This document shows, one piece after another, positions 1-64,000 of a stretch of 64,000 nt of DNA; position 1 is the first letter of the stretch; each line of letters begins with the position of its first letter. Source of the stretch: Streptomyces liliiviolaceus (GTDB lineage: Bacteria > Actinomycetota > Actinomycetes > Streptomycetales > Streptomycetaceae); NCBI RefSeq assembly GCF_018070025.1, contig NZ_JAGPYQ010000001.1, positions 5,580,001 through 5,644,000 on the forward strand, in the 5' to 3' direction. A model generated the notes under the pieces. It was not told where the DNA came from. It saw only the letters and a program-made list of their open reading frames with translations, and ran no database searches. The translations under genes were made by a program, and so were the position numbers.

Positions 1-1
1 G

Positions 2-526
2 CTCACGCCCGAGGAGCGCGCCTGGTTCGCGAACGCCGCGGCCTGGGGCGCGAGCGAGGGCGCCTACGGAGCCATGCACCGCACGAGGCCCCAGACCGCC
101 GCCACCGGGCTCAACGACTCACCGGCCGGGCTCGCCGCGTGGATCGTCGAGAAGCTGCGGGCGTGGAGCGACTGCGGCGGCGACCTCGAACGGAGCTTCA
201 CGAAGGACGAGATCCTCACGAACGTCACCCTGTACTGGCTGACGGGGACGATCGGCTCCTCGATGCGCATGTACCACGCCAACGGCGCGCTCCCGCCCGA
301 GCAACTCACCCGCCGGGTCGAGGTGCCGTCCGGCTTCTCGCTCTTCCAGGGCGACATCGTCCGCCCGCCGAGGGCGTGGCTGGAGCGCACGACGAACGCC
401 GTGTACGTGACCGAGCCCGCGCGCGGCGGCCACTTCGCACCGTTCGAGGAGCCCGAGCTGTACGCGGAGGAACTGCGCGCGTTCTTCCGTCCCTACCGGG
501 CGGCAGCGGCAGCGGCGAAGAACTGA
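2..526 (+). CDS. Epoxide hydrolase, C-terminal part (5' end outside window)
   Basis: The frame is open from base 2, so the start lies to the left of the window; about 174 residues are present. The protein looks like the C-terminal part of an EHN-type epoxide hydrolase of the alpha/beta-hydrolase fold, which opens epoxides to diols. Visible family features are the segment YGAMHRTRPQT, the block SPAGLAAWIVEKLRAW, and GGHFAPFEEPE near the end, which carries the expected catalytic histidine. The nucleophile Asp would be in the missing part. The downstream neighbour is a broken regulator on the other strand. The family call is from motif recognition and is fairly secure; the substrate is unknown. 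Confidence 0.85.
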   Translation, partial: LTPEERAWFANAAAWGASEGAYGAMHRTRPQTAATGLNDSPAGLAAWIVEKLRAWSDCGGDLERSFTKDEILTNVTLYWLTGTIGSSMRMYHANGALPPEQLTRRVEVPSGFSLFQGDIVRPPRAWLERTTNAVYVTEPARGGHFAPFEEPELYAEELRAFFRPYRAAAAAAKN

Positions 527-584
527 AGACGCCAGTTGACCTTGATGCCGTAGCCGCGCCGGATGCCCGGTGTCGCAGGCGTCG

Positions 585-1798
585 TCAGTCCGCCCGCTGC
601 GCGCCGGAGCGCGGGGCCGCGCGGGCGACGACCGTGTTCCGGGCGGCCGATCGCAGGGCTAACAGCCGGGTGAGCGGGTGGAAGCGGTAGCGGCCCGGGG
701 CACGTGACTCCAGGAGTTGCACGTCGACCAGTTGCTCCAGGATCACCTCGGTCGCCGACACCGCCGCTCCGTTCGTCGCGGCCGCCTCCGTGACGGTCAA
801 CTCGCCCTGCACCGCCGCCAGCAGAGGCAGCGCGAGCGCCGCCGCGCGGCCTGTGGGTCCCCGGGCCAGCAGCTCCCGGTGGCCGGCGTCGAGAGCCGTG
901 TGCATGTCCAGGTCCGCGAAGGACAGCTCCGCGAGGCGGCCCGCGGGATCGGCGAGCCGGTCGGCGAGTTCCCGTACCGGCCACCGTGGACGCGCCGCCA
1001 GGCGGGCGCCCGCGATGCGCAGGGCGAGGGGCAGATGGCCGCAGTGGTGGGCGATGGTCTCGGCGGCGCCGCGTTCGGCGGAGAGCCGCCCGGGTCCGGC
1101 CCAGAGATCGAGGACCTCGATGGACGCCGGGGGTGTGAGGGGCGAGAGATGGAGGTGTACGGCGCCGCTGAGGGTGGCGAGGACACCGAGGCTGGTGACG
1201 AGGACCGCACAGCCGTGTCCCGCGGGCAGGAGCGGACGTACCTGGGCGGCGTCCAGCGCGTTGTCCAGGACGATCAGCATCCGTCGCTCGGTGAGCAGCG
1301 TTGGGCCGCGTGCACTGCCAGTGTCGACTTGCCGACGCCTCCGGGGCCGTCGGGAGCGACCACGACGGGACCGCTCCCCCGCTGCCCAGGGCGCAGCACG
1401 TCGAGCACGCACAACTCCCGGGTTCTGCAAGGGGGGTTCGGGGATGTCCGCGGGCAACTGGCGAGGGACGGGGACGAGAGCGCCGGGGTCGTCCGTGCCG
1501 GGCGGGCCCGCGCGGCCGTGGGGAGCCGGAGCCGTGCGGGCGCGGCGGGCCTCCTCCACCCGGTCGCGGGCCGTCGCGAGTTGCCGAAGCTCACGGCCCG
1601 TGGCGCCGAGGAGTTGGACCAGGGTGTCGAAACGGTCCGTCGGCGGGAGGGTCTTGCCGGCGAAGTAGTCGCCGATCACCCCGTGCGCCCAGCCGGTGAG
1701 CGCGGACAGCTGACGGTAGGTGGGCTGTGCTCCGCCGTCCCTGCGCGCGGCGCGTCTGAGCAACGAAGCAGCGCGGCCAGTTCCTCGGCCGTGTCCAC
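585..1798 (-). pseudogene. Decayed NB-ARC/HTH (AfsR-like) regulator
   Basis: Pieces of one regulator lie in several frames. From a GTG at 1798 the start VDTAEELAALLR reads in one frame, then shifts to another that carries an HTH-like part (PTYRQLSALTGWAHGVIGDYF). A Walker A motif (GGVGKSTLAVHAAQ) is found only in a third frame around 1290-1340. The original frame then resumes at LLTERRMLIVLDNALDAAQVRPLL and runs through a GLPL-like GHLPLALRIAG to the stop. About 70 residues normally found between Walker A and Walker B are missing, as is the FTGR-type motif after LPADIPEP. At least two frameshifts and one deletion are therefore needed to explain the locus. Intact relatives are cytosolic ATP-dependent transcription regulators. 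Confidence 0.75.
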
Positions 1799-2273
1799 GG
1801 CGTCGACCGGGCCGATGCCCGCTGCCGCCGCCCTCGGTCCTCCGTCCTCCTGATGTCCCGCCGCCCCCGGTCCGCCTGGCATTCGTTCGCATCCTCCGCA
1901 CCGGCGCACGCCGGGCGAGCGCTGTGGGCGCCGCCCGGCCGAGGCCGACCGAACCTGTCCGGTGGCGCCCGGTCTCCGGAACCGCTCCCCGGGACGCGCG
2001 AGCATCCCGCTATCGCTCGGATCCCGCGATTCGGCGATCGGGCACCGCACCGGCTGTCACTACGGCATTCGTGGAGTACCGCCCACCGGTTGGTACGACT
2101 TCCCGCCGGATTCCGGACATCGAGCGACACATGGAATGGCACATCAAGTGGCACAGCGAGTGACCCAGCGCGTGGCGAGCCACGCACGACCGGCATCGGG
2201 CGTCCCGTGGCGGCCCCGGGCGCGACCGGGTGCTGTCGGCCGCCGCCGAGGTCCGCGGGTAGGGTCGGCCGGT
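1799..2273. other. Intergenic stretch without a recognisable gene
   Basis: I see no protein with family features in any frame here; the open frames look like GC-rich shadows. A short run of near repeats of the type tggcaca lies at about 2135-2155. A TAGGGT hexamer at 2260-2265 sits 8 nt before the ATG of the next gene and could be a -10 box. Confidence 0.5.
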
Positions 2274-2609
2274 ATGACCGTCGCTCGTTCCGTCGCCCTC
2301 TTCGTCGTCGCCGCTCTCTTCGAGATCGGCGGCGCGTGGTTGGTGTGGCAGGGCGTGCGCGAACACAAGGGCTGGATCTGGATCGGTGCCGGTGTCATCG
2401 CGCTCGGCCTCTACGGCGTGGTCGCCACCTTCCAGTCCGACGACGACTTCGGCCGCATCCTGGCCGCGTACGGCGGGGTCTTCGTCGCGGGATCGATCGC
2501 CTGGGGCATGATCGCCGACGGCTACCGCCCCGACCGTTACGACGTCGTCGGCGCCCTGGTCTGCCTCGCGGGCATGGCGGTCATCATGTACGCGCCTCGC
2601 TCGCACTGA
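2274..2609 (+). CDS. YnfA (UPF0060) family membrane protein
   Basis: A small integral membrane protein of 111 residues with four predicted hydrophobic helices (roughly residues 4-24, 31-50, 61-79 and 88-106). The segments [13 protein letters not shown] and [14 protein letters not shown] match the YnfA/UPF0060 family, a relative of the small multidrug resistance transporters, and the length is normal for that family. The ATG at 2274 was chosen because it puts the start directly before the first helix; upstream in-frame codons give an unlikely arginine-rich extension. There is no clear Shine-Dalgarno sequence. It converges with the NTF2-like gene that follows. Confidence 0.85.
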
Positions 2610-2623
2610 CTCCGGACGCCCGC

Positions 2624-3133
2624 TCAGGCAGCGGAGAACACGTCGGGGCTGCCCGTCGTCCAGGTGATGCGCAGGGTGCGACGGGAGATGCGCCAGCCGT
2701 CCGGCGTACGCACGAGGTCGTCCTCGTACGTGCCACCCGTGTGGTAGTACTCGCCGCCCCGGTGATGGTGGGCCACGATCTGCGTGGACGCGTGTGCTCC
2801 CACGTCCGTGAACTCGACTTCCTGAGCGCCCAGCAGGTGCTGTGTCGCGTCCAGGCTGGCGAACAACTGCCGGGCGCCCTCAGCGACGACACCGCCGCCG
2901 ACAGTCAGGCCGCTGAACGTCTCTCCTTCCGGCAGATAGGCGTCGAAGACGTTCCGTACCTCGGCGTCCTCGGTGAAGGCGCCGGCGACGCGGGCGAAGT
3001 CGCGACGGTCCAGGCCGAAGGCGTAGGCCGTGAGCAGTCCACGGATCTCGTCCCGGTCACGGACTCGAACTTGGTCACCGTCACCGTCACAGTCACGGAC
3101 TTGGACCTGGTCGGGAATGGATGTGTCGCTCAT
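2624..3133 (-). CDS. NTF2/SnoaL-like protein
   Basis: A 169-residue protein of the nuclear transport factor 2-like (SnoaL) superfamily, a cone-shaped alpha+beta barrel used for small hydrophobic substrates. Typical features are DEIRGLLTAYAFGLDRRDFARVAGAFTED at residues 30-58, a TQHLLG histidine region, and the barrel strands YYHTGGTYEDDLVRTPDGWRISRRTLRITW. The N-terminus is unusual: a short run of alternating Val, Arg and Asp (residues 8-28) coded by near-repeats. It starts 11 nt after the stop of the neighbouring NTF2-like gene, so the two are probably co-transcribed from the promoter region at 3660-3690. Substrate and reaction are unknown. Confidence 0.8.
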   Translation of the reverse strand: MSDTSIPDQVQVRDCDGDGDQVRVRDRDEIRGLLTAYAFGLDRRDFARVAGAFTEDAEVRNVFDAYLPEGETFSGLTVGGGVVAEGARQLFASLDATQHLLGAQEVEFTDVGAHASTQIVAHHHRGGEYYHTGGTYEDDLVRTPDGWRISRRTLRITWTTGSPDVFSAA

Positions 3134-3144
3134 GGGATGTGTTC

Positions 3145-3621
3145 CTAGATCCCGGCGAGGACAGAGGCATCGCCCTCGGTCCAGGCGTTGTCGACGGTGA
3201 GGTGCTGGACGACCCATACCTCACCCTGCCTGGCCAGCTCCACGTCGTACCGGTTGGTCATCAGGACGTGGCGCGAGTGGTCCGTACGGGGCAGGTGCTG
3301 GCACGCCATGATGCCTTCGAGGTGGGCCGTGTCGCCGTCGAGGCTCACCCGCGGGTTGCTCAGCGAGTGCGTGGTGTCCAGGTGGCCGAGCGAGCCCAGC
3401 AGGGCCGTGGCGATGGTCTTCCCGCCCTTGATCGGCGGGTACTCCTGGCCCGCCTTCTTCGTGGCCGGACCGAAGTCGGCCACCGCGTCGTCCGCGAAGG
3501 CGGAGGCGAGCAGGTCCTTGTCGCGCAGGTCGAGACCTGCGGCGTAGCGGTAGAGGGTCTCCACCACGGCGAACTTGTCCTCGGTCGCCGTGGGAGAGGT
3601 GGGGCTGTCGGTCGTCGACAC
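3145..3621 (-). CDS. NTF2/SnoaL-like protein
   Basis: A 158-residue NTF2/SnoaL-like protein. The pattern FAVVETLYRYAAGLDLRDKDLLASAFADDAV, then DTTHSLSNPRVSLDGDTAHLEGIMACQH and the strand VWVVQHLTVDNAWTEGD, is that of the polyketide-cyclase/dehydratase branch. I chose the GTG at 3621 because GAAGGA lies 6 nt upstream; a GTG at 3657 is in frame but has no ribosome binding site and lies close to the palindromic operator. It is the first gene of a two-gene unit with the NTF2-like gene at 2624. Transcription probably starts in or near the palindrome at 3664-3691 and would be controlled by whatever binds there. Substrate unknown. Confidence 0.8.
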   Translation of the reverse strand: MSTTDSPTSPTATEDKFAVVETLYRYAAGLDLRDKDLLASAFADDAVADFGPATKKAGQEYPPIKGGKTIATALLGSLGHLDTTHSLSNPRVSLDGDTAHLEGIMACQHLPRTDHSRHVLMTNRYDVELARQGEVWVVQHLTVDNAWTEGDASVLAGI

Positions 3622-3663
3622 GGTGCGTCCTTCGTCGGTGGGTCGTTGTTCCTTCACCGTAGA

Positions 3664-3691
3664 CCACTATTTGACAACTGTCGAATAGTGG
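3664..3691. promoter_or_regulatory. 28-bp palindromic operator with embedded -35 boxes
   Basis: Two 13-nt arms (CCACTATTTGACA at 3664-3676 and TGTCGAATAGTGG at 3679-3691) match in 12 of 13 positions around a 2-nt centre. On the plus strand TTGACA at 3671-3676 can be a -35 box, with TAGCGT at 3692-3697 as a short-spaced (15 nt) -10 box; on the minus strand TTGTCA occupies the equivalent place. It sits between the divergent NTF2-like gene and the small reading frame at 3725, with a TetR gene next. A TetR-type operator is the natural reading, which is inference. Confidence 0.7.
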
Positions 3692-3724
3692 TAGCGTCGA
3701 GAGCGAACCAGCCGAAGGAGTGTC

Positions 3725-3865
3725 ATGCACGAAGTGGAATCCAGTGCTCCGAAGGCACCCGTCCACCGTCCACGGTCACGGGCGGGCCCCATGGGCCGCC
3801 GTCGAAGGCCGAGGGGGTGGGGCCTGTCGATGACCTGCGCAGTAGTGTGCGTGCATGGTGAGTGA
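3725..3865 (+). CDS. Small reading frame with a strong RBS; possible remnant of a divergent gene
   Basis: A 46-codon frame starts with ATG 4 nt after a textbook GAAGGAG (3714-3720), downstream of a promoter-like TTGACA/TAGCGT pair overlapping the palindrome. The product (MHEVESSAPKAPVHR and onwards) is Pro/Arg-rich and matches no family I know. Its stop overlaps the first codons of the TetR gene by 11 nt. Either it is a small leader-type peptide coupling translation to the regulator, or it is the surviving start of a larger divergent enzyme gene lost by deletion. Confidence 0.35.
   Translation: MHEVESSAPKAPVHRPRSRAGPMGRRRRPRGWGLSMTCAVVCVHGE
3843..3848 (+). promoter_or_regulatory. -10 box TAGTGT, likely leaderless start
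   Basis: TAGTGT fits the Streptomyces TANNNT -10 pattern and ends 6 nt before the ATG at 3855, which would place the transcription start on or next to the start codon. No convincing -35 was found at the ideal spacing. Confidence 0.35.
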
Positions 3866-4472
3866 CCAGTCCCCGGCCGTCGAAGCGGATCCGCGCTTCA
3901 CCCGCTCGCGACGGGCGATCGCGGACGCCCTGGCCGACCTCATGCAGCGGAAGAAGTCACCTCCTTCGGTCTCCGCCCTGGCGGAAGCCGCCGGCATTCA
4001 CCGCGCCACCTTCTACAACCACTTCGACTCGGTCGAAGAGGCCGCGGTGTACGTGATCGCGGACGATTTCCGTGCCCTCCACGACCTGAACATCAGCGAT
4101 CGACGGAGGGGCGGGGAGCCCGCCGAGGTGGCCGTGGCGACGCTGAACGCCATGCTCGACACCCTCAAGCAGCGCAGGAGCCTCTTCCTGCTGGCTTCGA
4201 CGTGGCGGTCGTCCAGCGGGCTGATGGGTATCGGCGACCTGCTTCTCGAACAGCTCCACGCCCTCCGGCGCGACCTCGGCATCGACGAGCGGGAGTCCGG
4301 CCCGCAGAACTCGGTGGAGGACGTCTACACGGCCTCCGGAGTGCACGGAGTCTTCTCGGCGGCCGTCGGAGGCAACACCGACTGCGACCCCGAGGAGATC
4401 GCGGTCCGCCTGTACGCGCTGCTGCCCGACTGGATCCACCACCCACCGCAGCCGGCGACGACGACAACCTGA
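3855..4472 (+). CDS. TetR/AcrR family transcriptional regulator
   Basis: A 205-residue one-domain DNA-binding protein with a TetR N-terminus: RSRRAIADALADLM (helix 1), then the HTH SVSALAEAAGIHRATFYNHFDSVEEAA at residues 38-64, followed by a helical ligand-binding domain with no recognisable ligand signature. Length is normal for the family. A GTG directly after the ATG is an alternative start; no Shine-Dalgarno is visible, consistent with a leaderless mRNA. It lies beside a 28-bp palindrome (3664-3691), its most likely operator, and a hairpin terminator follows its stop. It probably represses the divergent NTF2-like pair and perhaps itself. Confidence 0.9.
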   Translation: MVSDQSPAVEADPRFTRSRRAIADALADLMQRKKSPPSVSALAEAAGIHRATFYNHFDSVEEAAVYVIADDFRALHDLNISDRRRGGEPAEVAVATLNAMLDTLKQRRSLFLLASTWRSSSGLMGIGDLLLEQLHALRRDLGIDERESGPQNSVEDVYTASGVHGVFSAAVGGNTDCDPEEIAVRLYALLPDWIHHPPQPATTTT

Positions 4473-4474
4473 TC

Positions 4475-4501
4475 CGCCTTCCCGGCCCCGCCGGGAAGGC
4501 G
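4475..4501 (+). terminator. Hairpin terminator after the TetR gene
   Basis: CGCCTTCCCGG (4475-4485) pairs perfectly with CCGGGAAGGCG (4491-4501) over 11 bp with a 5-nt loop, starting 2 nt after the stop codon. No T-run follows, as is usual in Streptomyces. Confidence 0.65.
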
Positions 4502-4665
4502 AGCACGCTCAGCGACATCACCCTGCCCTCTGCCGCACTGCGGCTTCTGAACCATGACGCCCGGCATGACCGGCGTGCGGGCCGCGACGGCCCCGCACCG
4601 CCGGCGATCCGCCCTGCCCGCGGCCGAGCCGCGGCATGGGGCCGCGCGTCGGAAGGAGACCCACC

Positions 4666-5133
4666 ATGAGCATTGCCCTCGTACGCAATCCGGGCGACGG
4701 CCAGGACTTCCGCTACTACGACAACGTCATCGAACAGGTGGCGACGAACGCCGAGACCAGCGGCGCGGCCAGCGTCATGCGGCTCACCGTGGGCCGCGCG
4801 GACGCGCCCCCGCTGCACACCCACAGCCGCGAGGACGAGAGCTGGGTGGTCCTGTCGGGCCGCGTCCGGTTCTGGGTCGGCTCGACCTCGCTGGCCGAGT
4901 GCGAGGTGCGGGACGCCGAGCCCGGCGCCTATGTCTACGTGTCCCGGCTGGTCCCGCACACCTTCCAGACGATCACGCCGACCGCGGAAGTCCTCGTCAT
5001 CAACAACCCCGGAGCCATTGAAGGCCTCTTCCACACGGTCGGCCCCGCCGACGCACGGGAGGACGCCGAGCACACCGACCTCGCGGCGGACTACGGAATC
5101 GTCAACCACGACAACCCGCCCCCCGCCCAGTAA
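4666..5133 (+). CDS. Cupin domain protein
   Basis: A 155-residue protein with a single cupin barrel. Cupin motif 1 is visible as LHTHSREDESWVVLSG (His, His, Glu ligands, residues about 46-61) and motif 2 as PGAYVYVSRLVPHTFQT (His, residues about 86-102). Metal binding is therefore likely. The start is fixed by GGAAGGAG at 4651-4658, 7 nt before the ATG. It is followed after 18 nt by an NTF2-like gene and probably forms a two-gene unit with it. Cupins of this type can be dioxygenases, isomerases or binding proteins; nothing here decides which. Confidence 0.85.
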   Translation: MSIALVRNPGDGQDFRYYDNVIEQVATNAETSGAASVMRLTVGRADAPPLHTHSREDESWVVLSGRVRFWVGSTSLAECEVRDAEPGAYVYVSRLVPHTFQTITPTAEVLVINNPGAIEGLFHTVGPADAREDAEHTDLAADYGIVNHDNPPPAQ

Positions 5134-5151
5134 GAAGGAGAACGGACCATC

Positions 5152-5526
5152 ATGAGCTCGAACCTCAGGGACAAGGTCGTCAGCTATCTCCTTGCCCTGG
5201 AGAAGCCCGACTGGGACACGGCGCGTGCCCTGTGCGCCGACACCGCCACCGTCTGGCACAACGACGGCAAGGGCGACGAGACCCTCGACGAGTACTTCGA
5301 CGGGCTGAAGAGACAGATCGGATCCTATGAATCGGTCCGCTACGACATCCTCCGCCAGCTCTCCCAGCCGGGCGGGGTCCTCCAGCAGCACGTCGTGCAC
5401 GTGACCGGGAAGGACGGCAGGCGCGGCGAGGTGCACGCCGCGGTCTACTTCGGATTCGACGACGCCGAACTGATCAACCGCATCGAGGCGTACGCGAACT
5501 ACATCCCCGTCGGCCAGGACGGCTGA
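5152..5526 (+). CDS. NTF2/SnoaL-like protein
   Basis: A 124-residue NTF2/SnoaL-like domain: KVVSYLLALEKPDWDTARALCADTATVWHND (first helices with the typical Trp-His), then QQHVVHVTGKDGRRGEVHAAVYFGFDDAELINRIEAYAN, the closing strands of the cone. The segment AELINRIEAYAN resembles the SnoaL polyketide cyclase/limonene epoxide hydrolase group. AAGGAG lies 11 nt upstream of the ATG, somewhat far. It follows the cupin gene on the same strand and converges with the VOC gene. Role unknown; probably acts with the cupin on one small molecule. Confidence 0.8.
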   Translation: MSSNLRDKVVSYLLALEKPDWDTARALCADTATVWHNDGKGDETLDEYFDGLKRQIGSYESVRYDILRQLSQPGGVLQQHVVHVTGKDGRRGEVHAAVYFGFDDAELINRIEAYANYIPVGQDG

Positions 5527-5568
5527 GGCGGCCACAGCGCGACCCGCCGTCCCGGCCCGGACGCGGTC

Positions 5569-5949
5569 TCAGAGGGTGATGCAGAAGGGGTGCCCCGCGG
5601 GGTCCAGCAGGATGCGGCGCCGGTCGGGGAGCGGTTGCACCCCGGCCGTGACGGCTCCCAGAGCGACGAGCCGGGCCTCGGCCGCGTCCAGGTCGTCCAC
5701 GCCCAGGTCGAGGTGGGCCTGTTTCGGTACGGAGGAGTCCGGCCAGGTGGGGCGGCGGTAGTCGTCCACGCGGTAGAAGCCCAGTCCTGGTGTGCCCTGG
5801 CGGCCCACCAGGACGAAGCCGTCGGTGGTCAGGGCGACGGGCAGGCCGAGTGCCTCGCTGTAAAAACGTGCCAGCTCGACGGGTTCCGCGCAGTCGAAGG
5901 TGACGGCCAGATAGCGGACCGCTGGAACGGGATCTGTGGGAAAAGCCAT
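5569..5949 (-). CDS. VOC (glyoxalase/bleomycin resistance) domain protein
   Basis: A 126-residue single-module vicinal oxygen chelate protein with two beta-alpha-beta-beta-beta units: LAVTFDCAEPVELARFYSEALGLPV at residues 14-38, and KQAHLDLGVDDLDAAEARLVALGA followed by RRILLDPAGHPFCITL at the end. Metal-ligand candidates are His in KQAHLDLGV and His/Cys in HPFC. The ATG at 5949 is supported by GAAAGGAGTTCTCC upstream. Such proteins act as dioxygenases, lyases or drug-binding resistance proteins. It lies 29 nt downstream of the MazG-like gene on the same strand. Confidence 0.8.
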   Translation of the reverse strand: MAFPTDPVPAVRYLAVTFDCAEPVELARFYSEALGLPVALTTDGFVLVGRQGTPGLGFYRVDDYRRPTWPDSSVPKQAHLDLGVDDLDAAEARLVALGAVTAGVQPLPDRRRILLDPAGHPFCITL

Positions 5950-5978
5950 CGGAGAACTCCTTTCGCCGGGTCGGGGCC

Positions 5979-6347
5979 CTACGCGCGCATGCCGCGCAGC
6001 GTCCGTTCCAGGCCGTCGCCGATGCGGTCCATCGTGGCCGCGTACGCCTCCGGCATGTCGACGTCGAGCCGGTCCGCGAGGACGAAGACCCACCACAGGC
6101 ATTCGGCCAGCTTGTGCCGCAGTTCGGCGTCCACGTCACCGTCGATGCCCCAGGTGCGCTCGGCGGCGAGCACCAGGTGGCCGACATAGGCGGCGTCGTT
6201 GGTGAAGCCGATCGCGAGCTCCGGCAGGGTCCATGTCCTGCCCAGCACCTGCTGCTCGACCTGTTCGTACTGCGCCCTGACCTTCAGTGCCCTGTCCTCG
6301 GCCTCGACGAGTCCGGCCCGGTCGTCGTGCGCCTGCTTCTCGTTCAT
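5979..6347 (-). CDS. MazG-like nucleotide pyrophosphohydrolase family protein
   Basis: A 122-residue, mostly helical protein resembling actinobacterial MazG-like proteins: LVEAEDRALKVRAQYEQVEQQVLGRTWTLPELAIGFTNDAAYVGHL, then KLAECLWWVFVLADRLDVDMPEAYAATMDRI. The block LAECLWWVFVLADRL corresponds to the MazG helix with the E...D metal ligands; the usual EExxE motif is only partly recognisable, so catalytic activity is uncertain. Start at ATG 6347. Probably co-transcribed with the ABM gene upstream and the VOC gene downstream. A house-cleaning or protein-binding role would fit the family. Confidence 0.65.
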   Translation of the reverse strand: MNEKQAHDDRAGLVEAEDRALKVRAQYEQVEQQVLGRTWTLPELAIGFTNDAAYVGHLVLAAERTWGIDGDVDAELRHKLAECLWWVFVLADRLDVDMPEAYAATMDRIGDGLERTLRGMRA

Positions 6348-6426
6348 CCCGGTGTCCTTCGAGTGGTGGCGTGGTGATGCGGTTCGTGGGCGGACGAGCA
6401 AGGACGTATCCGATACGGAGACTCCA

Positions 6427-6738
6427 TCACGCCGACCGGTGCAGTGCGGTGGTGAGCTGCCAGTCCACGCTGTCGTGGTCGATCGTGGCGTGGACGGGCG
6501 AGTCCGCCATCTCGCCGGTGATTCCGGCGGCGCCGGCACGCGCGTGCGGCAGGCTGTCGTAGGCGACGATGTCGATGATCCGTCCGTCGTCGGTGCCGAC
6601 GATGCGCCGCCACAGGAAGCCGGGCTGTCGCCTGAGATAGGCGTCGATGTCGGCGTTCGCCTTCACGAAGTCGTCGGCGGTGTGGCCCGCGGCCGGGCGC
6701 AGGGTGGTGATCTCAAGTGTTTCGGACAGGGCGGTCAT
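6427..6738 (-). CDS. ABM-like small protein
   Basis: A 103-residue dimeric-barrel-type protein: LEITTLRPAAGHTADDFVKANADIDAYLRRQPGFLWRRIVGTDDGRIIDIVAYDSLPHARAG. This alternation (strand, long helix, PGF, strand, W/Y-rich strand) is typical of the antibiotic biosynthesis monooxygenase and related Dabb/EthD folds. No catalytic residues can be assigned with confidence. It lies between the aldo/keto reductase (76 nt upstream) and the MazG-like gene on the same strand and may share their transcript. Confidence 0.65.
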   Translation of the reverse strand: MTALSETLEITTLRPAAGHTADDFVKANADIDAYLRRQPGFLWRRIVGTDDGRIIDIVAYDSLPHARAGAAGITGEMADSPVHATIDHDSVDWQLTTALHRSA

Positions 6739-6814
6739 GGTGTGTTCCGTTCTCGTCGGATGGCGGGCGGGGCCGATGGCCCATTGGAGGGAGTCGGAGG
6801 AAGGAAGGGAGCGG

Positions 6815-7870
6815 TCAGCGGACGAAGGCCTTGGCGGCGCGGCCGTTGATCGTGGTGTCGCCCTGCTGGAAGCCGACCATGGACTCGATCATGTTGTGCG
6901 GGTAGTCGAGGACCGGCGCCGTGAGCTCGCTCAGCTCACCGGTCTGCTCCTCGGTGAGCGTGACGTCGAGCGAGGCGAGATTGGCGGCCAGCTGCTCCTG
7001 CGTCCGGGCGCCGACGAGCGTTGATGTCACCTCCGACCTCTGGCGGACCCAGGCGAGCGCCACCGCCGCCACGGTCGTACCGAGGTCGTCGGCGATCGAC
7101 TTCAGGGCGTCCAGGAGGACGAATGTGGCTTCGGTCAGGTAGGCGGCGGCGTACGCCGTGCGCCCGGAACCGGCCACCTCGGTGGCGGTGCGCGCGTACT
7201 TCCCGGACAGGACACCGCTGGCCAGCGGGCTCCACGGGGTGATGCCGAGCCCGAAACGGCGGGCGACGCCGAAGGTCTCGCCCTCGACGCTGCGGGCGAG
7301 CAGCGAGTACTCGACCTGGAGCGCGGCGACGGGCTCCCAGTCCCGCAGCCGGGCGGTGGCGGCGGCCTCCGCGACCCACCAGGCGGGCACGTTGGACAGA
7401 CCGATGGCGTTGATCTTTCCGGCGCGCACCAGATCGGTGAGGGTGGACAGGGTCTCCTCGACGGGGGTGTGCCGGTCCCACTGGTGCATCCAGTACAGGT
7501 CGACGTAGTCGGTCTTCAGCCGGCGCAGGGAGGCGTCCAGCTGGGCACGGATCGCCTTGCGGCCGGCGCCGCCGGAGTTGGGGTCGTCCGCCCGCATGCT
7601 GCCGCCGAACTTCGTCGCCAGGACGACACGGTCGCGGCGGCCGGGGCGCTGGGCGAAGTAGCGGCCCAGGGTCTCCTCGGAGGCGCCGCCGTTGTACATG
7701 TTGGCGGTGTCCACGAAGTTGCCGCCCGCGTCGAGATAGTGGTCCAGCAGGCCGAACGAGGTCTCCGGGCCGGAGCCCCAGCTGCCGTCGTCGAAGTTCA
7801 TGGCGCCGAAGGCCAGCGGGCTGACCCGCAGACCGGAGCGGCCGAGGGTGCGGTACGAGGTGAGAGACAT
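6815..7870 (-). CDS. Aldo/keto reductase
   Basis: A 351-residue NADPH-dependent oxidoreductase of the (beta/alpha)8 aldo/keto reductase superfamily (YhdN/YajO-like). Catalytic residues are visible: Asp and Tyr in FVDTANMYNGGASEETLG (residues about 53-70), Lys in LATKFGG, His in YWMHQWDRHTPVEETL. The NADP-binding end is SEVTSTLVGARTQEQLAANLASL. Start at ATG 7870 (GAAGGAACACC upstream). It lies downstream of an MmyB-type regulator on the same strand, a common pairing in Streptomyces, where the regulator often controls the neighbouring oxidoreductase. Substrate unknown. Confidence 0.9.
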   Translation of the reverse strand: MSLTSYRTLGRSGLRVSPLAFGAMNFDDGSWGSGPETSFGLLDHYLDAGGNFVDTANMYNGGASEETLGRYFAQRPGRRDRVVLATKFGGSMRADDPNSGGAGRKAIRAQLDASLRRLKTDYVDLYWMHQWDRHTPVEETLSTLTDLVRAGKINAIGLSNVPAWWVAEAAATARLRDWEPVAALQVEYSLLARSVEGETFGVARRFGLGITPWSPLASGVLSGKYARTATEVAGSGRTAYAAAYLTEATFVLLDALKSIADDLGTTVAAVALAWVRQRSEVTSTLVGARTQEQLAANLASLDVTLTEEQTGELSELTAPVLDYPHNMIESMVGFQQGDTTINGRAAKAFVR

Positions 7871-7938
7871 GGTGTTCCTTCTCGGTTCTCGAAATGGGGT
7901 GTGATGTCGTGCGGCGTCGGAGCCGCTCGGCGTGGTGG

Positions 7939-8769
7939 TCACTGCCCGCCCATGGCCGCCAGGTAGACGAGGGCCTCGGCGCTGCGGCTCCCCGGGGCAG
8001 GGGTGCCGATCAGCAGTCGCTGTCCCGGGGCGGCCTGCACACCGAGGACGCGGTACGTGAGCGCGACGCGTCCGGCCCGGGGATGGGCGACGGTCCCGTA
8101 CGCGCGGTCCAGGGAGGCTGCCGACCCGTCCTGCCACGCCGTCGCGAAGTCGGCCGTGCCGGCGGACAGTTCGGCGACGAGCTCGGCGATCGCGGCGTCT
8201 TTCGGCAGCCGGGCCGCGTTGAGGCGTAGTGCGTGCAGCGAGGCGGTCGCGGCCAGCGGCCACCGGGCGTAGTAGTTCCGGGCCTGCGGGTGGGTGAACA
8301 GGGCGCGGATCAGGTTCAGTTGTGTGCCGGCACCGGCCGGGCCGCCGGCACCGCCGAGCGGCGACAGCAGTGCCCTCGCCTCCGCGTTGGCCGCGAGGAC
8401 GTCGAAGGACGGGCTCAGCACGTAGGCCGCCGACGGGTGCGACAGATCCAGCAGGCGCAGCAGTTCGGGGTGTACGCGCCGGCGGGGGTCGTCGGGGCGC
8501 CGGCCGGGATCGAGTCCGGCGAGACGGAACAGGTGGTGTCGCGAGTCCTGGTCCAGCCGGAGGGCCTCGGCCAGTGCTTCGACGATCCGGGGCGAGGGGT
8601 GGCGGGCCCTGCCCTGTTCGAGCCTGCTGTAGTGGTCGACGCCGACCTGCGACAGGACGGAGACCTCCTCCCGGCGCAGTCCTTCGACCCGTCGGTGACG
8701 ACCGCCGGGGCCCAGACCGACGTCCGCGGGAGTCAGCCGGGACCGGCAGGCCCGCAGGAAGTCCCCCAG
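7939..8769 (-). CDS. MmyB-type HTH regulator lacking a canonical start codon
   Basis: An otherwise intact XRE/MmyB-type regulator of about 276 residues. It shows NALGDFLRACRSRLTPADVGL, the HTH (RRVEGLRREEVSVLSQVGVDHYSRLEQGR), then the MmyB ligand-binding domain with AAYVLSPSFDVLAANAEARALL. The frame is open back to 8799, where it meets the TGA of the upstream NTF2-like gene in the same frame. Between that TGA and the HTH there is no ATG, GTG or TTG. The first usable codon is CTG at 8769 (in NA-CTG-GD), which I used; the only in-frame GTG is at 8421, inside the protein. Expression could need a rare start, stop readthrough or reinitiation, or the gene may have just lost its start. Confidence 0.6.
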   Translation of the reverse strand: MGDFLRACRSRLTPADVGLGPGGRHRRVEGLRREEVSVLSQVGVDHYSRLEQGRARHPSPRIVEALAEALRLDQDSRHHLFRLAGLDPGRRPDDPRRRVHPELLRLLDLSHPSAAYVLSPSFDVLAANAEARALLSPLGGAGGPAGAGTQLNLIRALFTHPQARNYYARWPLAATASLHALRLNAARLPKDAAIAELVAELSAGTADFATAWQDGSAASLDRAYGTVAHPRAGRVALTYRVLGVQAAPGQRLLIGTPAPGSRSAEALVYLAAMGGQ

Positions 8770-8799
8770 GGCGTTGTCCGGTGACTTCCCCGGCCTGTT

Positions 8800-9261
8800 T
8801 CAGGCGTCCTGCGGGGCCTTGAGGTGGTAGCGGGTGTCGCCGGTGAAGTCGATGGTGACCTCCCGTCGTGCGAAGGACCAGGTGCCGTCGCGTCGCTCGA
8901 AGCGGTCGTGGTACCGGCCTGCCGCGACCATCTGCAGCGGCAGAAGACCGGGCACCGCCTGGAGAATGCTGTAGTACGAGCGCGCCTCGGCGCTGTCGTC
9001 GTCCTCGTCGACCTCGATCAGGATGTTCGTCGTGATGTGCCGGGTACGCAGGGTCCCGTCGTCGTGCACCACGAGCCTGGCGCCGATCAGCTCCTCGACG
9101 GCCTTGCCGCCGCGAAGGCTCACCTCGCCGGATACGAAGTCGGCGTTCTCGAAGAGCGCGCCGAACCGCTCGAAGTCGCCCTCGTCGACGAGGTGGGAGT
9201 AGCGGGCGATGAGGTTCTCGATCTGTCGGGCGCTCGACATCGGGGCAGTGGGAGACGACAT
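8800..9261 (-). CDS. NTF2/SnoaL-like protein
   Basis: A 153-residue SnoaL_4-type protein: IENLIARYSHLVDEGDFERFGALFENADFVSG, then RTRHITTNILIEVDEDDDSAEARSYYSILQAVPGLLPLQMVAAGRYHDRFERRDGTWSFARREV. The conserved His in TRHITTN and in GRYHDRF and the closing Arg-rich strand fit the ring-hydroxylating dioxygenase beta-subunit/NTF2-like branch. GAAAGG lies 8 nt upstream of ATG 9261; an in-frame ATG at 9240 is an alternative. Its TGA directly abuts, in frame, the start-less regulator downstream. Probably a cyclase, dehydratase or binding protein. Confidence 0.8.
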   Translation of the reverse strand: MSSPTAPMSSARQIENLIARYSHLVDEGDFERFGALFENADFVSGEVSLRGGKAVEELIGARLVVHDDGTLRTRHITTNILIEVDEDDDSAEARSYYSILQAVPGLLPLQMVAAGRYHDRFERRDGTWSFARREVTIDFTGDTRYHLKAPQDA

Positions 9262-9422
9262 GGCAGTGGCCTTTCACCAGGGTTCCAGGGGTTCCGTCCG
9301 CCTCCGTCGGGCGAACACCGTCAGTCTGGTCGAGCGGCACCCCGCCGAGAAGGACGTGTCTGCCTAGGAGTCCCACACCCAGGCTGCGCCCGGTCGCCGG
9401 TCGTGTGACCGGCTGTGGCTGC

Positions 9423-10451
9423 CTACAGGTCCTTGATCTGCGTGTCGCCGACAGCCAGGGCCAGCTCGGGCCCGTAGGCGGAGGAAGGTGACTGGAAACC
9501 GGGTGTGAAGGAGCCGGCCAGCACACGGCGGGCGATCTCCACGGACGAGAGCTGGGTGAACCGGTACCCCGTCGGTGTGTCGATCAGGGAGCGGACCACG
9601 GTGCCGTCCCGGCCCGTCACCTCGGCGACGACCTTGCTGCGTCCCACCTCCCGCTCCCGCGCGGTCGGCCCGTCGGGCAGCGCCGCCAGGTCGAGGTCGA
9701 CGGGAAGGGGCTGCCCGATCTGCACGTACACCTCGATCGAGGGGATGCCCAGCGCGTAGTGACTGGTGATCAGGTCGCCCATGGACACGGACACCGACTC
9801 CTCCGGGCCGTCGTCGCCGAAGTCGAAGGAGGCCACCTTGGGCTCCGGCAGCGCGACGATGTCCCCGTCGGTACGGACCAGTGTGCCCAGGTCGCCGATG
9901 CCCTCGGTGGCGCTGACGATGGACCCGCGGGAGAAGAGGTTCAGGCCGCGCGCCTCCTCGGGGGTGGCGCTGAGGAGCTTGAGGGCGAGGCGCAGGGCGG
10001 TGGGTTCGGTGACGCGCGCGGCGGCGTGGGCGGCCACGGAGTCACTGGGTACGACGTCCCAGCCGACGCCGGACATGACCATCACGCCGGCGGCCGTGGC
10101 CTCGGCGTGCCGGGAGCGCGCGGTGGCGAAGACGTCGTACTCGGCGGTGGTGTCGAGGTAGTGGACGCCCTGGTCGATGGAGGCGTCCATGAGCGGGCGT
10201 GCGGTGCGGTGGAAGGGGCCGGCGACGTTCAGGACCACGGTGATGCCGTCGAGCGCGGCACGCACGAGTGCGGGGTCGTCGAGCGTGAAGGCACGGCTCT
10301 CGACGCCGAGTTCGTCGCCGAGCGCCTTGACGCGCTCCGGGTCGCGGCCGGCCACGACGATGTCGAGGCCCGACTCCTTGGCGTGCTCGGCGACGAGCTT
10401 CCCGGTGTATCCGGTGGCTCCGTAGACGAGCAGGCGCGGGGTGGCTGACAT
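9423..10451 (-). CDS. Saccharopine dehydrogenase-like NAD(P)-binding protein
   Basis: A 342-residue Rossmann-fold oxidoreductase: LLVYGATGYTGKLVAEHA (GxxGxxG, residues 7-24), VVAGRDPERVKAL, then VVLNVAGPFHRTARPLMDASIDQGVHYLDTTAEYDVF. This arrangement is typical of saccharopine dehydrogenase NADP-binding domain proteins, including trans-acting enoyl reductases. The C-terminal half has no catalytic motif I can assign. It is monocistronic on the minus strand between an MmyB-type regulator (10657) and an NTF2-like gene (8800). Either regulator could control it. Product and substrate unknown. Confidence 0.8.
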   Translation of the reverse strand: MSATPRLLVYGATGYTGKLVAEHAKESGLDIVVAGRDPERVKALGDELGVESRAFTLDDPALVRAALDGITVVLNVAGPFHRTARPLMDASIDQGVHYLDTTAEYDVFATARSRHAEATAAGVMVMSGVGWDVVPSDSVAAHAAARVTEPTALRLALKLLSATPEEARGLNLFSRGSIVSATEGIGDLGTLVRTDGDIVALPEPKVASFDFGDDGPEESVSVSMGDLITSHYALGIPSIEVYVQIGQPLPVDLDLAALPDGPTAREREVGRSKVVAEVTGRDGTVVRSLIDTPTGYRFTQLSSVEIARRVLAGSFTPGFQSPSSAYGPELALAVGDTQIKDL

Positions 10452-10656
10452 GATGCGCTCCCAAATGAACCAGGCAGGGGGTGAGGACTGCGGAAAAGGC
10501 CCGTCCGGAGCGGTGAACCGTCCGGTGCTGTGTGCCTCGCGTCCAGGCTAGGAGCAGATCCGGACACCTACGGTCCTGGTTTCCCAGGGCCGGTTTCTCA
10601 GGCGTCGGTTGCTCAGGAGGTGCTGTCCCGGTCCGCCTGGTCGTCACCGCAGCTCG

Positions 10657-11493
10657 TCAGGAACCGCTCCCCTGTTCGGCCGGAGCCAGGAGGGACTCGA
10701 TCGCCGCGGCGCTCGTGCTGCCGGGTTCGGGTACGCCGACCAGGAGCTGCTGCCCGGGAGCGTCGTGCACGTCGAAGGTCTGGTACGTCAGCTCGATACG
10801 GCCGGCGCCGGGCAGGACGAACACCTTGTACGCGCGGGCCAGGTTCTCCACCTCGTTCTCCTGCCACAGGCGCAGGAAGTCCGGTGCCGTCCGCGACAGC
10901 TCGGACACCAGGCCGCCGATGGCGGGGTCGTCGGGGAAGCGGCCCGCGTGCAGCCGCAGGGCGTGCACGGTGGCGCGCGCCACGACGGCCCAGTCGACGA
11001 AGACCTCGCGCGCCCGCGGGTGCTGGAACAGCACCCGGACCATGTTCGGCGTGCCCTCGAAGGGGGCGAGGAGCGCGGTGGCGACGGCGTTCTTCGCGAG
11101 TACGTCGAAGGCGGGGCTCAGGACATAGGCGGCGGCCCCGGGGAAGGCGTCCAGGAGGTGCAGCAGCGAGGGGTGGACCAGGTCGCGGCCCGCTGCCGAG
11201 GTGAGCGCGGGGTGCAGGCCGGCCAGCCGGAAGAGGTGAGTCCGCGCGTCCGGTGTCAGTCGCATGGCCCGGCCCACCGCGTCGACCACCTGGGGTGAGG
11301 GGTTGCGCTCACGCCCCTGTTCCAGGCGGGCGTAGTAGTCGGCGCTCACACCGGCCAGTACGGCCACCTCTTCCCGTCGCAGACCCGCGACCCTGCGGCT
11401 GCCGCCACCGGCGGGCAGACCGACATCGGTCGGTTCGGTGCGGGCTCGGTTCGCGCGCAGGAAGGCGCCGAGTTCGTTCTGTGGCTGCTGCAT
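10657..11493 (-). CDS. MmyB-type HTH transcriptional regulator
   Basis: A 278-residue XRE-family regulator with the HTH SRRVAGLRREEVAVLAGVSADYYARLEQGRERNPS at residues 32-66 and an MmyB-like ligand-binding domain (AAAYVLSPAFDVLAKNAVATALL, FQHPRAREVFVDWAVVARATVHALRLHAGRFPDDPAI). It is a clear paralogue of the start-less regulator at 7939, with the same domain order and many identical blocks. It follows the MFS gene... in transcription order it is downstream of no gene and its start lies 8 nt from the MFS stop, so the MFS pump is read first and the regulator second. The pair may be a pump and its regulator. Confidence 0.9.
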   Translation of the reverse strand: MQQPQNELGAFLRANRARTEPTDVGLPAGGGSRRVAGLRREEVAVLAGVSADYYARLEQGRERNPSPQVVDAVGRAMRLTPDARTHLFRLAGLHPALTSAAGRDLVHPSLLHLLDAFPGAAAYVLSPAFDVLAKNAVATALLAPFEGTPNMVRVLFQHPRAREVFVDWAVVARATVHALRLHAGRFPDDPAIGGLVSELSRTAPDFLRLWQENEVENLARAYKVFVLPGAGRIELTYQTFDVHDAPGQQLLVGVPEPGSTSAAAIESLLAPAEQGSGS

Positions 11494-11501
11494 CTACCGA
11501 C

Positions 11502-12785
11502 CTACTGGTGGGGGGAACGACCGTCGTGTCTCCTCCAGTCTCGTCGAGGCCGGCGCCGCTGGTCGAACCGGAGGTTCTCGTGGCGGCGCCCGGGTGTCCT
11601 GGCCAGTCGTGCGGCGACGGCCATGACCACGAAGGCGATCAGGGTGATTCCCGCGCCGACGTGGAGCGGGGCGGTGTAGCCGAGGCCCGCGGTGAGGGCC
11701 AGGCCGCCGAGCCAGGCTCCGAGCGCGTTGCCGATGTTCGACGCGGACACGTTGGCGCTCGCCGCCAGCGCCGCCCCGTGGGCGTGGTCGGTGACGCGGG
11801 TGATCATGCCGGGCACCCCGGCGAACCCGAACACCCCCATCAGGAACACCAGGACCACCGATGCGACGGCGCTGTGGGCCAGCAGACCGAACGCGGCCAG
11901 GGTGACGGCGAGTCCGAGCAGGGCGAGGACCAGGGCGCGGTCGCGGTCACGGTCGGCCGCTCGCCCGCCGACGATGTTGCCGACGACCAGACCGGTCCCG
12001 TACACCATGAGCAGCCAGGCGACGTCCGCCGAGGAGAAGCCGCCGACCTCCGTGAACGTATAGGCGATGTAGGTGAACGCGCCGAACATGCCGCCGTAGC
12101 CGAGCGCGGTGGCCGTCAGTGTCAGCCACACCTGCCAGGACCGGAACGCGCGGAACTGGGCCCGTACCCCGCCCGTCGTCGCCGTGGCCGACCGTGACTC
12201 CGCCGGGTCCGGCGGCACCAGGGCGAGGATGCCCGCGAGGGCGAGTACGCCGATCGCGGTGACCGACCAGAAGGCGGCGCGCCAGCCCCAGCGTTCGCCG
12301 ACGAGCGCGCCGAAGGGCACGCCCAGCACGTTGGCAACTGTCAGTCCGGCGAACATGACCGCCACCGCGCGGGACTTCCTCTCCGGCGCGACCAGACCGC
12401 GGGCGACCAGTGAGCCGATGCCGAAGAACGAGCCGTGGCACAGCGCCGCGACGATCCGCCCGAGCAGCATCACCTCGTAGTCCGGCGCGACGGCGCAGAG
12501 CAGGTTGCCGACGACGAACAACGCCACCAGGCCGGCCAGCACCTGCTTGCGGGGCAGCCGGGCCGTCGCCGCGGTCAGCACCATCGCACCGACGGCGACA
12601 CTCAGCGCGTACCCGGAGATCAGCCGGCCCGCCGCCGCCTCGGACACCGCGAAGCTCGACGCCACCTGGGGCAGCAGACCGGCGATCAGGAACTCGGTCA
12701 GGCCGATGCCGAACCCGCCGAGCGCCAGCGCGATGAGCCCGGCCGGCGCCGTCGTCCCTCCCCCGGCCCCGCCGAATCGACTCAT
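11502..12785 (-). CDS. MFS transporter (DHA1-type drug/sugar efflux)
   Basis: A 427-residue, 12-helix inner-membrane transporter of the arabinose-efflux-like DHA1 group. Visible landmarks are LALGGFGIGLTEFLIAGLLPQVASSF (helix 1, with the Gly-Thr-Glu-Phe signature), GRLISGYALSVAVGA, the loop ATARLPRKQVL, and GRIVAALCHGSFFGIGSLVARGLV (motif C region). The C-terminal tail is Arg-rich and ends on RRHDGRSPHQ. It overlaps nothing and is followed after 8 nt by the MmyB-type regulator, so the two are probably one transcript. Proton-driven export of a small molecule is likely; the substrate is unknown. Confidence 0.9.
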   Translation of the reverse strand: MSRFGGAGGGTTAPAGLIALALGGFGIGLTEFLIAGLLPQVASSFAVSEAAAGRLISGYALSVAVGAMVLTAATARLPRKQVLAGLVALFVVGNLLCAVAPDYEVMLLGRIVAALCHGSFFGIGSLVARGLVAPERKSRAVAVMFAGLTVANVLGVPFGALVGERWGWRAAFWSVTAIGVLALAGILALVPPDPAESRSATATTGGVRAQFRAFRSWQVWLTLTATALGYGGMFGAFTYIAYTFTEVGGFSSADVAWLLMVYGTGLVVGNIVGGRAADRDRDRALVLALLGLAVTLAAFGLLAHSAVASVVLVFLMGVFGFAGVPGMITRVTDHAHGAALAASANVSASNIGNALGAWLGGLALTAGLGYTAPLHVGAGITLIAFVVMAVAARLARTPGRRHENLRFDQRRRPRRDWRRHDGRSPHQ

Positions 12786-12865
12786 GGCCCCACCCTCGCC
12801 GTCGGCGGCGGAATGGGGCCATGGACAAAGGTCGTCGGTGACAGGACGGAAGTGCCGCCGGGGGC

Positions 12866-14020
12866 TCAGGAACCGGTCGCGGCCCCGGCCCTGTCCTTGT
12901 CCGGATCGGCCGGGTCCTCCGATCCCTCCTCGGCGAGTGCCTTGTTGCGGCGCGCGGAGGACCAGAAGGACCAGGCGATCAGGACGACGCCGACCAGGCC
13001 GGTGATCACCTCGTTGATCTCGTACTGGATGGTGACGAGGAGGATGACGGACAGGGCGCCGATCGCGTAGTGCGCGCCGTGCTCCAGGTAGACGTAGTCG
13101 TCGAGGGTGCCCTGGCGGACCAGGTACACGGTCAGCGAACGGACGTACATCGCGCCGGTGCCGAGGCCCAGCGCCATCAGGACGATGTCGTTGGTGATGG
13201 CGAACGCGCCGATCACGCCGTCGAAGGAGAAGGAGGCGTCGAGGACTTCGAGGTACAGGAACATGAAGAACGCGGCCTTGCCCGCCAGGGCGACCGCGGA
13301 GCGGGGTTTGCCGGTGCGTTCGGCCTCACCCTGCGCCTCCTGCTCGCGTTCCTCGTCCTCCTCGATCCGGTTCTCGAAGTGACCCGAGAGACCGCCCACG
13401 ATCATGTACGTGACCAGGCCCGCGATACCGGAGAGCAGGACCGTTTCCGCCTTGTCGGCGTGCGCGCCACCGTGCTGGTGGGCGTGGGCCGCGAAGGTCA
13501 GGGAGGTGATCAGCAGCACGATCAGGGCGATGCAGACCGACAGCATGTCGACCTTGCCGAGCTTGGCGAGCGGCCGCTCCAGCCAGCCGAGCCATTTGAT
13601 GTCACGGTCCTCGAAGATGAAGTCGAGGAAGATCATCAGCAGGAAGATGCCACCGAAGGCGGCGATCGACGGGTGGGCGTCGGTGACCAGTTGCTGGTAG
13701 CGGTCCTTGTCCGTGAGGGCGAGGTCGACGGCCTCGATCGGGCCCATGGAGGCGCTGACCGCCACGATGACGACGGGGAAGACCAGTCGCATACCGAACA
13801 CGGCGATGAGGACACCGACGGTGAGGAAGATCTTCTGCCAGAAGGCGTTCATCTTCTTCAGGATTCCGGCGTTGACGACCGCGTTGTCGAACGACAGGGA
13901 GATTTCGAGGATGGCGAGGATCGCCACGATGCCGAAGCCGGTCCACCCTCCGTAGAAGACCGCTGCGACCAGGGCGAGCGCGGTGACCGCGAACGACCAG
14001 CCGAAGGTTTTCAATAGCAC
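12866..14020 (-). CDS. DUF475 integral membrane protein (TerC-related)
   Basis: A 384-residue polytopic membrane protein of the DUF475 family, related to TerC. The hallmark acidic motifs inside helices are ILEISLSFDNAVVNAGILKKMN near residue 40 and FLYLEVLDASFSFDGVIGAFAIT near residue 245; both carry the ExxxxFDxxV pattern expected for a metal or ion path. A His-rich loop (HAHQHGGAHADKAE, about residues 180-193) and a very acidic loop (EEDEEREQEAQGEAE) lie between. Start is the GTG at 14020 with GGGG 7 nt upstream. Together with the TerB protein at 17403 it suggests membrane/metal stress functions. Confidence 0.85.
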   Translation of the reverse strand: MLLKTFGWSFAVTALALVAAVFYGGWTGFGIVAILAILEISLSFDNAVVNAGILKKMNAFWQKIFLTVGVLIAVFGMRLVFPVVIVAVSASMGPIEAVDLALTDKDRYQQLVTDAHPSIAAFGGIFLLMIFLDFIFEDRDIKWLGWLERPLAKLGKVDMLSVCIALIVLLITSLTFAAHAHQHGGAHADKAETVLLSGIAGLVTYMIVGGLSGHFENRIEEDEEREQEAQGEAERTGKPRSAVALAGKAAFFMFLYLEVLDASFSFDGVIGAFAITNDIVLMALGLGTGAMYVRSLTVYLVRQGTLDDYVYLEHGAHYAIGALSVILLVTIQYEINEVITGLVGVVLIAWSFWSSARRNKALAEEGSEDPADPDKDRAGAATGS

Positions 14021-14407
14021 TGGTTACCCCATCGTGTGGTGGGGGCCGTGGGCCCCGTTGCGCTGTTGTGTGGTGGGCGGTGTCCGCGTGGTGCGTTGGA
14101 GGTGACGGGCACGTCGCATGGTACCCACGGAGGCCTTGCCGGTCCTGCGGTGATTCACGGAGGTTCCTGCGGTGATTCCCGGGTGCTCCCGTGACGATTC
14201 GCGCGGCCCGTTCGGGGTCGCCGAGGAACCGGGCGAGGCCGTCGTGGGGCGCCTCGGCGAAGTGATGGGCGCACGCCGCGAATCGGCGTGCGCCCACCTC
14301 GGTACGCGTCGGAAGGCCCGCCTGCCCTCCCGGTCACCTCCCCGGTCACCTTCCGGGCATCGGCACCCGCACCTGCATCCGCACCGGAACCGGCACGGAC
14401 GCTGTCG
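14021..14407. other. Intergenic region between NDH-2 and DUF475 genes
   Basis: No gene seen. It should hold the promoter of the DUF475 gene near 14021-14110 and contains a strong hairpin (listed separately). A GC-rich potential stem around 14036-14060 (gggggccgtgggcccc) is also present. Confidence 0.5.
14267..14295 (-). terminator. Hairpin terminator downstream of the NADH dehydrogenase gene
   Basis: A perfect 12-bp stem: GGGCGCACGCCG (14267-14278) and CGGCGTGCGCCC (14284-14295) around a 5-nt loop, 113 nt past the stop of the NDH-2 gene. No T-run, so it is assigned by stem strength and position only. Confidence 0.55.
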
Positions 14408-15769
14408 TCACCCGGCCTTGGTACGCTCCCGGATCTCCTCCGGCGTCAGATACGCGTTCGTGTACTCGAAGTCCCGCAGCGTGGCGGGCGTACGCGACTG
14501 GAATCCGGTGCGTACGAAATCGTCGCCGGCCAGGGAGTTCAGCACCCAGTTCGTCGCCACCCGGGCCTTCGCCACGTTGGTGCGCAGCGCCCCCCAGTGG
14601 TAGCCGCGGGCGGCGACCAGGGCGGGCAGGCCGCGCAGTTCGACGCCGAGCGGCTTGGACACGGCGTCGAAGCCGCCGAGGTCGACGACGAGTCCCAGGT
14701 CCTTGTGGACGTACGGCGTCATCGCCTGGCCGCGCAGCGCGGCGATGACGTTGTCGGCGACGTGCTTGCCCTGGCGCATCGCGTGCTGGGCGGTCGGCGG
14801 GCAGACGGCGCCCTCCACGTCCTTGGCTTCGTCCGGTACGGCGGCGGCGTCGCCGAGTGCGAAGACACCGTCGTGGCCGCGAAGGGACATCTCCGAGCTG
14901 ACCGCGAGGCGCCCCTTGATCGTCTCGGCGCCCAGGGTCGCGATGAGCGGGCTGGCCGCGACTCCGGCGGTCCAGATGAGCGTGTGGGTGGGGATCACCC
15001 GGCCGTCGGTGAAGGTGACCTCTTCGGGGCCCGCCTTCTCGATGGACACGCCCAGCGAGACCTCGATGCCGCGCCTGCGCAGGATCTGCAGGGCGCTGAT
15101 GCCGAGTTTGTCGCCCAGTTCGGGCATCAGCTTCGGCGCGATGTCGATCAGATGCCACTTGATCAGCTTCGGGTCGAGCCTCGGGTAGCGCTTGACGGCG
15201 TTGTGCGTCAGACGCTGCAGGCACGCGGCCGTCTCGGTACCGGCGTAGCCGCCGCCCACCACCACGAACTGGAGCCGGGCCGCCCGCTCGGCCTCGTCGT
15301 GGCTGGCGTCGGCGATGTCGAGCTGCGAGATCACATGGTCACGGACGTACGCGGCCTCGGCGAGCGTCTTCATCCCGCGGGCGTTGTCGACGAGGCCCGG
15401 GATGTCGAAGGTACGGGTGACGCTGCCCGGCGCCAGCACGATCTGGTCGTACCGTTCGTTGACGATCTCGCCCGTGATCTTGCGGACGACGCAGACCTTC
15501 GCCTTCACGTCCACGCCGATGGCACCGCCGGGAATGATGCGGGTGCGGTACCTGCGGCTGCGGCGCAGCGACACGGCGATGGACTGCGGGGTGAGCACCC
15601 CGGAGGCGACCTGTGGCAGCAGTGGCAGGTAGAGCTGGTAGGAGAACGGTGTCACCAGCGCCAGGTCGGCCTCGTCGGGTCCCAGTTTGCGCTCCAGGCG
15701 GCGGACGCACTCCACTCCCGCGAAGCCCGCTCCCACCACCAAGATCTTCGGTCGTACCACGATGTTCAT
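14408..15769 (-). CDS. Type II NADH dehydrogenase (NDH-2-like FAD oxidoreductase)
   Basis: A 453-residue FAD/NAD-binding enzyme that would pass electrons from NADH to quinone at the cytoplasmic face of the membrane without pumping protons. Motifs are the FAD Rossmann site KILVVGAGFAGVECVRRLE, the NAD site FVVVGGGYAGTETAACLQRL, TPFSYQLYLPLLPQVASG, and GVFALGDAAAVPDEA plus PPTAQHAMRQGKHVADNV, all in the usual order. GGTGA lies 5 nt upstream of ATG 15769; a GTG at 15760 is possible. A longer frame exists upstream but has no binding site. Monocistronic, followed by a hairpin. Confidence 0.85.
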   Translation of the reverse strand: MNIVVRPKILVVGAGFAGVECVRRLERKLGPDEADLALVTPFSYQLYLPLLPQVASGVLTPQSIAVSLRRSRRYRTRIIPGGAIGVDVKAKVCVVRKITGEIVNERYDQIVLAPGSVTRTFDIPGLVDNARGMKTLAEAAYVRDHVISQLDIADASHDEAERAARLQFVVVGGGYAGTETAACLQRLTHNAVKRYPRLDPKLIKWHLIDIAPKLMPELGDKLGISALQILRRRGIEVSLGVSIEKAGPEEVTFTDGRVIPTHTLIWTAGVAASPLIATLGAETIKGRLAVSSEMSLRGHDGVFALGDAAAVPDEAKDVEGAVCPPTAQHAMRQGKHVADNVIAALRGQAMTPYVHKDLGLVVDLGGFDAVSKPLGVELRGLPALVAARGYHWGALRTNVAKARVATNWVLNSLAGDDFVRTGFQSRTPATLRDFEYTNAYLTPEEIRERTKAG

Positions 15770-15956
15770 CCCTTTCACCGGCCGCGTACTGTCGGGCTCC
15801 CCCCACTCCCCTGTGCCCCCGAGTCCCCTCATCGCACATGGTGATCCCTCAACAAGACGAGCCGACGTACCTCCGCGACCGGCGAGTCGGCTCCGGAACG
15901 GAGCGGGAGCGGACGGGAAAGGGTTTTCCGTCAGAGGTTTCCGTCAGGGGTCTCTG

Positions 15957-16910
15957 TCAGCGGCCGTGGCCCTTGCGCAGCTGCTTCAGGACGGCGCCCG
16001 CCATGGCCGCCTCGCCCTTGGCGTTGGGGTGTGCGGGGGCCGCGGGCGAGGCCGGCTGCAGGGGTTCGACCCAGCGGACCGCAGGGGCCTTGCACATGTC
16101 GTGGCCGATCGTGGGCCCGTAGGTGTCGACGTATTCCGCGCGGTTGAGCTTCGCCACCGCGCGCATCATCAGGTTGAGGCGCTTACCGGTGTCGCGCAGG
16201 TAGGGGAAGTCCTTGGCCGCGAACGGTACCGAGGGGTAGCAGCCGCTGCCGTCCTCCGGCAGGAGATTCGGGTAGCCGACGACGAGCACGCGCGCGTGCG
16301 GCGCCCTGGCGTGCACGGCCCGCAGCACGGCGGCGAGCTTGGGGGCGGTGTCGAGGATCTTCAGCGTCAGCTGGTCGACACCGGAGGCCGTCTTGTAGTG
16401 CCGTTGACACGGGTTGCCCGCGAGATCCTGTGCGCTCAGTTGCGCGCAGGTGGCGATGATGGTGCCGAACCCGAAGTCGTTACCGCCGATCTGGACGGTC
16501 ACCAGGTCGGTGCTCCGCTTCAGGGCGTTGAGCTGCGGAGGGTTGGTGCCCTGGGCCTTCCACATGTGCTCGGTCGTGGCGCCGCCGCAGCTCACGTCCT
16601 TGAACGTGGACACTTTTCGCTCCGCGGCGACGAGGGAGGGGTAGTTGTGGTCTGAGCGCGCGCAGTTCGCGTCGACCTGGTTCGGTATCAGCGGGCCCGA
16701 GGTGTAGGAGTCGCCCAGGGCGGCGTAGTCCGTGCCTTTGTTGTGCGTACCGCCGTGTCCGCCGCCGTGGCCTTTGCCGGAGCCGCCGCCGTGTGCCGCG
16801 GCGGGGGCGCCGGAGGCGATGACGAGGGCGCAGCCGGTGACGGCCGCGGCCATGGCTGTCGCGCGGCGGCGGCTCGATGCGGGCCTGTCGTGCTGGGTGC
16901 GACGGTTCAT
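15957..16910 (-). CDS. Secreted SGNH/GDSL-type hydrolase
   Basis: A 317-residue exported esterase/lipase-like protein. Residues 1-40 form a signal peptide (RRRAT, a hydrophobic core, then APAAAH), followed by a Gly/His-rich linker (GGGSGKGHGGGHGG). The catalytic block I motif is DYAALGDSYTSGPLI (Ser in GDSYTSG, residues 66-72), block II CGGATTEHMW, block III QIGGNDFGFG, and the catalytic His is in AHPNAKGEAAM. Cys pairs at intervals fit the disulfide-rich Streptomyces lipases. Monocistronic; downstream of it in the text lies the repeat region. Substrate is probably a lipid or ester. Confidence 0.9.
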   Translation of the reverse strand: MNRRTQHDRPASSRRRATAMAAAVTGCALVIASGAPAAAHGGGSGKGHGGGHGGTHNKGTDYAALGDSYTSGPLIPNQVDANCARSDHNYPSLVAAERKVSTFKDVSCGGATTEHMWKAQGTNPPQLNALKRSTDLVTVQIGGNDFGFGTIIATCAQLSAQDLAGNPCQRHYKTASGVDQLTLKILDTAPKLAAVLRAVHARAPHARVLVVGYPNLLPEDGSGCYPSVPFAAKDFPYLRDTGKRLNLMMRAVAKLNRAEYVDTYGPTIGHDMCKAPAVRWVEPLQPASPAAPAHPNAKGEAAMAGAVLKQLRKGHGR

Positions 16911-17013
16911 CGAGAGGTTCCCCCTGGGTCCTGGACGGCGAGTGACTGCCCTTGTATACCGGCCAGTTCAGTCCTGGGACCAGGGGTGGGAGGGCCTGGT
17001 GTTTCCGTCTGCG

Positions 17014-17350
17014 GCGCCGTCGTGGCTGATCGCGCAGTTCCCCGCGCCCCCAAAAACGACAGCGCCGTCGTGGCTGGCCGCACCCTCAAACGATCGCGCC
17101 GTCGTGGCTGGCCGCGCAGTTCCCCGCGCCCCTAAAGACGAAAAGCGCCGTCGTGGCCGGTCGCGCAGTTCCCCGCGCCCCTAAAGACGAAAAGCGCCGT
17201 CGTGGCCGGTCGCGCAGTTCCCCGCGCCCCTGAAGACGACGGCGCCGTCGTGGTCGGGTGCGCGGGTTCCGTGCGGCCGGAGATGAAAAGCCGGGGCGCA
17301 GCCCCGATTTTCAGGGGCGCGGGGAACTGCGCGATCAGCCACGACGGCGC
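17014..17350. repeat. Tandem and inverted Streptomyces-type intergenic repeats
   Basis: Units of the type gcgccgtcgtggc...cgcgcagttccccgcgcccc begin at 17014, 17062 (short), 17096, 17145, 17194 and 17242 (divergent). The units from 17096, 17145 and 17194 repeat with an almost perfect 49-bp period. An inverted copy lies at 17313-17350, and a stem (ccggggc/gccccg, about 17290-17307) sits just before it. Related GC-rich elements are common between Streptomyces genes and often act as bidirectional terminators. The 490-bp gap 16911-17402 holds nothing else recognisable. Confidence 0.8.
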
Positions 17351-17402
17351 CGCACCCTACGACCGGGCCGGACCGGGCCGGGGCCGGAACAGGGCGCGTC
17401 GC

Positions 17403-17981
17403 TCAGACGCCGAACTCCGTGGGCGACAGCCCAAGCGCCTGGCACGCCTCGCGGATCGCGTACTGCTCGGACGCCTCGAAGTGACCGTCCGCGCCCGCGA
17501 CCACCATGCCGGTCTGGACGACCGCACGGGCCTCCGTCGGCTTCTTGGCAGCCTTCGCGATGTCGCGCAGCGCCTCCGCCTTGCCCTGTTCGAAGTTGGC
17601 CGTGAGCCGGTCCACGTGCTGGTTGAAGCGCTGACGCAGCTGGTCCGCCGGGAAGTTCTGCAGCACCTCGTTCGAGGCGATCAGCTCCTCCACGCGCTGC
17701 CGCTCCGCCGGGTCGACCTGCCCGTCGGCCGCGGCCACCAGGGCACACATCGCCATGCTGGCGTCCCGGTAGGAACCGCTCTTCAACTCGGCCTTCGCCG
17801 AAGCGAGCTGGGACTTGAACAGCCCGAGCAGCTGAGCCTTCGAGCCGCCACCGGAGGAGCCCGAGGAACCGGCGGAGGACGAGCCGGCCCCGTGGCCACC
17901 GTGCTGTCCCTGGCCGGTCCCTCCCCCGCCGCTCCGGGACTGCTGGAGGTTCTTCGCCTGCTCCTTGAGCCGGTCGAACAT
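17403..17981 (-). CDS. TerB-family tellurite resistance protein
   Basis: A 192-residue cytosolic, helical protein. After an N-terminal helix (MFDRLKEQAKNLQQ) comes a flexible Gly/Ser-rich linker (residues about 16-50), then the TerB domain: YRDASMAMCALVAAADGQVDPAERQRVEELI and AVVQTGMVVAGADGHFEASEQYAIREACQALGL. The two AADGxxxxxE segments are the acidic metal-binding-like motifs of the TerB fold. ATG 17981 has GAGGTGG upstream; in-frame GTGs at 17987 and 17996 are alternatives. Monocistronic. In the family it takes part in a membrane-associated stress system with TerC-like proteins, such as the DUF475 protein nearby. Confidence 0.85.
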   Translation of the reverse strand: MFDRLKEQAKNLQQSRSGGGGTGQGQHGGHGAGSSSAGSSGSSGGGSKAQLLGLFKSQLASAKAELKSGSYRDASMAMCALVAAADGQVDPAERQRVEELIASNEVLQNFPADQLRQRFNQHVDRLTANFEQGKAEALRDIAKAAKKPTEARAVVQTGMVVAGADGHFEASEQYAIREACQALGLSPTEFGV

Positions 17982-18137
17982 CGCCACTACTGCCACCTCG
18001 GCTTCTGCTGTTACCTGTACACGGTTGATTCCTGTACGCGGTCCGTCAGATGAACGGCTGCCGCCTCAGGAGAGGTTCCCGATTGGCAAAGGTAACGTAA
18101 AAAGATCATGTGCAGGGCCGAGATGGCCGAACCCGCT

Positions 18138-18695
18138 CTACCCCACGGGCGCCAGCACCGTCGTACGGCCTCCGAGAGCTACGGAGAACTGGTCCGTGAC
18201 CTGCGCCAGGGCCTCCGCCGCACCCGGCGCGACGGTCAGACCGCCGTCGTCCCCGGCGGTGATGTCCTTGTCGAGCGTGAACCAGCCCTGGACGATGTGC
18301 GCGGCCCCCATGGAGCTCAGTACCGGGCGCAGCGCGTAGTCGATGGCCAGGACGTGGGCCGTGCTGCCGCCGGTGGCGAGCGGCAGCACCGTCTTGCCGG
18401 CCAGCGCGTACTGCGGGAGCAGGTCGAGCAGCGACTTCAGCAGTCCCGAGTAGGCGGCCTTGTAGACGGGGGTGCCGATCACCACCCCGTCCACCTGCTC
18501 GAACAGCGCCGTGGCCTCGACGACGGCCGGGTGCCGGAAGTCGGCACCGAGCAGCGCCTCGGCGGGCAGGGTGCGCGCCTCCAGGGAGACGACGTCGTGC
18601 CCCTGGTCCCGTAGCCGGTCGTCCAGGTGGCGCAGGAGTCGTGTGGTGCGGGAGGTGGCCGAAGGGCTTCCGGAGACGGACAGAATCGCGGCCAT
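18138..18695 (-). CDS. NADPH-dependent FMN reductase (SsuE-like)
   Basis: A 185-residue flavodoxin-fold reductase: ILSVSGSPSATSRTTRLLRHL (FMN-phosphate loop, residues 4-24), GVVIGTPVYKAAYSGLLKSLLDLLPQYALAGKTVLPLATGG. The sequence GTPVYKAAYSGLLK is characteristic of SsuE/MsuE. It would supply reduced FMN to the two-component LLM monooxygenases encoded upstream in the same operon. It is the last gene of the run that starts with the substrate-binding protein at 29195, and lies 61 nt downstream of the alpha/beta-hydrolase gene. The presence of SsuE is a main reason for reading this operon as organosulfur utilisation. Confidence 0.9.
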   Translation of the reverse strand: MAAILSVSGSPSATSRTTRLLRHLDDRLRDQGHDVVSLEARTLPAEALLGADFRHPAVVEATALFEQVDGVVIGTPVYKAAYSGLLKSLLDLLPQYALAGKTVLPLATGGSTAHVLAIDYALRPVLSSMGAAHIVQGWFTLDKDITAGDDGGLTVAPGAAEALAQVTDQFSVALGGRTTVLAPVG

Positions 18696-18756
18696 GAGGG
18701 GACCTTTCAGGGTTCGGGGTTCGGACGTGGCACGTGAGGGGTGGGGAGGGGCCCGC

Positions 18757-19569
18757 TCACCAGTCGCTGGTCTCCACGGCGATCAGTGGCACCAGTTCGT
18801 TGCGCAGGGTCTCCAGGAAGGTGACGATCTCGGCCGCCACCGAGCGGTGCTGCAGGTCGTTCAGCACGTCGTGGTGGCCGCCGCGGACGGTGGACAGACG
18901 GGCGCGGGGCAGGGACTTGGCCGTGCGGACGAGCGCGTCGTGGTCCGCTAGCGGATCGGCGTCGCCGACGAGGATCAGCGCGGGCACATCGGCCTCGCTG
19001 CCGTAGGCCGCCGCGAGCAGGGCTTCCGGCACCGGCTCGCCGAGTGCGCCACGGCGTACCTGGGTGTCGTCCGTGAGCCTGCCCCGGTGGGCGGGGCAGG
19101 AGGTGCGTACGTCGAGTTCGTCGTCCCAGGTGCCAGCGGCGTCGACGGCACCGGTCGCGTGGCCCGGGAGCCCGGCGAGGACGACGGCGTCCGGTCGCAG
19201 GCCGGTCGGGGCCCCGCCCGTGGTGTCGCCCACGCCGAGCAGCGCGGCGACGGCGAGGGCACCGGTGTCCGCGCCGACGAGCACGACCGGGCGGACGATC
19301 CCGCCCTCGACCCCGTCCTCGGGCCCGTTCGCCCCCGCGGTCCCGTCCCCGGCGGCGGTCAACCGGGCTCCGAAGTCGGCCAGTTGGCCGTCCAGGTCGT
19401 CGGCGTCGATGTCCGGGGCGTCGACGACACGGACGCGGTAGGCGTCGGCGGCGAGCCGCCTGCCCAGCCGGATGTAGGTCTCGCGGGTCTCTCCCCTGCC
19501 GGGCACCACGATGACGGTGCCGCGCGTGCGCAGGCCCTCGGGGGCGTGGTGGTCTGTGTATTCGGTCAT
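18757..19569 (-). CDS. Alpha/beta-hydrolase with Asp at the nucleophile position
   Basis: A 270-residue alpha/beta-hydrolase fold: GTVIVVPGRGETRETYIRLGRRLAA (oxyanion region), then VLVGADTGALAVAALLG where the nucleophile elbow should read GxSxG. The elbow reads G-A-D-T-G, putting Asp in place of Ser. The acid is in LILVGDADPLADHDAL and the catalytic His in VRGGHHDVLND. Asp nucleophiles occur in dehalogenases and epoxide hydrolases, so this is not necessarily inactive. An Ala/Gly-rich insertion (residues about 75-92) is unusual. Starts 1 nt after the stop of the LLM gene at 19571, so it is translationally coupled. Confidence 0.75.
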   Translation of the reverse strand: MTEYTDHHAPEGLRTRGTVIVVPGRGETRETYIRLGRRLAADAYRVRVVDAPDIDADDLDGQLADFGARLTAAGDGTAGANGPEDGVEGGIVRPVVLVGADTGALAVAALLGVGDTTGGAPTGLRPDAVVLAGLPGHATGAVDAAGTWDDELDVRTSCPAHRGRLTDDTQVRRGALGEPVPEALLAAAYGSEADVPALILVGDADPLADHDALVRTAKSLPRARLSTVRGGHHDVLNDLQHRSVAAEIVTFLETLRNELVPLIAVETSDW

Positions 19570-19570
19570 G

Positions 19571-20599
19571 TCAGACTCCAGCGAGTGCGGGCTCGGTCGC
19601 GGGCTGCCAGCCCAGGGCGGGTGCCACCTCGGTCGCGATGAGTTCGAGGGCGCGGATGGCGGTGTCGTGGTCGAGGACGGCGGGGTTGAACTGGGTGATC
19701 AGGTCGGTCGCGAGGGGCAGCGCCTTCTCCTGCCGCAGCTCCGCGACGATCTCCTCGGTGGAGCCGTAGAAGCAGTGGAAGCGGCGCAACGCCTCCTCCG
19801 GGGCTAGGCCCTTGGGAAAGGCGCCGTTCTCGGCCATGCGCAGCGCCGCCCGGTGCACGTCGTCGCCGATGTGCGCAAGGGCCGTGCGCCGGTCCTTCGC
19901 CGGGAACACGAACCGGGACAGCCCGATCCGCGGTCGACGCGGCCGGTCCCACGCGTCCAGGTACGCGTCGGCCCAGGGCCGCTGGATCTCGTCGGTGGGT
20001 GCGTCGAACCCGTACGCCGCCCGGTTGAGCAGCAGGTTCGAGCCGCCCGCGGCGGCGTGCTGTGCGCCGGGCCCGCTGAAGACGCCCTGCCAGATGCGGT
20101 CGGAGAAGTCCCCGGGCGCGGGCTGGACGCGGAATCCTGGCGCACGCACCTCCTCGCCGGCCAGGGCCGTGCGCAGCACGTTCAGGTGCTCGGTGGTCAA
20201 CTCGCGCTTGCGGGCGGGGTCCCGGCCGAAAGCGGCGTACTCCAGCTCGCTGTAGCCGCTGCCGACGCCGACCTCGACGCGGCCGCCGCTGAGCGTGTCG
20301 ACGACGGCGACGTCCTCGGCGAGGCGGACCGGGTCCTCCAGCGGCAGCACCGTGATGGCCGTACCGAGGCGGATGCGGGTGGTCCGGGCCGCGGCGTGGG
20401 CGAGGAACGTCCAGGGTGAGGAGAGGCCGCCGCCGCTGCCGGGGACGTGGTGCTGGGCGACCCAGCCGACGTCGAAGCCGAGTTCGTCGGCGGCGACGAA
20501 GAGCTCGGTGGCGTTGCGGTAGGTCTGTGCCAGGTCGGTGCCCCGCCCCTGGACATGGGTGAGGAAGCCGAGTCTGAAGCGCGGTGTTCCGTTCGTCAT
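19571..20599 (-). CDS. LLM-class flavin-dependent oxidoreductase
   Basis: A 342-residue luciferase-like monooxygenase using reduced FMN: RFRLGFLTHVQGRGTDLAQTYRNATELFVAADELGFDVGWVAQHHV, TTRIRLGTAITVLPLEDPVRLAEDVAVVDTLSGGRVEVGVGSGYS, and FSGPGAQHAAAGGSNLLLN. These match the alkanesulfonate monooxygenase/CE1758 branches. ATG 20599 was chosen over in-frame upstream codons because GAAAGGCGAGC precedes it and it fits the first strand. Reduced FMN is probably delivered by the FMN reductase at 18138. It lies 52 nt after the FAD monooxygenase stop. Confidence 0.85.
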   Translation of the reverse strand: MTNGTPRFRLGFLTHVQGRGTDLAQTYRNATELFVAADELGFDVGWVAQHHVPGSGGGLSSPWTFLAHAAARTTRIRLGTAITVLPLEDPVRLAEDVAVVDTLSGGRVEVGVGSGYSELEYAAFGRDPARKRELTTEHLNVLRTALAGEEVRAPGFRVQPAPGDFSDRIWQGVFSGPGAQHAAAGGSNLLLNRAAYGFDAPTDEIQRPWADAYLDAWDRPRRPRIGLSRFVFPAKDRRTALAHIGDDVHRAALRMAENGAFPKGLAPEEALRRFHCFYGSTEEIVAELRQEKALPLATDLITQFNPAVLDHDTAIRALELIATEVAPALGWQPATEPALAGV

Positions 20600-20651
20600 G
20601 TGGTGCTCGCCTTTCGAAGTCGCCCGGTGCGTCGTCGAGTTGTCGGGCGGC

Positions 20652-22454
20652 TCACCGTTCAACTCCGCGTCCGGGACCGCCTGCGGCTCCGCCGACCGCG
20701 ACAAGTCCCGAGGCGCCGGTGTCACCGGTCCCGGTGCCGGTCTGTCGGTCGCCGCCGGCCCCCAGCACCCGGTCGAGGACGGCTCCGGCGCCTCCGCCGG
20801 GGAGTTCGGTGCCGCGCCAGGCGACGTGCTGGTCGGGGCGTACGAGGACGTTGCCGGTGCCGTAGACCGCGCGGGCCTCGGGGTGGGTCAGGTGGATCAC
20901 GGCGAAGGGCAGCGCCCGTGCCGCGGCCTCCGCCACGAAGGCCTGCTCGACGCCACGGTCCTCGGTGAGCACGAGCAGGGCCAGGGAGACACCGATGCGG
21001 TCGTGGAGTGTGCCGCCGTACGGATCGACGTGTCCGTCGGGAGCACGGTGGCCCGGTCGCGGGTCGTCCTCGTAGACGTCCGCACGCCAGCGGGGTTCGG
21101 AGTCGAGCTGGCCGGGTTCGTACCAGATCGCGCTCGACGCGTCGTAGCGCTCGTCGAAGGTGACGCCCGCCGCCGGGTCCCGGTCCCTGCCGAGCCGTTC
21201 GCCGATCTCCTGCCGGCGCCGTACGGCCTCCGGTCCGAGGTCGGCGTCGTCGGGGATGCCGCCGCGGCGGATCTCCGCGAGGGTCGACTGGGTACGGCGG
21301 GCGCGCTGGAGCGAGTGGTCGGCGATCCGCCAGTTGTGCCGGCGGCGCTCCTCGTCGTAGGAGTCGAGCAGCGTCGTCGGCGCGTGGCCGCCGATCACCG
21401 CGGCCAGTTTCCAGCCGAGGTTGACCACGTCCCCGAAGCCCTCGCCGAGGTTGCCGCCGGGGGTACGGACATGCGCGGCGTCGCCGGCCAGCAGGACCCG
21501 GCCACGGTGGAACGTCTCGGCGATCCGGGTGGCGTGGTAGAAGGTCGTCGCCGAGACCAGTTCGAGGTCCAGGTCGAAGCCGAACGCGGCCCGGCCGATC
21601 TCCAGCAGCTCGTCCTCGGTGGGCTCGTGGTCGAGCGGGTACGGGCCGGCGTAGACCCGCCATTCGCGGGTGCTCACCGCCGCCAGGAAGCCTGACGCCT
21701 TCGCGTTGACGACGATGTTGCTGCCGCTCGGCGCCGCGCCGACGCGGTCGCTGATGTCGCCGGTACGGACGATGAGCCGCAGCCGCTTCTCCGCGGCGTG
21801 CTCGCCCTCGCGCTCGATGCCGGCCAGCCGTCGGGTGGTACTGCTCCCGCCGTCGGTGCCCAGCACATAGGCGGCACGGACGGTACGCCGCTCACCCCCG
21901 TCACCAGCCACGCCAACGCCCACGACCTCGGCGTCGACGCCGTCGGCGTGCTCGTGCAGGGCCCGCAGCTCCCAGCCGCCCGCGACGCTCACGCCCTGTT
22001 CCCTCAGCCGGTCGAGGAAGACCTGCTGGAGCACGGTCTGCGGCCGTCGCAGCGCTTCCTCCGACGCGTACGAGGTCGTGGGGCGCCGGGAGTTGAAGGA
22101 GGGGCGCGGCAGCGGGACGAGTTCGTGTCCGGCCAGGGAGGTGACCAGTCGGGTGCCCTGGTTCCACTCCGGTGGGTAGGTCCAGGCGTCGCGGATGCGC
22201 TGGAGCAGCCCCCAGCGCCGGAAGTGTTCCACCACGCGCGGGGTGTGTCCCATCGCGCCGGCCCGTACCAGGGTCGCGGTACGGGCGCGGTCCACGACGG
22301 CGACGCGGACGCCGCGTCCGGCCAGTTCGACCGCGGCGGAGAGGCCGACGGGGCCCGCGCCGACGATCAGCACGTCCACCGTGTCCGGCGGGGTGGCGGC
22401 CGGGAACCGTACCGTGTGGACGTCACGCCCGCCCGTCGCCGACAGTTCGCTCAT
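20652..22454 (-). CDS. FAD-dependent aromatic monooxygenase (PheA/TfdB family)
   Basis: A 600-residue flavoprotein monooxygenase of the p-hydroxybenzoate hydroxylase superfamily. Motifs: FAD site VDVLIVGAGPVGLSAAVELAGRGVRVAVVD (residues 26-55), the DG motif AAYVLGTDGGSSTTRRLAGI, and the second FAD site GRVLLAGDAAHVRTPGGNLGEGFGDVVNLGWKLAAVIGG, all in order. The C-terminal thioredoxin-like domain ends in a Gly/Arg-rich tail. It hydroxylates an aromatic ring with NAD(P)H and oxygen. It sits in the organosulfur operon between two LLM genes (10-nt gap to the one upstream), suggesting that an aromatic sulfur compound is the substrate; that last step is inference. Confidence 0.85.
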   Translation of the reverse strand: MSELSATGGRDVHTVRFPAATPPDTVDVLIVGAGPVGLSAAVELAGRGVRVAVVDRARTATLVRAGAMGHTPRVVEHFRRWGLLQRIRDAWTYPPEWNQGTRLVTSLAGHELVPLPRPSFNSRRPTTSYASEEALRRPQTVLQQVFLDRLREQGVSVAGGWELRALHEHADGVDAEVVGVGVAGDGGERRTVRAAYVLGTDGGSSTTRRLAGIEREGEHAAEKRLRLIVRTGDISDRVGAAPSGSNIVVNAKASGFLAAVSTREWRVYAGPYPLDHEPTEDELLEIGRAAFGFDLDLELVSATTFYHATRIAETFHRGRVLLAGDAAHVRTPGGNLGEGFGDVVNLGWKLAAVIGGHAPTTLLDSYDEERRRHNWRIADHSLQRARRTQSTLAEIRRGGIPDDADLGPEAVRRRQEIGERLGRDRDPAAGVTFDERYDASSAIWYEPGQLDSEPRWRADVYEDDPRPGHRAPDGHVDPYGGTLHDRIGVSLALLVLTEDRGVEQAFVAEAAARALPFAVIHLTHPEARAVYGTGNVLVRPDQHVAWRGTELPGGGAGAVLDRVLGAGGDRQTGTGTGDTGASGLVAVGGAAGGPGRGVER

Positions 22455-22464
22455 GTCGCTGTCC

Positions 22465-23805
22465 TCAGTCGTCCGCGAGGCTGGGCTCGCGGGTGTTGCG
22501 GTTGGCGGGGACCGGCAGGCCGAGGTTGCCGCGCAGGGTGTCGGCCGCGTACTCGGTGCGGAACAGTCCGCGCTTCTGGAGGATCGGGACGACGCCGTCG
22601 ACGAAGAGTTCCAGGTCGGCGTTGTTGCGGAAGGCGAGGTTGATGCCGTCGAAGGTGCCGGCGTCGAACCACTTCTCGATGGTGTCGGCCACGGTCCCCG
22701 GCGCCCCGACGAACGGCGATCGACGGAACTCGCTGACGGAATCCGCCACTTGACGCAGAGTCAGGTTCTCAGCCTTCGCCCGCTCGATCAGCTTGGACGC
22801 GCCGGTTCGGCCACCCTTCTCGGCGAGGTGCGCCACGTCCGGGAACGGCGCGTCCAGGTCGTGCGCGCTGAAGTCGTACGCGCCGAAGGAGCGGCCGAGC
22901 AGGGCGAGGTTGCCCTTGAAGTCGTTGTCCTCCTCGAAGATCTCCCGCTCGCGGCGCAGGGCGGCCTCGTCGGTGGCGGCGACGATCGGTCCGCCGTGGA
23001 TGAAGATCTTGATGTGCTCGGGGTCGCGGCCGTACGAGGCGGTGCGCTTCTTGATGTCGGCGTAGTAGTCCTGCGCCTGCTGCAGTGAACCGCCGGGCGC
23101 GTAGATGCCCTCGGCGACCTGCGCGGCGAGGTCGCGGCCCTCCTCGGAGACACCGGCCTGGAAGATGACCGGCTGGCCCTGCGGCGAGCGCGAGAGATTG
23201 AGCGGCCCGGCGACCTTGAAGTGCTCGCCCTCGTGGTCGAGCGCGTGCAGCTTGGTCGGGTCGAGGAAGATGTCCCGCTCGACGTCGGCGGGGAACGCGT
23301 CGTCCTCGTACGAGTCCCACAGGCCGCGGGCGACCTTGACGAACTCCAGCGCCCTGCCGTAGCGGGTGGTGTAGTCGAGGTGCTCGTCGAGCCCGTAGTT
23401 GCGGGACGTGCCGGTGTCGAAGCTGGTCACCACGTTCCAGCCGGCCCGGCCGCCGCTGATGTGGTCGAGGGAGGCGAACCGGCGGGCGAGGTTGAAGGGC
23501 GAGTTGTACGTCGAACTCGCCGTGCCGACCAGGCCGATGTGCCGGGTGTGGGTGGCGACCGCCGACAACAGGGTCAGTGGTTCGAGCCGGTTGAGATAGT
23601 GCGAGGGGTAGGTCGCGTTGATGAACTGGCTGTCGACGACGAACAGGGCGTCGAACAGGGCGTGTTCGGCCGCCTGCGCCTGCTTGATGTAGTAGTTGAT
23701 GTCGATGCTGGCGTTCTTCGCGACGCTCGGGTCCTTCCACAGACCGTGCTGGCCGGGGCCGCCGACGCCGTAGGGGTGCAGGGCGAGGTGGATCGTGCGG
23801 GGCAT
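22465..23805 (-). CDS. NtaA/SnaA/DszA-family FMN-dependent monooxygenase
   Basis: A 446-residue two-component monooxygenase that uses externally reduced FMN. Markers are IHLALHPYGVGGPGQHGLWKDPSV at the start, HYLNRLEPLTLLSAVATHTRHIGLVGTASSTYNSPFNLARRFASLDHISGGRAGWNVVTS (residues 68-127, the family signature), and GQPVIFQAGVSEEGRDLAA. Family members include nitrilotriacetate monooxygenase and DszA of dibenzothiophene sulfone cleavage. The length is normal. It lies downstream of the ABC importer genes (69 nt) and directly upstream of the FAD monooxygenase. Together with the FMN reductase it is the probable C-S bond-cleaving enzyme of this operon. Confidence 0.9.
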   Translation of the reverse strand: MPRTIHLALHPYGVGGPGQHGLWKDPSVAKNASIDINYYIKQAQAAEHALFDALFVVDSQFINATYPSHYLNRLEPLTLLSAVATHTRHIGLVGTASSTYNSPFNLARRFASLDHISGGRAGWNVVTSFDTGTSRNYGLDEHLDYTTRYGRALEFVKVARGLWDSYEDDAFPADVERDIFLDPTKLHALDHEGEHFKVAGPLNLSRSPQGQPVIFQAGVSEEGRDLAAQVAEGIYAPGGSLQQAQDYYADIKKRTASYGRDPEHIKIFIHGGPIVAATDEAALRREREIFEEDNDFKGNLALLGRSFGAYDFSAHDLDAPFPDVAHLAEKGGRTGASKLIERAKAENLTLRQVADSVSEFRRSPFVGAPGTVADTIEKWFDAGTFDGINLAFRNNADLELFVDGVVPILQKRGLFRTEYAADTLRGNLGLPVPANRNTREPSLADD

Positions 23806-23874
23806 GCGGATTCCTCTCGGTGGTGCGGAAGTTGAGGGGTGTAGGGGGTCGTCGGCGCACCGAGGTGCGTGGGC

Positions 23875-24747
23875 TCAAGCGTGCAGCAGCGCGCGGAGCC
23901 GGTCGCGTTCCGCGCGGTCGGCCGAGGCGCTGCGCAGGGTGGGCGCGGAGCCGACGAGCAGCCGGGTGTAGACGTGCTGCGGGTCGGTGATGACCTCGCG
24001 GGCCGCGCCGACCTCGACGAGTTCGCCCTGGTAGAGCACGGCGATGCGGTCGGCGACACCGGCGACGGACCCCAGGTCGTGGGAGATGAAGACGAGGGCC
24101 ACGCCCGCCGCGCGCAGGTCCTTGAGGATCTGCAGGATCTGGACGCGGTTGGCGGAGTCGAGGGCGCTGACCGGCTCGTCGAGGATGACCAGCTTAGGTT
24201 CGGTGACCAGTGCCCGGGCCACCGCGACCCGCTGGCGCTGACCGCCGGACAGCTCCCCAGGCAGCCGGTCGAGCAGGTCCTCGGAGAGTTGCACGCGGGC
24301 GAGGAACGTACGCGCCCGGCGGGCCGCTTCCTGTCGTGCCACGCCCTGGATGAGCAGCGGCTCGATGAGCGAGTCCTCGATGGTGAGGTCGGGGTCTAGG
24401 CTGCGCAGCGGGTCCTGGAAGACGTACTGGACGACGCCTCGGCGGCGCAGCCTGCGCCACTGACGGCTGCCGTACGCCCCGACGTCCTCGCCGCCGATGA
24501 CGATCCGGCCCGCGGAGGCGCGTACCAGGCCCAGGACCGTACGGGCGAAGGTGGACTTGCCCGATCCCGTCTCGCCGATGATGCCGACGGTCTCCCCGGG
24601 AGCGACGCTCAGCGAGACGCCGTGCAGGGCGCGGCGGCGCTGTCTGCGGGATCCGTAGTGCACGTCGAGGCCGGTGACCTCAAGGACGGCCCGCCCGTCC
24701 GTCCCGGCGTCGGCGGGCCGCTGTTCCTGCTCGTCCTCGGTGGTCAC
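23875..24747 (-). CDS. Peptide/nickel-type ABC transporter ATPase (OppF/DppF-like)
   Basis: A 290-residue cytosolic ATPase subunit. Walker A is GIIGETGSGKSTFARTVLG, the Q-loop VVQYVFQDPLRSLDPD, the signature LSGGQRQRVAVARALVTEPKLVILDEPVSALD, and the H-loop FISHDLGSV. The C-terminal part (YQGELVEVGAAREVITDPQHVYTRLLVGSAP) is the oligopeptide-type regulatory tail. The GTG at 24747 is preferred because its GTGA overlaps the stop of the OppD-like gene by 4 nt; the longer frame upstream is not protein-like. It energises the permease pair at 25658-27576. Last of five transporter genes. Confidence 0.9.
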   Translation of the reverse strand: MTTEDEQEQRPADAGTDGRAVLEVTGLDVHYGSRRQRRRALHGVSLSVAPGETVGIIGETGSGKSTFARTVLGLVRASAGRIVIGGEDVGAYGSRQWRRLRRRGVVQYVFQDPLRSLDPDLTIEDSLIEPLLIQGVARQEAARRARTFLARVQLSEDLLDRLPGELSGGQRQRVAVARALVTEPKLVILDEPVSALDSANRVQILQILKDLRAAGVALVFISHDLGSVAGVADRIAVLYQGELVEVGAAREVITDPQHVYTRLLVGSAPTLRSASADRAERDRLRALLHA

Positions 24748-25658
24748 GATGCCTCCTGCGGCGTGAGGAACTTCTCCAGGCCGTACTGGTCGTGCTCGGC
24801 GATGAGCAGTCGGGTGTACTCGTGGCGCGGACGGTGGAGCACGTCGCTCGTCGGACCCTGTTCCACCACCTCGCCCTCGCGCATGACGAGGACCTCGTCG
24901 CACAGCTGGGCGACGACGGCGAGGTCGTGGGAGACGACCACCAGGGCGAGCCCGGCCTGTTCGCGCAGTTCGGCGAGGAGGTCGAGGATCTCGGCCTGGA
25001 CCGTGACGTCGAGCGCGGTCGTCGCCTCGTCGGCGATGAGGATCTGCGGGTCGGCGGCGATCGCGGCGGCGATCAGGACGCGCTGGAGCATGCCGCCGGA
25101 CAGTTCGTGCGTGTACTGGCCGTAGACCAGTTCGGGGTCACGCAGTTGGACGGCCTGGAGCAGTTCGACGGCACGGTGGCGTGCCTCGCGCCGCTTCAGG
25201 CCCTTCTTGACCCGGATGACCTCGGCGATCTGCGCGCCCACCCGGATCGAGGGGTTGAGGTAGGACGCCGGGTCCTGGAAGACGGCGCTGATCGTGGCGC
25301 CGCGCAGAGCGGTCCACTGCTGGGGGGTCAGGGTCGCGATGTCGGTGCCGGCGATCTCGACGGAACCGGCGGAGACCTCGAAGTGCGGGGGCAGGATGCC
25401 CAGGGTGGCCCGGCAGGTGAGGGTCTTGCCGCTGCCCGACTCGCCGACGATGCCGACCGTTTTCCCCGGGGTGAGTTCGAAGCTCACACCGTGGACGATC
25501 TCGCGGTCGGTGACCCGGTCGCTGATGCGCACACCGCGCACGGCGAGCACGGGGGCGGCCGTCGCGCCGGCCGTGGAAAGCTCACCAACGGGCTCGGTGG
25601 CGGGCGAGGCGGCACTCAGGGTCGTGCCGGGTGCGGCCTTCGCGGACAGCGTGGTCAT
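24744..25658 (-). CDS. Peptide/nickel-type ABC transporter ATPase (OppD/DppD-like)
   Basis: A 304-residue ATPase subunit with Walker A GIVGESGSGKTLTCRATLG, Q-loop SAVFQDPASYLNPSIRVGAQ, signature LSGGMLQRVLIAAAIAADPQILIADEATTALDVTVQAEIL, and H-loop VVSHDLAVVAQ. Residues 1-45 form an Ala/Thr-rich extension before the ATPase domain. ATG 25658 overlaps the upstream permease stop in TGATG, so translation is coupled. It works as a pair with the OppF-like protein in the cytosol. The fold and motifs are clear; the substrate is inferred only from the operon. Confidence 0.9.
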   Translation of the reverse strand: MTTLSAKAAPGTTLSAASPATEPVGELSTAGATAAPVLAVRGVRISDRVTDREIVHGVSFELTPGKTVGIVGESGSGKTLTCRATLGILPPHFEVSAGSVEIAGTDIATLTPQQWTALRGATISAVFQDPASYLNPSIRVGAQIAEVIRVKKGLKRREARHRAVELLQAVQLRDPELVYGQYTHELSGGMLQRVLIAAAIAADPQILIADEATTALDVTVQAEILDLLAELREQAGLALVVVSHDLAVVAQLCDEVLVMREGEVVEQGPTSDVLHRPRHEYTRLLIAEHDQYGLEKFLTPQEAS

Positions 25659-26551
25659 CACGCACCTCCGGTGGATACGGGGTCGGGCTTGCCGAGGCGA
25701 TTGGCGCGGGCCTTGCGGGTGTTGACGAAGGCCCGGCCCGCTTCGCCGGAGACGTCGCGGATCGCGTCGGCGAGCAGGTTGCTGGCCCAGACGGTGATCA
25801 TGATCAGTACCGCGGGGGCGAGGGGCGCCCACGGCTGGTAGCTGAGGTAGCCCAGGTCGGAGGCGAGCAGTCCGCCCCAGGTGGGGGCGGGAGGCTGCAC
25901 GCCGATGCCGAGGAAGGTGAGGCTGGAGACGATGATGAAGCCGACACCGATGGTCTGGGCGAGCGCGACGGCGATCGGCGGGAGCACCTTGACCCAGACG
26001 TGGCGGCGGACGATCCAGCCGGTCGAGGCACCCGCGACGAGCGCGGCCTCCACGTACGGCGAGCGGGCGACGGCCAGGGTGGCGGCGCGGGCCACCCGGT
26101 AGAAGAGCGGGGAGACGAGGGCGCCGGTGACGAGCATGGCCTGGGTGATGCCGTTGCCCAGGAGGGCGATGACGGCGACCGCGAACAGCAGGAACGGCAG
26201 GGCGACCAGGGTGTCGGCCAGCCGCAGGGTGAGCCATTCGAAGGTCCGGCCGAGGTAGACCGACAGGATGCCCGGGATCGCGCCGACGACCAGGGCCATC
26301 ACGGCGACTTCGAGGGAGCCGAGCACGCTGACGCGTGAGCCGTCCAGGAGCCGACTGAAGGTGTCCCGGCCGAGGTAGTCGGTACCGAGCCAGTGGGACC
26401 CGGAGGCCGCGGCGAGGGTGTTGTCGCTGGTGGCCAGGGGGTTCTGCGGGGCGAGCAGCGGGCCGAGGACCGCCAGCAGCGCGATCAGGGTGAGGATGAC
26501 CACGGCGATCCGGCCGGAGGTCAGGGTCAGGACGCGGCGCACCATGGTCAT
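25658..26551 (-). CDS. Peptide/nickel-type ABC permease (OppC/DppC-like)
   Basis: A 297-residue inner-membrane permease with an N-terminal helix (IAVVILTLIALLAVLGPLLAP), then the family segment HWLGTDYLGRDTFSRLLDGSRVSVLGSLEVAVMALVVGAIPGIL and five further helices. The EAA-like coupling loop for the ATPase is around YVEAALVAGASTGWIVRRHVWVKVLPP. The ATG at 26551 overlaps the stop of the OppB-like gene (ATGA); a second ATG 6 nt inside is possible. Forms the membrane channel together with the OppB-like protein. Confidence 0.9.
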   Translation of the reverse strand: MTMVRRVLTLTSGRIAVVILTLIALLAVLGPLLAPQNPLATSDNTLAAASGSHWLGTDYLGRDTFSRLLDGSRVSVLGSLEVAVMALVVGAIPGILSVYLGRTFEWLTLRLADTLVALPFLLFAVAVIALLGNGITQAMLVTGALVSPLFYRVARAATLAVARSPYVEAALVAGASTGWIVRRHVWVKVLPPIAVALAQTIGVGFIIVSSLTFLGIGVQPPAPTWGGLLASDLGYLSYQPWAPLAPAVLIMITVWASNLLADAIRDVSGEAGRAFVNTRKARANRLGKPDPVSTGGA

Positions 26552-27576
26552 ACCCCCCGCTGGGATGCCGGCGTGACACGTGCCAGCACCAGGTTGACGA
26601 TCAGGTTGAAGAGGACGACCAGGACGATCGACACCACGAGGACCCCCTGTACGGCCGGTACGTCGCCGGCCTGGGCGGAGTCGTTGGCGAACCTGCCGAA
26701 GCCCTGCAGGCCGAAGATCCACTCGGTGACGACGGAGGCGCCGACCAGTGCGGGGAACTTCAGGCCGAGGGTGGCCAGGGCCGGGCCGATGCCGTTGCGG
26801 AGCACATGGCCGAGGAAGATCCGACGGGGACTCAGGCCCCGTACGACCGCGCCCGTCACGTAGTTCTCGCGGTAGGCCGCGACGAGAGAGCCGCGGAGCT
26901 GGCGGGCCACGTCCGCGACGACGTCGAAGCTGAGCGCGAGCGCAGGCAGCGTGATGTGCGCGAGCCAGGGGCCGACCCCTTGTTCCGCCGGGATGTAGCC
27001 GGCGGAGGGGAACAGGTGCAGTCCCACGGCGAAGACCGCGACCAGCACGATGCCGACGACGAACGCGGGCATCACCGAGATCAGGGTGACGAAGCCGGTG
27101 ATGGCCCGGTCGATCCAGGTGGTGCGCTTGAGCGCCGCGAGCGTGCCGAGGGTGAAGCCGAGGACGACACCGATGATCAGCGCGAACGTGGCGACGGACA
27201 GGCTCACGCCGAGGCCCAGGCCGATGAGCGTGGAGATGTCGGCGCCGTTGGTCCAGCTGGTGCCGAGCTGTCCGTGCAGGACCCCGGTGAACCAGTCCCA
27301 GTACTGGACCAGGAACGGCCGGTCGAGACCCCACTGGGCCTCGACCCGCGCGATCGCCTCGGGGGTCGCCTCCTCGCCCAGCTGGATCCGCGCCGGGCTG
27401 AGTCCGCTCATCGACCGCAGCGCGAAGGTCACGAAGGTCGCGACCAGGAAGACGGGCACGAAGATCGCGACCGACCGGGCCAGGGTGACCAGGAGGCGGC
27501 CGAGCGTGTGCCGCACCCTGGTCCCGACGACCCCGCGACGGCGGGCAGGCGGGGCCTGTTCCGCGGTCGTCGTCAT
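26548..27576 (-). CDS. Peptide/nickel-type ABC permease (OppB/DppB-like)
   Basis: A 342-residue inner-membrane permease. The N-terminal helix SVAIFVPVFLVATFVTFALRSMS is followed by DRPFLVQYWDWFTGVLHGQLGTSW, a typical DppB segment, and the coupling loop YRENYVTGAVVRGLSPRRIFLGHVLRNGIGPALATLG (residues about 227-264). The end VLVVSIVLVVLFNLIVNLVLARVTPASQRGV is the last helix. It lies 44 nt downstream of the substrate-binding lipoprotein and overlaps the OppC-like gene by 4 nt. Confidence 0.9.
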   Translation of the reverse strand: MTTTAEQAPPARRRGVVGTRVRHTLGRLLVTLARSVAIFVPVFLVATFVTFALRSMSGLSPARIQLGEEATPEAIARVEAQWGLDRPFLVQYWDWFTGVLHGQLGTSWTNGADISTLIGLGLGVSLSVATFALIIGVVLGFTLGTLAALKRTTWIDRAITGFVTLISVMPAFVVGIVLVAVFAVGLHLFPSAGYIPAEQGVGPWLAHITLPALALSFDVVADVARQLRGSLVAAYRENYVTGAVVRGLSPRRIFLGHVLRNGIGPALATLGLKFPALVGASVVTEWIFGLQGFGRFANDSAQAGDVPAVQGVLVVSIVLVVLFNLIVNLVLARVTPASQRGV

Positions 27577-27620
27577 GGGCTTGCCCCTCTCTTGTGGTGG
27601 GTTCTCGACTGGGACGGGTG

Positions 27621-29195
27621 TCAGCTGCCGGAGATGGTCACGCCGGTCCAGTCGATGTGGGCCGGGTTCTTCGGCAGGTCGGAGATCGACTTGCTCTTGG
27701 CGATGAGGTTCGGCTGGGAGTAGGTGAAGACCAGCGCCTTGCTCTCCAGGCCCGCCCGGGTCGCCGCCTGGAGCACCTGCGTGTAGTCGGGGGCGTCCAG
27801 CGGGGTCTTGCGCACCTTGGCGATGGCGGCCTCGAAACCGTCCGGCTCATACGGAGTGCTGAGGTTCAGCGGGCCGTTGGGGCCGAAGTGCGCGGTGAGG
27901 GTCTGCGCCGCGGAGTCCCGGCCGGTGGTCCCGTACAGCGAGAAGGTCAGGTCCTTCGCGAAGAACGGGGTGGCCCAGTTCTTGTCGATCTTGATGGTGA
28001 CCTTGATGCCGACCTTGGCGAGCTGCGACTGGACGATCTCCGCCTGCGGGTCCTCCGCCGGGATGACCAGGTTCAGCTTGATGTCACCGGACTTGTAGCC
28101 CGCCTCGGCGAGGAGCTTCTTCGACTTCGCCGGGTCGTAGGGGTAGGCGTTCTCCGACTCGGGGTCGTAGGCCTCGTACCCCTTCGGGAACGGCTGGTCG
28201 GTCACCTCGCCGTAGCCGAAGGTCAGCTTGTCGACGAACTCCTTGCGGTTGACCGCGTGGCGTACGGCGTCGACGACCTTGTCGTTGTCGAAGGGTGCCT
28301 TGTTGACGTTGAGGCTGAGGTTGGAGGCGTTGAAGCCCGGCTGTACGAAGACGTCCAGGCCGGCCTTCTTGGCAGCGGACGCCTGACTCGGGTCCAGGTC
28401 GGCGAAGTTGTAGACACCGGTCTGCAGTCCGGAGACGACGGTGGAGGCGTCGGGGGCGGAGGTCAGCTCGACGTTGTCGATGTGGATGTTCTTCGCGTCC
28501 CAGTAGTCCGGGTTCTTCTTCAGGAGCGCCTTGGTGCCCGGGATGACCTGGGTGACGACGAACGGGCCGGCGCCGACCGGGTTCTGGTCCAGCTTCTCGG
28601 GGTTCTTGGCCGCCTTGGGGCTAGCGATCTGCAGGACGCGCTGACCGAGCAGCTGGGGGATCTGGTAGTCGACCTGGCTGAGGTGCAGGACGGCGTCGAG
28701 GCCGTTCGCGTCCACCGACTTGATGGAGGTCAGGTCGCCGAAGAGCGCCGAGTTCTTCTGCTTCTGCGCCCTCTCGATGGCCGCCTTGACCGCGGCGGCG
28801 TCGACGGGCTCGCCGTCGCTGAACTTCAGGCCGGAGCGCAGATGGAAGGTGATCTCGTCGCCCTTGTCGTTGTACTCCCAGCTCTCGGCGAGGTCGGGAA
28901 CGGCCTTGCCGCTCTCGTCCGTACGGGTCAACGAAGCGTAGGTGAGGGCGAGTTCACGGAACTGCGCACCGCTGCCCCCGACGACCGGGTCCCAGTGGGT
29001 GGGGAAGTACGAGGAGGTCCACTTCAGCGTGGAGGAGCCGCCGCCCGAGGCGGCGGAGTCACCGCCGCAGGCGCTCAGCACGGGGGTGAGTACGGCGACG
29101 AAGGCGGTTCCGAGGGCTGCGGCCCGCAGGCGGCCTGCCCCTCGGGACGAACGGCGGTCCGCTCCGGGGCGGCGGGTGATGAGGTGAGCGGGCAT
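27621..29195 (-). CDS. ABC substrate-binding lipoprotein (family 5)
   Basis: A 524-residue exported lipoprotein. A twin-arginine-like, Arg-rich start and a hydrophobic stretch end in the lipobox VLSAC with the lipidated Cys at about residue 43. The mature part matches the SBP family 5 (DppA/OppA): DLAESWEYNDKGDEITFHLRSGLKFSDGEPVDAAAV, GAGPFVVTQVIPGTKALLKKNPDYWD, and RHAVNRKEFVDKLTFG. AGGAAGAACGAG precedes the ATG. It is the first structural gene of the organosulfur operon, 383 nt downstream of the leader peptide, and should capture the substrate for the permease. Confidence 0.9.
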   Translation of the reverse strand: MPAHLITRRPGADRRSSRGAGRLRAAALGTAFVAVLTPVLSACGGDSAASGGGSSTLKWTSSYFPTHWDPVVGGSGAQFRELALTYASLTRTDESGKAVPDLAESWEYNDKGDEITFHLRSGLKFSDGEPVDAAAVKAAIERAQKQKNSALFGDLTSIKSVDANGLDAVLHLSQVDYQIPQLLGQRVLQIASPKAAKNPEKLDQNPVGAGPFVVTQVIPGTKALLKKNPDYWDAKNIHIDNVELTSAPDASTVVSGLQTGVYNFADLDPSQASAAKKAGLDVFVQPGFNASNLSLNVNKAPFDNDKVVDAVRHAVNRKEFVDKLTFGYGEVTDQPFPKGYEAYDPESENAYPYDPAKSKKLLAEAGYKSGDIKLNLVIPAEDPQAEIVQSQLAKVGIKVTIKIDKNWATPFFAKDLTFSLYGTTGRDSAAQTLTAHFGPNGPLNLSTPYEPDGFEAAIAKVRKTPLDAPDYTQVLQAATRAGLESKALVFTYSQPNLIAKSKSISDLPKNPAHIDWTGVTISGS

Positions 29196-29577
29196 CTCGT
29201 TCTTCCTGTGGCGGGCTCCGGCCGGGGCCGGGGCAGAAGGAGCAAGGCAGGAGGACCTGACCCTCCGCGTGCGGAACGTCGACTCGGATCGGACCCGGAC
29301 GGGTGACTCGGCCCCGGATCGGGTGGCACGGACATGCCGGGGAGAGCGCCGGCGCGCGCTCGGGGCGCGCGGCGCTCAAGGCGAGAGCGTGCGGGATCGC
29401 GGGACTACCGGGACGGGAGGAGTCGACGGGCTCGCGGAGGGGCGGGCCGGGAGGTGGAGAAGGTGTGCGACGGGGCACGGAGAGGAAGACGCAGAGGCGG
29501 GCACGGCTCGGCCGAGGACTGGAATGCCAGTACCGGAGGCGGCGGTCAGGCGTCTGCGGACCGGGGACGGCGAAGGG
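29196..29577 (-). other. Untranslated leader between leader peptide and importer genes
   Basis: No gene seen in this 382-nt stretch. It would be the 5' leader of the importer mRNA after the leader peptide and contains one strong hairpin (29344-29377). Attenuation of the operon would have to happen here. Confidence 0.45.
29344..29377 (-). promoter_or_regulatory. Strong hairpin in the operon leader (attenuator candidate)
   Basis: GAGCGCC, one bulged base, GCGCGC (29344-29357) pair with GCGCGCGGCGCTC (29365-29377) around a 7-nt loop. It lies about 200 nt after the leader peptide and 150 nt before the binding-protein gene. No T-run follows on the transcribed strand, so Rho-independent termination is not certain. 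Confidence 0.4.
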
Positions 29578-29652
29578 TCAGCGACAGAGTGCGCTGCTGG
29601 TGCGCCGCAGGTCCACGTAGCGGCACACCACACCGGGGTGCGTCGTAAGCAT
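29578..29652 (-). CDS. Cysteine-ending leader peptide of the organosulfur operon
   Basis: A 24-codon frame whose product ends YVDLRRTSSALCR, matching the short leader peptides (pattern VDL-x-R-x-x-S-A-x-C) that are found upstream of sulfur-assimilation genes in Streptomyces. AGGA (29661-29664) lies 8 nt before ATG 29652; an ATG 9 nt further upstream (29661) is in frame but has no usable binding site. Two Cys codons, one near the end, would let ribosome speed sense cysteinyl-tRNA. It lies upstream of the whole importer/monooxygenase operon, on the same strand. Confidence 0.75.
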   Translation of the reverse strand: MLTTHPGVVCRYVDLRRTSSALCR

Positions 29653-29691
29653 GGTGCTCATCCTGGGGGCTGCCGCAACCGACTGTCAATG

Positions 29692-29707
29692 GACACCAAT
29701 TGGTGTC
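29692..29707. promoter_or_regulatory. 16-bp perfect palindrome upstream of the leader peptide
   Basis: GACACCAATTGGTGTC is a perfect inverted repeat 31 nt before the first ATG of the leader peptide, in the expected promoter region. It is a good operator candidate. The binding protein is unknown; the Rrf2-type regulator encoded at 30686 is one candidate by proximity only. Confidence 0.55.
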
Positions 29708-29759
29708 TCATTGGGCGGGACGGCGTCCGTCGCAGTTCACAGCCTCGGCCGGGATGGAT

Positions 29760-30689
29760 TCAGGGTGCGGCGGGGTGGGTCGCCGCCTCGTCGGGGTGCA
29801 GCCACAGGGGTCCGCCCGCCGTGTCCACGCGCACGGCTCCCGGGGGCGGCCAGTGGCCCTCCGTCAGCAGCAGCCGCTCCGGATCGGTGAGGCTGCGGTA
29901 GCGCTCCAGCGCGTGCGCCGGAGTGAGCCGGGCGGGGGCAGCCGACAGCCCGGGGCTCAGCTCCTCGACGGCCGCCGCGTACTCCTCGAAGGGTCGCCAG
30001 CCGGGTACGACGCGGTACTCGTCCGCGGTCCGGACGAGCAGGGTCGGCAGGGCGTACCGGTGTCCGCCCTCGTCGGTCTCCTTGGCCGCGCCCGGATGCG
30101 GGGACCCGCCCTGCGCGGAGAGCACCTCGGCCACGGGACGGCGGGCCTCCAGCCGGTCGGCGCGCACCTGTTCCAGCACCGCCCCGGAGGCGGCGTCGAG
30201 CGCCAGCCGCCGCGTGTCCAGATCCGGTACGCCCTTGACCGCGGCCAGCGCCAAGTCGGGGGTGTCCGCCGGTTCCCCGAGCACGAAGACGCTCTCCCGC
30301 AGCCGCCGCAGCACCCGCTCGGCCACCTCCTCGCCCTGCGGGACGGCGGCCTTGGCGACGAGCGAGGAGGGCCAGGAGTCGGCCGGCATACGGCTGAGCC
30401 GCACGGGGCGCGGGGCCCGGCTGTGCGAGCTGATCTCCTCGACGTAGCGCGCGTACCAGGCCGTCTCCGCCGCCGGGTCCGGTGGCGGATCGTCGTCGTG
30501 GTCGAAGAGGATCGCGTACGCCCGCCGCCAGCGGACCCGGCCGGCCAGCGCCGCCCGCAACTTCCGGAAGACGGGCTCCGATCCCCAGGCCCAGGGGCAC
30601 AACGGGTCGGTGTACTCGACGACTTCGACCGGCGCCGGGGCCAACGACCGGGCGGACAGTGACGGTTGGGGCTGCGGCCCGTCGCTCAC
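29760..30689 (-). CDS. DsbA/FrnE-like thioredoxin-fold protein
   Basis: A 309-residue protein with a DsbA-type thioredoxin fold: VEVVEYTDPLCPWAWGSEPVFRKLRAALAGRVRWRRAYAILF (residues about 20-61). The active-site CxxC is reduced to a single Cys (DPLCPWAWG), as in the FrnE/2-hydroxychromene-2-carboxylate isomerase group. The usual cis-Pro is in HRYALPTLLVR. The GTG at 30689 is chosen because its GTGA overlaps the stop of the Rrf2 gene by 4 nt. It lies with the Rrf2 regulator in one operon and would act in the cytosol. A role in thiol or glutathione-like chemistry is likely. Confidence 0.75.
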   Translation of the reverse strand: MSDGPQPQPSLSARSLAPAPVEVVEYTDPLCPWAWGSEPVFRKLRAALAGRVRWRRAYAILFDHDDDPPPDPAAETAWYARYVEEISSHSRAPRPVRLSRMPADSWPSSLVAKAAVPQGEEVAERVLRRLRESVFVLGEPADTPDLALAAVKGVPDLDTRRLALDAASGAVLEQVRADRLEARRPVAEVLSAQGGSPHPGAAKETDEGGHRYALPTLLVRTADEYRVVPGWRPFEEYAAAVEELSPGLSAAPARLTPAHALERYRSLTDPERLLLTEGHWPPPGAVRVDTAGGPLWLHPDEAATHPAAP

Positions 30690-31171
30690 GCGGCGCCTCT
30701 CCGGGCAAGCGCTTCGGTCCGCGCCGCTCCCGCCGCTCCCGCCGCTCCCGTCACGCCCCTCGCGCCCGTCGCACCACCGGCGAGCAGCGAGGTCAGCGTC
30801 ACCCCGCCCAGGACCGCCGCGGCGCCCGCCTCGACCTCGCGCCACACGTCGGGCAGCCCTGTCGCGGGGCCCGGGTAGTCGAGACCCGCCAGCGGCTCAC
30901 CCCGCAGGGTGATCAACTCACCGTCCACGGCGCGCGTGACGTCCAGCAGGGTGATCTCCTCGGCGGCTCTGCCGAGCCAGTAACCGCCCTCGCAGCCGCG
31001 CTGGCTGCGCACCAGGCCGGCTCTGCGCAGTTCACCCACCACGGACTTCAGGAAGCGGAAGGGGATCTCCTGCGAGGAGGCGATGGCTTCACAGGTGAGC
31101 GGACGGGAAGGTTCGCGGGCGAGCTCCAGCAGCGCCCTCATGGCGTAGTCCGCCTTCGCGGAAATATGCAT
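30686..31171 (-). CDS. Rrf2-family transcriptional regulator
   Basis: A 161-residue regulator. The winged HTH is clear: MHISAKADYAMRALLELAREPSRPLTCEAIASSQEIPFRFLKSVVGELRRAGLVRSQRGCEGGYWLGR. The block RGCEGGYWLGR carries one Cys, but the three-Cys cluster of the iron-sulfur sensors (IscR, NsrR) is not present. The C-terminal tail is Ala/Gly-rich and has no function I can assign. A GTG at 31177 (AGG 6 nt upstream) is an equally good start. Rrf2 members without a cluster include the sulfur regulator CymR; together with the nearby leader peptide and operon this makes a sulfur-sensing role plausible, but it is not shown by the sequence. Confidence 0.85.
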   Translation of the reverse strand: MHISAKADYAMRALLELAREPSRPLTCEAIASSQEIPFRFLKSVVGELRRAGLVRSQRGCEGGYWLGRAAEEITLLDVTRAVDGELITLRGEPLAGLDYPGPATGLPDVWREVEAGAAAVLGGVTLTSLLAGGATGARGVTGAAGAAGAARTEALARRGAA

Positions 31172-31272
31172 GTGCACATCATGCCTGAGGAGCGGGCCGG
31201 CAGGCGGTGCTTCGGCCGCCTGTTTCCCACATTGCGGGAACATTGCCGCAGGTGAAAGCCAAAGGACACCTC

Positions 31273-31302
31273 TTGACATCCTTTTCGGGACCGCTCTAGC
31301 GT
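31273..31302 (+). promoter_or_regulatory. Promoter TTGACA-N18-TAGCGT, leaderless
   Basis: TTGACA at 31273-31278 and TAGCGT at 31297-31302 with an 18-nt spacer form a good vegetative promoter. The ATG of the cupin gene follows 7 nt after the -10 box and has no Shine-Dalgarno, so the mRNA probably begins at the start codon. An imperfect inverted repeat (TGTTTCCC...GGGAACA, 31221-31242) lies just upstream and may bind a regulator. Confidence 0.7.
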
Positions 31303-31309
31303 CGCCGCC

Positions 31310-31834
31310 ATGAGCGAGCCGCTGACGACCCCCGGTGAGGGCTTCCACCCGCACCTCCACGACACCCCGGACCAGCCGACCGCACCTCTGCGCAGCCGTC
31401 TGCACCACATCCGCGCCGACTCCCTGGACGGCGACACCGCGCAGAGCGGCGGCATGCGCAGGTTCGCGGCCGTCAGCGGAAAGACCGTCGGCTCCGAGAA
31501 GCTGTGGATGGGCCAGACGCATGTGGCGCCCTCGACGGCCTCGTCCGACCACCACCACGGTGAGTCCGAGACCGCCATCTACGTGGTGAGCGGGCACCCG
31601 GAATTCGTCTTCATCGACGACTCGGGCCAGGGCGGATCCGAGGGCGGGGAGCCGAAGGAGGTACGCCTGCGGACCTCACCCGGCGACTACATCTTCGTAC
31701 CGCCGTTCGTCCCGCACCGGGAGGAGAACCCGGACCCGGACGACGAGGCGGTGGTCGTGATCGCGCGCAGCACACAGGAGGCGATCGTGGTCAACCTCCC
31801 CCAGCTGTACGCGCTTTCGCCGGACGAGTCCTGA
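31310..31834 (+). CDS. Cupin domain protein
   Basis: A 174-residue cupin: SDHHHGESETAIYVVSGHPEFVF (motif 1, three His and Glu, residues about 83-105), then TSPGDYIFVPPFVPHREENPD (motif 2, His, residues about 125-145). Such a barrel would bind a transition metal. It is divergent from the Rrf2 gene and has a strong promoter (31273-31302) with a leaderless start. It converges with the ankyrin gene. Reaction and substrate are unknown; the arrangement suggests it may be a target of the Rrf2 regulator. Confidence 0.85.
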   Translation: MSEPLTTPGEGFHPHLHDTPDQPTAPLRSRLHHIRADSLDGDTAQSGGMRRFAAVSGKTVGSEKLWMGQTHVAPSTASSDHHHGESETAIYVVSGHPEFVFIDDSGQGGSEGGEPKEVRLRTSPGDYIFVPPFVPHREENPDPDDEAVVVIARSTQEAIVVNLPQLYALSPDES

Positions 31835-31864
31835 CGCTCCGGGGGGCCCGGCGCCCGGAATGAG

Positions 31865-32299
31865 TCAGGTCGCGACCGGGTCGGCCGGTTGCGCACCCGC
31901 GGCCAGCAGCACGTCGATCGTCTCCGGATGGGGCCCGGTCATCGCCCACTCCAGCGGGGAACGGCCCGTGCCGTGGTCCTCGCGGAGCCCGGGATCGGCA
32001 CCGTGCGCCAGCAGCGCACGGACCGTCTCGACGTGCCCCCAGCAGGCGGCCCCGCACAGGGGTGTGCCCTCCGCACCGCGCCCGCTCTCGATGTCGGGCG
32101 GAGCGCCGGCCGCCAGCAGCCGGAGAACATTGCCGGTGGCACCGTGGACCGACGCGGCGTAGAGCGGCGTGGTGCCGTCGGTGTCGGCCGTCCCGGGGTC
32201 GGCACCGGCCCGCAGGAGAGCGCCGATCCGGCTGCTGTCGCCGAAGGTCGCGGCATCGACGAGCCGTCGGGACAGCTTCTTCTGCCGCCGCCTGTTCAC
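31865..32299 (-). CDS. Ankyrin repeat protein
   Basis: A 144-residue, probably soluble protein made mostly of ankyrin repeats. Repeat pieces are DAATFGDSSRIGALLRAGADPGTAD, DGTTPLYAASVHGATGNVLRLLAAGAPPDIE, EGTPLCGAACWGHVETVRALLAHGADPGLR and SPLEWAMTGPHPETIDVLLAAGAQP, about 33 residues each and about four in all. The Arg/Lys-rich N-terminus (NRRRQKKLSRR) looks basic and unstructured. Ankyrin proteins act in protein binding; no partner is evident here. It is monocistronic and converges with the cupin gene upstream in coordinates. Confidence 0.85.
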   Translation of the reverse strand: MNRRRQKKLSRRLVDAATFGDSSRIGALLRAGADPGTADTDGTTPLYAASVHGATGNVLRLLAAGAPPDIESGRGAEGTPLCGAACWGHVETVRALLAHGADPGLREDHGTGRSPLEWAMTGPHPETIDVLLAAGAQPADPVAT

Positions 32300-32496
32300 A
32301 CCGACTCCCCCTTCACATCCGACCCCACAGCGGTCTCCCCACCCGCACGGAACTCATGAACGACCTGGATCCGACCGACGGGGATCCCGACGCTATCGGC
32401 AGCTCCGGCGGCGCGGCCAGCGGGTTTTTGAGCGGGCGCTTCGCGGACGGCCGAGGTCGGGGCCGTGTTCCGTGGTGGGTGGGGATCGGGGGACGC
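32300..32496. other. Intergenic stretch between ankyrin gene and terminator
   Basis: No gene recognised in this ~200-bp stretch. It holds the promoter region of the ankyrin gene and ends at the palindromic terminator. Confidence 0.4.
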
Positions 32497-32532
32497 AAGA
32501 GGGTCCGGACCTTTAAAGGTCCGGACCCTCTT
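32497..32532 (-). terminator. 36-bp perfect palindrome after the tRNA
   Basis: Two 18-nt perfect arms meet at TTTAAA (32512-32517); the arm is AAGAGGGTCCGGACCTTT. It starts 7 nt after the mature 3' end of the tRNA and is most likely its terminator. It works in both directions. Confidence 0.8.
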
Positions 32533-32538
32533 CGACAG

Positions 32539-32612
32539 TAGCGGGGACAGGATTTGAACCTGCGACCTCTGGGTTATGAGCCCAGCGAGCTACCGAGCTG
32601 CTCCACCCCGCG
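32539..32612 (-). tRNA. Initiator tRNA-fMet (CAT anticodon)
   Basis: The 74-nt transcript folds as a tRNA: acceptor strand CGCGGGG..CCCCGCTA, D-arm AGCTCGGTAGCT, anticodon stem TGGG-CTCATAA-CCCA, T-arm CAGGTTCAAATCCTG. Two initiator hallmarks are visible: a non-pairing first base (C1 opposite A72) and three G-C pairs next to the anticodon loop. CCA is not encoded. A terminator follows. Confidence 0.95.
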
Positions 32613-33279
32613 TCGACAACGCCTACCGTACGCCATCATCGAGGGCCCCGATGACCACCCACCGCGACCACGGCGCCTCCGTACGGCTCTCCCGCCGCGG
32701 ATCCGGAGCGTGTGAGGGTCTGGCGCAGCTCCCGCACGAGCCGTGAATCGGCTGAGGACGCGGGTAGTCGAAGAACGCACCCGGCCATGCACGCGGGTGT
32801 GGCGGCCGCCGTCGCCTGTCTGCGACGCCGGCGGCCGCCGGCGCGAGGACTCGCGTCGTCCCCTGACGCGAGGGCCTCGCGCGGGATCGTCCTCGCGGCA
32901 CTCGGGGCGCGCGGGAGTACGCCCCAACTCGAAAGGCCGGGAGGACGAGGGACCGGGGTCCGCGCAGAGCATCGCGGGATGCGGACTCCGGTTTCCCGGT
33001 TGGCGTGGTGGTCTCTCCGGGCCCGGGGGCTGGGGGCCGACTGCGGGTACCCGCCGCGGCGGGCCGGCCGACTGCCCGTGCAGGAGCCGGTGTCTCTGCC
33101 CGAGATCTTAGAACGTGGCCGGTACGAGGCAAGAACGCGTTTCGGCCCCGACGGGCGGGACGCACCGGATCGCGTGGGGTCGGACGCACCCCGGGCCCAT
33201 CACTGTGACCCCACCGCCGATAATCGCCGCATGGTGGCCCCGCGCAGCACGGGCACCGCGATCGGAAGGAAGGCGGGCA
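32613..33279. other. 667-bp stretch without a recognisable gene
   Basis: I find no protein family in any frame. It contains the upstream promoter zone of the tRNA and GC-rich inverted repeats, including a perfect 16-bp palindrome GCCGGCGGCCGCCGGC at 32827-32842 and pairs of gcgaggac/gtcctcgc at about 32843-32900. Confidence 0.45.
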
Positions 33280-33834
33280 ATGGTCTCGTACGTCATCATC
33301 CCCGGGATCGACGGTTCGGACGAGCGGCACTGGCAGAGCCTTTGGGAGAAGCGGTGGGGCGGCTCCGCGGTCCGCATCGCACCGGCCTCGTGGAGCAACC
33401 CCGAGCTGTCGGACTGGCTCGACTCGCTCCAGAGGGCCTACGAGTCCGTCGCACACCACGACAGCGAGGTCGTGCTGGTGGCTCACAGCCTCGGCTGCTG
33501 GACGGCCGCGGAGTGGCTGGACCGGGTGCGGCCCGCCGGGGTCGCGGCGTTCCTGGTCGCGCCGCCGAACACCCGCGCCGCGTCGTTCCCGAGCCGGGCG
33601 GCGGCCTCGTTCGTGGACGTGACCGCCCGCCCGCTGCCGTGCCGGAGTCTGCTGGTGGCGAGCGACGACGACCCGTACTGCGATCCGACGGCGTCCGCCG
33701 CCTTCGCGCGCGCGTGGCAGGCACGACCGCACTTCGTCGAGAACCGCGGCCACATCAATTCGGCAAGCGGTCTCGGCGACTGGCCGGCCGGGCGGGAACT
33801 CCTGCGCGCGCTCGTCGACGAATCGACGGCGTAG
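33280..33834 (+). CDS. RBBP9/YdeN-family alpha/beta-hydrolase
   Basis: A 184-residue small serine hydrolase: YVIIPGIDGSDERHWQSLWEKRWGG (N-terminal strand and the HWQ signature, residues 4-28), the nucleophile elbow VLVAHSLGCWTAAEWL (Ser in HSLGC), the acid in VASDDDPYCDP, and the catalytic His in NRGHINSASGLGDWPAGRELL. Size and all motifs are normal for the family. ATG 33280 follows GGAAGGAAGG by 6-7 nt, so the start is secure. Same strand as the isochorismatase gene (98-nt gap). Function of the family in bacteria is mostly unknown. Confidence 0.9.
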   Translation: MVSYVIIPGIDGSDERHWQSLWEKRWGGSAVRIAPASWSNPELSDWLDSLQRAYESVAHHDSEVVLVAHSLGCWTAAEWLDRVRPAGVAAFLVAPPNTRAASFPSRAAASFVDVTARPLPCRSLLVASDDDPYCDPTASAAFARAWQARPHFVENRGHINSASGLGDWPAGRELLRALVDESTA

Positions 33835-33932
33835 GCCCGCGGCCCGCCTGCTCCGACCCGTGACTGGATCGGTCCGCTTCGGGACCCGATACGGCATGTC
33901 GCGGCGCCCCTCACGTGGCTCAGACTCTGGGC

Positions 33933-34532
33933 ATGAACCGCGCACTGATCGTCATCGATGTCCAGGAATCCTTCCGTGCCCGTCCGCTGTGGGCGACGAT
34001 CTCCGACCCGAAGATCGCCGATCAGGTGAACCGGCTGGTCCGGCTCGCCCGCGAGGCCGGGGACCTCGTGGTGTGGGTGCTGCACTGCGAGCCCGGCAGC
34101 GGCGATGTCTTCGACCCGGCCCTCGGCCATGTCCGGCTCATGGACGAACTGGAGCGGGCGGAGGGTGAGCCGCTGGTCCACAAGACCTCGCACAACGCCT
34201 TCACCACGACCAACCTCCAGCAGATACTCACCGAACGCGGTGTCCGCGAACTCGTCGTCTGCGGCATCCGTACCGAGCAGTGCGTGGAGACCACCACACG
34301 CGTCGCGAGCGACCTCGGCTACCAGGTCACGTTCGTCACCGACGCGACCGCGACGAACCCCATCCCGCACCGTGACGCTCCCGACGACCAGAGCGTGGCC
34401 GACCTGCTGGCCGACCCTCGTACGCTCTCCGCCGACGAGGTCGTCCGGCGCACCGAGTACGCGCTCGCCGGACGGTTCGCCACCATCGCGACGGTCGACG
34501 CGCTGGAGGCCGCGGCGGAACATCGGGCATGA
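33933..34532 (+). CDS. Isochorismatase-family cysteine hydrolase
   Basis: A 199-residue cysteine hydrolase: ALIVIDVQESFRARPLWATI (catalytic Asp in DVQ), Lys in HKTSHNAF, cis-peptide region, and the nucleophile loop ELVVCGIRTEQCVETTTRVASDLGY (Cys in EQCVE). These fit nicotinamidase/isochorismatase-like enzymes that cleave C-N or vinyl-ether bonds. ATG 33933 is used; a GTG at 33915 is in frame but lies before the first strand. CAGACT ends 6 nt upstream and could be a -10 box for a leaderless mRNA. It is followed after 10 nt by the GlxA-like regulator. Confidence 0.9.
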   Translation: MNRALIVIDVQESFRARPLWATISDPKIADQVNRLVRLAREAGDLVVWVLHCEPGSGDVFDPALGHVRLMDELERAEGEPLVHKTSHNAFTTTNLQQILTERGVRELVVCGIRTEQCVETTTRVASDLGYQVTFVTDATATNPIPHRDAPDDQSVADLLADPRTLSADEVVRRTEYALAGRFATIATVDALEAAAEHRA

Positions 34533-34542
34533 TGACCGGATC

Positions 34543-35451
34543 GTGAGCCACATCGTCTTCTTCCTGGTGCCCGGAGTCCATCTGCTGGACCTGGCCGGCC
34601 CCGCGCAGGTCTTCTCCACGGCCGACGACTTCGGGCACCCGTACACGCTCTCCTACGTCGCCGAGCGGCCGCAGGTCCCCACGGCGCAGGGGCTGCCGCT
34701 GGTCGCCCGGCTCGACTGGCCGGAACTGGGGCCCGAGGACCTGGTCCTGGTACCCGGCTGGCGGGCGGGCACCCTGGCCGACAGCCCCGCCATCGGGACC
34801 GCCCCTCTGCGGGCCCTGCGGGACCACCACGCCAGAGGCGGCACGGTGGCCAGCGTCTGCGCCGGGGCCGAGGCGCTCGGTCTGGCCGGTCTGCTGGACG
34901 GCCGCCACTGCACGACCCACCACGACGTGCAGGACGAACTGGCCTCGCGCCATCCACGGGCGCTGGTCGTCCGGGACGTCCTGTTCACCACGGACGACCG
35001 GGTCGTCACCTCGGCCGGCATCGCCAGTGGCATCGATCTGGCGCTGCACCTGGTCGCCACCCGGCACGGGCCCGCGGTCGCCGCCCAGGTGGCCCGGGAG
35101 ATGGTCGTCTACGCCCGCCGCAACGGCCATGAACCGCAGTCCAGCGCGATGCTGCGGCACCGTTCCCACCTCGACGACACCGTGCACCGGGCGCAGGACC
35201 TCATCGACGAGCGCTTCGACCAGCCGCTCCCCCTGCCCACCGTGGCCTCGGCCGTGGGCGTCAGCGAACGCACCCTCACCCGCCTCTTCAGCCGCGCCAC
35301 CGGGCTGACGCCCCTGCGCTATCAGCAGACCCTCCGCCTCGAACGCGCCCAGCACCTCATCAGCCACGGCGCGACCATGGACGCCGCGGCCCGTTCCGTG
35401 GGCTTCGAGGACCCGCGCATGCTGCGCCGTCTGCGCGCCCGCACCACCTGA
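34543..35451 (+). CDS. GlxA-type AraC-family regulator with DJ-1/PfpI domain
   Basis: A 302-residue regulator with two domains. The N-terminal class I glutamine amidotransferase-like domain reads SHIVFFLVPGVHLLDLAGPAQVFSTADDFG, and has the elbow GGTVASVCAGAEALGLAGLLDGRHCTTHHD (Cys in VCAGA). The C-terminal AraC HTH is RAQDLIDERFDQPLPLPTVASAVGVSERTLTRLFSRATGLTPLRYQQTLRLERAQHLI. The GTG at 34543 is the only sensible start; its 10-nt gap to the isochorismatase stop suggests co-translation. Such regulators commonly control the neighbouring hydrolase gene. Confidence 0.9.
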   Translation: MSHIVFFLVPGVHLLDLAGPAQVFSTADDFGHPYTLSYVAERPQVPTAQGLPLVARLDWPELGPEDLVLVPGWRAGTLADSPAIGTAPLRALRDHHARGGTVASVCAGAEALGLAGLLDGRHCTTHHDVQDELASRHPRALVVRDVLFTTDDRVVTSAGIASGIDLALHLVATRHGPAVAAQVAREMVVYARRNGHEPQSSAMLRHRSHLDDTVHRAQDLIDERFDQPLPLPTVASAVGVSERTLTRLFSRATGLTPLRYQQTLRLERAQHLISHGATMDAAARSVGFEDPRMLRRLRARTT

Positions 35452-35466
35452 CCGCACCTCCGCACG

Positions 35467-35514
35467 GTCCGGTCGAGGAGCGGTTCGTCGCCATTGTCCG
35501 GTCGAGGAGCGGTT
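35467..35514. repeat. 19-bp perfect direct repeat upstream of the GAF/ANTAR gene
   Basis: GTCCGGTCGAGGAGCGGTT occurs at 35467-35485 and again at 35496-35514, a 29-bp period. It could be a regulator site or a remnant duplication; nothing else in the 248-bp gap 35452-35699 is recognisable except an inverted pair catgaac...gttcatg near 35622-35655. Confidence 0.6.
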
Positions 35515-35699
35515 TACCGGCGTCGGGCTCACCCGCCCTCCCTTCGGCTCCAGTTGTGTCAGGAAGAGGTGACATCTCCGGGTAAAGTTGTGCCGGTGCT
35601 TGGGCAATAGGCACGCCCCCTCCATGAACCTCTCCGTCGGAAGTGGAAGTTCATGCGGGTTTCCCGTCGTGCCCAAGCTGCTGTAAGGAAGACCGCCCC

Positions 35700-36593
35700 G
35701 TGAGACAGGACCCACCTCACCCACTCCCCCGCAACACCCCTCGTTCCGCCGCCGCACCGGAAACGGTCGCGCCGGAACCGGGTGAGACGGCGGGGCAGCG
35801 CAATCGGCGTCTGGCACACATAGGTGTCGCCCATGCGCAGCGGGTGTTGACCGGCCGTTACCGCCTCGCCTCGCAGCAGGAGGCGTTCGAGCTGCTGCGG
35901 CAGACCTCGCAGCGGTTCAACATCAAGCTGCACACGCTGGCCGACGCCGTCCTGCACACCGCGGCTCCTGACACGGACGCCGAACTGTGGTTCCCCAGCC
36001 GCGCCCGCTACACCCCGCCGCCGCTTCCGAACCTGGCGGTGGACGAGTCGAGCCGTACCAACCACGGGGTGGTCCTGAGGAACGCGATGCGGCGCGTACT
36101 GCACATCACCGAGACCACCATGGGCAACGTACAGCTGTCGGAGCAGGGCATGCTGCGCATGGAGAAACACACCGGGCTGAACCAGGAGTTCACCGATTTC
36201 TTCGCCTTCGTCAGGGACTCCACGACGTCCTGCGCACAGTCCGCCGAACAGCGCCAGCAGATCACGGTGAAGGACGTGGCGGTCGCGGACGTCTTCGACG
36301 ACGAGTCCCGGCACGCGATCCTTCAGGCAGGCAGCCGGGCCGCGCACAGCGTGCCGCTGGTCGGCCGCAAGGACCGGGTCGTGGGCATCATCTCAAGCCA
36401 TCACGAACAGCCCCTGTCCGACTTTACCCGTGCGCAACTCGCCGCGCTGGAAGCCCTCGGCACACAGGTGGGACGCTGGTTGCTGTGGCACCGGCACACC
36501 ATCGTCCTGGACGCGCTGGAACAGCTCCATGCCGCCGCCACCGCACAGGGCGTCGAGGGCGGCGATGGTGTTCAGGGCGGTCAGCCGGACTGA
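35700..36593 (+). CDS. GAF-domain protein with N-terminal ANTAR-like segment
   Basis: A 297-residue cytosolic signalling protein. Residues about 30-95 form an ANTAR-like segment (RLAHIGVAHAQRVLTGRYRLASQQEAFELLRQTSQRFNIKLHTLADAVL), the RNA-binding module that prevents transcription termination. Residues about 130-280 form a GAF sensor domain (MRRVLHITETTMGNVQLSEQGMLRMEKHTGLNQEFTDFFAFV, then SRHAILQAGSRAAHSVPLVGRKDRVVGIISSHH). The order ANTAR-GAF is the reverse of the usual GAF-ANTAR. The GTG at 35700 was chosen because AAGGAAGA lies 7 nt before it. Overlaps the next gene tail to tail by 13 nt. Confidence 0.8.
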   Translation: MRQDPPHPLPRNTPRSAAAPETVAPEPGETAGQRNRRLAHIGVAHAQRVLTGRYRLASQQEAFELLRQTSQRFNIKLHTLADAVLHTAAPDTDAELWFPSRARYTPPPLPNLAVDESSRTNHGVVLRNAMRRVLHITETTMGNVQLSEQGMLRMEKHTGLNQEFTDFFAFVRDSTTSCAQSAEQRQQITVKDVAVADVFDDESRHAILQAGSRAAHSVPLVGRKDRVVGIISSHHEQPLSDFTRAQLAALEALGTQVGRWLLWHRHTIVLDALEQLHAAATAQGVEGGDGVQGGQPD

Positions 36594-37471
36594 CCCGCCG
36601 AGCGTCCCCACAGTTCTCGCAGGGCGGCGTTGACGGCGGCGGGCTGCTGCGTGTGCGGGTAGTAGCCCGGCACACGCAGCAGCCGGGCGCCGACACCGTC
36701 GGCCACGGCCTCGGCGCACACCATCAGCGGTTCACCCACATAGGTGCGGTACGGCTCCGGCGCGTCCTCCCACGTCCCGCAGATCACCAGTTTCGGCCAG
36801 GGGGCGGCCCGTACGGGTTCCAGCGGAACTCTCGCTTCCCATACGGGGCGTTCCCGCATCGAGGTGGCCACGGCCCGCAGCCGCTGTGCCGTGGGTTCCG
36901 GCATCGCCAGCCCGATGCCTTCCGTCGAGGCCCGCAGGAACTGCTCCGGCGTGACGGGCTCCGGAGCACCGGCGCCGGCCCGCACCCTGCGGTACAGATC
37001 CGCGACCACCGGATGATCGGCGGCCGCCGAGAACACGGAGGGCTGGATCAGGGCGAGGGAACGTACGAGATCGGGGCGGCGCCCGGCGGCGAGCACGGCG
37101 GCCAGACCGCCGTTGCCGTGACCCACCAGGTGCGCGCCGCCGGCCTGTCGCGCGAGCAGTTCCACCAGGTCGTCGGCGTCGGTGTCGAAGTCGCTGCGCT
37201 CGGTGTCGGGGCTGCCGCCGTAGCCCCGACGGTCCACCAGCAGCAGGCGGTGACGGTCGGCCAACGGCCGCTGGGCCGCGAACCCGTACATCTCGTCGCT
37301 GCCCCAGGTGAAAATGTTGTGCGCGAATACCGCGGAAGCCCCTTCGCCTCCGCCCCCGACTACGCCCTCGTCTCCACTCCCAGCTACGCCCCCGTCTCCG
37401 CTCTCGCGCCCGCTCCCGTCCCCGCTCTCATCTCCGCTCTCGTCCCACACCGTCACATGCAGCACGGTCAT
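36581..37471 (-). CDS. Alpha/beta-hydrolase-like protein with Asn at the nucleophile position
   Basis: A 296-residue alpha/beta-hydrolase fold. The elbow reads LVGHGNGGLAAVLA, so the usual Ser is Asn, and no acid residue is obvious in VICGTWEDAPEP; His is in GYYPHTQQP. It may therefore be non-catalytic. Between the first strand and FAHNIFTWGSDEM there is an unusual Ser/Gly/Asp/Glu-rich insertion (residues about 11-46, DNA low in complexity at 37347-37440), where HGxxxS normally follows directly. Convergent with the GAF/ANTAR gene (13-nt tail overlap) and 42 nt downstream of the ADP-ribosylglycohydrolase gene. Confidence 0.7.
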   Translation of the reverse strand: MTVLHVTVWDESGDESGDGSGRESGDGGVAGSGDEGVVGGGGEGASAVFAHNIFTWGSDEMYGFAAQRPLADRHRLLLVDRRGYGGSPDTERSDFDTDADDLVELLARQAGGAHLVGHGNGGLAAVLAAGRRPDLVRSLALIQPSVFSAAADHPVVADLYRRVRAGAGAPEPVTPEQFLRASTEGIGLAMPEPTAQRLRAVATSMRERPVWEARVPLEPVRAAPWPKLVICGTWEDAPEPYRTYVGEPLMVCAEAVADGVGARLLRVPGYYPHTQQPAAVNAALRELWGRSAGQSG

Positions 37472-37513
37472 CGCGGGCCTCCGTCTCCCCGGCCCTGGCC
37501 CTGGCCGGTCAGC

Positions 37514-38896
37514 TCAGTCATCGGCTCGTCCGGCTTCGGCGCGGCTCAACTCCTTGTAGCGGTCCCACAGTTCAGGCCGCGTGTCGTCCATGTACCAGGC
37601 ACGCAGGAAGAGTTCCAGGAAGGCGCTCTCCGCCTCGTCGCCACCGCGTCGGTGGACGTCGGGGTCCGACTCGACCCAGGCGGCCACCGGCCGCCATCCG
37701 TCCGGCTCCTCGGCCACGGTCACCCGGAAGACCGCGTTGCCGGTCCAACTGCGGTGCAGCGAAAGCTGATCGCCCTCCAGGTACGCGTCCCACTTCTCCT
37801 CCATGGCCAGGGCCCGCACTCCGTGCCGCACCCGCTGCCACTGGCCCGGCGTCCAGACCAGCCGAGGCACCGGAATGCTCTCGGGACGCCGCAGCGGCGT
37901 CACGTCGTCACCCAGGCCGGCACGGGTGAGGTCCTCGCCCAGTTCGCTCTCCGCCACCCACTCCGGCAGTGCTTCGCTCGCGGCGCGCCATGCGGCGGGG
38001 ATGCCCGCCGTGCCCACGCGCGCGGCGATGATCCCGCCGACGATCGCGCACGTGGTGTCCACGTCCCCGCCGACCGACGCGCACGCCCACAACGCCTCCT
38101 CGTAGTCCTCCAGGTGCCGGGCCGCGCACCAGAGGGCGAAGGGCACGGTGTCCGCCGCGCTCACCCGCCGCCCGTTGCCCAGCCGATGTGCCGCGTACTC
38201 GGCGTGGGGCCGGTCCAGCAGTTCCCGGGCCTCGGCGACACCTGCCCGGATCCGGCCCGCCGGGGTCAGCTCCTCCACCGTCGCCAGCAACTGGGCTCCG
38301 GTCACCGGGGACACCCGGCCGCGCGCAGCGCAGGCGGCGGCCACGGCGATCGCGGCGGCTCCGGCCACGGCCTCCGGGTGCGTGTGGGTCACCCGTGCCT
38401 GCCGGCCGGCCTGGGCGGCCGCCTCGCCCGGGTCCACGGCGAACCAGGCCCCGAGGGGCGCCACCCGCATCGCGGCCCCGTTGCCCCACGACCCCTGGCC
38501 GTCGAACAGGTCCGCGGCCAGCTCCTGCCACCTGCCGCCCTCCCGGACCAGCCGCAGCAGCCGGTTCATCGCCGGACCGTAGCCGCGGTCGAAGTCGTGC
38601 CGTTGGGCGAAACCCTGCGCGAGGTCGTACTGGTCCACGCTGCCGCGCCGTCGCAGCACCTCGAAGACCGAGCATGCCATCTCGGTGTCGTCCGTCCACG
38701 GCCAGAGCGCGGCGGGCAGCCTGCGCTCCCGCAGGCCGGGGAGATTCTCCGGTACGAAGAACTGGGCGCCGAAGGCGTCACCCACCGCCAGGCCGCGCAG
38801 GGCGTCACGGGCGGCGGAACGGTGGTCGGAAGAGTGGTCGAAGGGGCGGACGGGCGAGGCGTCGGAGGAGGGGAGATGGGTGGACATCCGCCTCAT
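37514..38896 (-). CDS. ADP-ribosylglycohydrolase family protein
   Basis: A 460-residue protein. The N-terminal two thirds form the ADP-ribosylglycohydrolase (DraG) fold with the Mg-binding motifs ARDALRGLAVGDAFGAQFF (residues about 29-47), LWPWTDDTEMACSVFEVL, and ASVGGDVDTTCAIVGGIIAARVG near residue 280; the paired Asp residues that bind two Mg ions are all present. The last ~100 residues are an extra domain of unknown role (WTPGQWQRVRHGVRALAMEEKWDAYLEGDQLSLHRSWTGNAVFRVTV). ATG 38887 (GAGG upstream) is an alternative start. It would remove ADP-ribose from a protein or nucleic acid. Confidence 0.85.
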   Translation of the reverse strand: MRRMSTHLPSSDASPVRPFDHSSDHRSAARDALRGLAVGDAFGAQFFVPENLPGLRERRLPAALWPWTDDTEMACSVFEVLRRRGSVDQYDLAQGFAQRHDFDRGYGPAMNRLLRLVREGGRWQELAADLFDGQGSWGNGAAMRVAPLGAWFAVDPGEAAAQAGRQARVTHTHPEAVAGAAAIAVAAACAARGRVSPVTGAQLLATVEELTPAGRIRAGVAEARELLDRPHAEYAAHRLGNGRRVSAADTVPFALWCAARHLEDYEEALWACASVGGDVDTTCAIVGGIIAARVGTAGIPAAWRAASEALPEWVAESELGEDLTRAGLGDDVTPLRRPESIPVPRLVWTPGQWQRVRHGVRALAMEEKWDAYLEGDQLSLHRSWTGNAVFRVTVAEEPDGWRPVAAWVESDPDVHRRGGDEAESAFLELFLRAWYMDDTRPELWDRYKELSRAEAGRADD

Positions 38897-39017
38897 TCTG
38901 CCAAGTTTTCCGGCCGGCGCACGAGGTTAATTTCCCGAGAACTCATCGGACGAGACGGTGAAAATCTTCGCGGTTGTCATTGACATGCCAGCGTCTACGC
39001 GCGTCATCATGGTGGGC

Positions 39018-39413
39018 ATGAGATTCCCCCCACGAATCACTCGCATCGGCGCCGCAGCCGCCGTTCTGTCCGCTCTTCTCGTCGGCGGCACCACGACCGC
39101 CAACGCCGCGGGCACGTCCGCCTCGGCCGTCGGCAGCATCTGCTACGGCAGTCTGCCGTCCCAGGCACACGACACGCTGGACCTGATCGAGCAGGGCGGT
39201 CCCTACCCCTACTCGCAGGACGGAAGCGTCTTCCAGAACCGGGAAGGCATCCTGCCCAGCCAGTCGACCGGCTACTACCACGAGTACACGGTGATCACGC
39301 CCGGCTCCTCCACGCGCGGTGCCCGTCGCATCGTCACCGGTGAGGAAGTCCAGGAGGACTACTACACGTCCGATCACTACGCCTCGTTCAAGCTGGTCAA
39401 CTACAGCTGCTGA
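39018..39413 (+). CDS. Secreted guanyl-specific ribonuclease (RNase Sa type)
   Basis: A 131-residue exported RNase. Residues 1-32 are a signal peptide (RRITRIGAAAAVLSALLVGGTTTANA-like). The mature part (ICYGSLPSQAHDTLDLIEQGGPYPYSQDGSVFQNREGILPSQSTGYYHEYTVITPG...) is unmistakably RNase Sa: the catalytic Glu in YYHEYTV, Arg in GARRIVTGE, His in SDHYASF, and the Cys pair ICYG/NYSC that forms the single disulfide. Cleaves RNA after G outside the cell. No barstar-type inhibitor gene was seen next to it. ATG 39018 preferred; ATG 39009 also in frame. Converges with the ABC ATPase gene. Confidence 0.95.
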   Translation: MRFPPRITRIGAAAAVLSALLVGGTTTANAAGTSASAVGSICYGSLPSQAHDTLDLIEQGGPYPYSQDGSVFQNREGILPSQSTGYYHEYTVITPGSSTRGARRIVTGEEVQEDYYTSDHYASFKLVNYSC

Positions 39414-39422
39414 CCGGCACGT

Positions 39423-40235
39423 TCAGGAACCCTCGCCCCGCGGACCCCCCACTTCCACCGGCCGCGGGGCGAGTGGCCGGGCCGCGTACGTGACACGCAC
39501 GACGCCGTCCGCGTGCCTGTGCGTCTCACCCTGTACGCCGAAGACCTCGCGCAGCAGATCCGGTGTCAGGACCTCAAGGACCGGGCCCGCCGCCACCACC
39601 GCGCCCTCGTCGAGCACGACGAGACGGTCGCAGAGCCGGGCGGCCAGGTCGAGGTCGTGCAGGACCGCCAGGGTGGTGATCCCCGTGCTGCGGATGAGGT
39701 CCAGGAGCTCGAACCGGGCGCGGATGTCCAGGTGGTTGGTGAGTTCGTCCAGCACCAGCAGCCGCGGCTGTTGAGCGAGGGCGCGGGCCAGCAGGACACG
39801 CTGGCGTTCACCGCCGGACAAGGTTGCGTAGTCCCGGTCCGCGAAGGGCCCGACCCCGCAGCGGTCGACCGCCTCGGCGACCGCTCGATGGTCGTCCGTG
39901 CCGTCCCTGTCCAGCAGACCGTGGTGGGGTGTCCGGCCCAGGGCGACGATCTCGGTCACGTTCAGGCCGGTCGTCGTGGCGGCGTCCTGCAGCACGGCCG
40001 CCGTCCGGCGGGCCGCCGTCCGGGACGACAGGGCCCATACGTCGTCGCCGCCCACCCGGACCACTCCACCGGCCGGCCGCAGTGAGCGGTAAACCGTGCG
40101 CAACAGGGTGGACTTGCCACTGCCGTTGGGGCCCACGAGCCCGACGATGTCACCGGGGGCGGCCTCCAGGCTCACATCTCGGAGGATGGATGTGCGGTCC
40201 AGGGTGATCTGTAGTCGGTCCACGGTCAGTTTCAT
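39423..40235 (-). CDS. ABC importer ATPase (FecE/siderophore type)
   Basis: A 270-residue ATPase of the metal-chelate importer class: Walker A GLVGPNGSGKSTLLRTVYRSL, Q-loop RTAAVLQDA, signature LSGGERQRVLLARALAQQPRLLVLDELTNHLD, H-loop AVLHDLDLAARLCD. The H-loop and the RFELLDLIRSTG segment are typical for FecE/BtuD-like subunits. ATG 40235 overlaps the permease stop (ATGA), so translation is coupled. Last gene of the three-gene uptake operon whose promoter (42372-42403) has the SigC-type motif. Would energise uptake of the metal-bound chalkophore. Confidence 0.9.
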   Translation of the reverse strand: MKLTVDRLQITLDRTSILRDVSLEAAPGDIVGLVGPNGSGKSTLLRTVYRSLRPAGGVVRVGGDDVWALSSRTAARRTAAVLQDAATTTGLNVTEIVALGRTPHHGLLDRDGTDDHRAVAEAVDRCGVGPFADRDYATLSGGERQRVLLARALAQQPRLLVLDELTNHLDIRARFELLDLIRSTGITTLAVLHDLDLAARLCDRLVVLDEGAVVAAGPVLEVLTPDLLREVFGVQGETHRHADGVVRVTYAARPLAPRPVEVGGPRGEGS

Positions 40236-41257
40236 GTGCTGTCCAGACCTTTGCTGCGGCGCAGCAGCCACAGGAAGAACGGGGCGCCGAGCAGGGCGGT
40301 GAGGATGCCGAGCGGCAGTTCGTTGGGGCGGGTGAGGGTGCGGGAGAGCAGGTCGACGGCCACGAGGTAGACGGCGCCGAGGAGCGCGGTCAGGGGCAGC
40401 AGTCTGCGGTGGTCGGCCCCCGCCGTGAGCCGGACCAGGTGAGGGATCATCAGGCCGACGAAACCGACGCCGCCCGCGACCGCGATGACGGTGCCCGTGA
40501 GCAGCGCGCTGATCACCAGCAGGACGGCGCGCAACCGGTCGACGTCCACGCCGAGCGCGGTGGCGGACTCGTCGCCGGCCAGCAGGGCGTTGAGCCGCCG
40601 CCCGAACAGGGTGAGCAGGACGGTGCTCGCGAGGACCACCACCGCGACGGTGGGCAGTTGGTCCCACTGGGCGCCCGCGACGCTGCCGAGCATCCAGAAC
40701 ATCACGGTACGCAGTTCGGTGGGTGTCGCCATCAGCTGGACGAAGCTGGTCATCGACAGGAGGACGTAACCGACCGCGACCCCGGCCAGGACGAGCCGGG
40801 TGGGGGCCAGTCGGCCCTGCCGCTGCCCGAGGGCGAAGACCAGGGCCCCGGCCGCCAGGGCGCCGACGAACGCCGCGCCGGACACCCCCAGTCCGCCCAG
40901 CCCGCCGAGCGCGGCGCCGCCGAGGGTGATGACCAGTACGGCGCCCAGGGAGGCCCCGTACGAGAAGCCGAGGACGACGGGGTCGGCGAGCGGGTTGGAG
41001 ACCAGGGTCTGGAGGACCGCGCCGGCGACGGCGAGGCCCGCGCCGACCAGGGCGGCCAGGGCGACGCGGGGTGCTCTGAACGTCCAGACGATCTGGTCCA
41101 GCGCCGGGTCGCCGGTGGCTCCGCGGCCGGTGACATGGTGCAGGAGGACCGACCAGACGTCGGCCAGGGGGATGTTCACCGCGCCGATGCTCACCGCCAC
41201 CACCATGACGGCGACGAGGAGGACCAGCAGTGCGAGGGTCGCGAGCGGCAACCGCAC
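40232..41257 (-). CDS. ABC importer permease (FecCD type)
   Basis: A 341-residue polytopic permease: about nine to ten hydrophobic segments and the FecCD hallmark regions RAPRVALAALVGAGLAVAGAVLQTLVSNPLADPVVLGFSYGASLGAVL (residues about 60-105) and SAVAGGVGFVGLMIPHLVRLTAGADHRRLLPLTALLGAVYLVAVDLL (ATPase-coupling loop). The start is not sharp: the frame is open upstream for about 45 residues inside the binding-protein gene, but the GTG at 41257 begins directly before the first helix and was chosen. No good binding site is seen. A single permease gene suggests a homodimer. Confidence 0.85.
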   Translation of the reverse strand: MRLPLATLALLVLLVAVMVVAVSIGAVNIPLADVWSVLLHHVTGRGATGDPALDQIVWTFRAPRVALAALVGAGLAVAGAVLQTLVSNPLADPVVLGFSYGASLGAVLVITLGGAALGGLGGLGVSGAAFVGALAAGALVFALGQRQGRLAPTRLVLAGVAVGYVLLSMTSFVQLMATPTELRTVMFWMLGSVAGAQWDQLPTVAVVVLASTVLLTLFGRRLNALLAGDESATALGVDVDRLRAVLLVISALLTGTVIAVAGGVGFVGLMIPHLVRLTAGADHRRLLPLTALLGAVYLVAVDLLSRTLTRPNELPLGILTALLGAPFFLWLLRRSKGLDST

Positions 41258-41274
41258 CCGGCCGGGGAGGTGTT

Positions 41275-42312
41275 TCAGAACGCGTCGGGGTGCAGCATCC
41301 CGGCGATCTTCGCGACGGCCAGGTCGTTGCTCGGGCCGAGGTACATAGAGTCCGACAGGGCCACGTACGTGTTGTTCTTCGCGGCCGGCCACTGGGGGAA
41401 CTCCTTCAGCAGTTTCCTGGCGTAGGCCGCCGGGTTCGGGTCGTTGTAGCCGATGACGACGAGTGCGTCGACGTCGGTGGCGGCCACCTTCTCCTTGCTC
41501 AGATCGGCGAAGGAGGTCTTGGAGGCCGACTCGAAGGCGTTGCTGCCGCCCGCCTTGGCGAGGATGTCGTTGTAGATGCCCTTGGCGACGACGGAGCTGA
41601 AGTCGTTGCCGCCCATGGCCATGTTGGAGAAGAGCACCATGACGTTGGGCCGCTTCTCGCCCTTCACCTTGGCCGCGACGCCGGCGATGTTCTTCTCCGA
41701 CGCGGCGATCAGCTGCTCGGCCCGGTTGCTCCGGCCGAAGACCCTGCCCATGTCCCGCAGGAGGGCGTAGCTGTCCGCGATCGTCATCTTCGAGGTGTCC
41801 TGGTCGCAGCCCTGCGGGGATACGTAGGTGTGGGCCCCCACGTCCTTGAGCTGCTCGCGGGTGGCGAAGCCGTTCTTCTCGTCGAAGCCGTAGGAGGTCG
41901 TGGACAGCACCAGGTCGGGGCGCAGGCCGATCATCGCCTCGCGCGGGACGTCGTACGCGTCGTTGAGCTTGACACCCCCGTCGGGCAGGCCCTTGACGGC
42001 CTTGGCGCGGCCTTCGACCTCGGACATCCCATAGCTCTGCTGGTTGGCGACGATGCTGTCGCCGAGGCCGAGGGCGAGCAGGGTGGAGACCTCCGCCACC
42101 GAGGCGCCGTTCATGACGACCACCCGGCCGGGAGCCTCGGTGAACTTCTGGGGCGTCCCGCAGTTTTCGAGGGTCACCGGGTAGCCCGACCTCGCCGCGG
42201 CGGCTGATGCCCCGCCTGAGGCATCTGCCGTGTCGGTCGCGTCGGCACAGGCCGTCGTGACCAGACAGAGGGCGCCGGCCAGGGCGACGGCGACCGGCCG
42301 TTTCTTCGACAT
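41275..42312 (-). CDS. ABC substrate-binding lipoprotein (FecB/BtuF type)
   Basis: A 345-residue lipoprotein with signal peptide MSKKRPVAVALAGALCLVTTAC (lipidated Cys at residue 22), then the PeripBP_2 fold: KFTEAPGRVVVMNGASVAEVSTLLALGLGDSIVANQQ, IGLRPDLVLSTTSYGFDE, and the clamshell half starting YALLRDMGRVF. This family binds metal-chelator complexes. First gene of an uptake operon whose promoter carries the SigC-type motif; the NRPS of the chalkophore operon ends 103 nt upstream. AAGGAG precedes ATG 42312. Chalkophore-copper uptake is inferred from this context; siderophore or haem transport is the main alternative. Confidence 0.85.
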   Translation of the reverse strand: MSKKRPVAVALAGALCLVTTACADATDTADASGGASAAAARSGYPVTLENCGTPQKFTEAPGRVVVMNGASVAEVSTLLALGLGDSIVANQQSYGMSEVEGRAKAVKGLPDGGVKLNDAYDVPREAMIGLRPDLVLSTTSYGFDEKNGFATREQLKDVGAHTYVSPQGCDQDTSKMTIADSYALLRDMGRVFGRSNRAEQLIAASEKNIAGVAAKVKGEKRPNVMVLFSNMAMGGNDFSSVVAKGIYNDILAKAGGSNAFESASKTSFADLSKEKVAATDVDALVVIGYNDPNPAAYARKLLKEFPQWPAAKNNTYVALSDSMYLGPSNDLAVAKIAGMLHPDAF

Positions 42313-42371
42313 GCGGGGCTCCTTGGTACGGGGGTGATACGGGGGTGGATCGACGGTGAGCGGCTCTGCAG

Positions 42372-42403
42372 CAGTAGTCGGAGGAGGGGACTGCCGAGTT
42401 CCC
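42372..42403 (-). promoter_or_regulatory. ECF-type promoter of the uptake operon
   Basis: On the minus strand, GGGAAC (42398-42403), a 17-nt spacer, then CGACTACTG (42372-42380). It lies 63 nt upstream of the ATG of the binding-protein gene. The same motif with the identical spacer heads the chalkophore operon (52424-52455) and the copper operon (56316-56347). Confidence 0.75.
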
Positions 42404-42415
42404 GGAGGTCCGTGA

Positions 42416-45400
42416 CTACTTCGGCGGTGGCGGCAGGATTCCGCTGGTGACGCAGTGGTCGAGGTAGCGGAGGACGAGGTCCTGGTCGACGGGCGGGCAC
42501 GTGATGCCACTGCCGCGCAGACCGTTCCTCACGTTGTCCGAGCGGATGCGGCCCAGTCGGAGGTCGAGTCCGGCGGGCTGCGCGTCCCGGGAGTCGAAGA
42601 AGGCGAGCGTGGTCGCCGCCGCGGAGGTCTCGGCGCCCGAAGTGGCCGCGGAGCGCCTCAGTTCGGCCAGCCACCGGGCCGTCGTCATGCGGCGCAGCGG
42701 GTAGCCGTACTCCTCCAGCCAGTCGTAGAGGTCGCTCAGGCGCACCGGGGCGGTGGCCGCGTGGTGGAAGACCGTGGCGTTCGGGGGGCGTTGTACGAGG
42801 CTGAGGTGGACGATGGCCCTGGCCACGTGGTCGACCGGTGTCCAGGTCTCCTCCTCGAACAGGTCGGGGACGATGCCCGCGGGCACTCCCGCGCGCAGCA
42901 CGCTCCACAGGAAGTCCCGCTCGTTCACGTAACCGGTGGTGTACGGGCCGACCACCCGGCCGAGCCGGTGCACGGTGACGGGCAGGCCCCTCTCCGCGGC
43001 CTGTTCCAGCAGGCGTTCGGCCGCCCACTTCGACTGCTGGTAGCCGGAGCGGAGCCCGGGGTGGGGCGGGAGGAAGGCTTCCGGTACTTCGCGGCTGAGC
43101 GCGAGCGGCGGGGCGACCGAGAGGGTCGACACATGGTGGAGAGGGGTGGAATGCGCCGCCGCCATGCGCAGGAGGTCCCTGGTCGACCGGGTGTTGGCGG
43201 CGCGCAGAGTGGCGTACTCGCGCAGGACGCTGACGGTCGCCGCGTTGTGGACGATCGCCCGGCAGGTACGGCCCAGTTCCGCGAAGTGCCCTTCGTCGAG
43301 GCCCAGTCGGGGGCGGGAGAGATCCGCGGGGATCGCGGTGATGCGCCGCAGTGCCGTGTCCGGAAGGTGGATCCGGTGGGCGTTCAGGGCCTCATGAACA
43401 CGGGCGGTGGCCTCGCCGGCGGTCCGGGCCCGGACGGTACAGACCACCTCGGGATGACCGACATCCGTGCCCGTGCCCGCGCCCGTGCTCGTGCTCGCGC
43501 CCGTCAGGAGTTCCGCCAGCAGGTGCACGCCGACGAAGCCCGTGGCACCGGTGAGGAGGATTCTGTCGGGGGTGTGTCCCGCCCGGGGTCCGTAACCGGT
43601 CCGGGGCCTGATGTCCGGGTCCAGGACGGTGTCTGCGAGCAGTCCGGCCGGCAGGCCGGCGGCGACGGACGGCTGCCGCGCCCGTGCCTGCCCTTCCAGG
43701 AATCCCGCCAGCGCGGCGGGGGTCGGGTGCTGGAAGAGCCAGGCGACCTTCACCTCGCGGTGGAGTTCGGTGCCCAGGCGGTTGGCGACCTGGATGGCCT
43801 GGAGGGACTGGGCGCCCAGGTCGAACACGTCGTCCTGCGCGGCGAGGGTCGCGACACCGAGCGCCCGCTGCCAGACGCCGGCGACGATCCGCTCCAACGG
43901 GCTGTCGTACGCGGCAGACGGGCTGTTGCACGCGGTCGGCGGGCTGTCGTACGCGGCCGACTGGTCTTCGGACACGACAGCCCGCGCGCCGGGGCGGGGC
44001 GCCTGTCGCGCGAGCGCGTCCCTGTCGGTCTTTCCCACGCCGGTACGGGGCACACGGTCCAGGAACTCGACGGCGGAGGGGATCATCGCGGCGGGAAGTG
44101 TCGCCCGGAGGTGGTTCCTGAGCAGGGTCGGCGCCGGGGGCGGGCCGTCCGCGACGACGAACGCGATCAGACGCCGTGTCCCGTCCTCCAGTACCTGACC
44201 GATGACGGCGGTGTCGCGGACGGCCGGGTGGGTGAGGAGCGCGTTCTCCACTTCGGCGGGGTGCACACGGTGGCCGCTGATCTTGAACTCCGCGTCCGCC
44301 CGGCCCAGATACCGCAGTCGGCCGTCGTCGCCGAGCCGTACCAGGTCGCCGGTGCGGTAGGCGCGGGGCGCTCCGGGGAGCCGGTCGAGCGGGGCGAAGC
44401 GGGACGCGTCCGGTGGCCGGGCGCCCCGGTAGCCAAGCGCCAGGTTGTCACCCAGGAGGTGGAGTTCACCGTCGACGACGGCGGCGCGGGTGCCGGGGAG
44501 GGGCGCTCCGATGGGGACGTCTCCCGCGGTGAGGGATTCGTCGTGCAGGTCGGCGACGGTGGCGACCACGGTCGCCTCGGTCGGGCCGTAGGTGTTCAGC
44601 AGCCGCACCGAGGTGCCGACCGCCTTGCGCCAGCGGTCGACGCGTTCGGGCAGGGCGGCCTCCCCGCCGATCACGACGGTACGTATCCCGGCGGGCAGGG
44701 CCGGGGTGTCGGCGGAGCCGGTCGACAGCGCGTGGGCCAGTTCGTGCCAGTAGGCGGTGGGCAGGTCGAGGAAGCTGATCCGCAGCCGTGCGCAGGCGTT
44801 CAGGAAGCCGGGGACCGAGTCGGTCATGTCGTCGTCGCGGACGACGAGCGTGGCGCCCCGGCACAGGGTGAGGAAGACCTCCTCGACGCTCGTGTCGAAG
44901 TGCAGGGGGGCGAACTGCAGCACACGGTCCGCCCGTCGGAGGCCGTAGCGGTGGGTGGCACCGGCCACGAAGTGCGCGAGGGCGCGGTGACCGATCTCCA
45001 CGCCCTTGGGGCGCCCGGTGGAACCCGAGGTGTGGAGGACGTAGGCGAGGTCGTCCGGCGCGGGTGCCGGAGGCTGCCGAGCGCTGGCCTTCTGGGGCTC
45101 CTCCAGTGCCGTTTCGGTGGTCAGGACGAGCGCGGGGCGGGCGTCGTCCAGCAGCTGCGCCCTGCGAGCCGGAGTCGCGGTCGGGTCGAGCGGGCAGTAG
45201 GCGGCCCCCGACAGCAGGACCCCCAGGACGGTGGTGACGGCCTCGATGCCGCGCGGCAGGACGACGGCCACCAGATCGCCGCGGCCGATCCCCCGGGCGG
45301 TGAGTCGGCGGGCCGTCTCCCCTGCCGCGTCGAGCAGTTGTGCGTAGGTGACGGCTCGCCCGGCGTGCTCGACGGCGACGGATCCGCCGCGCCGGGTTGC

Positions 45401-46795
45401 GTGTTCGGCGATCAGGTCGAGGACCGGGCGGGCGGGACCGGGCAACGGCCCGCCGTCCAGGACCTGGATGTCCGGGCGGGAGTGCGGGCCGAGGAGCGCC
45501 CCGAGGGGAGCGGAGAGCGCGCGGTCGAGCAGGAGGAGCAGTTCCTCCTGGAACACGGCGACGTCCGCCTCTTCGTAGAGACCGGGGTGGGCGTCCACCG
45601 CGATGCGCGGTCCCCCGCCCTCGGCGCGGTCGTACACGTTCACGGAGAGGTCGTCGACCGGGCCCGCGGAGACGTTGTGGACTGTGCTGGGATGTCCGGC
45701 GAACCGCAGGTCGTACGCGAAGGGCATGATGTTGACGCCCGGCCCGGACAGTCGGCGCTGTCCGCCGACGAGCCTGAGGTCGCGCCGCAGTCGCTCGTAG
45801 CGGTAGCGCTGGTGCGGCAGGCCCGCACGCAGTTCGGCGGAGATCCGCAGGGCCAGGTCACGCACGCTGTCCGCCGGGGAGACGGCGACGCGCAGGGGCA
45901 GGATGTTACGGACCATGCAGGGCACGCGCAGGGCGACGGAACCGAGCCGGCCCATCGTGGGCAGGCTGAGGACGAGCTCCGGTGCGCCGGTGGCCCGGTG
46001 CAGCTGTGCGGCCGTCACGGCCAGCAGGATCTCCGACCAGGTGACCTTCAGTTCGCGGGCGACCGTACGCAGAGCCTGCGTACGGGCCGCGCCGAGGTCG
46101 ACGACCCGGCGGTGGAAGGTGCGTGCGGGCAGGGCCGTACGGCCGGCCGGGGTGGCCACCGGCGGACGGTCCGCGAACCGGCCCGTCCAATAGGCGCGGT
46201 CCTCGGCGAAGCGGGGCGACTCCTCGTAGGCGCGTTCCTCGTCCCGTACGGAGGCCAGGGTGCCGAAGCCGCTGTCCCCCGTCGGCTCGCCCCTCATCAG
46301 GGCGGTGTACACCTGGGCGACCCGGCGGGCGACCAGGGACAGTCCGAAACCGTCGAGGGCGATGTGGTGCACCCGGTGGTACCAGAGGTGTTCCCCCGGT
46401 GCGATGCGCAGCAGCGCGTGGCCGAAGAGCGGACCGGTCGTGAGGTCGACGGGACGAGCCATGTCCGTGTCGATCCAGGCCAGGGCGGCAGCGTACGGGT
46501 CGGGTTCGGCGGTGAGGTCGGCGATGTGCAACCGCCAGTCCCCGGCCGGGGTTTCCCGCTGCCAGGGCCGGCCGTCCGCGTCGGCTTCGAAGGAGACGTT
46601 CAGGGCGGGGGTCTCCGCGACGACCTGGTGCAGCGCGGAGCCGAAGACGGCCGGGTCCACCGGTCCAGCGATGTGCACGTACTCGGCCGTGTTGTACGCG
46701 GGGCTGTCCGCGTCCAGTTGCTGGCCGGTCCAGATGGCCTCCTGGGCGGCCAGCAGTGGGTGGCGGCCCGCCGTGCCGCCGTCAGGCGCCGGCAC
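42416..46795 (-). CDS. scoA: Isonitrile-lipopeptide NRPS (C-A-PCP-reductase, ScoA-like)
   Basis: A 1459-residue single-module megasynthase. C domain: HHIALDG at residues 143-149. A domain: [14 protein letters not shown] at about 585-598 and YGPTEAT at 736-742, RTGDL at 814-818, GKT at 921. [14 protein letters not shown] with the phosphopantetheine Ser at 997. Terminal reductase domain: [18 protein letters not shown] at 1079-1096. My hand alignment gives the specificity residues D-T-E-D-V-G-T-V-V-K, with acidic Glu/Asp suggesting a basic amino acid such as lysine or ornithine. GTG at 46795 overlaps the ACP gene by 14 nt. Together with its neighbours it matches the ScoA/MmaA enzymes that join isonitrile acyl chains to a diamino acid and release the product reductively. 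Confidence 0.9.
43899..43961. repeat. Three 21-bp tandem repeats in the NRPS A-PCP linker
   Basis: The units 43899-43919, 43920-43940 and 43941-43961 (gggctgtcgtacgcggcagac type) code for the linker repeats AAYDSP/TACNSP/AAYDSP. A probably expandable in-frame linker. Confidence 0.8.
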
Positions 46796-47084
46796 GGTCC
46801 GCTCCCTCCTGGCGTGACTGGCGTGACTGAGGTGACTGACGCGCTTGACGTGCCTGGCGCGTGGAGAGCAGGTGCCACCACTGGGCGAACGAGGTGCACT
46901 CGGCGAGTTCGACGAAGTTCACGTCCAAGCCGGTCTCTCGCCAGCGTTCGATGAGGGTGACGATGCGCAGGGAGTCGAGGCCCGCGAGGAGGGGGCTCTC
47001 TTCGAGGTCGACTTCGTCGGGCCGCTGGTACAGGAACTCCGCGAGGTCCGCGCGGAATCCGTCCAGGGTGAGGGGAGCAGGCAT
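46782..47084 (-). CDS. Stand-alone acyl carrier protein of the isonitrile operon
   Basis: A 100-residue ACP. The carrier motif is LLAGLDSLRIVTLIERW with the phosphopantetheine Ser at residue 38; the helix pattern RADLAEFLYQRPDEVDLEESPL is typical. The last 25 residues (RQARQARQSPQSRQSRQEG) are a basic low-complexity tail. In the Sco/Mma pathway a free ACP carries the enoyl-acyl chain to which glycine is added before oxidation to the isonitrile. Its 3' end overlaps the NRPS start by 14 nt. The 71-bp gap to the ligase gene has short repeats of the type gctcggcacttggc. Confidence 0.9.
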   Translation of the reverse strand: MPAPLTLDGFRADLAEFLYQRPDEVDLEESPLLAGLDSLRIVTLIERWRETGLDVNFVELAECTSFAQWWHLLSTRQARQARQSPQSRQSRQEGADRAGA

Positions 47085-47155
47085 GTGGTCTCTCTCGTTG
47101 ACGCTTGACGCTCGGCACTTGGCGCTCGGCACTTGGCACTGGGGCTGTGCCGCGG

Positions 47156-48766
47156 TCAGTTGACCTTGCGGGCGGAGGCGCTCCAGAAGCGGTCGCGCAG
47201 TTCCCGGCGCAGGATCTTGCCGCTGGGGTTGCGCGGGACGCTGTCGATCAGCTCGTAGCGGGCCGGCAGCTTGAAGCCCGCGAGCTGCGGGACGAGGAAG
47301 GTGTGCAGGTCCCGGGGTGTGGGCCGGTGCTCGGGAGCGGGGACGACGAAGGCGTGGACGTACTCGCCCCAGCGTGCGTCGGGGGCGCCGACGACGACGG
47401 CCTCGGCGACGCCGGGGTGGCCTTCCAGGACGTTCTCGATCTCGGCGGGGTAGACGTTCTCGCCGGCGACGAGGATGGCGTCCTTGATGCGGTCCCGGAT
47501 GACGACGTAGCCGTCCTCGTCGATGTATCCGGCGTCCCCGGTGTGGACCCAGCCGTCGACGAGGACCTCCGCGGTCTTCTCGGGCAGTCCCCAGTACTCG
47601 ACCATGTGCGCGGGTGTGGCCAGGCACACCTCTCCGACTGCGCCCGGCGGCAGTTCGCGCCCCTCGGCGTCGATCACCTTGGCGCGCACGCCCGGATAGG
47701 GCCGTCCGGCCGCCTGCATGAGGGAACTGCCGGGGACATGGGCGGCCGGCGGCAGGCACACCGCGGTGTTGCCGGTCTCGGTGAGGCCGTAGATCTGGGC
47801 GAACTCGCAGTTCACGACGGTGAGGCTCTCCTCCAGGAGTGCCTCGGAGATCGGGGAGCCGCCGTAGACGACTTTGCGCAGGGTGGTGAAGTCCTCTGCT
47901 CCGACGCCCGGTTCGCTGAGCATCATGCGGAGCATGGCGGGCACGACGCACGCGGTGGTGATGCCGAGGTCCCGGATGAGGCCGACGGCCTCGCGGGCGT
48001 CGAAGGCGCGCATCGCGACCACGGTCGTGCCCGCGTTGAAGTTCTGGGTGGCCCACCACAGACCGCCGACGTGGAAGCCTGGGATACCGATGAGCGCGAT
48101 GTCGCCGGTGCGCCAGTCGATCCAGTCCAGTCCCTCGCTCGCCAGGGCGTCCCGGATCGCGAAGAAACTGCGGTGGGCGAGGACGACACCCTTGGGCAGT
48201 CCGGTGGTGCCGCTGGTGTAGAGCTGGGCGGCCGGGGTGTCGGGGGTGACGTGCGGCGGCGGGTCGGTGTCCGGGCGGGCGTCCGGCTCGGTGTCTGACT
48301 CGGTGTCCAGGTCGGTTTCCGGGTGGGACGCCTTCCATGCGGAGAAGCCATCGTCCAGCGCGACGATCGTCTCCGGGGGCGCGCTCGGCATCCGCTCGAC
48401 GGTCGGCCCGAACTCGGTCTCCAGGAACAGCAGTCGGGCGCCCGAGTCCTGGAGGACATGGCCGACCTCGGGCGCGGCGAGCCGCCAGTTGACGGGGACG
48501 AGGACGGTGCCGCTCTTGGCGCACCCGAACAGCACCTCGTAGTAGTGCTCCGACTCCTTGCCGAGGTAGGCGACCCGGTCGCCCGGTCGGAGCCCGGCGG
48601 CCCGGAGGGCATGGGCGATGCGGTTGCTCCCGCTGTGCAGTTGCCCGTACGTCAGCGTGCGGCCCTCGCAGAGCACGGCGGGGGTGGTGGGCCGGTGCTC
48701 GGCGTGGAAGCTCGCCGTCTGGACGAGCGTCCGGAGCTGTGGGTGGTGGAGTCTGTCCGGGGTCAT
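47156..48766 (-). CDS. Acyl-ACP/acyl-AMP ligase (FadD10-like)
   Basis: A 536-residue adenylate-forming enzyme that activates a fatty acid with ATP and loads it on the ACP next door. Motifs: YTSGTTGLPKG at 183-193, the acyl-pocket region GGLWWATQNFNAGTTVV, YGLTETGNTAV, and GWVHTGDAGYIDEDGYVVIRDRIKDAILVAGENVYPAEIE with the catalytic Lys near the end in NPSGKILRRELR. An unusual Asp/Thr/Pro-rich insert (residues about 150-176) lies before the P-loop. It is the ligase of the isonitrile pathway. ATG 48766 has GAGGAGAG 4-5 nt upstream. Confidence 0.9.
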   Translation of the reverse strand: MTPDRLHHPQLRTLVQTASFHAEHRPTTPAVLCEGRTLTYGQLHSGSNRIAHALRAAGLRPGDRVAYLGKESEHYYEVLFGCAKSGTVLVPVNWRLAAPEVGHVLQDSGARLLFLETEFGPTVERMPSAPPETIVALDDGFSAWKASHPETDLDTESDTEPDARPDTDPPPHVTPDTPAAQLYTSGTTGLPKGVVLAHRSFFAIRDALASEGLDWIDWRTGDIALIGIPGFHVGGLWWATQNFNAGTTVVAMRAFDAREAVGLIRDLGITTACVVPAMLRMMLSEPGVGAEDFTTLRKVVYGGSPISEALLEESLTVVNCEFAQIYGLTETGNTAVCLPPAAHVPGSSLMQAAGRPYPGVRAKVIDAEGRELPPGAVGEVCLATPAHMVEYWGLPEKTAEVLVDGWVHTGDAGYIDEDGYVVIRDRIKDAILVAGENVYPAEIENVLEGHPGVAEAVVVGAPDARWGEYVHAFVVPAPEHRPTPRDLHTFLVPQLAGFKLPARYELIDSVPRNPSGKILRRELRDRFWSASARKVN

Positions 48767-48783
48767 GCGGCTCTCCTCTCGTG

Positions 48784-49311
48784 TCAGGGGACGTTGACGA
48801 ACGCCAGGACCGCTCTGCCGTCGCACCGGCCCGATGCGGCGTCCCAGTAGCGGTGGACGGTCTCCGCGTGCAGGAAGGGGGAGCCGTCGCCCAGGGTGCG
48901 CCGGGTGACGGAGCGGAATTCCATCTCCCCGGAAAAGGCACGGGGGTCGACGGGACGCCGGAAATTCATGGCGAACCGGGCGATGAGGATGTCGGGGAGC
49001 TGATGCTTCCAGAAATCGTCCAGCGTCCAGGACTCGAACCCCGCCAGCAGCCCCTCTTTCACGGACTTGGCGACGAGGTAATACATCATCTGGTTGTAGC
49101 AGATGTTCACCTCGACGGAATTCAGATGCCCTGTGTCGTCGATGTAGCACGACTCCGGGATCGCGAACTCACAGCGGGCGGACGCCTGTCCGTCGCCCTC
49201 GGACACGACGACGGCCGAACGCAGGTATTTGCAGTGGTCCTTGTAGGGCGTCAGTACCCGCGCCAAAAGGTGCTCGTCCATGGGGTGCTCGACGGCGAGG
49301 AGGCTCGTCAT
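48784..49311 (-). CDS. scoD: FcoT-like thioesterase (ScoD-like)
   Basis: A 175-residue hot-dog-fold protein: [74 protein letters not shown]. The tract [13 protein letters not shown] and the Asn/Glu residues after it match the FcoT/ScoD family, which in this pathway adds glycine to the beta carbon of the acyl-ACP enoyl chain. ATG 49311 overlaps the oxidase stop (ATGA). An inner ATG (49281, [10 protein letters not shown]) may also be used. It sits between the oxidase and the ligase, the conserved order of the pathway. Confidence 0.85.
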
Positions 49312-50198
49312 GCCGCCCCGATTCCGTCGTGGAGTTTGCGTTCGTCGTGCACGGTGACGCGGAAGGAGACGGTCGGCTCGGGTGTGGTCGTGTGCCGGGC
49401 GCGGTGGATGAGACTGCGGTTGTCCCAGACCAGCAGGTCGCCCTGCTCGAATCCCTGCAGGTGGATGTTGCCGTGCTCGAAGGTCTCGTCGAGCTGGCCG
49501 GTGGCCTCGAACAGGCGCTTGAGCAGCTCCTCGTCGAGCGGCTCCCCGTCCCGGTCCTCGATGCCGACGGTGAATCCCTCACTGAGATAGAGAACGGTCT
49601 CGCCGGTCATGGGATGGGTGAAGGTGGTCGGCTGCCTGACGGCCGGGGTCTTCCGCTCGACCTCCTCGATGATCTCGGAGATGGGCCGGTAGACGTCATG
49701 GGGCCGGATCTTGAAGTACTTGCGCACGGAGTGCCGGCAGTACGTTCCGTCGATCTCCTTCTTGAGCTCCTGGGGCAGTCCGTCGTACGCCCGGCCCATG
49801 TCGATGAAGTACGTGCCCCTGTTCTTCGCCGGAATCACCTGGGGATATATCAGGGTGATGCCGAAGGGGTCCGGCATGAACTGGTAGTCGGCGTGCCAGA
49901 ACTTTCCGGTCCTCGGTACGCCTATCTGCTGTCCGTTCTCCGGAACATTGGAGGAGACGAATATCTCCGTGACCTCCGGGTGGTGGTACATGGGCTCGTA
50001 GTACGTCTCCGGGCGGCCGAGTCGCCTGCCCAGTGCGAGGAACTCCTGGGGAGAGAGGTCCTGTCCCTTCAGGACGGCGATCTTCTTCGTGTAGACGGCG
50101 TTCTTGAGGGCGTCGATGTCGGCGTCGGAGGCGTCTGCGTGGTCGAAGCCCTCGACGATCACACCGATCGCGTCGCCGGGCTGGTCCTGAATGCGCAT
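49308..50198 (-). CDS. scoE: Non-haem iron oxidase of isonitrile formation (ScoE-like, TauD family)
   Basis: A 296-residue Fe(II)/2-oxoglutarate-type enzyme: the metal motif is HAD (His102, Asp104 in [13 protein letters not shown]), with a distal His at 265 ([10 protein letters not shown]) and the cosubstrate Arg at 280 (SFRVTV). It matches ScoE, which oxidises and decarboxylates the N-linked carboxymethyl group to an isonitrile. The internal ATG 50198 has its own GGAAAGG, 8 nt upstream. However, the preceding MFS gene has no stop and reads straight into this frame (see the fusion entry), so the oxidase may be made both alone and as a fusion. Confidence 0.9.
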
Positions 50199-51596
50199 GG
50201 CGTGTGCCTTTCCTGGAAGGGTGATGTCCGTCGACCGGTGGCGGGCGAACAGAGTGAGCGCGCCGCAGCCGATGCCCGACGCGATGACGAGCACTGCGGT
50301 GCGGATGCCGTCGAGGAGGGCGGGACCGGAGGCGTTCTGCCCGATGCCGCCGGCCGTCGCGACCAGTACGGCGAGGCCCACGGCGCCGCCGACCTGCAGG
50401 GCGGTCGACGCCATTCCGGAGGCGACGCCCTGGTCATCGGGGGCGACCCCGGCGGACGCGGCGATCCACATGCCCGTCCAGGCCGCTCCTTGGCCGAGGC
50501 CCAGCAGGACGATCCCTGGCAGCAGCGCGGCGTACGAGCCGTCGGAGGTCAGCGCCGGAGCCAGTGCCACGGCTCCGGCCGCGCCCAGCGCCGTCCCGCC
50601 CACCAGCATGCGGCGGACGCCGACGACGGACACGGCCCGCTCACCGGCCTGCGTACCGACGGCGACCACGAGGGCGGGGACGAGGAACGCGAGCCCGGTG
50701 GCGGCGGCGCCGTATCCCTGGACGGTGCGGAAGTAGAGGGTCAGGAAGTACGGGACCGAACTGAAGGTGGCACCGAACAGGGCGGCGATGCCCATGGCGG
50801 TGAGCAGACCGCGGTGGCCGAGCAGCCGTGCGGGCAGGAGCGGATCACGGGACCTGCGCTCCACCACGGCGAAGAGCGTCAGCAGTCCGAGGGAGAGCAC
50901 GGCGCTCACGAGGACCGTGGGCGTCCCCCAGCCCTCGGCGGGTGCCCGCACCAGCACGAACACCAGGAGGGTGATACCGCCCGTAGCGGTCAGCGCACCC
51001 GCCGCGTCGAAGTTGCGCGAGCGGTCCCGCGGTCCGTCGGCGGGGAAGAGCAGCCGTCCGGCCACCGCGAGCGCTCCCGCCACGGGCACGTTGACGAAGA
51101 ACACCGACGGCCAGCCGAACGCCTCCACCAGCACCCCGCCGAGCAGGGATCCGAAGCACAGCCCGCCGGCTCCCGCGGCGCCCCAGACCGCCAGGGCACG
51201 GTTCCGCTCGCGCCCCTCCGCGTACAGGGTGCCGATCAGGGACAGCGTCGCCGGGAACAGCAGGGAACCGCCGATGCCCTGGACCGCCCGGACGGCGACC
51301 AGGACGCCGGGTGACTGCGACAGGCCGCCCACCAGGGACGAGCCCGCGTAGAGCAGCGCCGCGACGACGAACATACGGCGTCGGCCGAGGAGGTCCGCGG
51401 CCCGGCCGCCCAGCAGGAGGAAACCTCCCGTGGCCACGACGTAGGCGCTCACCACCCACTGCAGGTCGTGGTCGGAGAAGCCCAGCCCGGCGCCGATGTC
51501 GGGCAGGGCGACGTACACGATGTTGTAGTCGAGCGAGATGACGAGCTGCCCGAGCGCCAGCACGGCCAGCGGAAGCCCGAGCGGATTGCGCGTCAC
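49308..51596 (-). CDS. MFS exporter fused in frame to the ScoE-like oxidase
   Basis: One frame of 762 codons. Residues 1-466 are a 14-helix DHA2-type MFS pump ([39 protein letters not shown], then the last helix near [18 protein letters not shown]), and residues 467-762 are the ScoE-like oxidase. I checked the join: ...[23 protein letters not shown]... has no stop. The GTG at 51596 overlaps the hydroxylase stop (GTGA). With 14 helices the C-terminus would be in the cytosol, so a working fused enzyme is possible. It probably exports the product and, as a fusion, would place the last biosynthetic step at the membrane. Confidence 0.8.
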
Positions 51597-52357
51597 CCGC
51601 CCCGAACGAGCCGGCGCACCTCGGTCACGAGCGCCTCCAGTGCCCGGCGCTCCGGCACGGTGGTCTCCGGATGCCAGAGGTCGATGAGCAGACAGGTCCG
51701 CGGTGCGGTGCCTTCGTTGCGCGCCTCGTGCTCGAACGAGTAGTCGAAGAGCAGACATTTCCCCTCCTCCCACGAGCGCGTTTCTCCCGCGACCGTGATG
51801 CTGCACCCGTCTGGAATGTCCACGGCGAGGTGCAGATTGATGCTGAAGTTCCACAGGTCGCAATGGGGTGCGATGACGGCGCCGGGCAACAGCGTGGAGA
51901 AATGGCATTCCAGGAGAGGGCACAGGATTCCCGTGTCCACGGCGGAGTCCTTCAGCACTCGGTACGCGGTGGGAGCGATACCCGCCGATTCCTCGACGAG
52001 GCCGCCGTCGCGGAAGAGATGGAGCGCCTGCCAGTTCCGCTGGCGTGTCAGATAGTGCTCGTAGTCCGAGAACGCCTCGCGGCGGGCGGTCCATGCGGAA
52101 CCGATCTCCTTCCTGATGGCCCGATGATTGGCCTCCAATTCGCTTACGAAGGGGGCCAGTTCCGTATGGGCGTGGGGATCGTGCCAGGGGGTGGGAGAGA
52201 TTCCCGGCATGACCCACTTGGCCGTCTTCTGCAGTGGATGCCTTTCGCCCCTGCCCGCCGCCAGCATCTGCTCGACCCGGTCGATCGAATCCTTTCCGTA
52301 CTCGGCTCTGATCGCGGCGAAGGCGTCGTCTATTTCTGGTGTCACACGGTTCTCCAT
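51593..52357 (-). CDS. Aspartyl/asparaginyl beta-hydroxylase-like oxygenase
   Basis: A 254-residue protein with the Asp/Asn beta-hydroxylase fold in its C-terminal half: [66 protein letters not shown]. Candidate iron ligands are His in APHCD and His in FEHEARN; the family often uses just two His. The N-terminal half ([18 protein letters not shown]) is helical and not familiar. It is the first gene of the isonitrile operon, 70 nt from the SigC-type promoter, and would hydroxylate the amino acid or the lipid. The core Sco/Mma set does not include such a gene. Confidence 0.75.
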
Positions 52358-52423
52358 GTCCCGCGTCCCGTGCCGCCGACGACCTCGCGCGACGGTCGGC
52401 GTTCCGGGTCTGCGCTTTCACCT

Positions 52424-52455
52424 CAGTAGTCGGCCATCGGTGCGCGGGAGTTCCC
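52424..52455 (-). promoter_or_regulatory. ECF-type promoter of the chalkophore operon
   Basis: On the minus strand, GGGAAC (52450-52455), a 17-nt spacer, then CGACTACTG (52424-52432), 70 nt upstream of the first gene of the isonitrile operon. Same sequence and spacing as in the uptake operon and, apart from one base, the copper operon. Confidence 0.75.
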
Positions 52456-52473
52456 GGGAATTCGCGGGATTTC

Positions 52474-53103
52474 TCATTCTGTCCGGGCGAGGAGTTCGAC
52501 GAGGGTCGCGCGGGCCCGGGCCACCCGTGACCGGATCGTCCCGACGGCGCAGCCGCTGAATTCGGCGGCCTCCTCGTAGGCCAGCCCGGCCAGTTGGGTG
52601 AGGACGAACGCCTGGCGGCGCTCGGGCGCCAGCGTGTCCAGCAGGTCGAGCAGCGCCACGCCTTCCTCGAAGCCGGGCAGTCCGCTGGGCCGTGTCAGGT
52701 CGGCGCAGGCCGTCCAGTCGTCCGTGTCGGCCAACCGCGGCCGTGCGGCGGCGTACCGCACACTGTCGACGACCGTTCGGCGGGCGATGGACAGCAGCCA
52801 GGTGCGCGCCGACGAACGCCCCTCGAACCGGTGCAGGCTGCCCAGCGCCCGCAGGAACGTGTCCTGCGCCAGATCGTCGGCGGCCTGGTGGTCGGCGCCG
52901 ACGTGGGTGAGGTAGCGGACGACGTCGGGACGCAGGGCGCGCACGAACCGGTCGACGGCATGGGGGTCGCCGCCCCGGGCGGCCAACGCCCAGGCGGTGG
53001 CCGCCTCGTCACGCGACTGCGACGTGCCGAGTTCCGACGTGCCGAGTTCCGTCGGGTCTGGTTCCGACGTGTCAGGTTCAGCTGCGCCGGGTTCCGCCGT
53101 CAC
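52474..53103 (-). CDS. SigC-like ECF sigma factor
   Basis: A 209-residue ECF sigma factor. Region 2: [70 protein letters not shown]; region 4: [51 protein letters not shown]. It closely resembles Mycobacterium SigC, including the [12 protein letters not shown] and [23 protein letters not shown] blocks. The first ~30 residues are an acidic, repeated T-E-L-G-T-S stretch. GTG at 53103 overlaps the PCuAC gene stop (GTGA). It is the last gene of the copper operon, whose promoter has the motif that also heads the chalkophore and uptake operons; no anti-sigma gene was seen. Confidence 0.85.
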
Positions 53104-53609
53104 CGGCCCGGCCGGTCCACGACCGCGTCACTCCGTACGGCCCCGCTGCGCTCGAAGTGCAGGGTGAACGTCACGAGGTCGCCGATCCGCCAGTCCGCGT
53201 CCACCGGCACGATCACGTCGAGGCTGTTCGGGGACATGGAGATGCCGGCGCCGGCCGGTACCGGGACCGAGGTCACCGTCCGGGCGGAGGCCGAGCGGGC
53301 GCCGGTCATGCGATGGCGGCTGAGGGTGGTGGCGCCGGCCCCGGTGGCCGTCACCTTGAGCAGCCGGTCCGCCGAGCCTCCCGTGTTGGTGATGCGGAAG
53401 AAGGCCGCCGTCTCCGGGGTGTCGCCGGTGGGCAGGAACAGGCGTCCGCCGGTGACCGCGATCCGGGCCGGGCTGCCCGCGTTGCCGAGGACGGTCCACA
53501 TGCTCAGACCGCCGAGGGCGAGGACGGACGCGGCGACGGGCGCGAGCGCGGCGAGCAGGGTGTCGCCGAGTCGGCGGCGCGTCGGCCGCCAGAGGGCCTG
53601 GTCGGTCAT
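53100..53609 (-). CDS. PCuAC-like copper-binding membrane protein
   Basis: A 169-residue protein with an N-terminal membrane helix (LGDTLLAALAPVAASVLALGGLSMWTVLG) and a beta-barrel domain of the PCuAC type (ITNTGGSADRLLKVTATGAGATTLSRHRMTGARSA). The first HxM-like motif is present as RHRM, and a Met follows (GISMSPNS), but the usual second HxM region reads LDVIVPVDAD, so one copper ligand set appears lost. The domain would face outside and pass copper on. Overlaps the ATPase stop (ATGA) and the sigma factor start. Confidence 0.7.
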   Translation of the reverse strand: MTDQALWRPTRRRLGDTLLAALAPVAASVLALGGLSMWTVLGNAGSPARIAVTGGRLFLPTGDTPETAAFFRITNTGGSADRLLKVTATGAGATTLSRHRMTGARSASARTVTSVPVPAGAGISMSPNSLDVIVPVDADWRIGDLVTFTLHFERSGAVRSDAVVDRPGR

Positions 53610-55963
53610 CGGACACGCCTCCTGGCGGCGGGTGAGGGCTGCCAGGCGCGCAGGCGCAGGCTGTTGGCGACGACCAGCACCGAGCTGGCCGACATGGCCG
53701 CCGCGGCGAGCATCGGATTGAGCAGGCCGACCATGGCGAGCGGCACGGTGACGGCGTTGTAGCCGAAGGCCCACACGAGGTTGGCGCGGATGGTGCCCAG
53801 CGTGCGGCGGGCGAGCAGGACCGCGTCCGCGAGGGCTTCGATGCCGCCGCGCACGAGCGTCACGTCGGCGGCCCCGATGGCCACGTCGGTGCCGCCGCCC
53901 ATGGCGATGCCCAGGTCGGCACCGGCCAGCGCGGCGGCGTCGTTGACCCCGTCGCCGACGACCGCGACCCGGTACCCCTGCCCCTGCCCCTGCCCCTGCC
54001 CCTGCCCCTGCCCCTGCCCCTGAAGGTTCCGTACGAGGTCGGCCTTGTCCTCGGGGGTGTGGCGGGCGTGCACCTCGTCGATCCGCAGGGCGGACGCGAC
54101 GGCCCTGGCGGGCGCCTCCCGGTCGCCGGTGGCGAGCACGGGGCGCACTCCCAGGTGGCGCAGTCGCTCGACGGCCCGGTAGCTGCCGGGCCGTACGACG
54201 TCGCCGATCGCGATCAGGGCTTCGACCGTGCCGTCGACCCGGACCAGCACGGGCGTGTGCGCGGCTGCTTCGGCCGCCGACAGGGCGTCCGCGAGCGCGG
54301 GGGGCAACTCGTCGTCCGGGGCGAGCACTTCGACGAGCCGCCCCTCGACCCGGCCGCGCACTCCCCGCCCCGGCATCGCACGGAACTCGCTCACCCCAGG
54401 AACTCCGGATGCCCCCGGCGCTTCCGGCGCTTCCGGAACTCCCGCGCTTCCCGGCGGCTTCCGACCGGCGGTCGACTCCCGCCGCGCGTACGCGGTGACG
54501 GCCCGGCCGAGCGGGTGTTCCGAGGCCTGCTCCACGGCCCCCGCCAGGCGCAGCACCGCGTCCCTGCCGAGTCCGTCCGGTACGGCGGTGACCGCGGTGA
54601 CGCTCATGTGGCCGGAGGTGAGGGTGCCGGTCTTGTCCAGGACGACGACGTCCACGTGCCGCAGCCCCTCCAGGGCCTGCGGGCCGGTGACCAGGACGCC
54701 GAGCTGGGCGCCCCGCCCGGTCGCGGCCATCAGCGCGGTCGGGGTCGCGAGGCCCAGCGCGCAGGGGCAGGCCACGACCAGGACGGCCACGCACGCGGTG
54801 ACGGCAGCCTGGACGTCGGCACCGGCGCCCAGCCAGAAGCCCAGGGTGGTCACGGCCAGCGCCAGCACGACGGGCACGAACACACCGGCCACCGTGTCGG
54901 CGAGCCGCTGGGCGCGCGCCTTGCCGGTCTGCGCCTCGGTGACCAGCCGGGTGATACGGGCGAGCTGCGTGTCAGCGCCGACCGCCGTGGCCCGTACGCG
55001 GAGCAGCCCGCCGGAGTTGACGGCCCCGCCGACCACGGCCGAACCGGGCCCGACCTCGATCGGTTCGGCCTCGCCGGTGACCAGGGACAGATCCACGGCG
55101 GAACTGCCCTCCGTCACCCTGCCGTCGGTGGCGACCCGCTCCCCCGGCCGCACCACGAAGACCTGACCGGCCCGCAACTCCGCGATGGGGACGAGCCGTT
55201 CGGTGCCGTCGACGACGACCGCCACCTCCTTGGCGGCGAGCCCCGCCAGCGATCTGAGCGCCGCTCCGGTCCCGCGCCGGGCCCTCGCCTCCAGGAAGCG
55301 GCCCGCCAGGACGAACAGCGGTACGCCGACCGCCGCTTCGAGGTAGATGTGCGGGACGCCGTCCGGGGCGGAGGGCACGAGCGAGAACGGCATGCGCATC
55401 CCGGGATCACCGGCTCCGCCGAGGAAGAGCGCGTACGCCGACCAGGAGAAGGAGGCCAGTACGCCCAGCGACACCAGGGTGTCCATGGTCGCCGCGGAGT
55501 GCCGCAGACCGCGTACCGCGCGGGTGTGGAAGGACCAGGAGCCCCACACGGCGACGGGCGCGGTGAGGGCGAAGCACAGCCACTGCCAGTTGCGGAACTG
55601 CAGGGCGGGCACCATCGACAGGACGAGCACGGGCAGGGCGAGCAGGGCCGTGACGATCAGCCGGTCGCGCGCGGACCTCGTGTCCTCGGAGCCGTCGTCG
55701 TCCGTGGTTCCCGGCTGCTCGCTCCGGGGCGGTTCGGGCAGGGCCGCGGTGTATCCGGCCTTCTCCACGGTCGCGACGAGTTCACCGGGGCCGATGCCCG
55801 CCGGGTGGGTCACGCGGGCCGTGCCGGTGGCCAGATTGACGGTCGCCGTGACCCCCTCCAGCCTGCCCAGTCTCTTCTCCACCCGGTTCACGCAGGCCGC
55901 GCAGGTCATCCCGCCGACGGTCAGATCGGTGGTGACCAGGGTGGTCATCGGTTCCGCGCCCAT
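53606..55963 (-). CDS. Copper-transporting P-type ATPase (CopA/CtpB type)
   Basis: A 785-residue P1B-type ATPase. It has an N-terminal heavy-metal domain (GGMTCAAC at 17-24), the ion channel motif CPC at 399-401 (VVACPCALGLATP), the phosphorylation motif DKTGT at 443-447, EHPLG in the nucleotide domain, and VAVVGDGVNDAAAL near residue 690. CPC marks Cu(I). Unusual: a Pro/Gly/Ala-rich insert after TAGRKPPGSAG and eight Gln-Gly repeats before GYRVAVVGDG. It would move Cu(I) across the membrane. ATG 55963 overlaps the small gene upstream (TGATG). CtpB of M. tuberculosis is the closest role model in this context. Confidence 0.9.
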   Translation of the reverse strand: MGAEPMTTLVTTDLTVGGMTCAACVNRVEKRLGRLEGVTATVNLATGTARVTHPAGIGPGELVATVEKAGYTAALPEPPRSEQPGTTDDDGSEDTRSARDRLIVTALLALPVLVLSMVPALQFRNWQWLCFALTAPVAVWGSWSFHTRAVRGLRHSAATMDTLVSLGVLASFSWSAYALFLGGAGDPGMRMPFSLVPSAPDGVPHIYLEAAVGVPLFVLAGRFLEARARRGTGAALRSLAGLAAKEVAVVVDGTERLVPIAELRAGQVFVVRPGERVATDGRVTEGSSAVDLSLVTGEAEPIEVGPGSAVVGGAVNSGGLLRVRATAVGADTQLARITRLVTEAQTGKARAQRLADTVAGVFVPVVLALAVTTLGFWLGAGADVQAAVTACVAVLVVACPCALGLATPTALMAATGRGAQLGVLVTGPQALEGLRHVDVVVLDKTGTLTSGHMSVTAVTAVPDGLGRDAVLRLAGAVEQASEHPLGRAVTAYARRESTAGRKPPGSAGVPEAPEAPGASGVPGVSEFRAMPGRGVRGRVEGRLVEVLAPDDELPPALADALSAAEAAAHTPVLVRVDGTVEALIAIGDVVRPGSYRAVERLRHLGVRPVLATGDREAPARAVASALRIDEVHARHTPEDKADLVRNLQGQGQGQGQGQGQGQGYRVAVVGDGVNDAAALAGADLGIAMGGGTDVAIGAADVTLVRGGIEALADAVLLARRTLGTIRANLVWAFGYNAVTVPLAMVGLLNPMLAAAAMSASSVLVVANSLRLRAWQPSPAARRRVR
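53975..54022. repeat. Eight-copy hexamer tract in the copper ATPase gene
   Basis: cccctg (CAGGGG on the coding strand) is repeated eight times without interruption, coding for (Gln-Gly)8. Slippage would change protein length in 2-residue steps and never the frame. Confidence 0.9.
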
Positions 55964-56259
55964 CAGCGGCCTTCCTCGTGCGTGTCACCCATACCGCCCA
56001 TGTCCCCGCCGCCTCCGCCGTCCCCCATGTCGTCGGCCCCTCCGGAGCCGGAACCGGTGCCGGGGTCCGTACCGGTGCCGCTCGTACCGGCCGAGCCGTG
56101 CATTCCGGGTGCGACGGGTCCGGCGGACGCTCCGGCGGCGTAGGAGGCCGTGAAGAGGAGTGCCAGCAGCAGGAGGAAGCCGCAGAGGGCGGGCGGGGGT
56201 GCCGTTCTCCGCAGGAACGGTGCCGCACCGGTTGCGGGGGATTGCCGGGGCTCGTCCAT
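55963..56259 (-). CDS. Small membrane protein with Met/Asp/Gly-rich tail, first gene of the copper operon
   Basis: A 98-residue protein: one hydrophobic helix (LCGFLLLLALLFTASYAAGASAG, residues about 26-48), then a Gly/Ser/Asp-rich tail with GMHGS, DDMGD, DMGGMGDTHEEG. The spaced Met and His residues could bind Cu(I) outside the cell, but this is inference; no known family was recognised. GGAG lies 9 nt upstream of ATG 56259. It is the first gene of the copper operon, 60 nt from the SigC-type promoter, and its stop overlaps the ATPase start. Confidence 0.7.
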   Translation of the reverse strand: MDEPRQSPATGAAPFLRRTAPPPALCGFLLLLALLFTASYAAGASAGPVAPGMHGSAGTSGTGTDPGTGSGSGGADDMGDGGGGGDMGGMGDTHEEGR

Positions 56260-56315
56260 CAACCGCGTCTCCAGGTCACGTCGTACGGCGTCGCCGGGAT
56301 CGCGCCGAACCGCCC

Positions 56316-56347
56316 CAGTAGTCGGCCCGGCCGCGGGCGGGGTTCCT
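56316..56347 (-). promoter_or_regulatory. ECF-type promoter of the copper/sigma operon
   Basis: On the minus strand, AGGAAC (56342-56347), a 17-nt spacer, then CGACTACTG (56316-56324), 60 nt upstream of the first gene. As the operon includes the sigma factor gene, the factor would activate its own synthesis. Confidence 0.75.
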
Positions 56348-56562
56348 CGGTGCTCCTGTGGCCCGCGTCACACGAGTGGCGGCCGTTCCGGGCGTGGCTT
56401 CGGAAGGGGAGGGCCGCCCGACGTGCGCGGACACGCCGGTGCCGCCGCAGCCGTGCCACACGGTCCCCGTCCTGGTGTGCGTGACCGGTGAGGCGAGGGT
56501 CACTGAGAGCGCGAGGGCAAGGTCACAGCCCTCGCCTCTGCTGTGACTCAAGCAATCTGCCC

Positions 56563-56568
56563 TAGCAT
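56563..56568 (+). promoter_or_regulatory. -10 box TAGCAT, likely leaderless mutA start
   Basis: TAGCAT ends 6 nt before the ATG at 56575 and fits TANNNT. The transcript would begin at or next to the start codon; no Shine-Dalgarno precedes the ATG. A possible -35 (tgtgac, 56542-56547) is only 15 nt away. Confidence 0.5.
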
Positions 56569-56574
56569 CCGAGC

Positions 56575-58382
56575 ATGACGGTCCTGCCCAACGACGGGCT
56601 CTCGCTGGCCGCCGGGTTTCCTTCCGCGACACGTGAACAGTGGCGACGCCTCGTGGCGGGCGTACTGAACAAGTCGGGCAAGGAGGTCTCGGACGAGACG
56701 GCGGAGGCAGCCCTGTCCACCGCGCTGGAGGACGGGCTCGCCACCCGGCCTCTCTACACGGCGCACGACGAGGCCCCCGACCCCGGTTTCCCCGGCTTCG
56801 CGCCCTATGTGCGAGGGGGCAGGCCCGACGGGAACACCGTCGGCGGCTGGGGCGTACGTCAGCGGCACACGACCGCCGACAACGCCGCGGTCCTCGCGGA
56901 CCTGGAGAACGGCGTCAGTTCGCTCTGGCTGGTCCTCGGCGTGGGCGGTTTCCCCGTGTCGTCGCTGGCCCAGGCCCTTGAGGGCGTGCTCCTCGACCTG
57001 GCGCCCGTCGTCCTCGACGCGGGACGCGACACCGAGCCGGCCGCGCGGGAACTGCTGCGGCTGTACGCGGAGCGGGGCGTCGCCGAGGACGCGGTGCGCG
57101 GCAGCCTCGGCGCGGACCCGCTGGGCCACGAGGCGCGCAGCGGCGAGGCGTTGGACCTCGCCCCGGCCGCCGCTCTCGCACGGGAGTGCGCCGAGGGGTA
57201 CCCGGGGCTGCGGGCGCTGACCGTGGACGCGCTGCCGTACCACGAGGCGGGCGGCTCGGCCGCGCAGGAACTGGGCGCCTCCCTGGCGACCGGGGTCGCC
57301 TACCTGCGGGAGCTGACCGGGGCGGGCCTGTCCACCGAACAGGGCTGCGGGCAGCTGGAGTTCCGGTACGCGGCCACCGCCGACCAGTTCCTCACCATCG
57401 CCAAGCTGCGCGCCGCGCGCCGGCTGTGGGCGCGGGTCGCCGAGGTGTGCGGGGCACCGCACGCGGGGGCGCAGACGCAGCACGCCGTGACCTCGCCGGT
57501 GATGATGTCGCGCCGCGATCCGTGGGTGAACATGCTGCGTACGACCATCGCCACGCTGGCCGCCGGGGTGGGCGGCGCCGACGCCGTCACCGTGCTGCCC
57601 TTCGACCACGCGCTCGGACTGCCGGACGCCTTCGCCCGCCGTATCGCCCGCAACACCTCGACGATCCTGGTCGAGGAGTCGCATCTGGCCCGGGTGATCG
57701 ACCCGGCGGGCGGCTCCTGGTACGTGGAGCGGCTCACCGACGAACTCGCCCACGCGGGCTGGGAGTTCTTCCAGCGGATCGAGGGTCTCGGCGGTCAGGC
57801 GACCGCGCTGCGCTCGGGCCGTCTCGGCGAGGATCTGGCGAAGACCTGGGAGGCGCGCAGCGCGAAGCTCGCCAAGCGGCGCGAACCCATCACCGGGGTC
57901 AGCGAGTTCCCGAACCTCTCCGAGCGTGTGCCGGAGCGCGCGCCCGCCCCCGAGCCGCCGTCCGGCGGGCTCCCGAAGGTGCGCCGCGACGAGGCGTTCG
58001 AGGTGCTGCGGGCCCGTTCCGACGCGCATCTCGCCGCCACCGGCGCCCGGCCGCGCGTCTACCTGGCCTCCATCGGCCCGGCCGCCGCGCACACCGCACG
58101 GACCTCGTTCGTCTCGAACCTCTTCCGGGCCGGCGGCATCGAGCCCGTCACGGAGGGCGCCTTCGAGGACAGCGGGACCACCGAGGCGTGTCTGTGCTCC
58201 AGCGACGCGCTGTACGAGGAGCAGGCCGCGAGCACCGCCCGGGCCCTCAAGGCGGCGGGTGCCGGGCACGTGTTCCTCGCCGGCCGTCCCGGGCAGTACA
58301 CGGATGTCGACGCGTACGTCTTCGCGGGCTGCGACGCCGTCGCCGTGCTCTGCGCCACCCTCGACCGCATGGGAGTGTCCTG

Positions 58383-58383
<1 letters not shown>
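56575..58383 (+). CDS. mutA: Methylmalonyl-CoA mutase small subunit
   Basis: A 602-residue beta subunit of methylmalonyl-CoA mutase, which with MutB interconverts methylmalonyl-CoA and succinyl-CoA. Family regions: [24 protein letters not shown] (residues 58-81), [59 protein letters not shown], and a C-terminal domain ([31 protein letters not shown]) that lacks the cobalamin His, as expected for MutA. Stop overlaps MutB ATG (TGATG). Leaderless start likely from TAGCAT. Confidence 0.95.
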
Positions 58384-60553
<2,170 letters not shown>

Positions 60554-60557
<4 letters not shown>

Positions 60558-61552
60558 TCGAACTCGACACCTACGTCAAGGGCGTACTCGACGGGAAGCG
60601 GGCGCTGATCGCGCGCGCCATCACGCTCGTCGAGTCCACCCGGCCCGGGCACCGCGCGCTGGCACAGGAGTTGCTCACCGAGCTGCTTCCGTACAGCGGG
60701 CGGGCCCGGCGGATCGGCGTCAGCGGGGTACCGGGGGTCGGCAAGTCGACGTTCATCGACGCGTTCGGCACGATGCTGACGGGACTGGGTCACCGGGTGG
60801 CGGTGCTGGCCGTGGACCCGTCGTCCAGCCGTACCGGTGGCTCGATCCTGGGCGACAAGACCCGGATGGAGCGCCTGGCCGTGGACCCGGCGGCCTTCAT
60901 CCGCCCCTCCCCCACCGCCGGAACCCTCGGCGGGGTGGCGAAGGCGACCCGCGAGTCGATCGTCGTCATGGAGGCCGCGGGCCACGACGTGGTGCTGGTG
61001 GAGACGGTCGGCGTCGGCCAGTCGGAGACCGCGGTCGCCAACATGGTCGACTCCTTCCTGCTGCTGACCCTGGCCCGCACCGGCGACCAGCTCCAGGGCA
61101 TCAAGAAGGGCGTCCTGGAACTGGCGGACGTGATCGCCGTCAACAAGGCGGACGGGCCGCACGAACGCGACGCCAGGGCCGCCGCGCGGGAACTGGCGGG
61201 CGCCCTGCGGCTGATGCACGGCAAGGACGCGGCCTGGACACCGCCCGTCCTGAGCTGCAGCGCCCGCGAATCGGCCGGTCTCGACACCGTCTGGGACCGC
61301 CTGGAACAGCACCGCACGCTGCTCGACTCGACCGGCCGGCTCGCCGCCAAGCGCCGGGACCAGCAGGTCGACTGGACCTGGACGATGGTCCGCGACGAGC
61401 TGCTGGGCCGTCTGCACGCCGATCCGGCCGTACGCGCTCTCGCGCCCGCTCTGGAGGAGCAGGTGCGCGACGGCGAGCTGACGGCGACGCTCGCCGCCGA
61501 GCGGATCCTGCGGGCGTTCAACGACCCGGGGGCGAGCGGCGGCGCGGGCTGA
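60554..61552 (+). CDS. meaB: Methylmalonyl-CoA mutase-associated GTPase MeaB
   Basis: A 332-residue G3E/SIMIBI GTPase that guards and reloads the mutase with adenosylcobalamin. Walker [19 protein letters not shown] (residues about 55-72), [24 protein letters not shown], Walker [20 protein letters not shown], and the guanine motif VIAVNKADG. Length is normal (about 330). GTG at 60554 overlaps the mutB stop (GTGA); the three genes form one operon. Converges with the hypothetical gene downstream (11-nt gap). Confidence 0.95.
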
Positions 61553-61563
61553 CGGTCAGCGGG

Positions 61564-61893
61564 TCACGGTGTGCTGTCCCGTACGTCGAGGTGGGCCCAC
61601 GGGTCGTCGACCTGCTGCGCCCCGGCCGCCTCCTCCTGGGCGGCTGCCTCGGCCGCCGCCTCGGCGGCCCGCTTCTTGAACGCCACGGTCCTGCGGGCCT
61701 TGGCGATGACCTCGTCGTGGTCCCAGCCGAAGGTCGCGGCGTCGAGCCGGGCGTCGAAGGCGGTCAGCAGCTCGGGGCTGATCGCCGCGAGCGCGGTGCG
61801 CAGCTCGGCGAGCGTCTGCGGTCCCTCGGCGAACTCGAACTCGTACGGGTCCGAGGATGCCTCTGAGCTCGGCTCGTGCGGTAGCGCGGACAT
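61564..61893 (-). CDS. Conserved-looking small protein of unknown function
   Basis: A 109-residue protein: PYEFEFAEGPQTLAELRTALAAISPELLTAFDARLDAATFGWDHDEVIAKARRTVAFKKRAAEAAAEAAAQEEA. The pattern of an acidic start, helices and an Ala/Glu-rich tail is known to me only as actinobacterial hypothetical proteins of this kind; no function can be given. The acidic motif FGWDHDEVIAKARR stands out. ATG 61893 was chosen because GGAGG lies 5-6 nt upstream. Converges with meaB. Confidence 0.6.
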   Translation of the reverse strand: MSALPHEPSSEASSDPYEFEFAEGPQTLAELRTALAAISPELLTAFDARLDAATFGWDHDEVIAKARRTVAFKKRAAEAAAEAAAQEEAAGAQQVDDPWAHLDVRDSTP

Positions 61894-62057
61894 GTGTGTG
61901 ACCTCCGGTCGTGATGTCACCACGGTACGCGGTCGGCATGGCGGCCGTGCACGGAGGATGGCACACCGGCGGGCGGCCGCTCCCGGGGCCGGTGACGAGC
62001 GCATCACGATGGGCCGCACGGGCGTAGCCGGTCACGGGACCTCTCGTTGAACGTGCC

Positions 62058-62333
62058 ATGACGACATGGGACGGGGACGGGCCTTCGGCGTTCTTCGCAC
62101 AGGTACCGGGCACGTCCTGGCCCGACGACGAGAGCGACTGCCGCTGGTGCAGCATCCTCCTGGGGCCCGGCTCCGTCGCGGGACCCGGCCGGGCGGAGTG
62201 CGCACCCGTGCGGCGGCGCCCCGGAGCCCGCACCGGGCGTGTGGGCGCGTGGCTGGAGCGGACGCGGCCCGTGATGCTCCCGGTGGCCGCGATCACCGTA
62301 CTGGCCGCGCTGACACTGGTGGCCCTGGGCTGA
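62058..62333 (+). CDS. Small membrane-anchored protein of unknown function
   Basis: A 91-residue frame, probably a gene: CRWCSILLGPGSVAGPGRAECAPVRRRPGARTGRVGAWLERTRPVMLPVAAITVLAALTLVALG. It has a CxxC pair (DCRWC) and a C-terminal membrane helix (last 20 residues). No family recognised. ATG 62058 has no clear ribosome binding site; the frame and helix favour a real gene, but a spurious frame cannot be excluded. Confidence 0.45.
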   Translation: MTTWDGDGPSAFFAQVPGTSWPDDESDCRWCSILLGPGSVAGPGRAECAPVRRRPGARTGRVGAWLERTRPVMLPVAAITVLAALTLVALG

Positions 62334-62524
62334 TCCGGCGCCGCCCTCATGGTCCGTGAACTGCCACGAAATGCCCGGCCGCCACGGCGGGACTTGGCCC
62401 GCGCCCTCCTGGCAGGGTGAAGGCGCGGCCGCCGCCGTGGTCGGCGACGGCGGCGGCCCGACCACTTCCGTTCCCGACCACTTCCGTTTGCGACCGCGCG
62501 GGTCCGCACGGCAGGGTTCGGAGG

Positions 62525-62977
62525 GTGGCTACCTTGCTGATCGTGCACCACACGCCCTCGCCCCACTGCCAGGCGATGTTCGAAGCCGTCGTCGCCGGTG
62601 CGAACGACCCGGAGATCGAGGGCGTACGCGTCGTGCGGCGGGCGGCGCTGGCCGCGACGGCGGCCGACGTGCTGGCCGCCGACGGATATCTGCTCGGCAC
62701 ACCGGCGAACCTGGGCTACATGTCCGGCGCTCTGAAGCATTTCTTCGACCAGATCTACTACCCCTGCCTGGACACGACGCAGGGCAGGCCCTTCGGCTAC
62801 TACGTGCACGGGGGCAACGACGTCACCGGGGCGGTCCGGGGCATCGAGTCCGTCGTCAAGGGCCTGGGCTGGCGGCGCGCGGCCGAGGCCGTGACCGTGA
62901 CGGGCGAGCCGGACAAGGCCGGCGTCGAGGCGTGCCGGGAGCTGGGCGCCTCCCTCGCCGCCGGCCTCATGGACTGA
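62525..62977 (+). CDS. Flavodoxin/NADPH-dependent FMN reductase family protein
   Basis: A 150-residue flavodoxin-fold protein: LLIVHHTPSPHCQAMFEAVVAGANDPEIEG (FMN-phosphate loop with Ser and Pro, residues 4-33), ADVLAADGYLLGTPANLGYMSGALKHFFDQIYYPCLD (FMN pocket), and FGYYVHGGNDVTGAVRGIESVVKGLGWRRAAEAVTV. It matches WrbA/FMN reductase-like proteins. Start: GTG at 62525 with AGGG 8 nt upstream; a TTG at 62534 with GGAGG 9 nt upstream is equally possible. Monocistronic. Converges with the sodF gene (33 nt gap). Confidence 0.8.
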   Translation: MATLLIVHHTPSPHCQAMFEAVVAGANDPEIEGVRVVRRAALAATAADVLAADGYLLGTPANLGYMSGALKHFFDQIYYPCLDTTQGRPFGYYVHGGNDVTGAVRGIESVVKGLGWRRAAEAVTVTGEPDKAGVEACRELGASLAAGLMD

Positions 62978-63010
62978 CCTCTACGGCCTCATGGACCGAC
63001 CGCTACGGCG

Positions 63011-63652
63011 TCATGGCGCGAGCAGCAGGCTGTCGCCGCGCTCCTTGGCGGCGGCGTAACGCCTCGACACGTCCTGCCAGTTGACGACGGCCCACATGGC
63101 GTCGATGAAGTCGACCTTCTGGTTCTTGTACTGGAGATAGAAGGCGTGCTCCCAGGCGTCGAAGACCAGGATCGGCGTCGAGCCCTGGCCGACGTTGCCC
63201 TGGTGGTCGTAGACCTGCTCGACGATCAGACGTCCGCTGAGCGGCTCATAGGCGAGGACGCCCCAGCCCGAACCCTGCGTGGTCGCGGACGCCTTGGTGA
63301 GCTGGGCCTTGAACGCGGCGAAGGAGCCGAACGACTCCGTGATCGCGTCCGCCAGCTCCCCCACACCGTCCGCCGCGAGGGGTTCGCCACCACCGTCGCC
63401 GGTCATGTTGTGCCAGTAGATGGAGTGCAGGATGTGCCCGGAGAGGTGGAAGGCGAGGTTCTTCTCCAGGCCGTTGATCGAGCCCCACGACTCCTTGTCG
63501 CGGGCCTCCGCGAGCTGTTCAAGGGTGTCGTTCGCGCCTTTCACGTACGCCGCGTGGTGCTTGTCGTGGTGCAGTTCGACGATCTGCGGGTTGATGACCG
63601 GTTCGAGCGCCGCGTAGTCGTACGGAAGCTCCGGGAGCGTGTAAACAGCCAT
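63011..63652 (-). CDS. sodF: Superoxide dismutase [Fe-Zn type] SodF
   Basis: A 213-residue Fe/Mn-type superoxide dismutase. Metal ligands: His in [12 protein letters not shown], His in [18 protein letters not shown], Asp and His in [21 protein letters not shown]. The typical ends ([30 protein letters not shown]) are present. The Gly-rich FeSOD feature at residues about 90-96 (GDGGGEP) and the residues around AYEP indicate the iron form. GAAGGA lies 8 nt upstream of ATG 63652. A Nur-type palindrome upstream suggests nickel-dependent repression, as known for sodF of Streptomyces. Confidence 0.95.
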
Positions 63653-63677
63653 GTCCAACATCCTTCGGACTTGTTAT

Positions 63678-63698
63678 TGCAACTGATGTGCAGTTGCA
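63678..63698. promoter_or_regulatory. Nur-box-like palindrome upstream of sodF
   Basis: TGCAACTG, 5 bp (atgtg), CAGTTGCA: two perfect 8-bp arms, 26 nt from the sodF start codon. It has the tgcaa/ttgca character of the Nur operator that represses sodF when nickel is available in Streptomyces. Confidence 0.6.
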
Positions 63699-63733
63699 CG
63701 CTAGCAGCAGAAGGTTCGGGGCGCGGCCGATCG

Positions 63734-63778
63734 ACACAGCGAGGGCCGGAGGGGAAACCCCTCCGGCCCTCGCTGTGT
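63734..63778 (-). terminator. Strong hairpin between sodF and the CobN gene
   Basis: A perfect 21-bp stem (ACACAGCGAGGGCCGGAGGGG at 63734-63754 and its complement at 63758-63778) with an AAA loop, 36 nt after the CobN stop. Probably the terminator of the CobN transcript. Confidence 0.85.
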
Positions 63779-63813
63779 TGCGGCCCTCAGTCAGTACTCA
63801 CCGGTTCCGGGGC

Positions 63814-64000
63814 TCACTCCTCGCCCTCCAGGTCCCCCTCCGTCTCCAGGTATACCTGGCGCAGCGCCTCCAGCACCGCCGGGTCCGGCTTCTCCCACAT
63901 GCCGCGGGACTCCGCTTCGAGCAGCCGCTCGGCGATGCCGTGCAGGGCCCAGGGGTTGGCCTGCTGCAGGAACTCGCGGTTGGTCGGGTCCAGGACGTAC
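63814..64000 (-). CDS. cobN: Cobaltochelatase subunit CobN, C-terminal end (5' part outside window)
   Basis: The last 61 residues of a frame that runs off the right edge of the window: YVLDPTNREFLQQANPWALHGIAERLLEAESRGMWEKPDPAVLEALRQVYLETEGDLEGEE. The segment FLQQANPWALHGIAERLLEA resembles the C-terminus of CobN, which inserts cobalt into the corrin ring. Calling it CobN rests on that short match. It is relevant to the mutase genes nearby because MutB needs cobalamin. A strong terminator follows. Confidence 0.65.
   Translation of the reverse strand, partial: YVLDPTNREFLQQANPWALHGIAERLLEAESRGMWEKPDPAVLEALRQVYLETEGDLEGEE

What the first reader, a model, noticed from the sequence alone, without database searches (positions are those of the whole stretch)
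42372..56347. One ECF promoter motif heads the chalkophore, uptake and copper operons
Seen directly: on the minus strand the motif GGGAAC, exactly 17 nt, CGACTACTG occurs at 42372-42403 and 52424-52455, and with AGGAAC at 56316-56347. The nine -10 bases are identical in all three and the distances to the start codons are 63, 70 and 60 nt. I noticed no other copy in the window. The SigC-like sigma factor is encoded in the copper operon. Established: in M. tuberculosis SigC is reported to control the nrp (isonitrile) operon and ctpB. Inference: this factor drives itself, copper handling, chalkophore synthesis and chalkophore uptake as one copper-starvation regulon.
Basis: partly seen in the sequence, partly recalled or inferred. 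Interest (0 to 1): 0.95.

Follow-up and report, generated by a model that had tools for sequence, protein, structure and literature searches.

The report
Copper-hunger promoter shared across Streptomyces
Three operons in this Streptomyces-like window (making a copper-grabbing molecule, importing it, and handling copper) and a fourth gene elsewhere in the genome carry the same on-switch, probably read by one sigma factor, and the same switch precedes copper-linked genes in many related genomes, most of which lack the copper-grabbing molecule.

Summary
Confirmed and enlarged. GGAAC-N17-CGACTACTG occurs exactly four times in the 11.1-Mb genome: the three reported sites and one 57 nt before a PepSY_TM gene 0.53 Mb away. 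In 246 same-genus genomes, matches occur in 110/176 with a homologue of the window's sigma factor and 7/70 without. Of 20 upstream regions of related PepSY genes, 19 lacking the exact site genome-wide, 18 carry a variant and one the exact site, always N17; paralogues 0/20. In 66 named loci 73 sites have N17, against 2 in reversed sequence. Targets are mainly copper-linked types: PepSY_TM, FecB-type uptake, CopA, PCu(A)C, chalkophore genes. The sigma is SigC-like but fails the curated SigC cut-off. Copper starvation as signal is inferred. Unexpected: most relatives encode, just before sigma, a His/Met-rich membrane-type protein ending in RGPP/RAPP (129/130 pairs), the signature of translation-arrest peptides, with a covarying hairpin over its stop codon; the window copy lacks it. 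Transcription starts and sigma recognition are untested.

The parts
56316..56347 (-). promoter-like site AGGAAC-N17-CGACTACTG before the copper/sigma operon
   Evidence: same place before the small protein and CopA in L080, L102, L126 and L384-L388 (L385 and L080 are the same contig)
55963..56259 (-). 98-aa protein with one hydrophobic stretch and a Met/His-containing tail, first gene of the copper operon
   Evidence: translation; no Pfam family; similar protein before CopA in relatives
53606..55963 (-). CopA-type P-type ATPase with HMA domain
   Evidence: Pfam E1-E2_ATPase, HMA; NCBIfam TIGR01511 477.6 bits, cut-off 397
53100..53609 (-). PCu(A)C copper chaperone, overlaps CopA and sigma genes by 4 nt each
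   Evidence: PF04314, 1.5e-16
52474..53103 (-). SigC-like ECF sigma factor
   Evidence: Sigma70_r2 and r4_2; best PDB match M. tuberculosis SigC 2o7g, 9.6e-24; SigC equivalog 157.3 bits, below cut-off 219
52424..52455 (-). promoter-like site GGGAAC-N17-CGACTACTG before the chalkophore operon
   Evidence: same place in L384 and L386
51593..52357 (-). Asp/Arg hydroxylase-type protein, first gene of the chalkophore operon
   Evidence: PF05118
49308..51596 (-). MFS exporter and ScoE-type oxygenase/decarboxylase in one open frame
   Evidence: MFS_1 and TauD; ScoE equivalog NF049937 530.9 bits, cut-off 400; 762-aa frame
48784..49311 (-). FcoT-like thioesterase
   Evidence: PF10862 6.5e-64
47156..48766 (-). 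FadD10-like acyl ligase
   Evidence: frame; named by position and by eye, no family call on this frame
46782..47084 (-). acyl carrier protein
   Evidence: PP-binding in this frame; gene
42416..46795 (-). NRPS C-A-T with terminal NAD-binding (reductase) domain
42372..42403 (-). promoter-like site GGGAAC-N17-CGACTACTG before the uptake operon
   Evidence: same place, between NRPS and FecB, in L100, L115, L125
41275..42312 (-). FecB-type substrate-binding protein
   Evidence: PF01497 4e-21 on the longer frame 41275-42510
40232..41257 (-). FecCD-type permease
   Evidence: translation; named by eye and position, no family call
39423..40235 (-). ABC ATPase of the uptake system
   Evidence: PF00005 on the longer frame 39423-40667

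Best explanation
The three sites and the fourth before the PepSY_TM gene are promoters of a SigC-like ECF sigma factor encoded in the copper operon. Sigma region 4 would read GGGAAC(T) and region 2 CGACTACTG at a rigid 17-nt spacing. The sigma drives its own operon (positive feedback), chalkophore synthesis and export, FecBCD-type uptake, and a PepSY_TM protein that may reduce Cu(II) outside the membrane; CopA and PCu(A)C would deliver copper to outer-face cuproenzymes. Copper shortage is the likely trigger. Shown by computation: the sites, their rarity, spacing, extended consensus, conservation, copper-linked targets, co-occurrence with sigma. Inferred: recognition by this sigma, copper starvation as signal, the reductase role.
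For: 4 exact sites in 11.1 Mb. Matches in 110/176 sigma+ and 7/70 sigma- genomes, Fisher p 7.5e-15. PepSY orthologues (>=68% identity): 85/176 sigma+ and 5/70 sigma- genomes, p 1.8e-10. 19/20 upstream regions of related PepSY genes carry GGARC-N17-CGAC (18 variants, 1 exact), 0/20 of paralogues. 66 named loci: 73 sites N17, 1 N15, 1 N16, 0 N18, 0 N19; reversed sequence 2. Flanking bases not fixed by the pattern are conserved in 60 chosen sites (T after GGAAC 87%, G before 80%, C 88% and G 82% downstream). Targets. Sigma closest to SigC in the PDB. Similar sites lie before PPE genes divergent from sigma in four loci of another genus, and before PepSY, PCu(A)C and a zinc-finger gene in others. 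M. tuberculosis SigC prevents copper starvation and upregulates ctpB and nrp genes (PMC7924339, abstract and passages); the C. glutamicum sigma-C regulon is activated under copper deprivation (PMC7337898, passages).
Against: No transcription start, binding or copper response is measured. Seven sigma-less genomes have a match, and five sigma-less genomes have the PepSY orthologue behind the motif: exact in G099, G139, G164, variant in G142, G163. G164 has about 60 contigs, so a missed gene is only a guess. 49/176 sigma+ genomes have neither exact site nor PepSY orthologue; of 20 sigma regions about nine show none of the copper reference genes. The reversed pattern has 109 matches in 246 genomes against 189 for the true one, so one exact match alone proves little. 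Some sites lie before a methyltransferase or unassigned genes. Outside the genus the exact pattern is only weakly tied to sigma: N17 in 5/41 sigma+ and 9/227 sigma- genomes, p 0.046, and the CtpB-like sites score at background level. The statistics ignore shared ancestry.
Confidence: 0.82

Rival explanations
1. The sites are promoters read mainly by the paralogous sigma factor at C1:7178011-7178556 (73% identical) or another ECF factor; the window's sigma is a self-amplifying follower or not involved.
For: The paralogue exists in the same genome and still has the RGPP-ending partner that the window copy lacks.
Against: The motif heads the window sigma's own operon, and relatives L384-L388 keep the two together.
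Confidence: 0.25
2. The conserved block is an operator for a copper-responsive repressor or activator overlapping a promoter, rather than only sigma contacts.
For: Conservation runs past the -10 (GAnCG), which seems far for an ECF promoter (recalled).
Against: Two blocks at a fixed 17-nt spacing with a GGAAC -35 is an ECF layout (recalled); co-occurrence with sigma; 0/20 in paralogue promoters.
Confidence: 0.1
3. The regulon answers copper excess, since CopA and PCu(A)C sit in it.
For: CopA-type ATPases usually export copper (recalled); two CopZ-like targets exist (sites 7 and 76, named by eye).
Against: Uptake and chalkophore genes would be harmful in excess; the SigC precedents answer shortage.
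Confidence: 0.08
4. Chance or composition-driven similarity.
For: Reversed-pattern matches are not rare in the genus (109 in 246 genomes).
Against: Spacer rigidity and target enrichment.
Confidence: 0.02

Closest known systems
Mycobacterium tuberculosis SigC regulon (ctpB, ppe1-nrp)
   Same: SigC-like sigma, copper shortage (there measured), diisonitrile-type cluster and P-type ATPase as targets; PPE genes next to SigC-type genes in a genus I take for Mycobacterium carry similar GGAAC-N17-CGAC sites
   Different: Here the sigma sits inside a copper operon behind its own motif (M. tuberculosis sigC is reported monocistronic and, by a cited title, not auto-regulatory); targets include FecB-type and PepSY_TM genes, most genomes lack FcoT, and the sigma fails the SigC equivalog cut-off
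Corynebacterium glutamicum sigma-C
   Same: ECF factor whose regulon is activated by copper deprivation (PMC7337898, passages)
   Different: The target described there is cydABCD; no sequence comparison was made here
Diisonitrile chalkophore clusters (Streptomyces SF2768, mycobacterial nrp)
   Same: ScoE equivalog over cut-off, FcoT, acyl ligase, ACP, NRPS with reductase domain
   Different: Shares one promoter type with copper uptake and chaperone genes; product not known
RAPP/RGPP arrest peptides of Streptomyces lividans (SLIV_33595, SLIV_33605) and Bordetella CruR
   Same: The relatives' partner has four long predicted helices and a C-terminal RGPP/RAPP and is encoded just before an ECF sigma gene; its conserved stretches fit the description of the two SLIV proteins (PMC12992588, passages and section 14)
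   Different: The SLIV sequences were not fetched; the window's own sigma lacks the partner; arrest was shown for the SLIV proteins, not for these
CrpH, PepSY_TM protein of a copper-regulated operon
   Same: PepSY_TM family member linked to copper and heme-copper oxidases (PMC13038864, passages)
   Different: No test of CrpH-subfamily membership was made

Membership tests
ECF sigma factor | Sigma70 region 2 and region 4 domains in a short protein | tested here: met
   PF04542 9.9e-18 and PF08281 6.1e-14, over cut-offs
SigC (NCBIfam NF007231 equivalog) | score over 219 bits | tested here: not met
   157.3 bits; the best-scoring equivalog NF009187 also fails (172.9, cut-off 290)
SigC regulon | controls nrp-type chalkophore genes and a CtpB-like ATPase | tested here: inconclusive
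   shared sites precede both kinds of operon; transcription not measured
SigC regulon | responds to copper shortage | not testable with these tools
   gene content and literature only
ECF-type promoter | GGAAC-like -35 and a conserved -10 at fixed spacing | tested here: met
   N17 in 73 of 75 GGAAC sites over 15 bits in 66 named loci; sequence layout only
Diisonitrile chalkophore cluster | ScoE, FcoT, acyl ligase, ACP, NRPS | tested here: met
   (acyl ligase named by eye); product not tested
RAPP/RGPP arrest peptide controlling the window sigma | small membrane protein with C-terminal RAPP/RGPP directly upstream of the sigma gene | tested here: not met
   absent in the window (PCu(A)C overlaps sigma)
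RAPP/RGPP arrest peptide (partner in relatives) | C-terminal RAPP/RGPP upstream of a same-strand gene | tested here: met
   129 of 130 partner-sigma pairs, duplicates included
RAPP/RGPP arrest peptide (partner in relatives) | ribosome stalls at the motif | not testable with these tools
   shown elsewhere for SLIV_33595 and SLIV_33605

The most novel reading that the evidence does not exclude
Across Streptomyces and some other actinobacteria, a copper-binding membrane protein senses copper while it is being made. Stalling at its RGPP end keeps open a hairpin over its stop codon and lets the downstream SigC-like sigma gene be expressed; the sigma then switches on a copper-acquisition regulon through GGGAACT-N16-CGACTACTG. 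The window strain has lost this sensor from its copper operon, so its sigma is a self-amplifying follower of the paralogue that kept the sensor.
Probability: 0.4. Interest if true: 0.92.

Novelty: new variant of a known kind. Interest (0 to 1): 0.78.

Why it matters
It predicts a promoter and a target list for an ECF factor with homologues in 176 of 246 genomes sampled, and links chalkophore making, metal uptake, a PepSY_TM protein and copper chaperones in one copper-hunger response. It also suggests a role for arrest peptides encoded before ECF sigma genes whose purpose was reported unknown, and makes testable what holds SigC-type factors off when copper is plentiful: relatives outside the genus show other candidates, zinc-finger proteins next to or in one frame with sigma.

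Tried and rejected
A six-base -10 (CGACTA) was dropped as the signal: 14 matches, 15 in the control. Class-wide scanning with the exact pattern was weak outside the genus: 36/296 genomes overall; the 22 outside the genus hold 24 sites, 15 N17 and 9 N16; N17 in 5/41 sigma+ and 9/227 sigma- genomes, p 0.046. Three of 99 sites (11, 14, 43) share nearly the same match in different genomes and read like the end of an upstream frame; I took them as coding coincidence without a test. A first gene caller mistook antisense frames for genes and was replaced. A covariation model over the whole partner-sigma gap gave little (energy -8.1 on a gappy alignment). A fold of the partner end plus downstream stretch was only a little below shuffled energy (mean -45.5 against -41.5, sd 6.7) and showed no constant partner for the RGPP codons; the shorter stop-codon hairpin did show covariation. 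The AlphaFold model of the partner has mean pLDDT 59.6, so no fold search was made. Considered and rejected: copper-excess regulon; chalkophore-only regulon; chance.

Rows dropped before counts: the position matrix used 60 of 99 sites that I judged trusted. The 80 regions were picked by hand from the listed matches, whose list was itself cut. One search counted only sites with exact GGAAC, in 66 of 68 named loci (L449 and L451, not Streptomyces, left out). Named loci overlap the unnamed set (L385 and L080 are evidently the same 31,673-base contig), so one search is not independent of the matrix. The hairpin count used 55 of 92 filtered stretches. One of the 20 PepSY regions (G120) is from a gene only 63% identical, below the 68% line used.

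Full report
1. The observation. The three minus-strand sites are real and at the stated coordinates. The two GGGAAC copies are never matched in 100 shuffles of the window. In the whole 11.13-Mb genome GGAAC-N17-CGACTACTG has four matches (reversed-pattern control: one), and spacers of 16 to 18 add none. Three of the four lie within 14 kb. The fourth, at C1:6167567-6167597, is 57 nt before a 482-aa PepSY_TM/PepSY protein. The shorter form with CGACTA is not specific: 14 matches, 15 in the control. The full nine bases carry the information.

2. The operons. The 98-aa protein, CopA, PCu(A)C and sigma genes abut or overlap, so the site at 56316 very likely serves all four. The site at 52424 precedes the Asp/Arg-hydroxylase-type gene, an MFS-ScoE frame, FcoT, acyl ligase, ACP and NRPS. 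The site at 42372 precedes FecB, permease and ATPase genes. ScoE passes its curated equivalog cut-off (530.9 against 400 bits), which supports a diisonitrile-type chalkophore; the product is not known.

3. Co-occurrence across the genus. I scanned 246 same-genus genomes for the pattern (N16-18) and for the sigma protein (E at most 1e-20). Matches occur in 110 of 176 sigma-carrying genomes (182 sites) and 7 of 70 without (7 sites), Fisher p 7.5e-15. The reversed pattern gave 81 and 28 sites in the same groups, so a single exact match is weak evidence and the contrast matters. PepSY orthologues (at least 68% identity) are in 90 genomes: 85 of 176 with sigma and 5 of 70 without. All five sigma-less ones carry the motif before the gene, exact in three and variant in two: an unexplained exception. 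These tests take no account of shared ancestry.

4. Targets. In hand-picked regions (with 5, 30 and the window) there are 99 N17 sites, one of them a duplicate. By similarity of the chosen downstream frame the groups are FecB-like binding proteins (26), PepSY_TM (24), a methyltransferase (9), ABC-ATPase-first or mis-picked frames (6), the small protein before CopA (5), a probable coding coincidence (3), and two each of CopZ-like, DJ-1/PfpI, PCu(A)C, FecC and one further group; the rest are single or unassigned. Family names were checked on examples only; CopZ was named by eye. DJ-1/PfpI includes isonitrile hydratases (recalled; only listed papers holding both terms), so breakdown of a chalkophore is possible but untested.

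5. A test away from the exact pattern. I took 20 upstream regions of related PepSY genes; 19 of the genomes lack the exact site and one (G244) has it; 19 genes are at least 68% identical and one (G120) 63%. Nineteen regions carry GGAAC (GGAGC in G142) with N17 and a CGAC-type -10, 40-150 nt before the start, 18 as variants and one exact, scoring 13.9-40.8, where 40 base shuffles of each region never exceeded 8.8; the twentieth (L348) is cut by a contig end. Twenty paralogue promoters (about 55-63% identical), ten with and ten without sigma in the genome, have none (best -3.0). The matrix came from 60 chosen sites, PepSY sites of other genomes among them, so it is tuned to this gene. It shows conservation outside the searched letters: ccGGGAACTc before, CC-CGACTACTG-gAnCG after.

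6. Named loci. The window sigma found 68 loci in named records. In 66 of them 73 sites over 15 bits have N17, one N15, one N16, none N18 or N19; reversed sequence gives 2, both N17. Twenty-one of the 66 loci have no N17 site at that threshold. By rule 45 of the 73 lie before a recognised gene: PepSY 12, small protein 8, FecB 7, CopA 6, AspHyd 5, DJ-1 3, partner protein 2, PCu(A)C 1, MFS 1. The other 28 are unassigned by rule; reading placed some before chalkophore MFS genes, FecB or the methyltransferase. S. dioscori, S. tauricus and S. aurantiacus have the closest sigma factors (88-93%) and similar operons.

7. The sigma family. The best solved relative is SigC of M. tuberculosis (2o7g, 9.6e-24), but the NCBIfam SigC equivalog score is 157.3 against 219, so I call it SigC-like. 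In 296 genomes of the class, 61 have a homologue at E at most 1e-25. In 20 regions outside the genus, CopA/CtpB-like genes adjoin sigma in 5, PepSY genes lie near in 4, and one has the FcoT-NRPS cluster; PCu(A)C and Dyp-type genes were seen by eye in others, one Dyp checked. Sites resembling the motif precede PPE genes divergent from sigma in four loci (scores 12.8-17.3), PepSY in two (16.3, 19.3), PCu(A)C (17.6) and a zinc-finger gene (14.5); two CtpB-like genes have sites of 11.5-12.6, no better than stray hits in the same scan (up to 12.7). In 118 genomes of the genus I take for Mycobacterium (PPE genes, SigC over its equivalog cut-off in L249, L251, L255), 77 match a zinc-finger-DUF2275-SigC reading frame and 36 over its full length, 3 of these with internal stops. 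For M. tuberculosis itself the short SigC start was shown experimentally (PMC2897130, passages).

8. The partner upstream of sigma. A His/Met-rich protein of roughly 200-260 aa precedes sigma in 130 of 181 sigma frames found in loci of 3 kb or more from L080 on (duplicates included). The 51 without are mostly loci outside the genus; seven are cut near sigma (L124, L137, L144, L166, L168, L172, L421), and L386 (S. dioscori), L388, L427 and L443 lack it with upstream sequence present. It has no Pfam or NCBIfam family. 2841 relatives were found; of the 120 listed, those with a source name are Streptomyces and called hypothetical, integral-membrane or PE-PGRS protein. R[AG]PP lies in its last 30 residues in 129 of 130, exception L408. 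From its stop to the sigma domain is a median 231 nt (5-95%: 123-409), long for simple masking of a ribosome site. A hairpin spans its stop codon: in 55 sequences 83.0% of cells pair, 7 of 13 pairs have double changes (6 of 500 shuffles as many), with 21 such cells against a shuffled mean of 8.4 (0 of 500 as high). Slid controls pair only 32-49%, though two of six slides have more double-change cells and one has more such pairs. RAPP/RGPP ends are known arrest signals; S. lividans SLIV_33595 and SLIV_33605, four-helix proteins before ECF sigma genes, stall ribosomes, with unknown role (PMC12992588). The window has neither partner nor hairpin by the patterns tried; the paralogous sigma at C1:7178011 keeps the partner. 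What senses copper for the window sigma is therefore open.

9. Literature. SigC in M. tuberculosis is tied to copper shortage, ctpB and the nrp operon (PMC7924339, abstract and passages; PMC9147137, passages; PMC9600254, passages). C. glutamicum sigma-C answers copper deprivation (PMC7337898, passages). CrpH is a copper-linked PepSY_TM protein (PMC13038864, passages). In the listings (7, 1 and 20 of 25 papers shown) I saw no paper on this Streptomyces promoter or regulon; the library lacks most subscription journals.

10. Verdict. Transcription, recognition and copper dependence remain to be measured.

Noticed in passing
window 53975-54022: Eight perfect copies of a 6-base unit inside CopA add a run of Gln-Gly just before the GDGVND motif; the ten relative loci printed (two of them the same contig) lack it.
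   Followed up: partly
window 49308-51596: MFS exporter and ScoE share one 762-aa open frame here but are separate genes in S. dioscori L386.
   Followed up: partly
L302 (same genome C1:6410000-6429000): A second FcoT gene at C1:6419137-6419613; the matrix scan of the region found no convincing site (best 11.5, N16).
   Followed up: partly
L249, L251, L255 and 36 of 118 genomes of the genus taken for Mycobacterium: SigC-type sigma in one long frame behind zinc-finger and (in the two scanned) DUF2275 membrane domains, possibly a fused anti-sigma.
   Followed up: partly
L084:9317-10012 (-) and relatives: Uncharacterised RGPP-ending membrane-type protein family with a covarying hairpin over its stop codon, before sigma.
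   Followed up: partly
L364-L366, L368, L375: Promoters of PepSY paralogues share another element, CTCCTAGGACAGTC, of unknown meaning.
   Followed up: no
L113, L124, L144, L172: A methyltransferase-type gene (one scanned) is preceded by the motif in several genomes; role unknown.
   Followed up: no
G099, G139, G142, G163, G164: PepSY orthologue behind an exact or variant motif without a detected sigma homologue.
   Followed up: no
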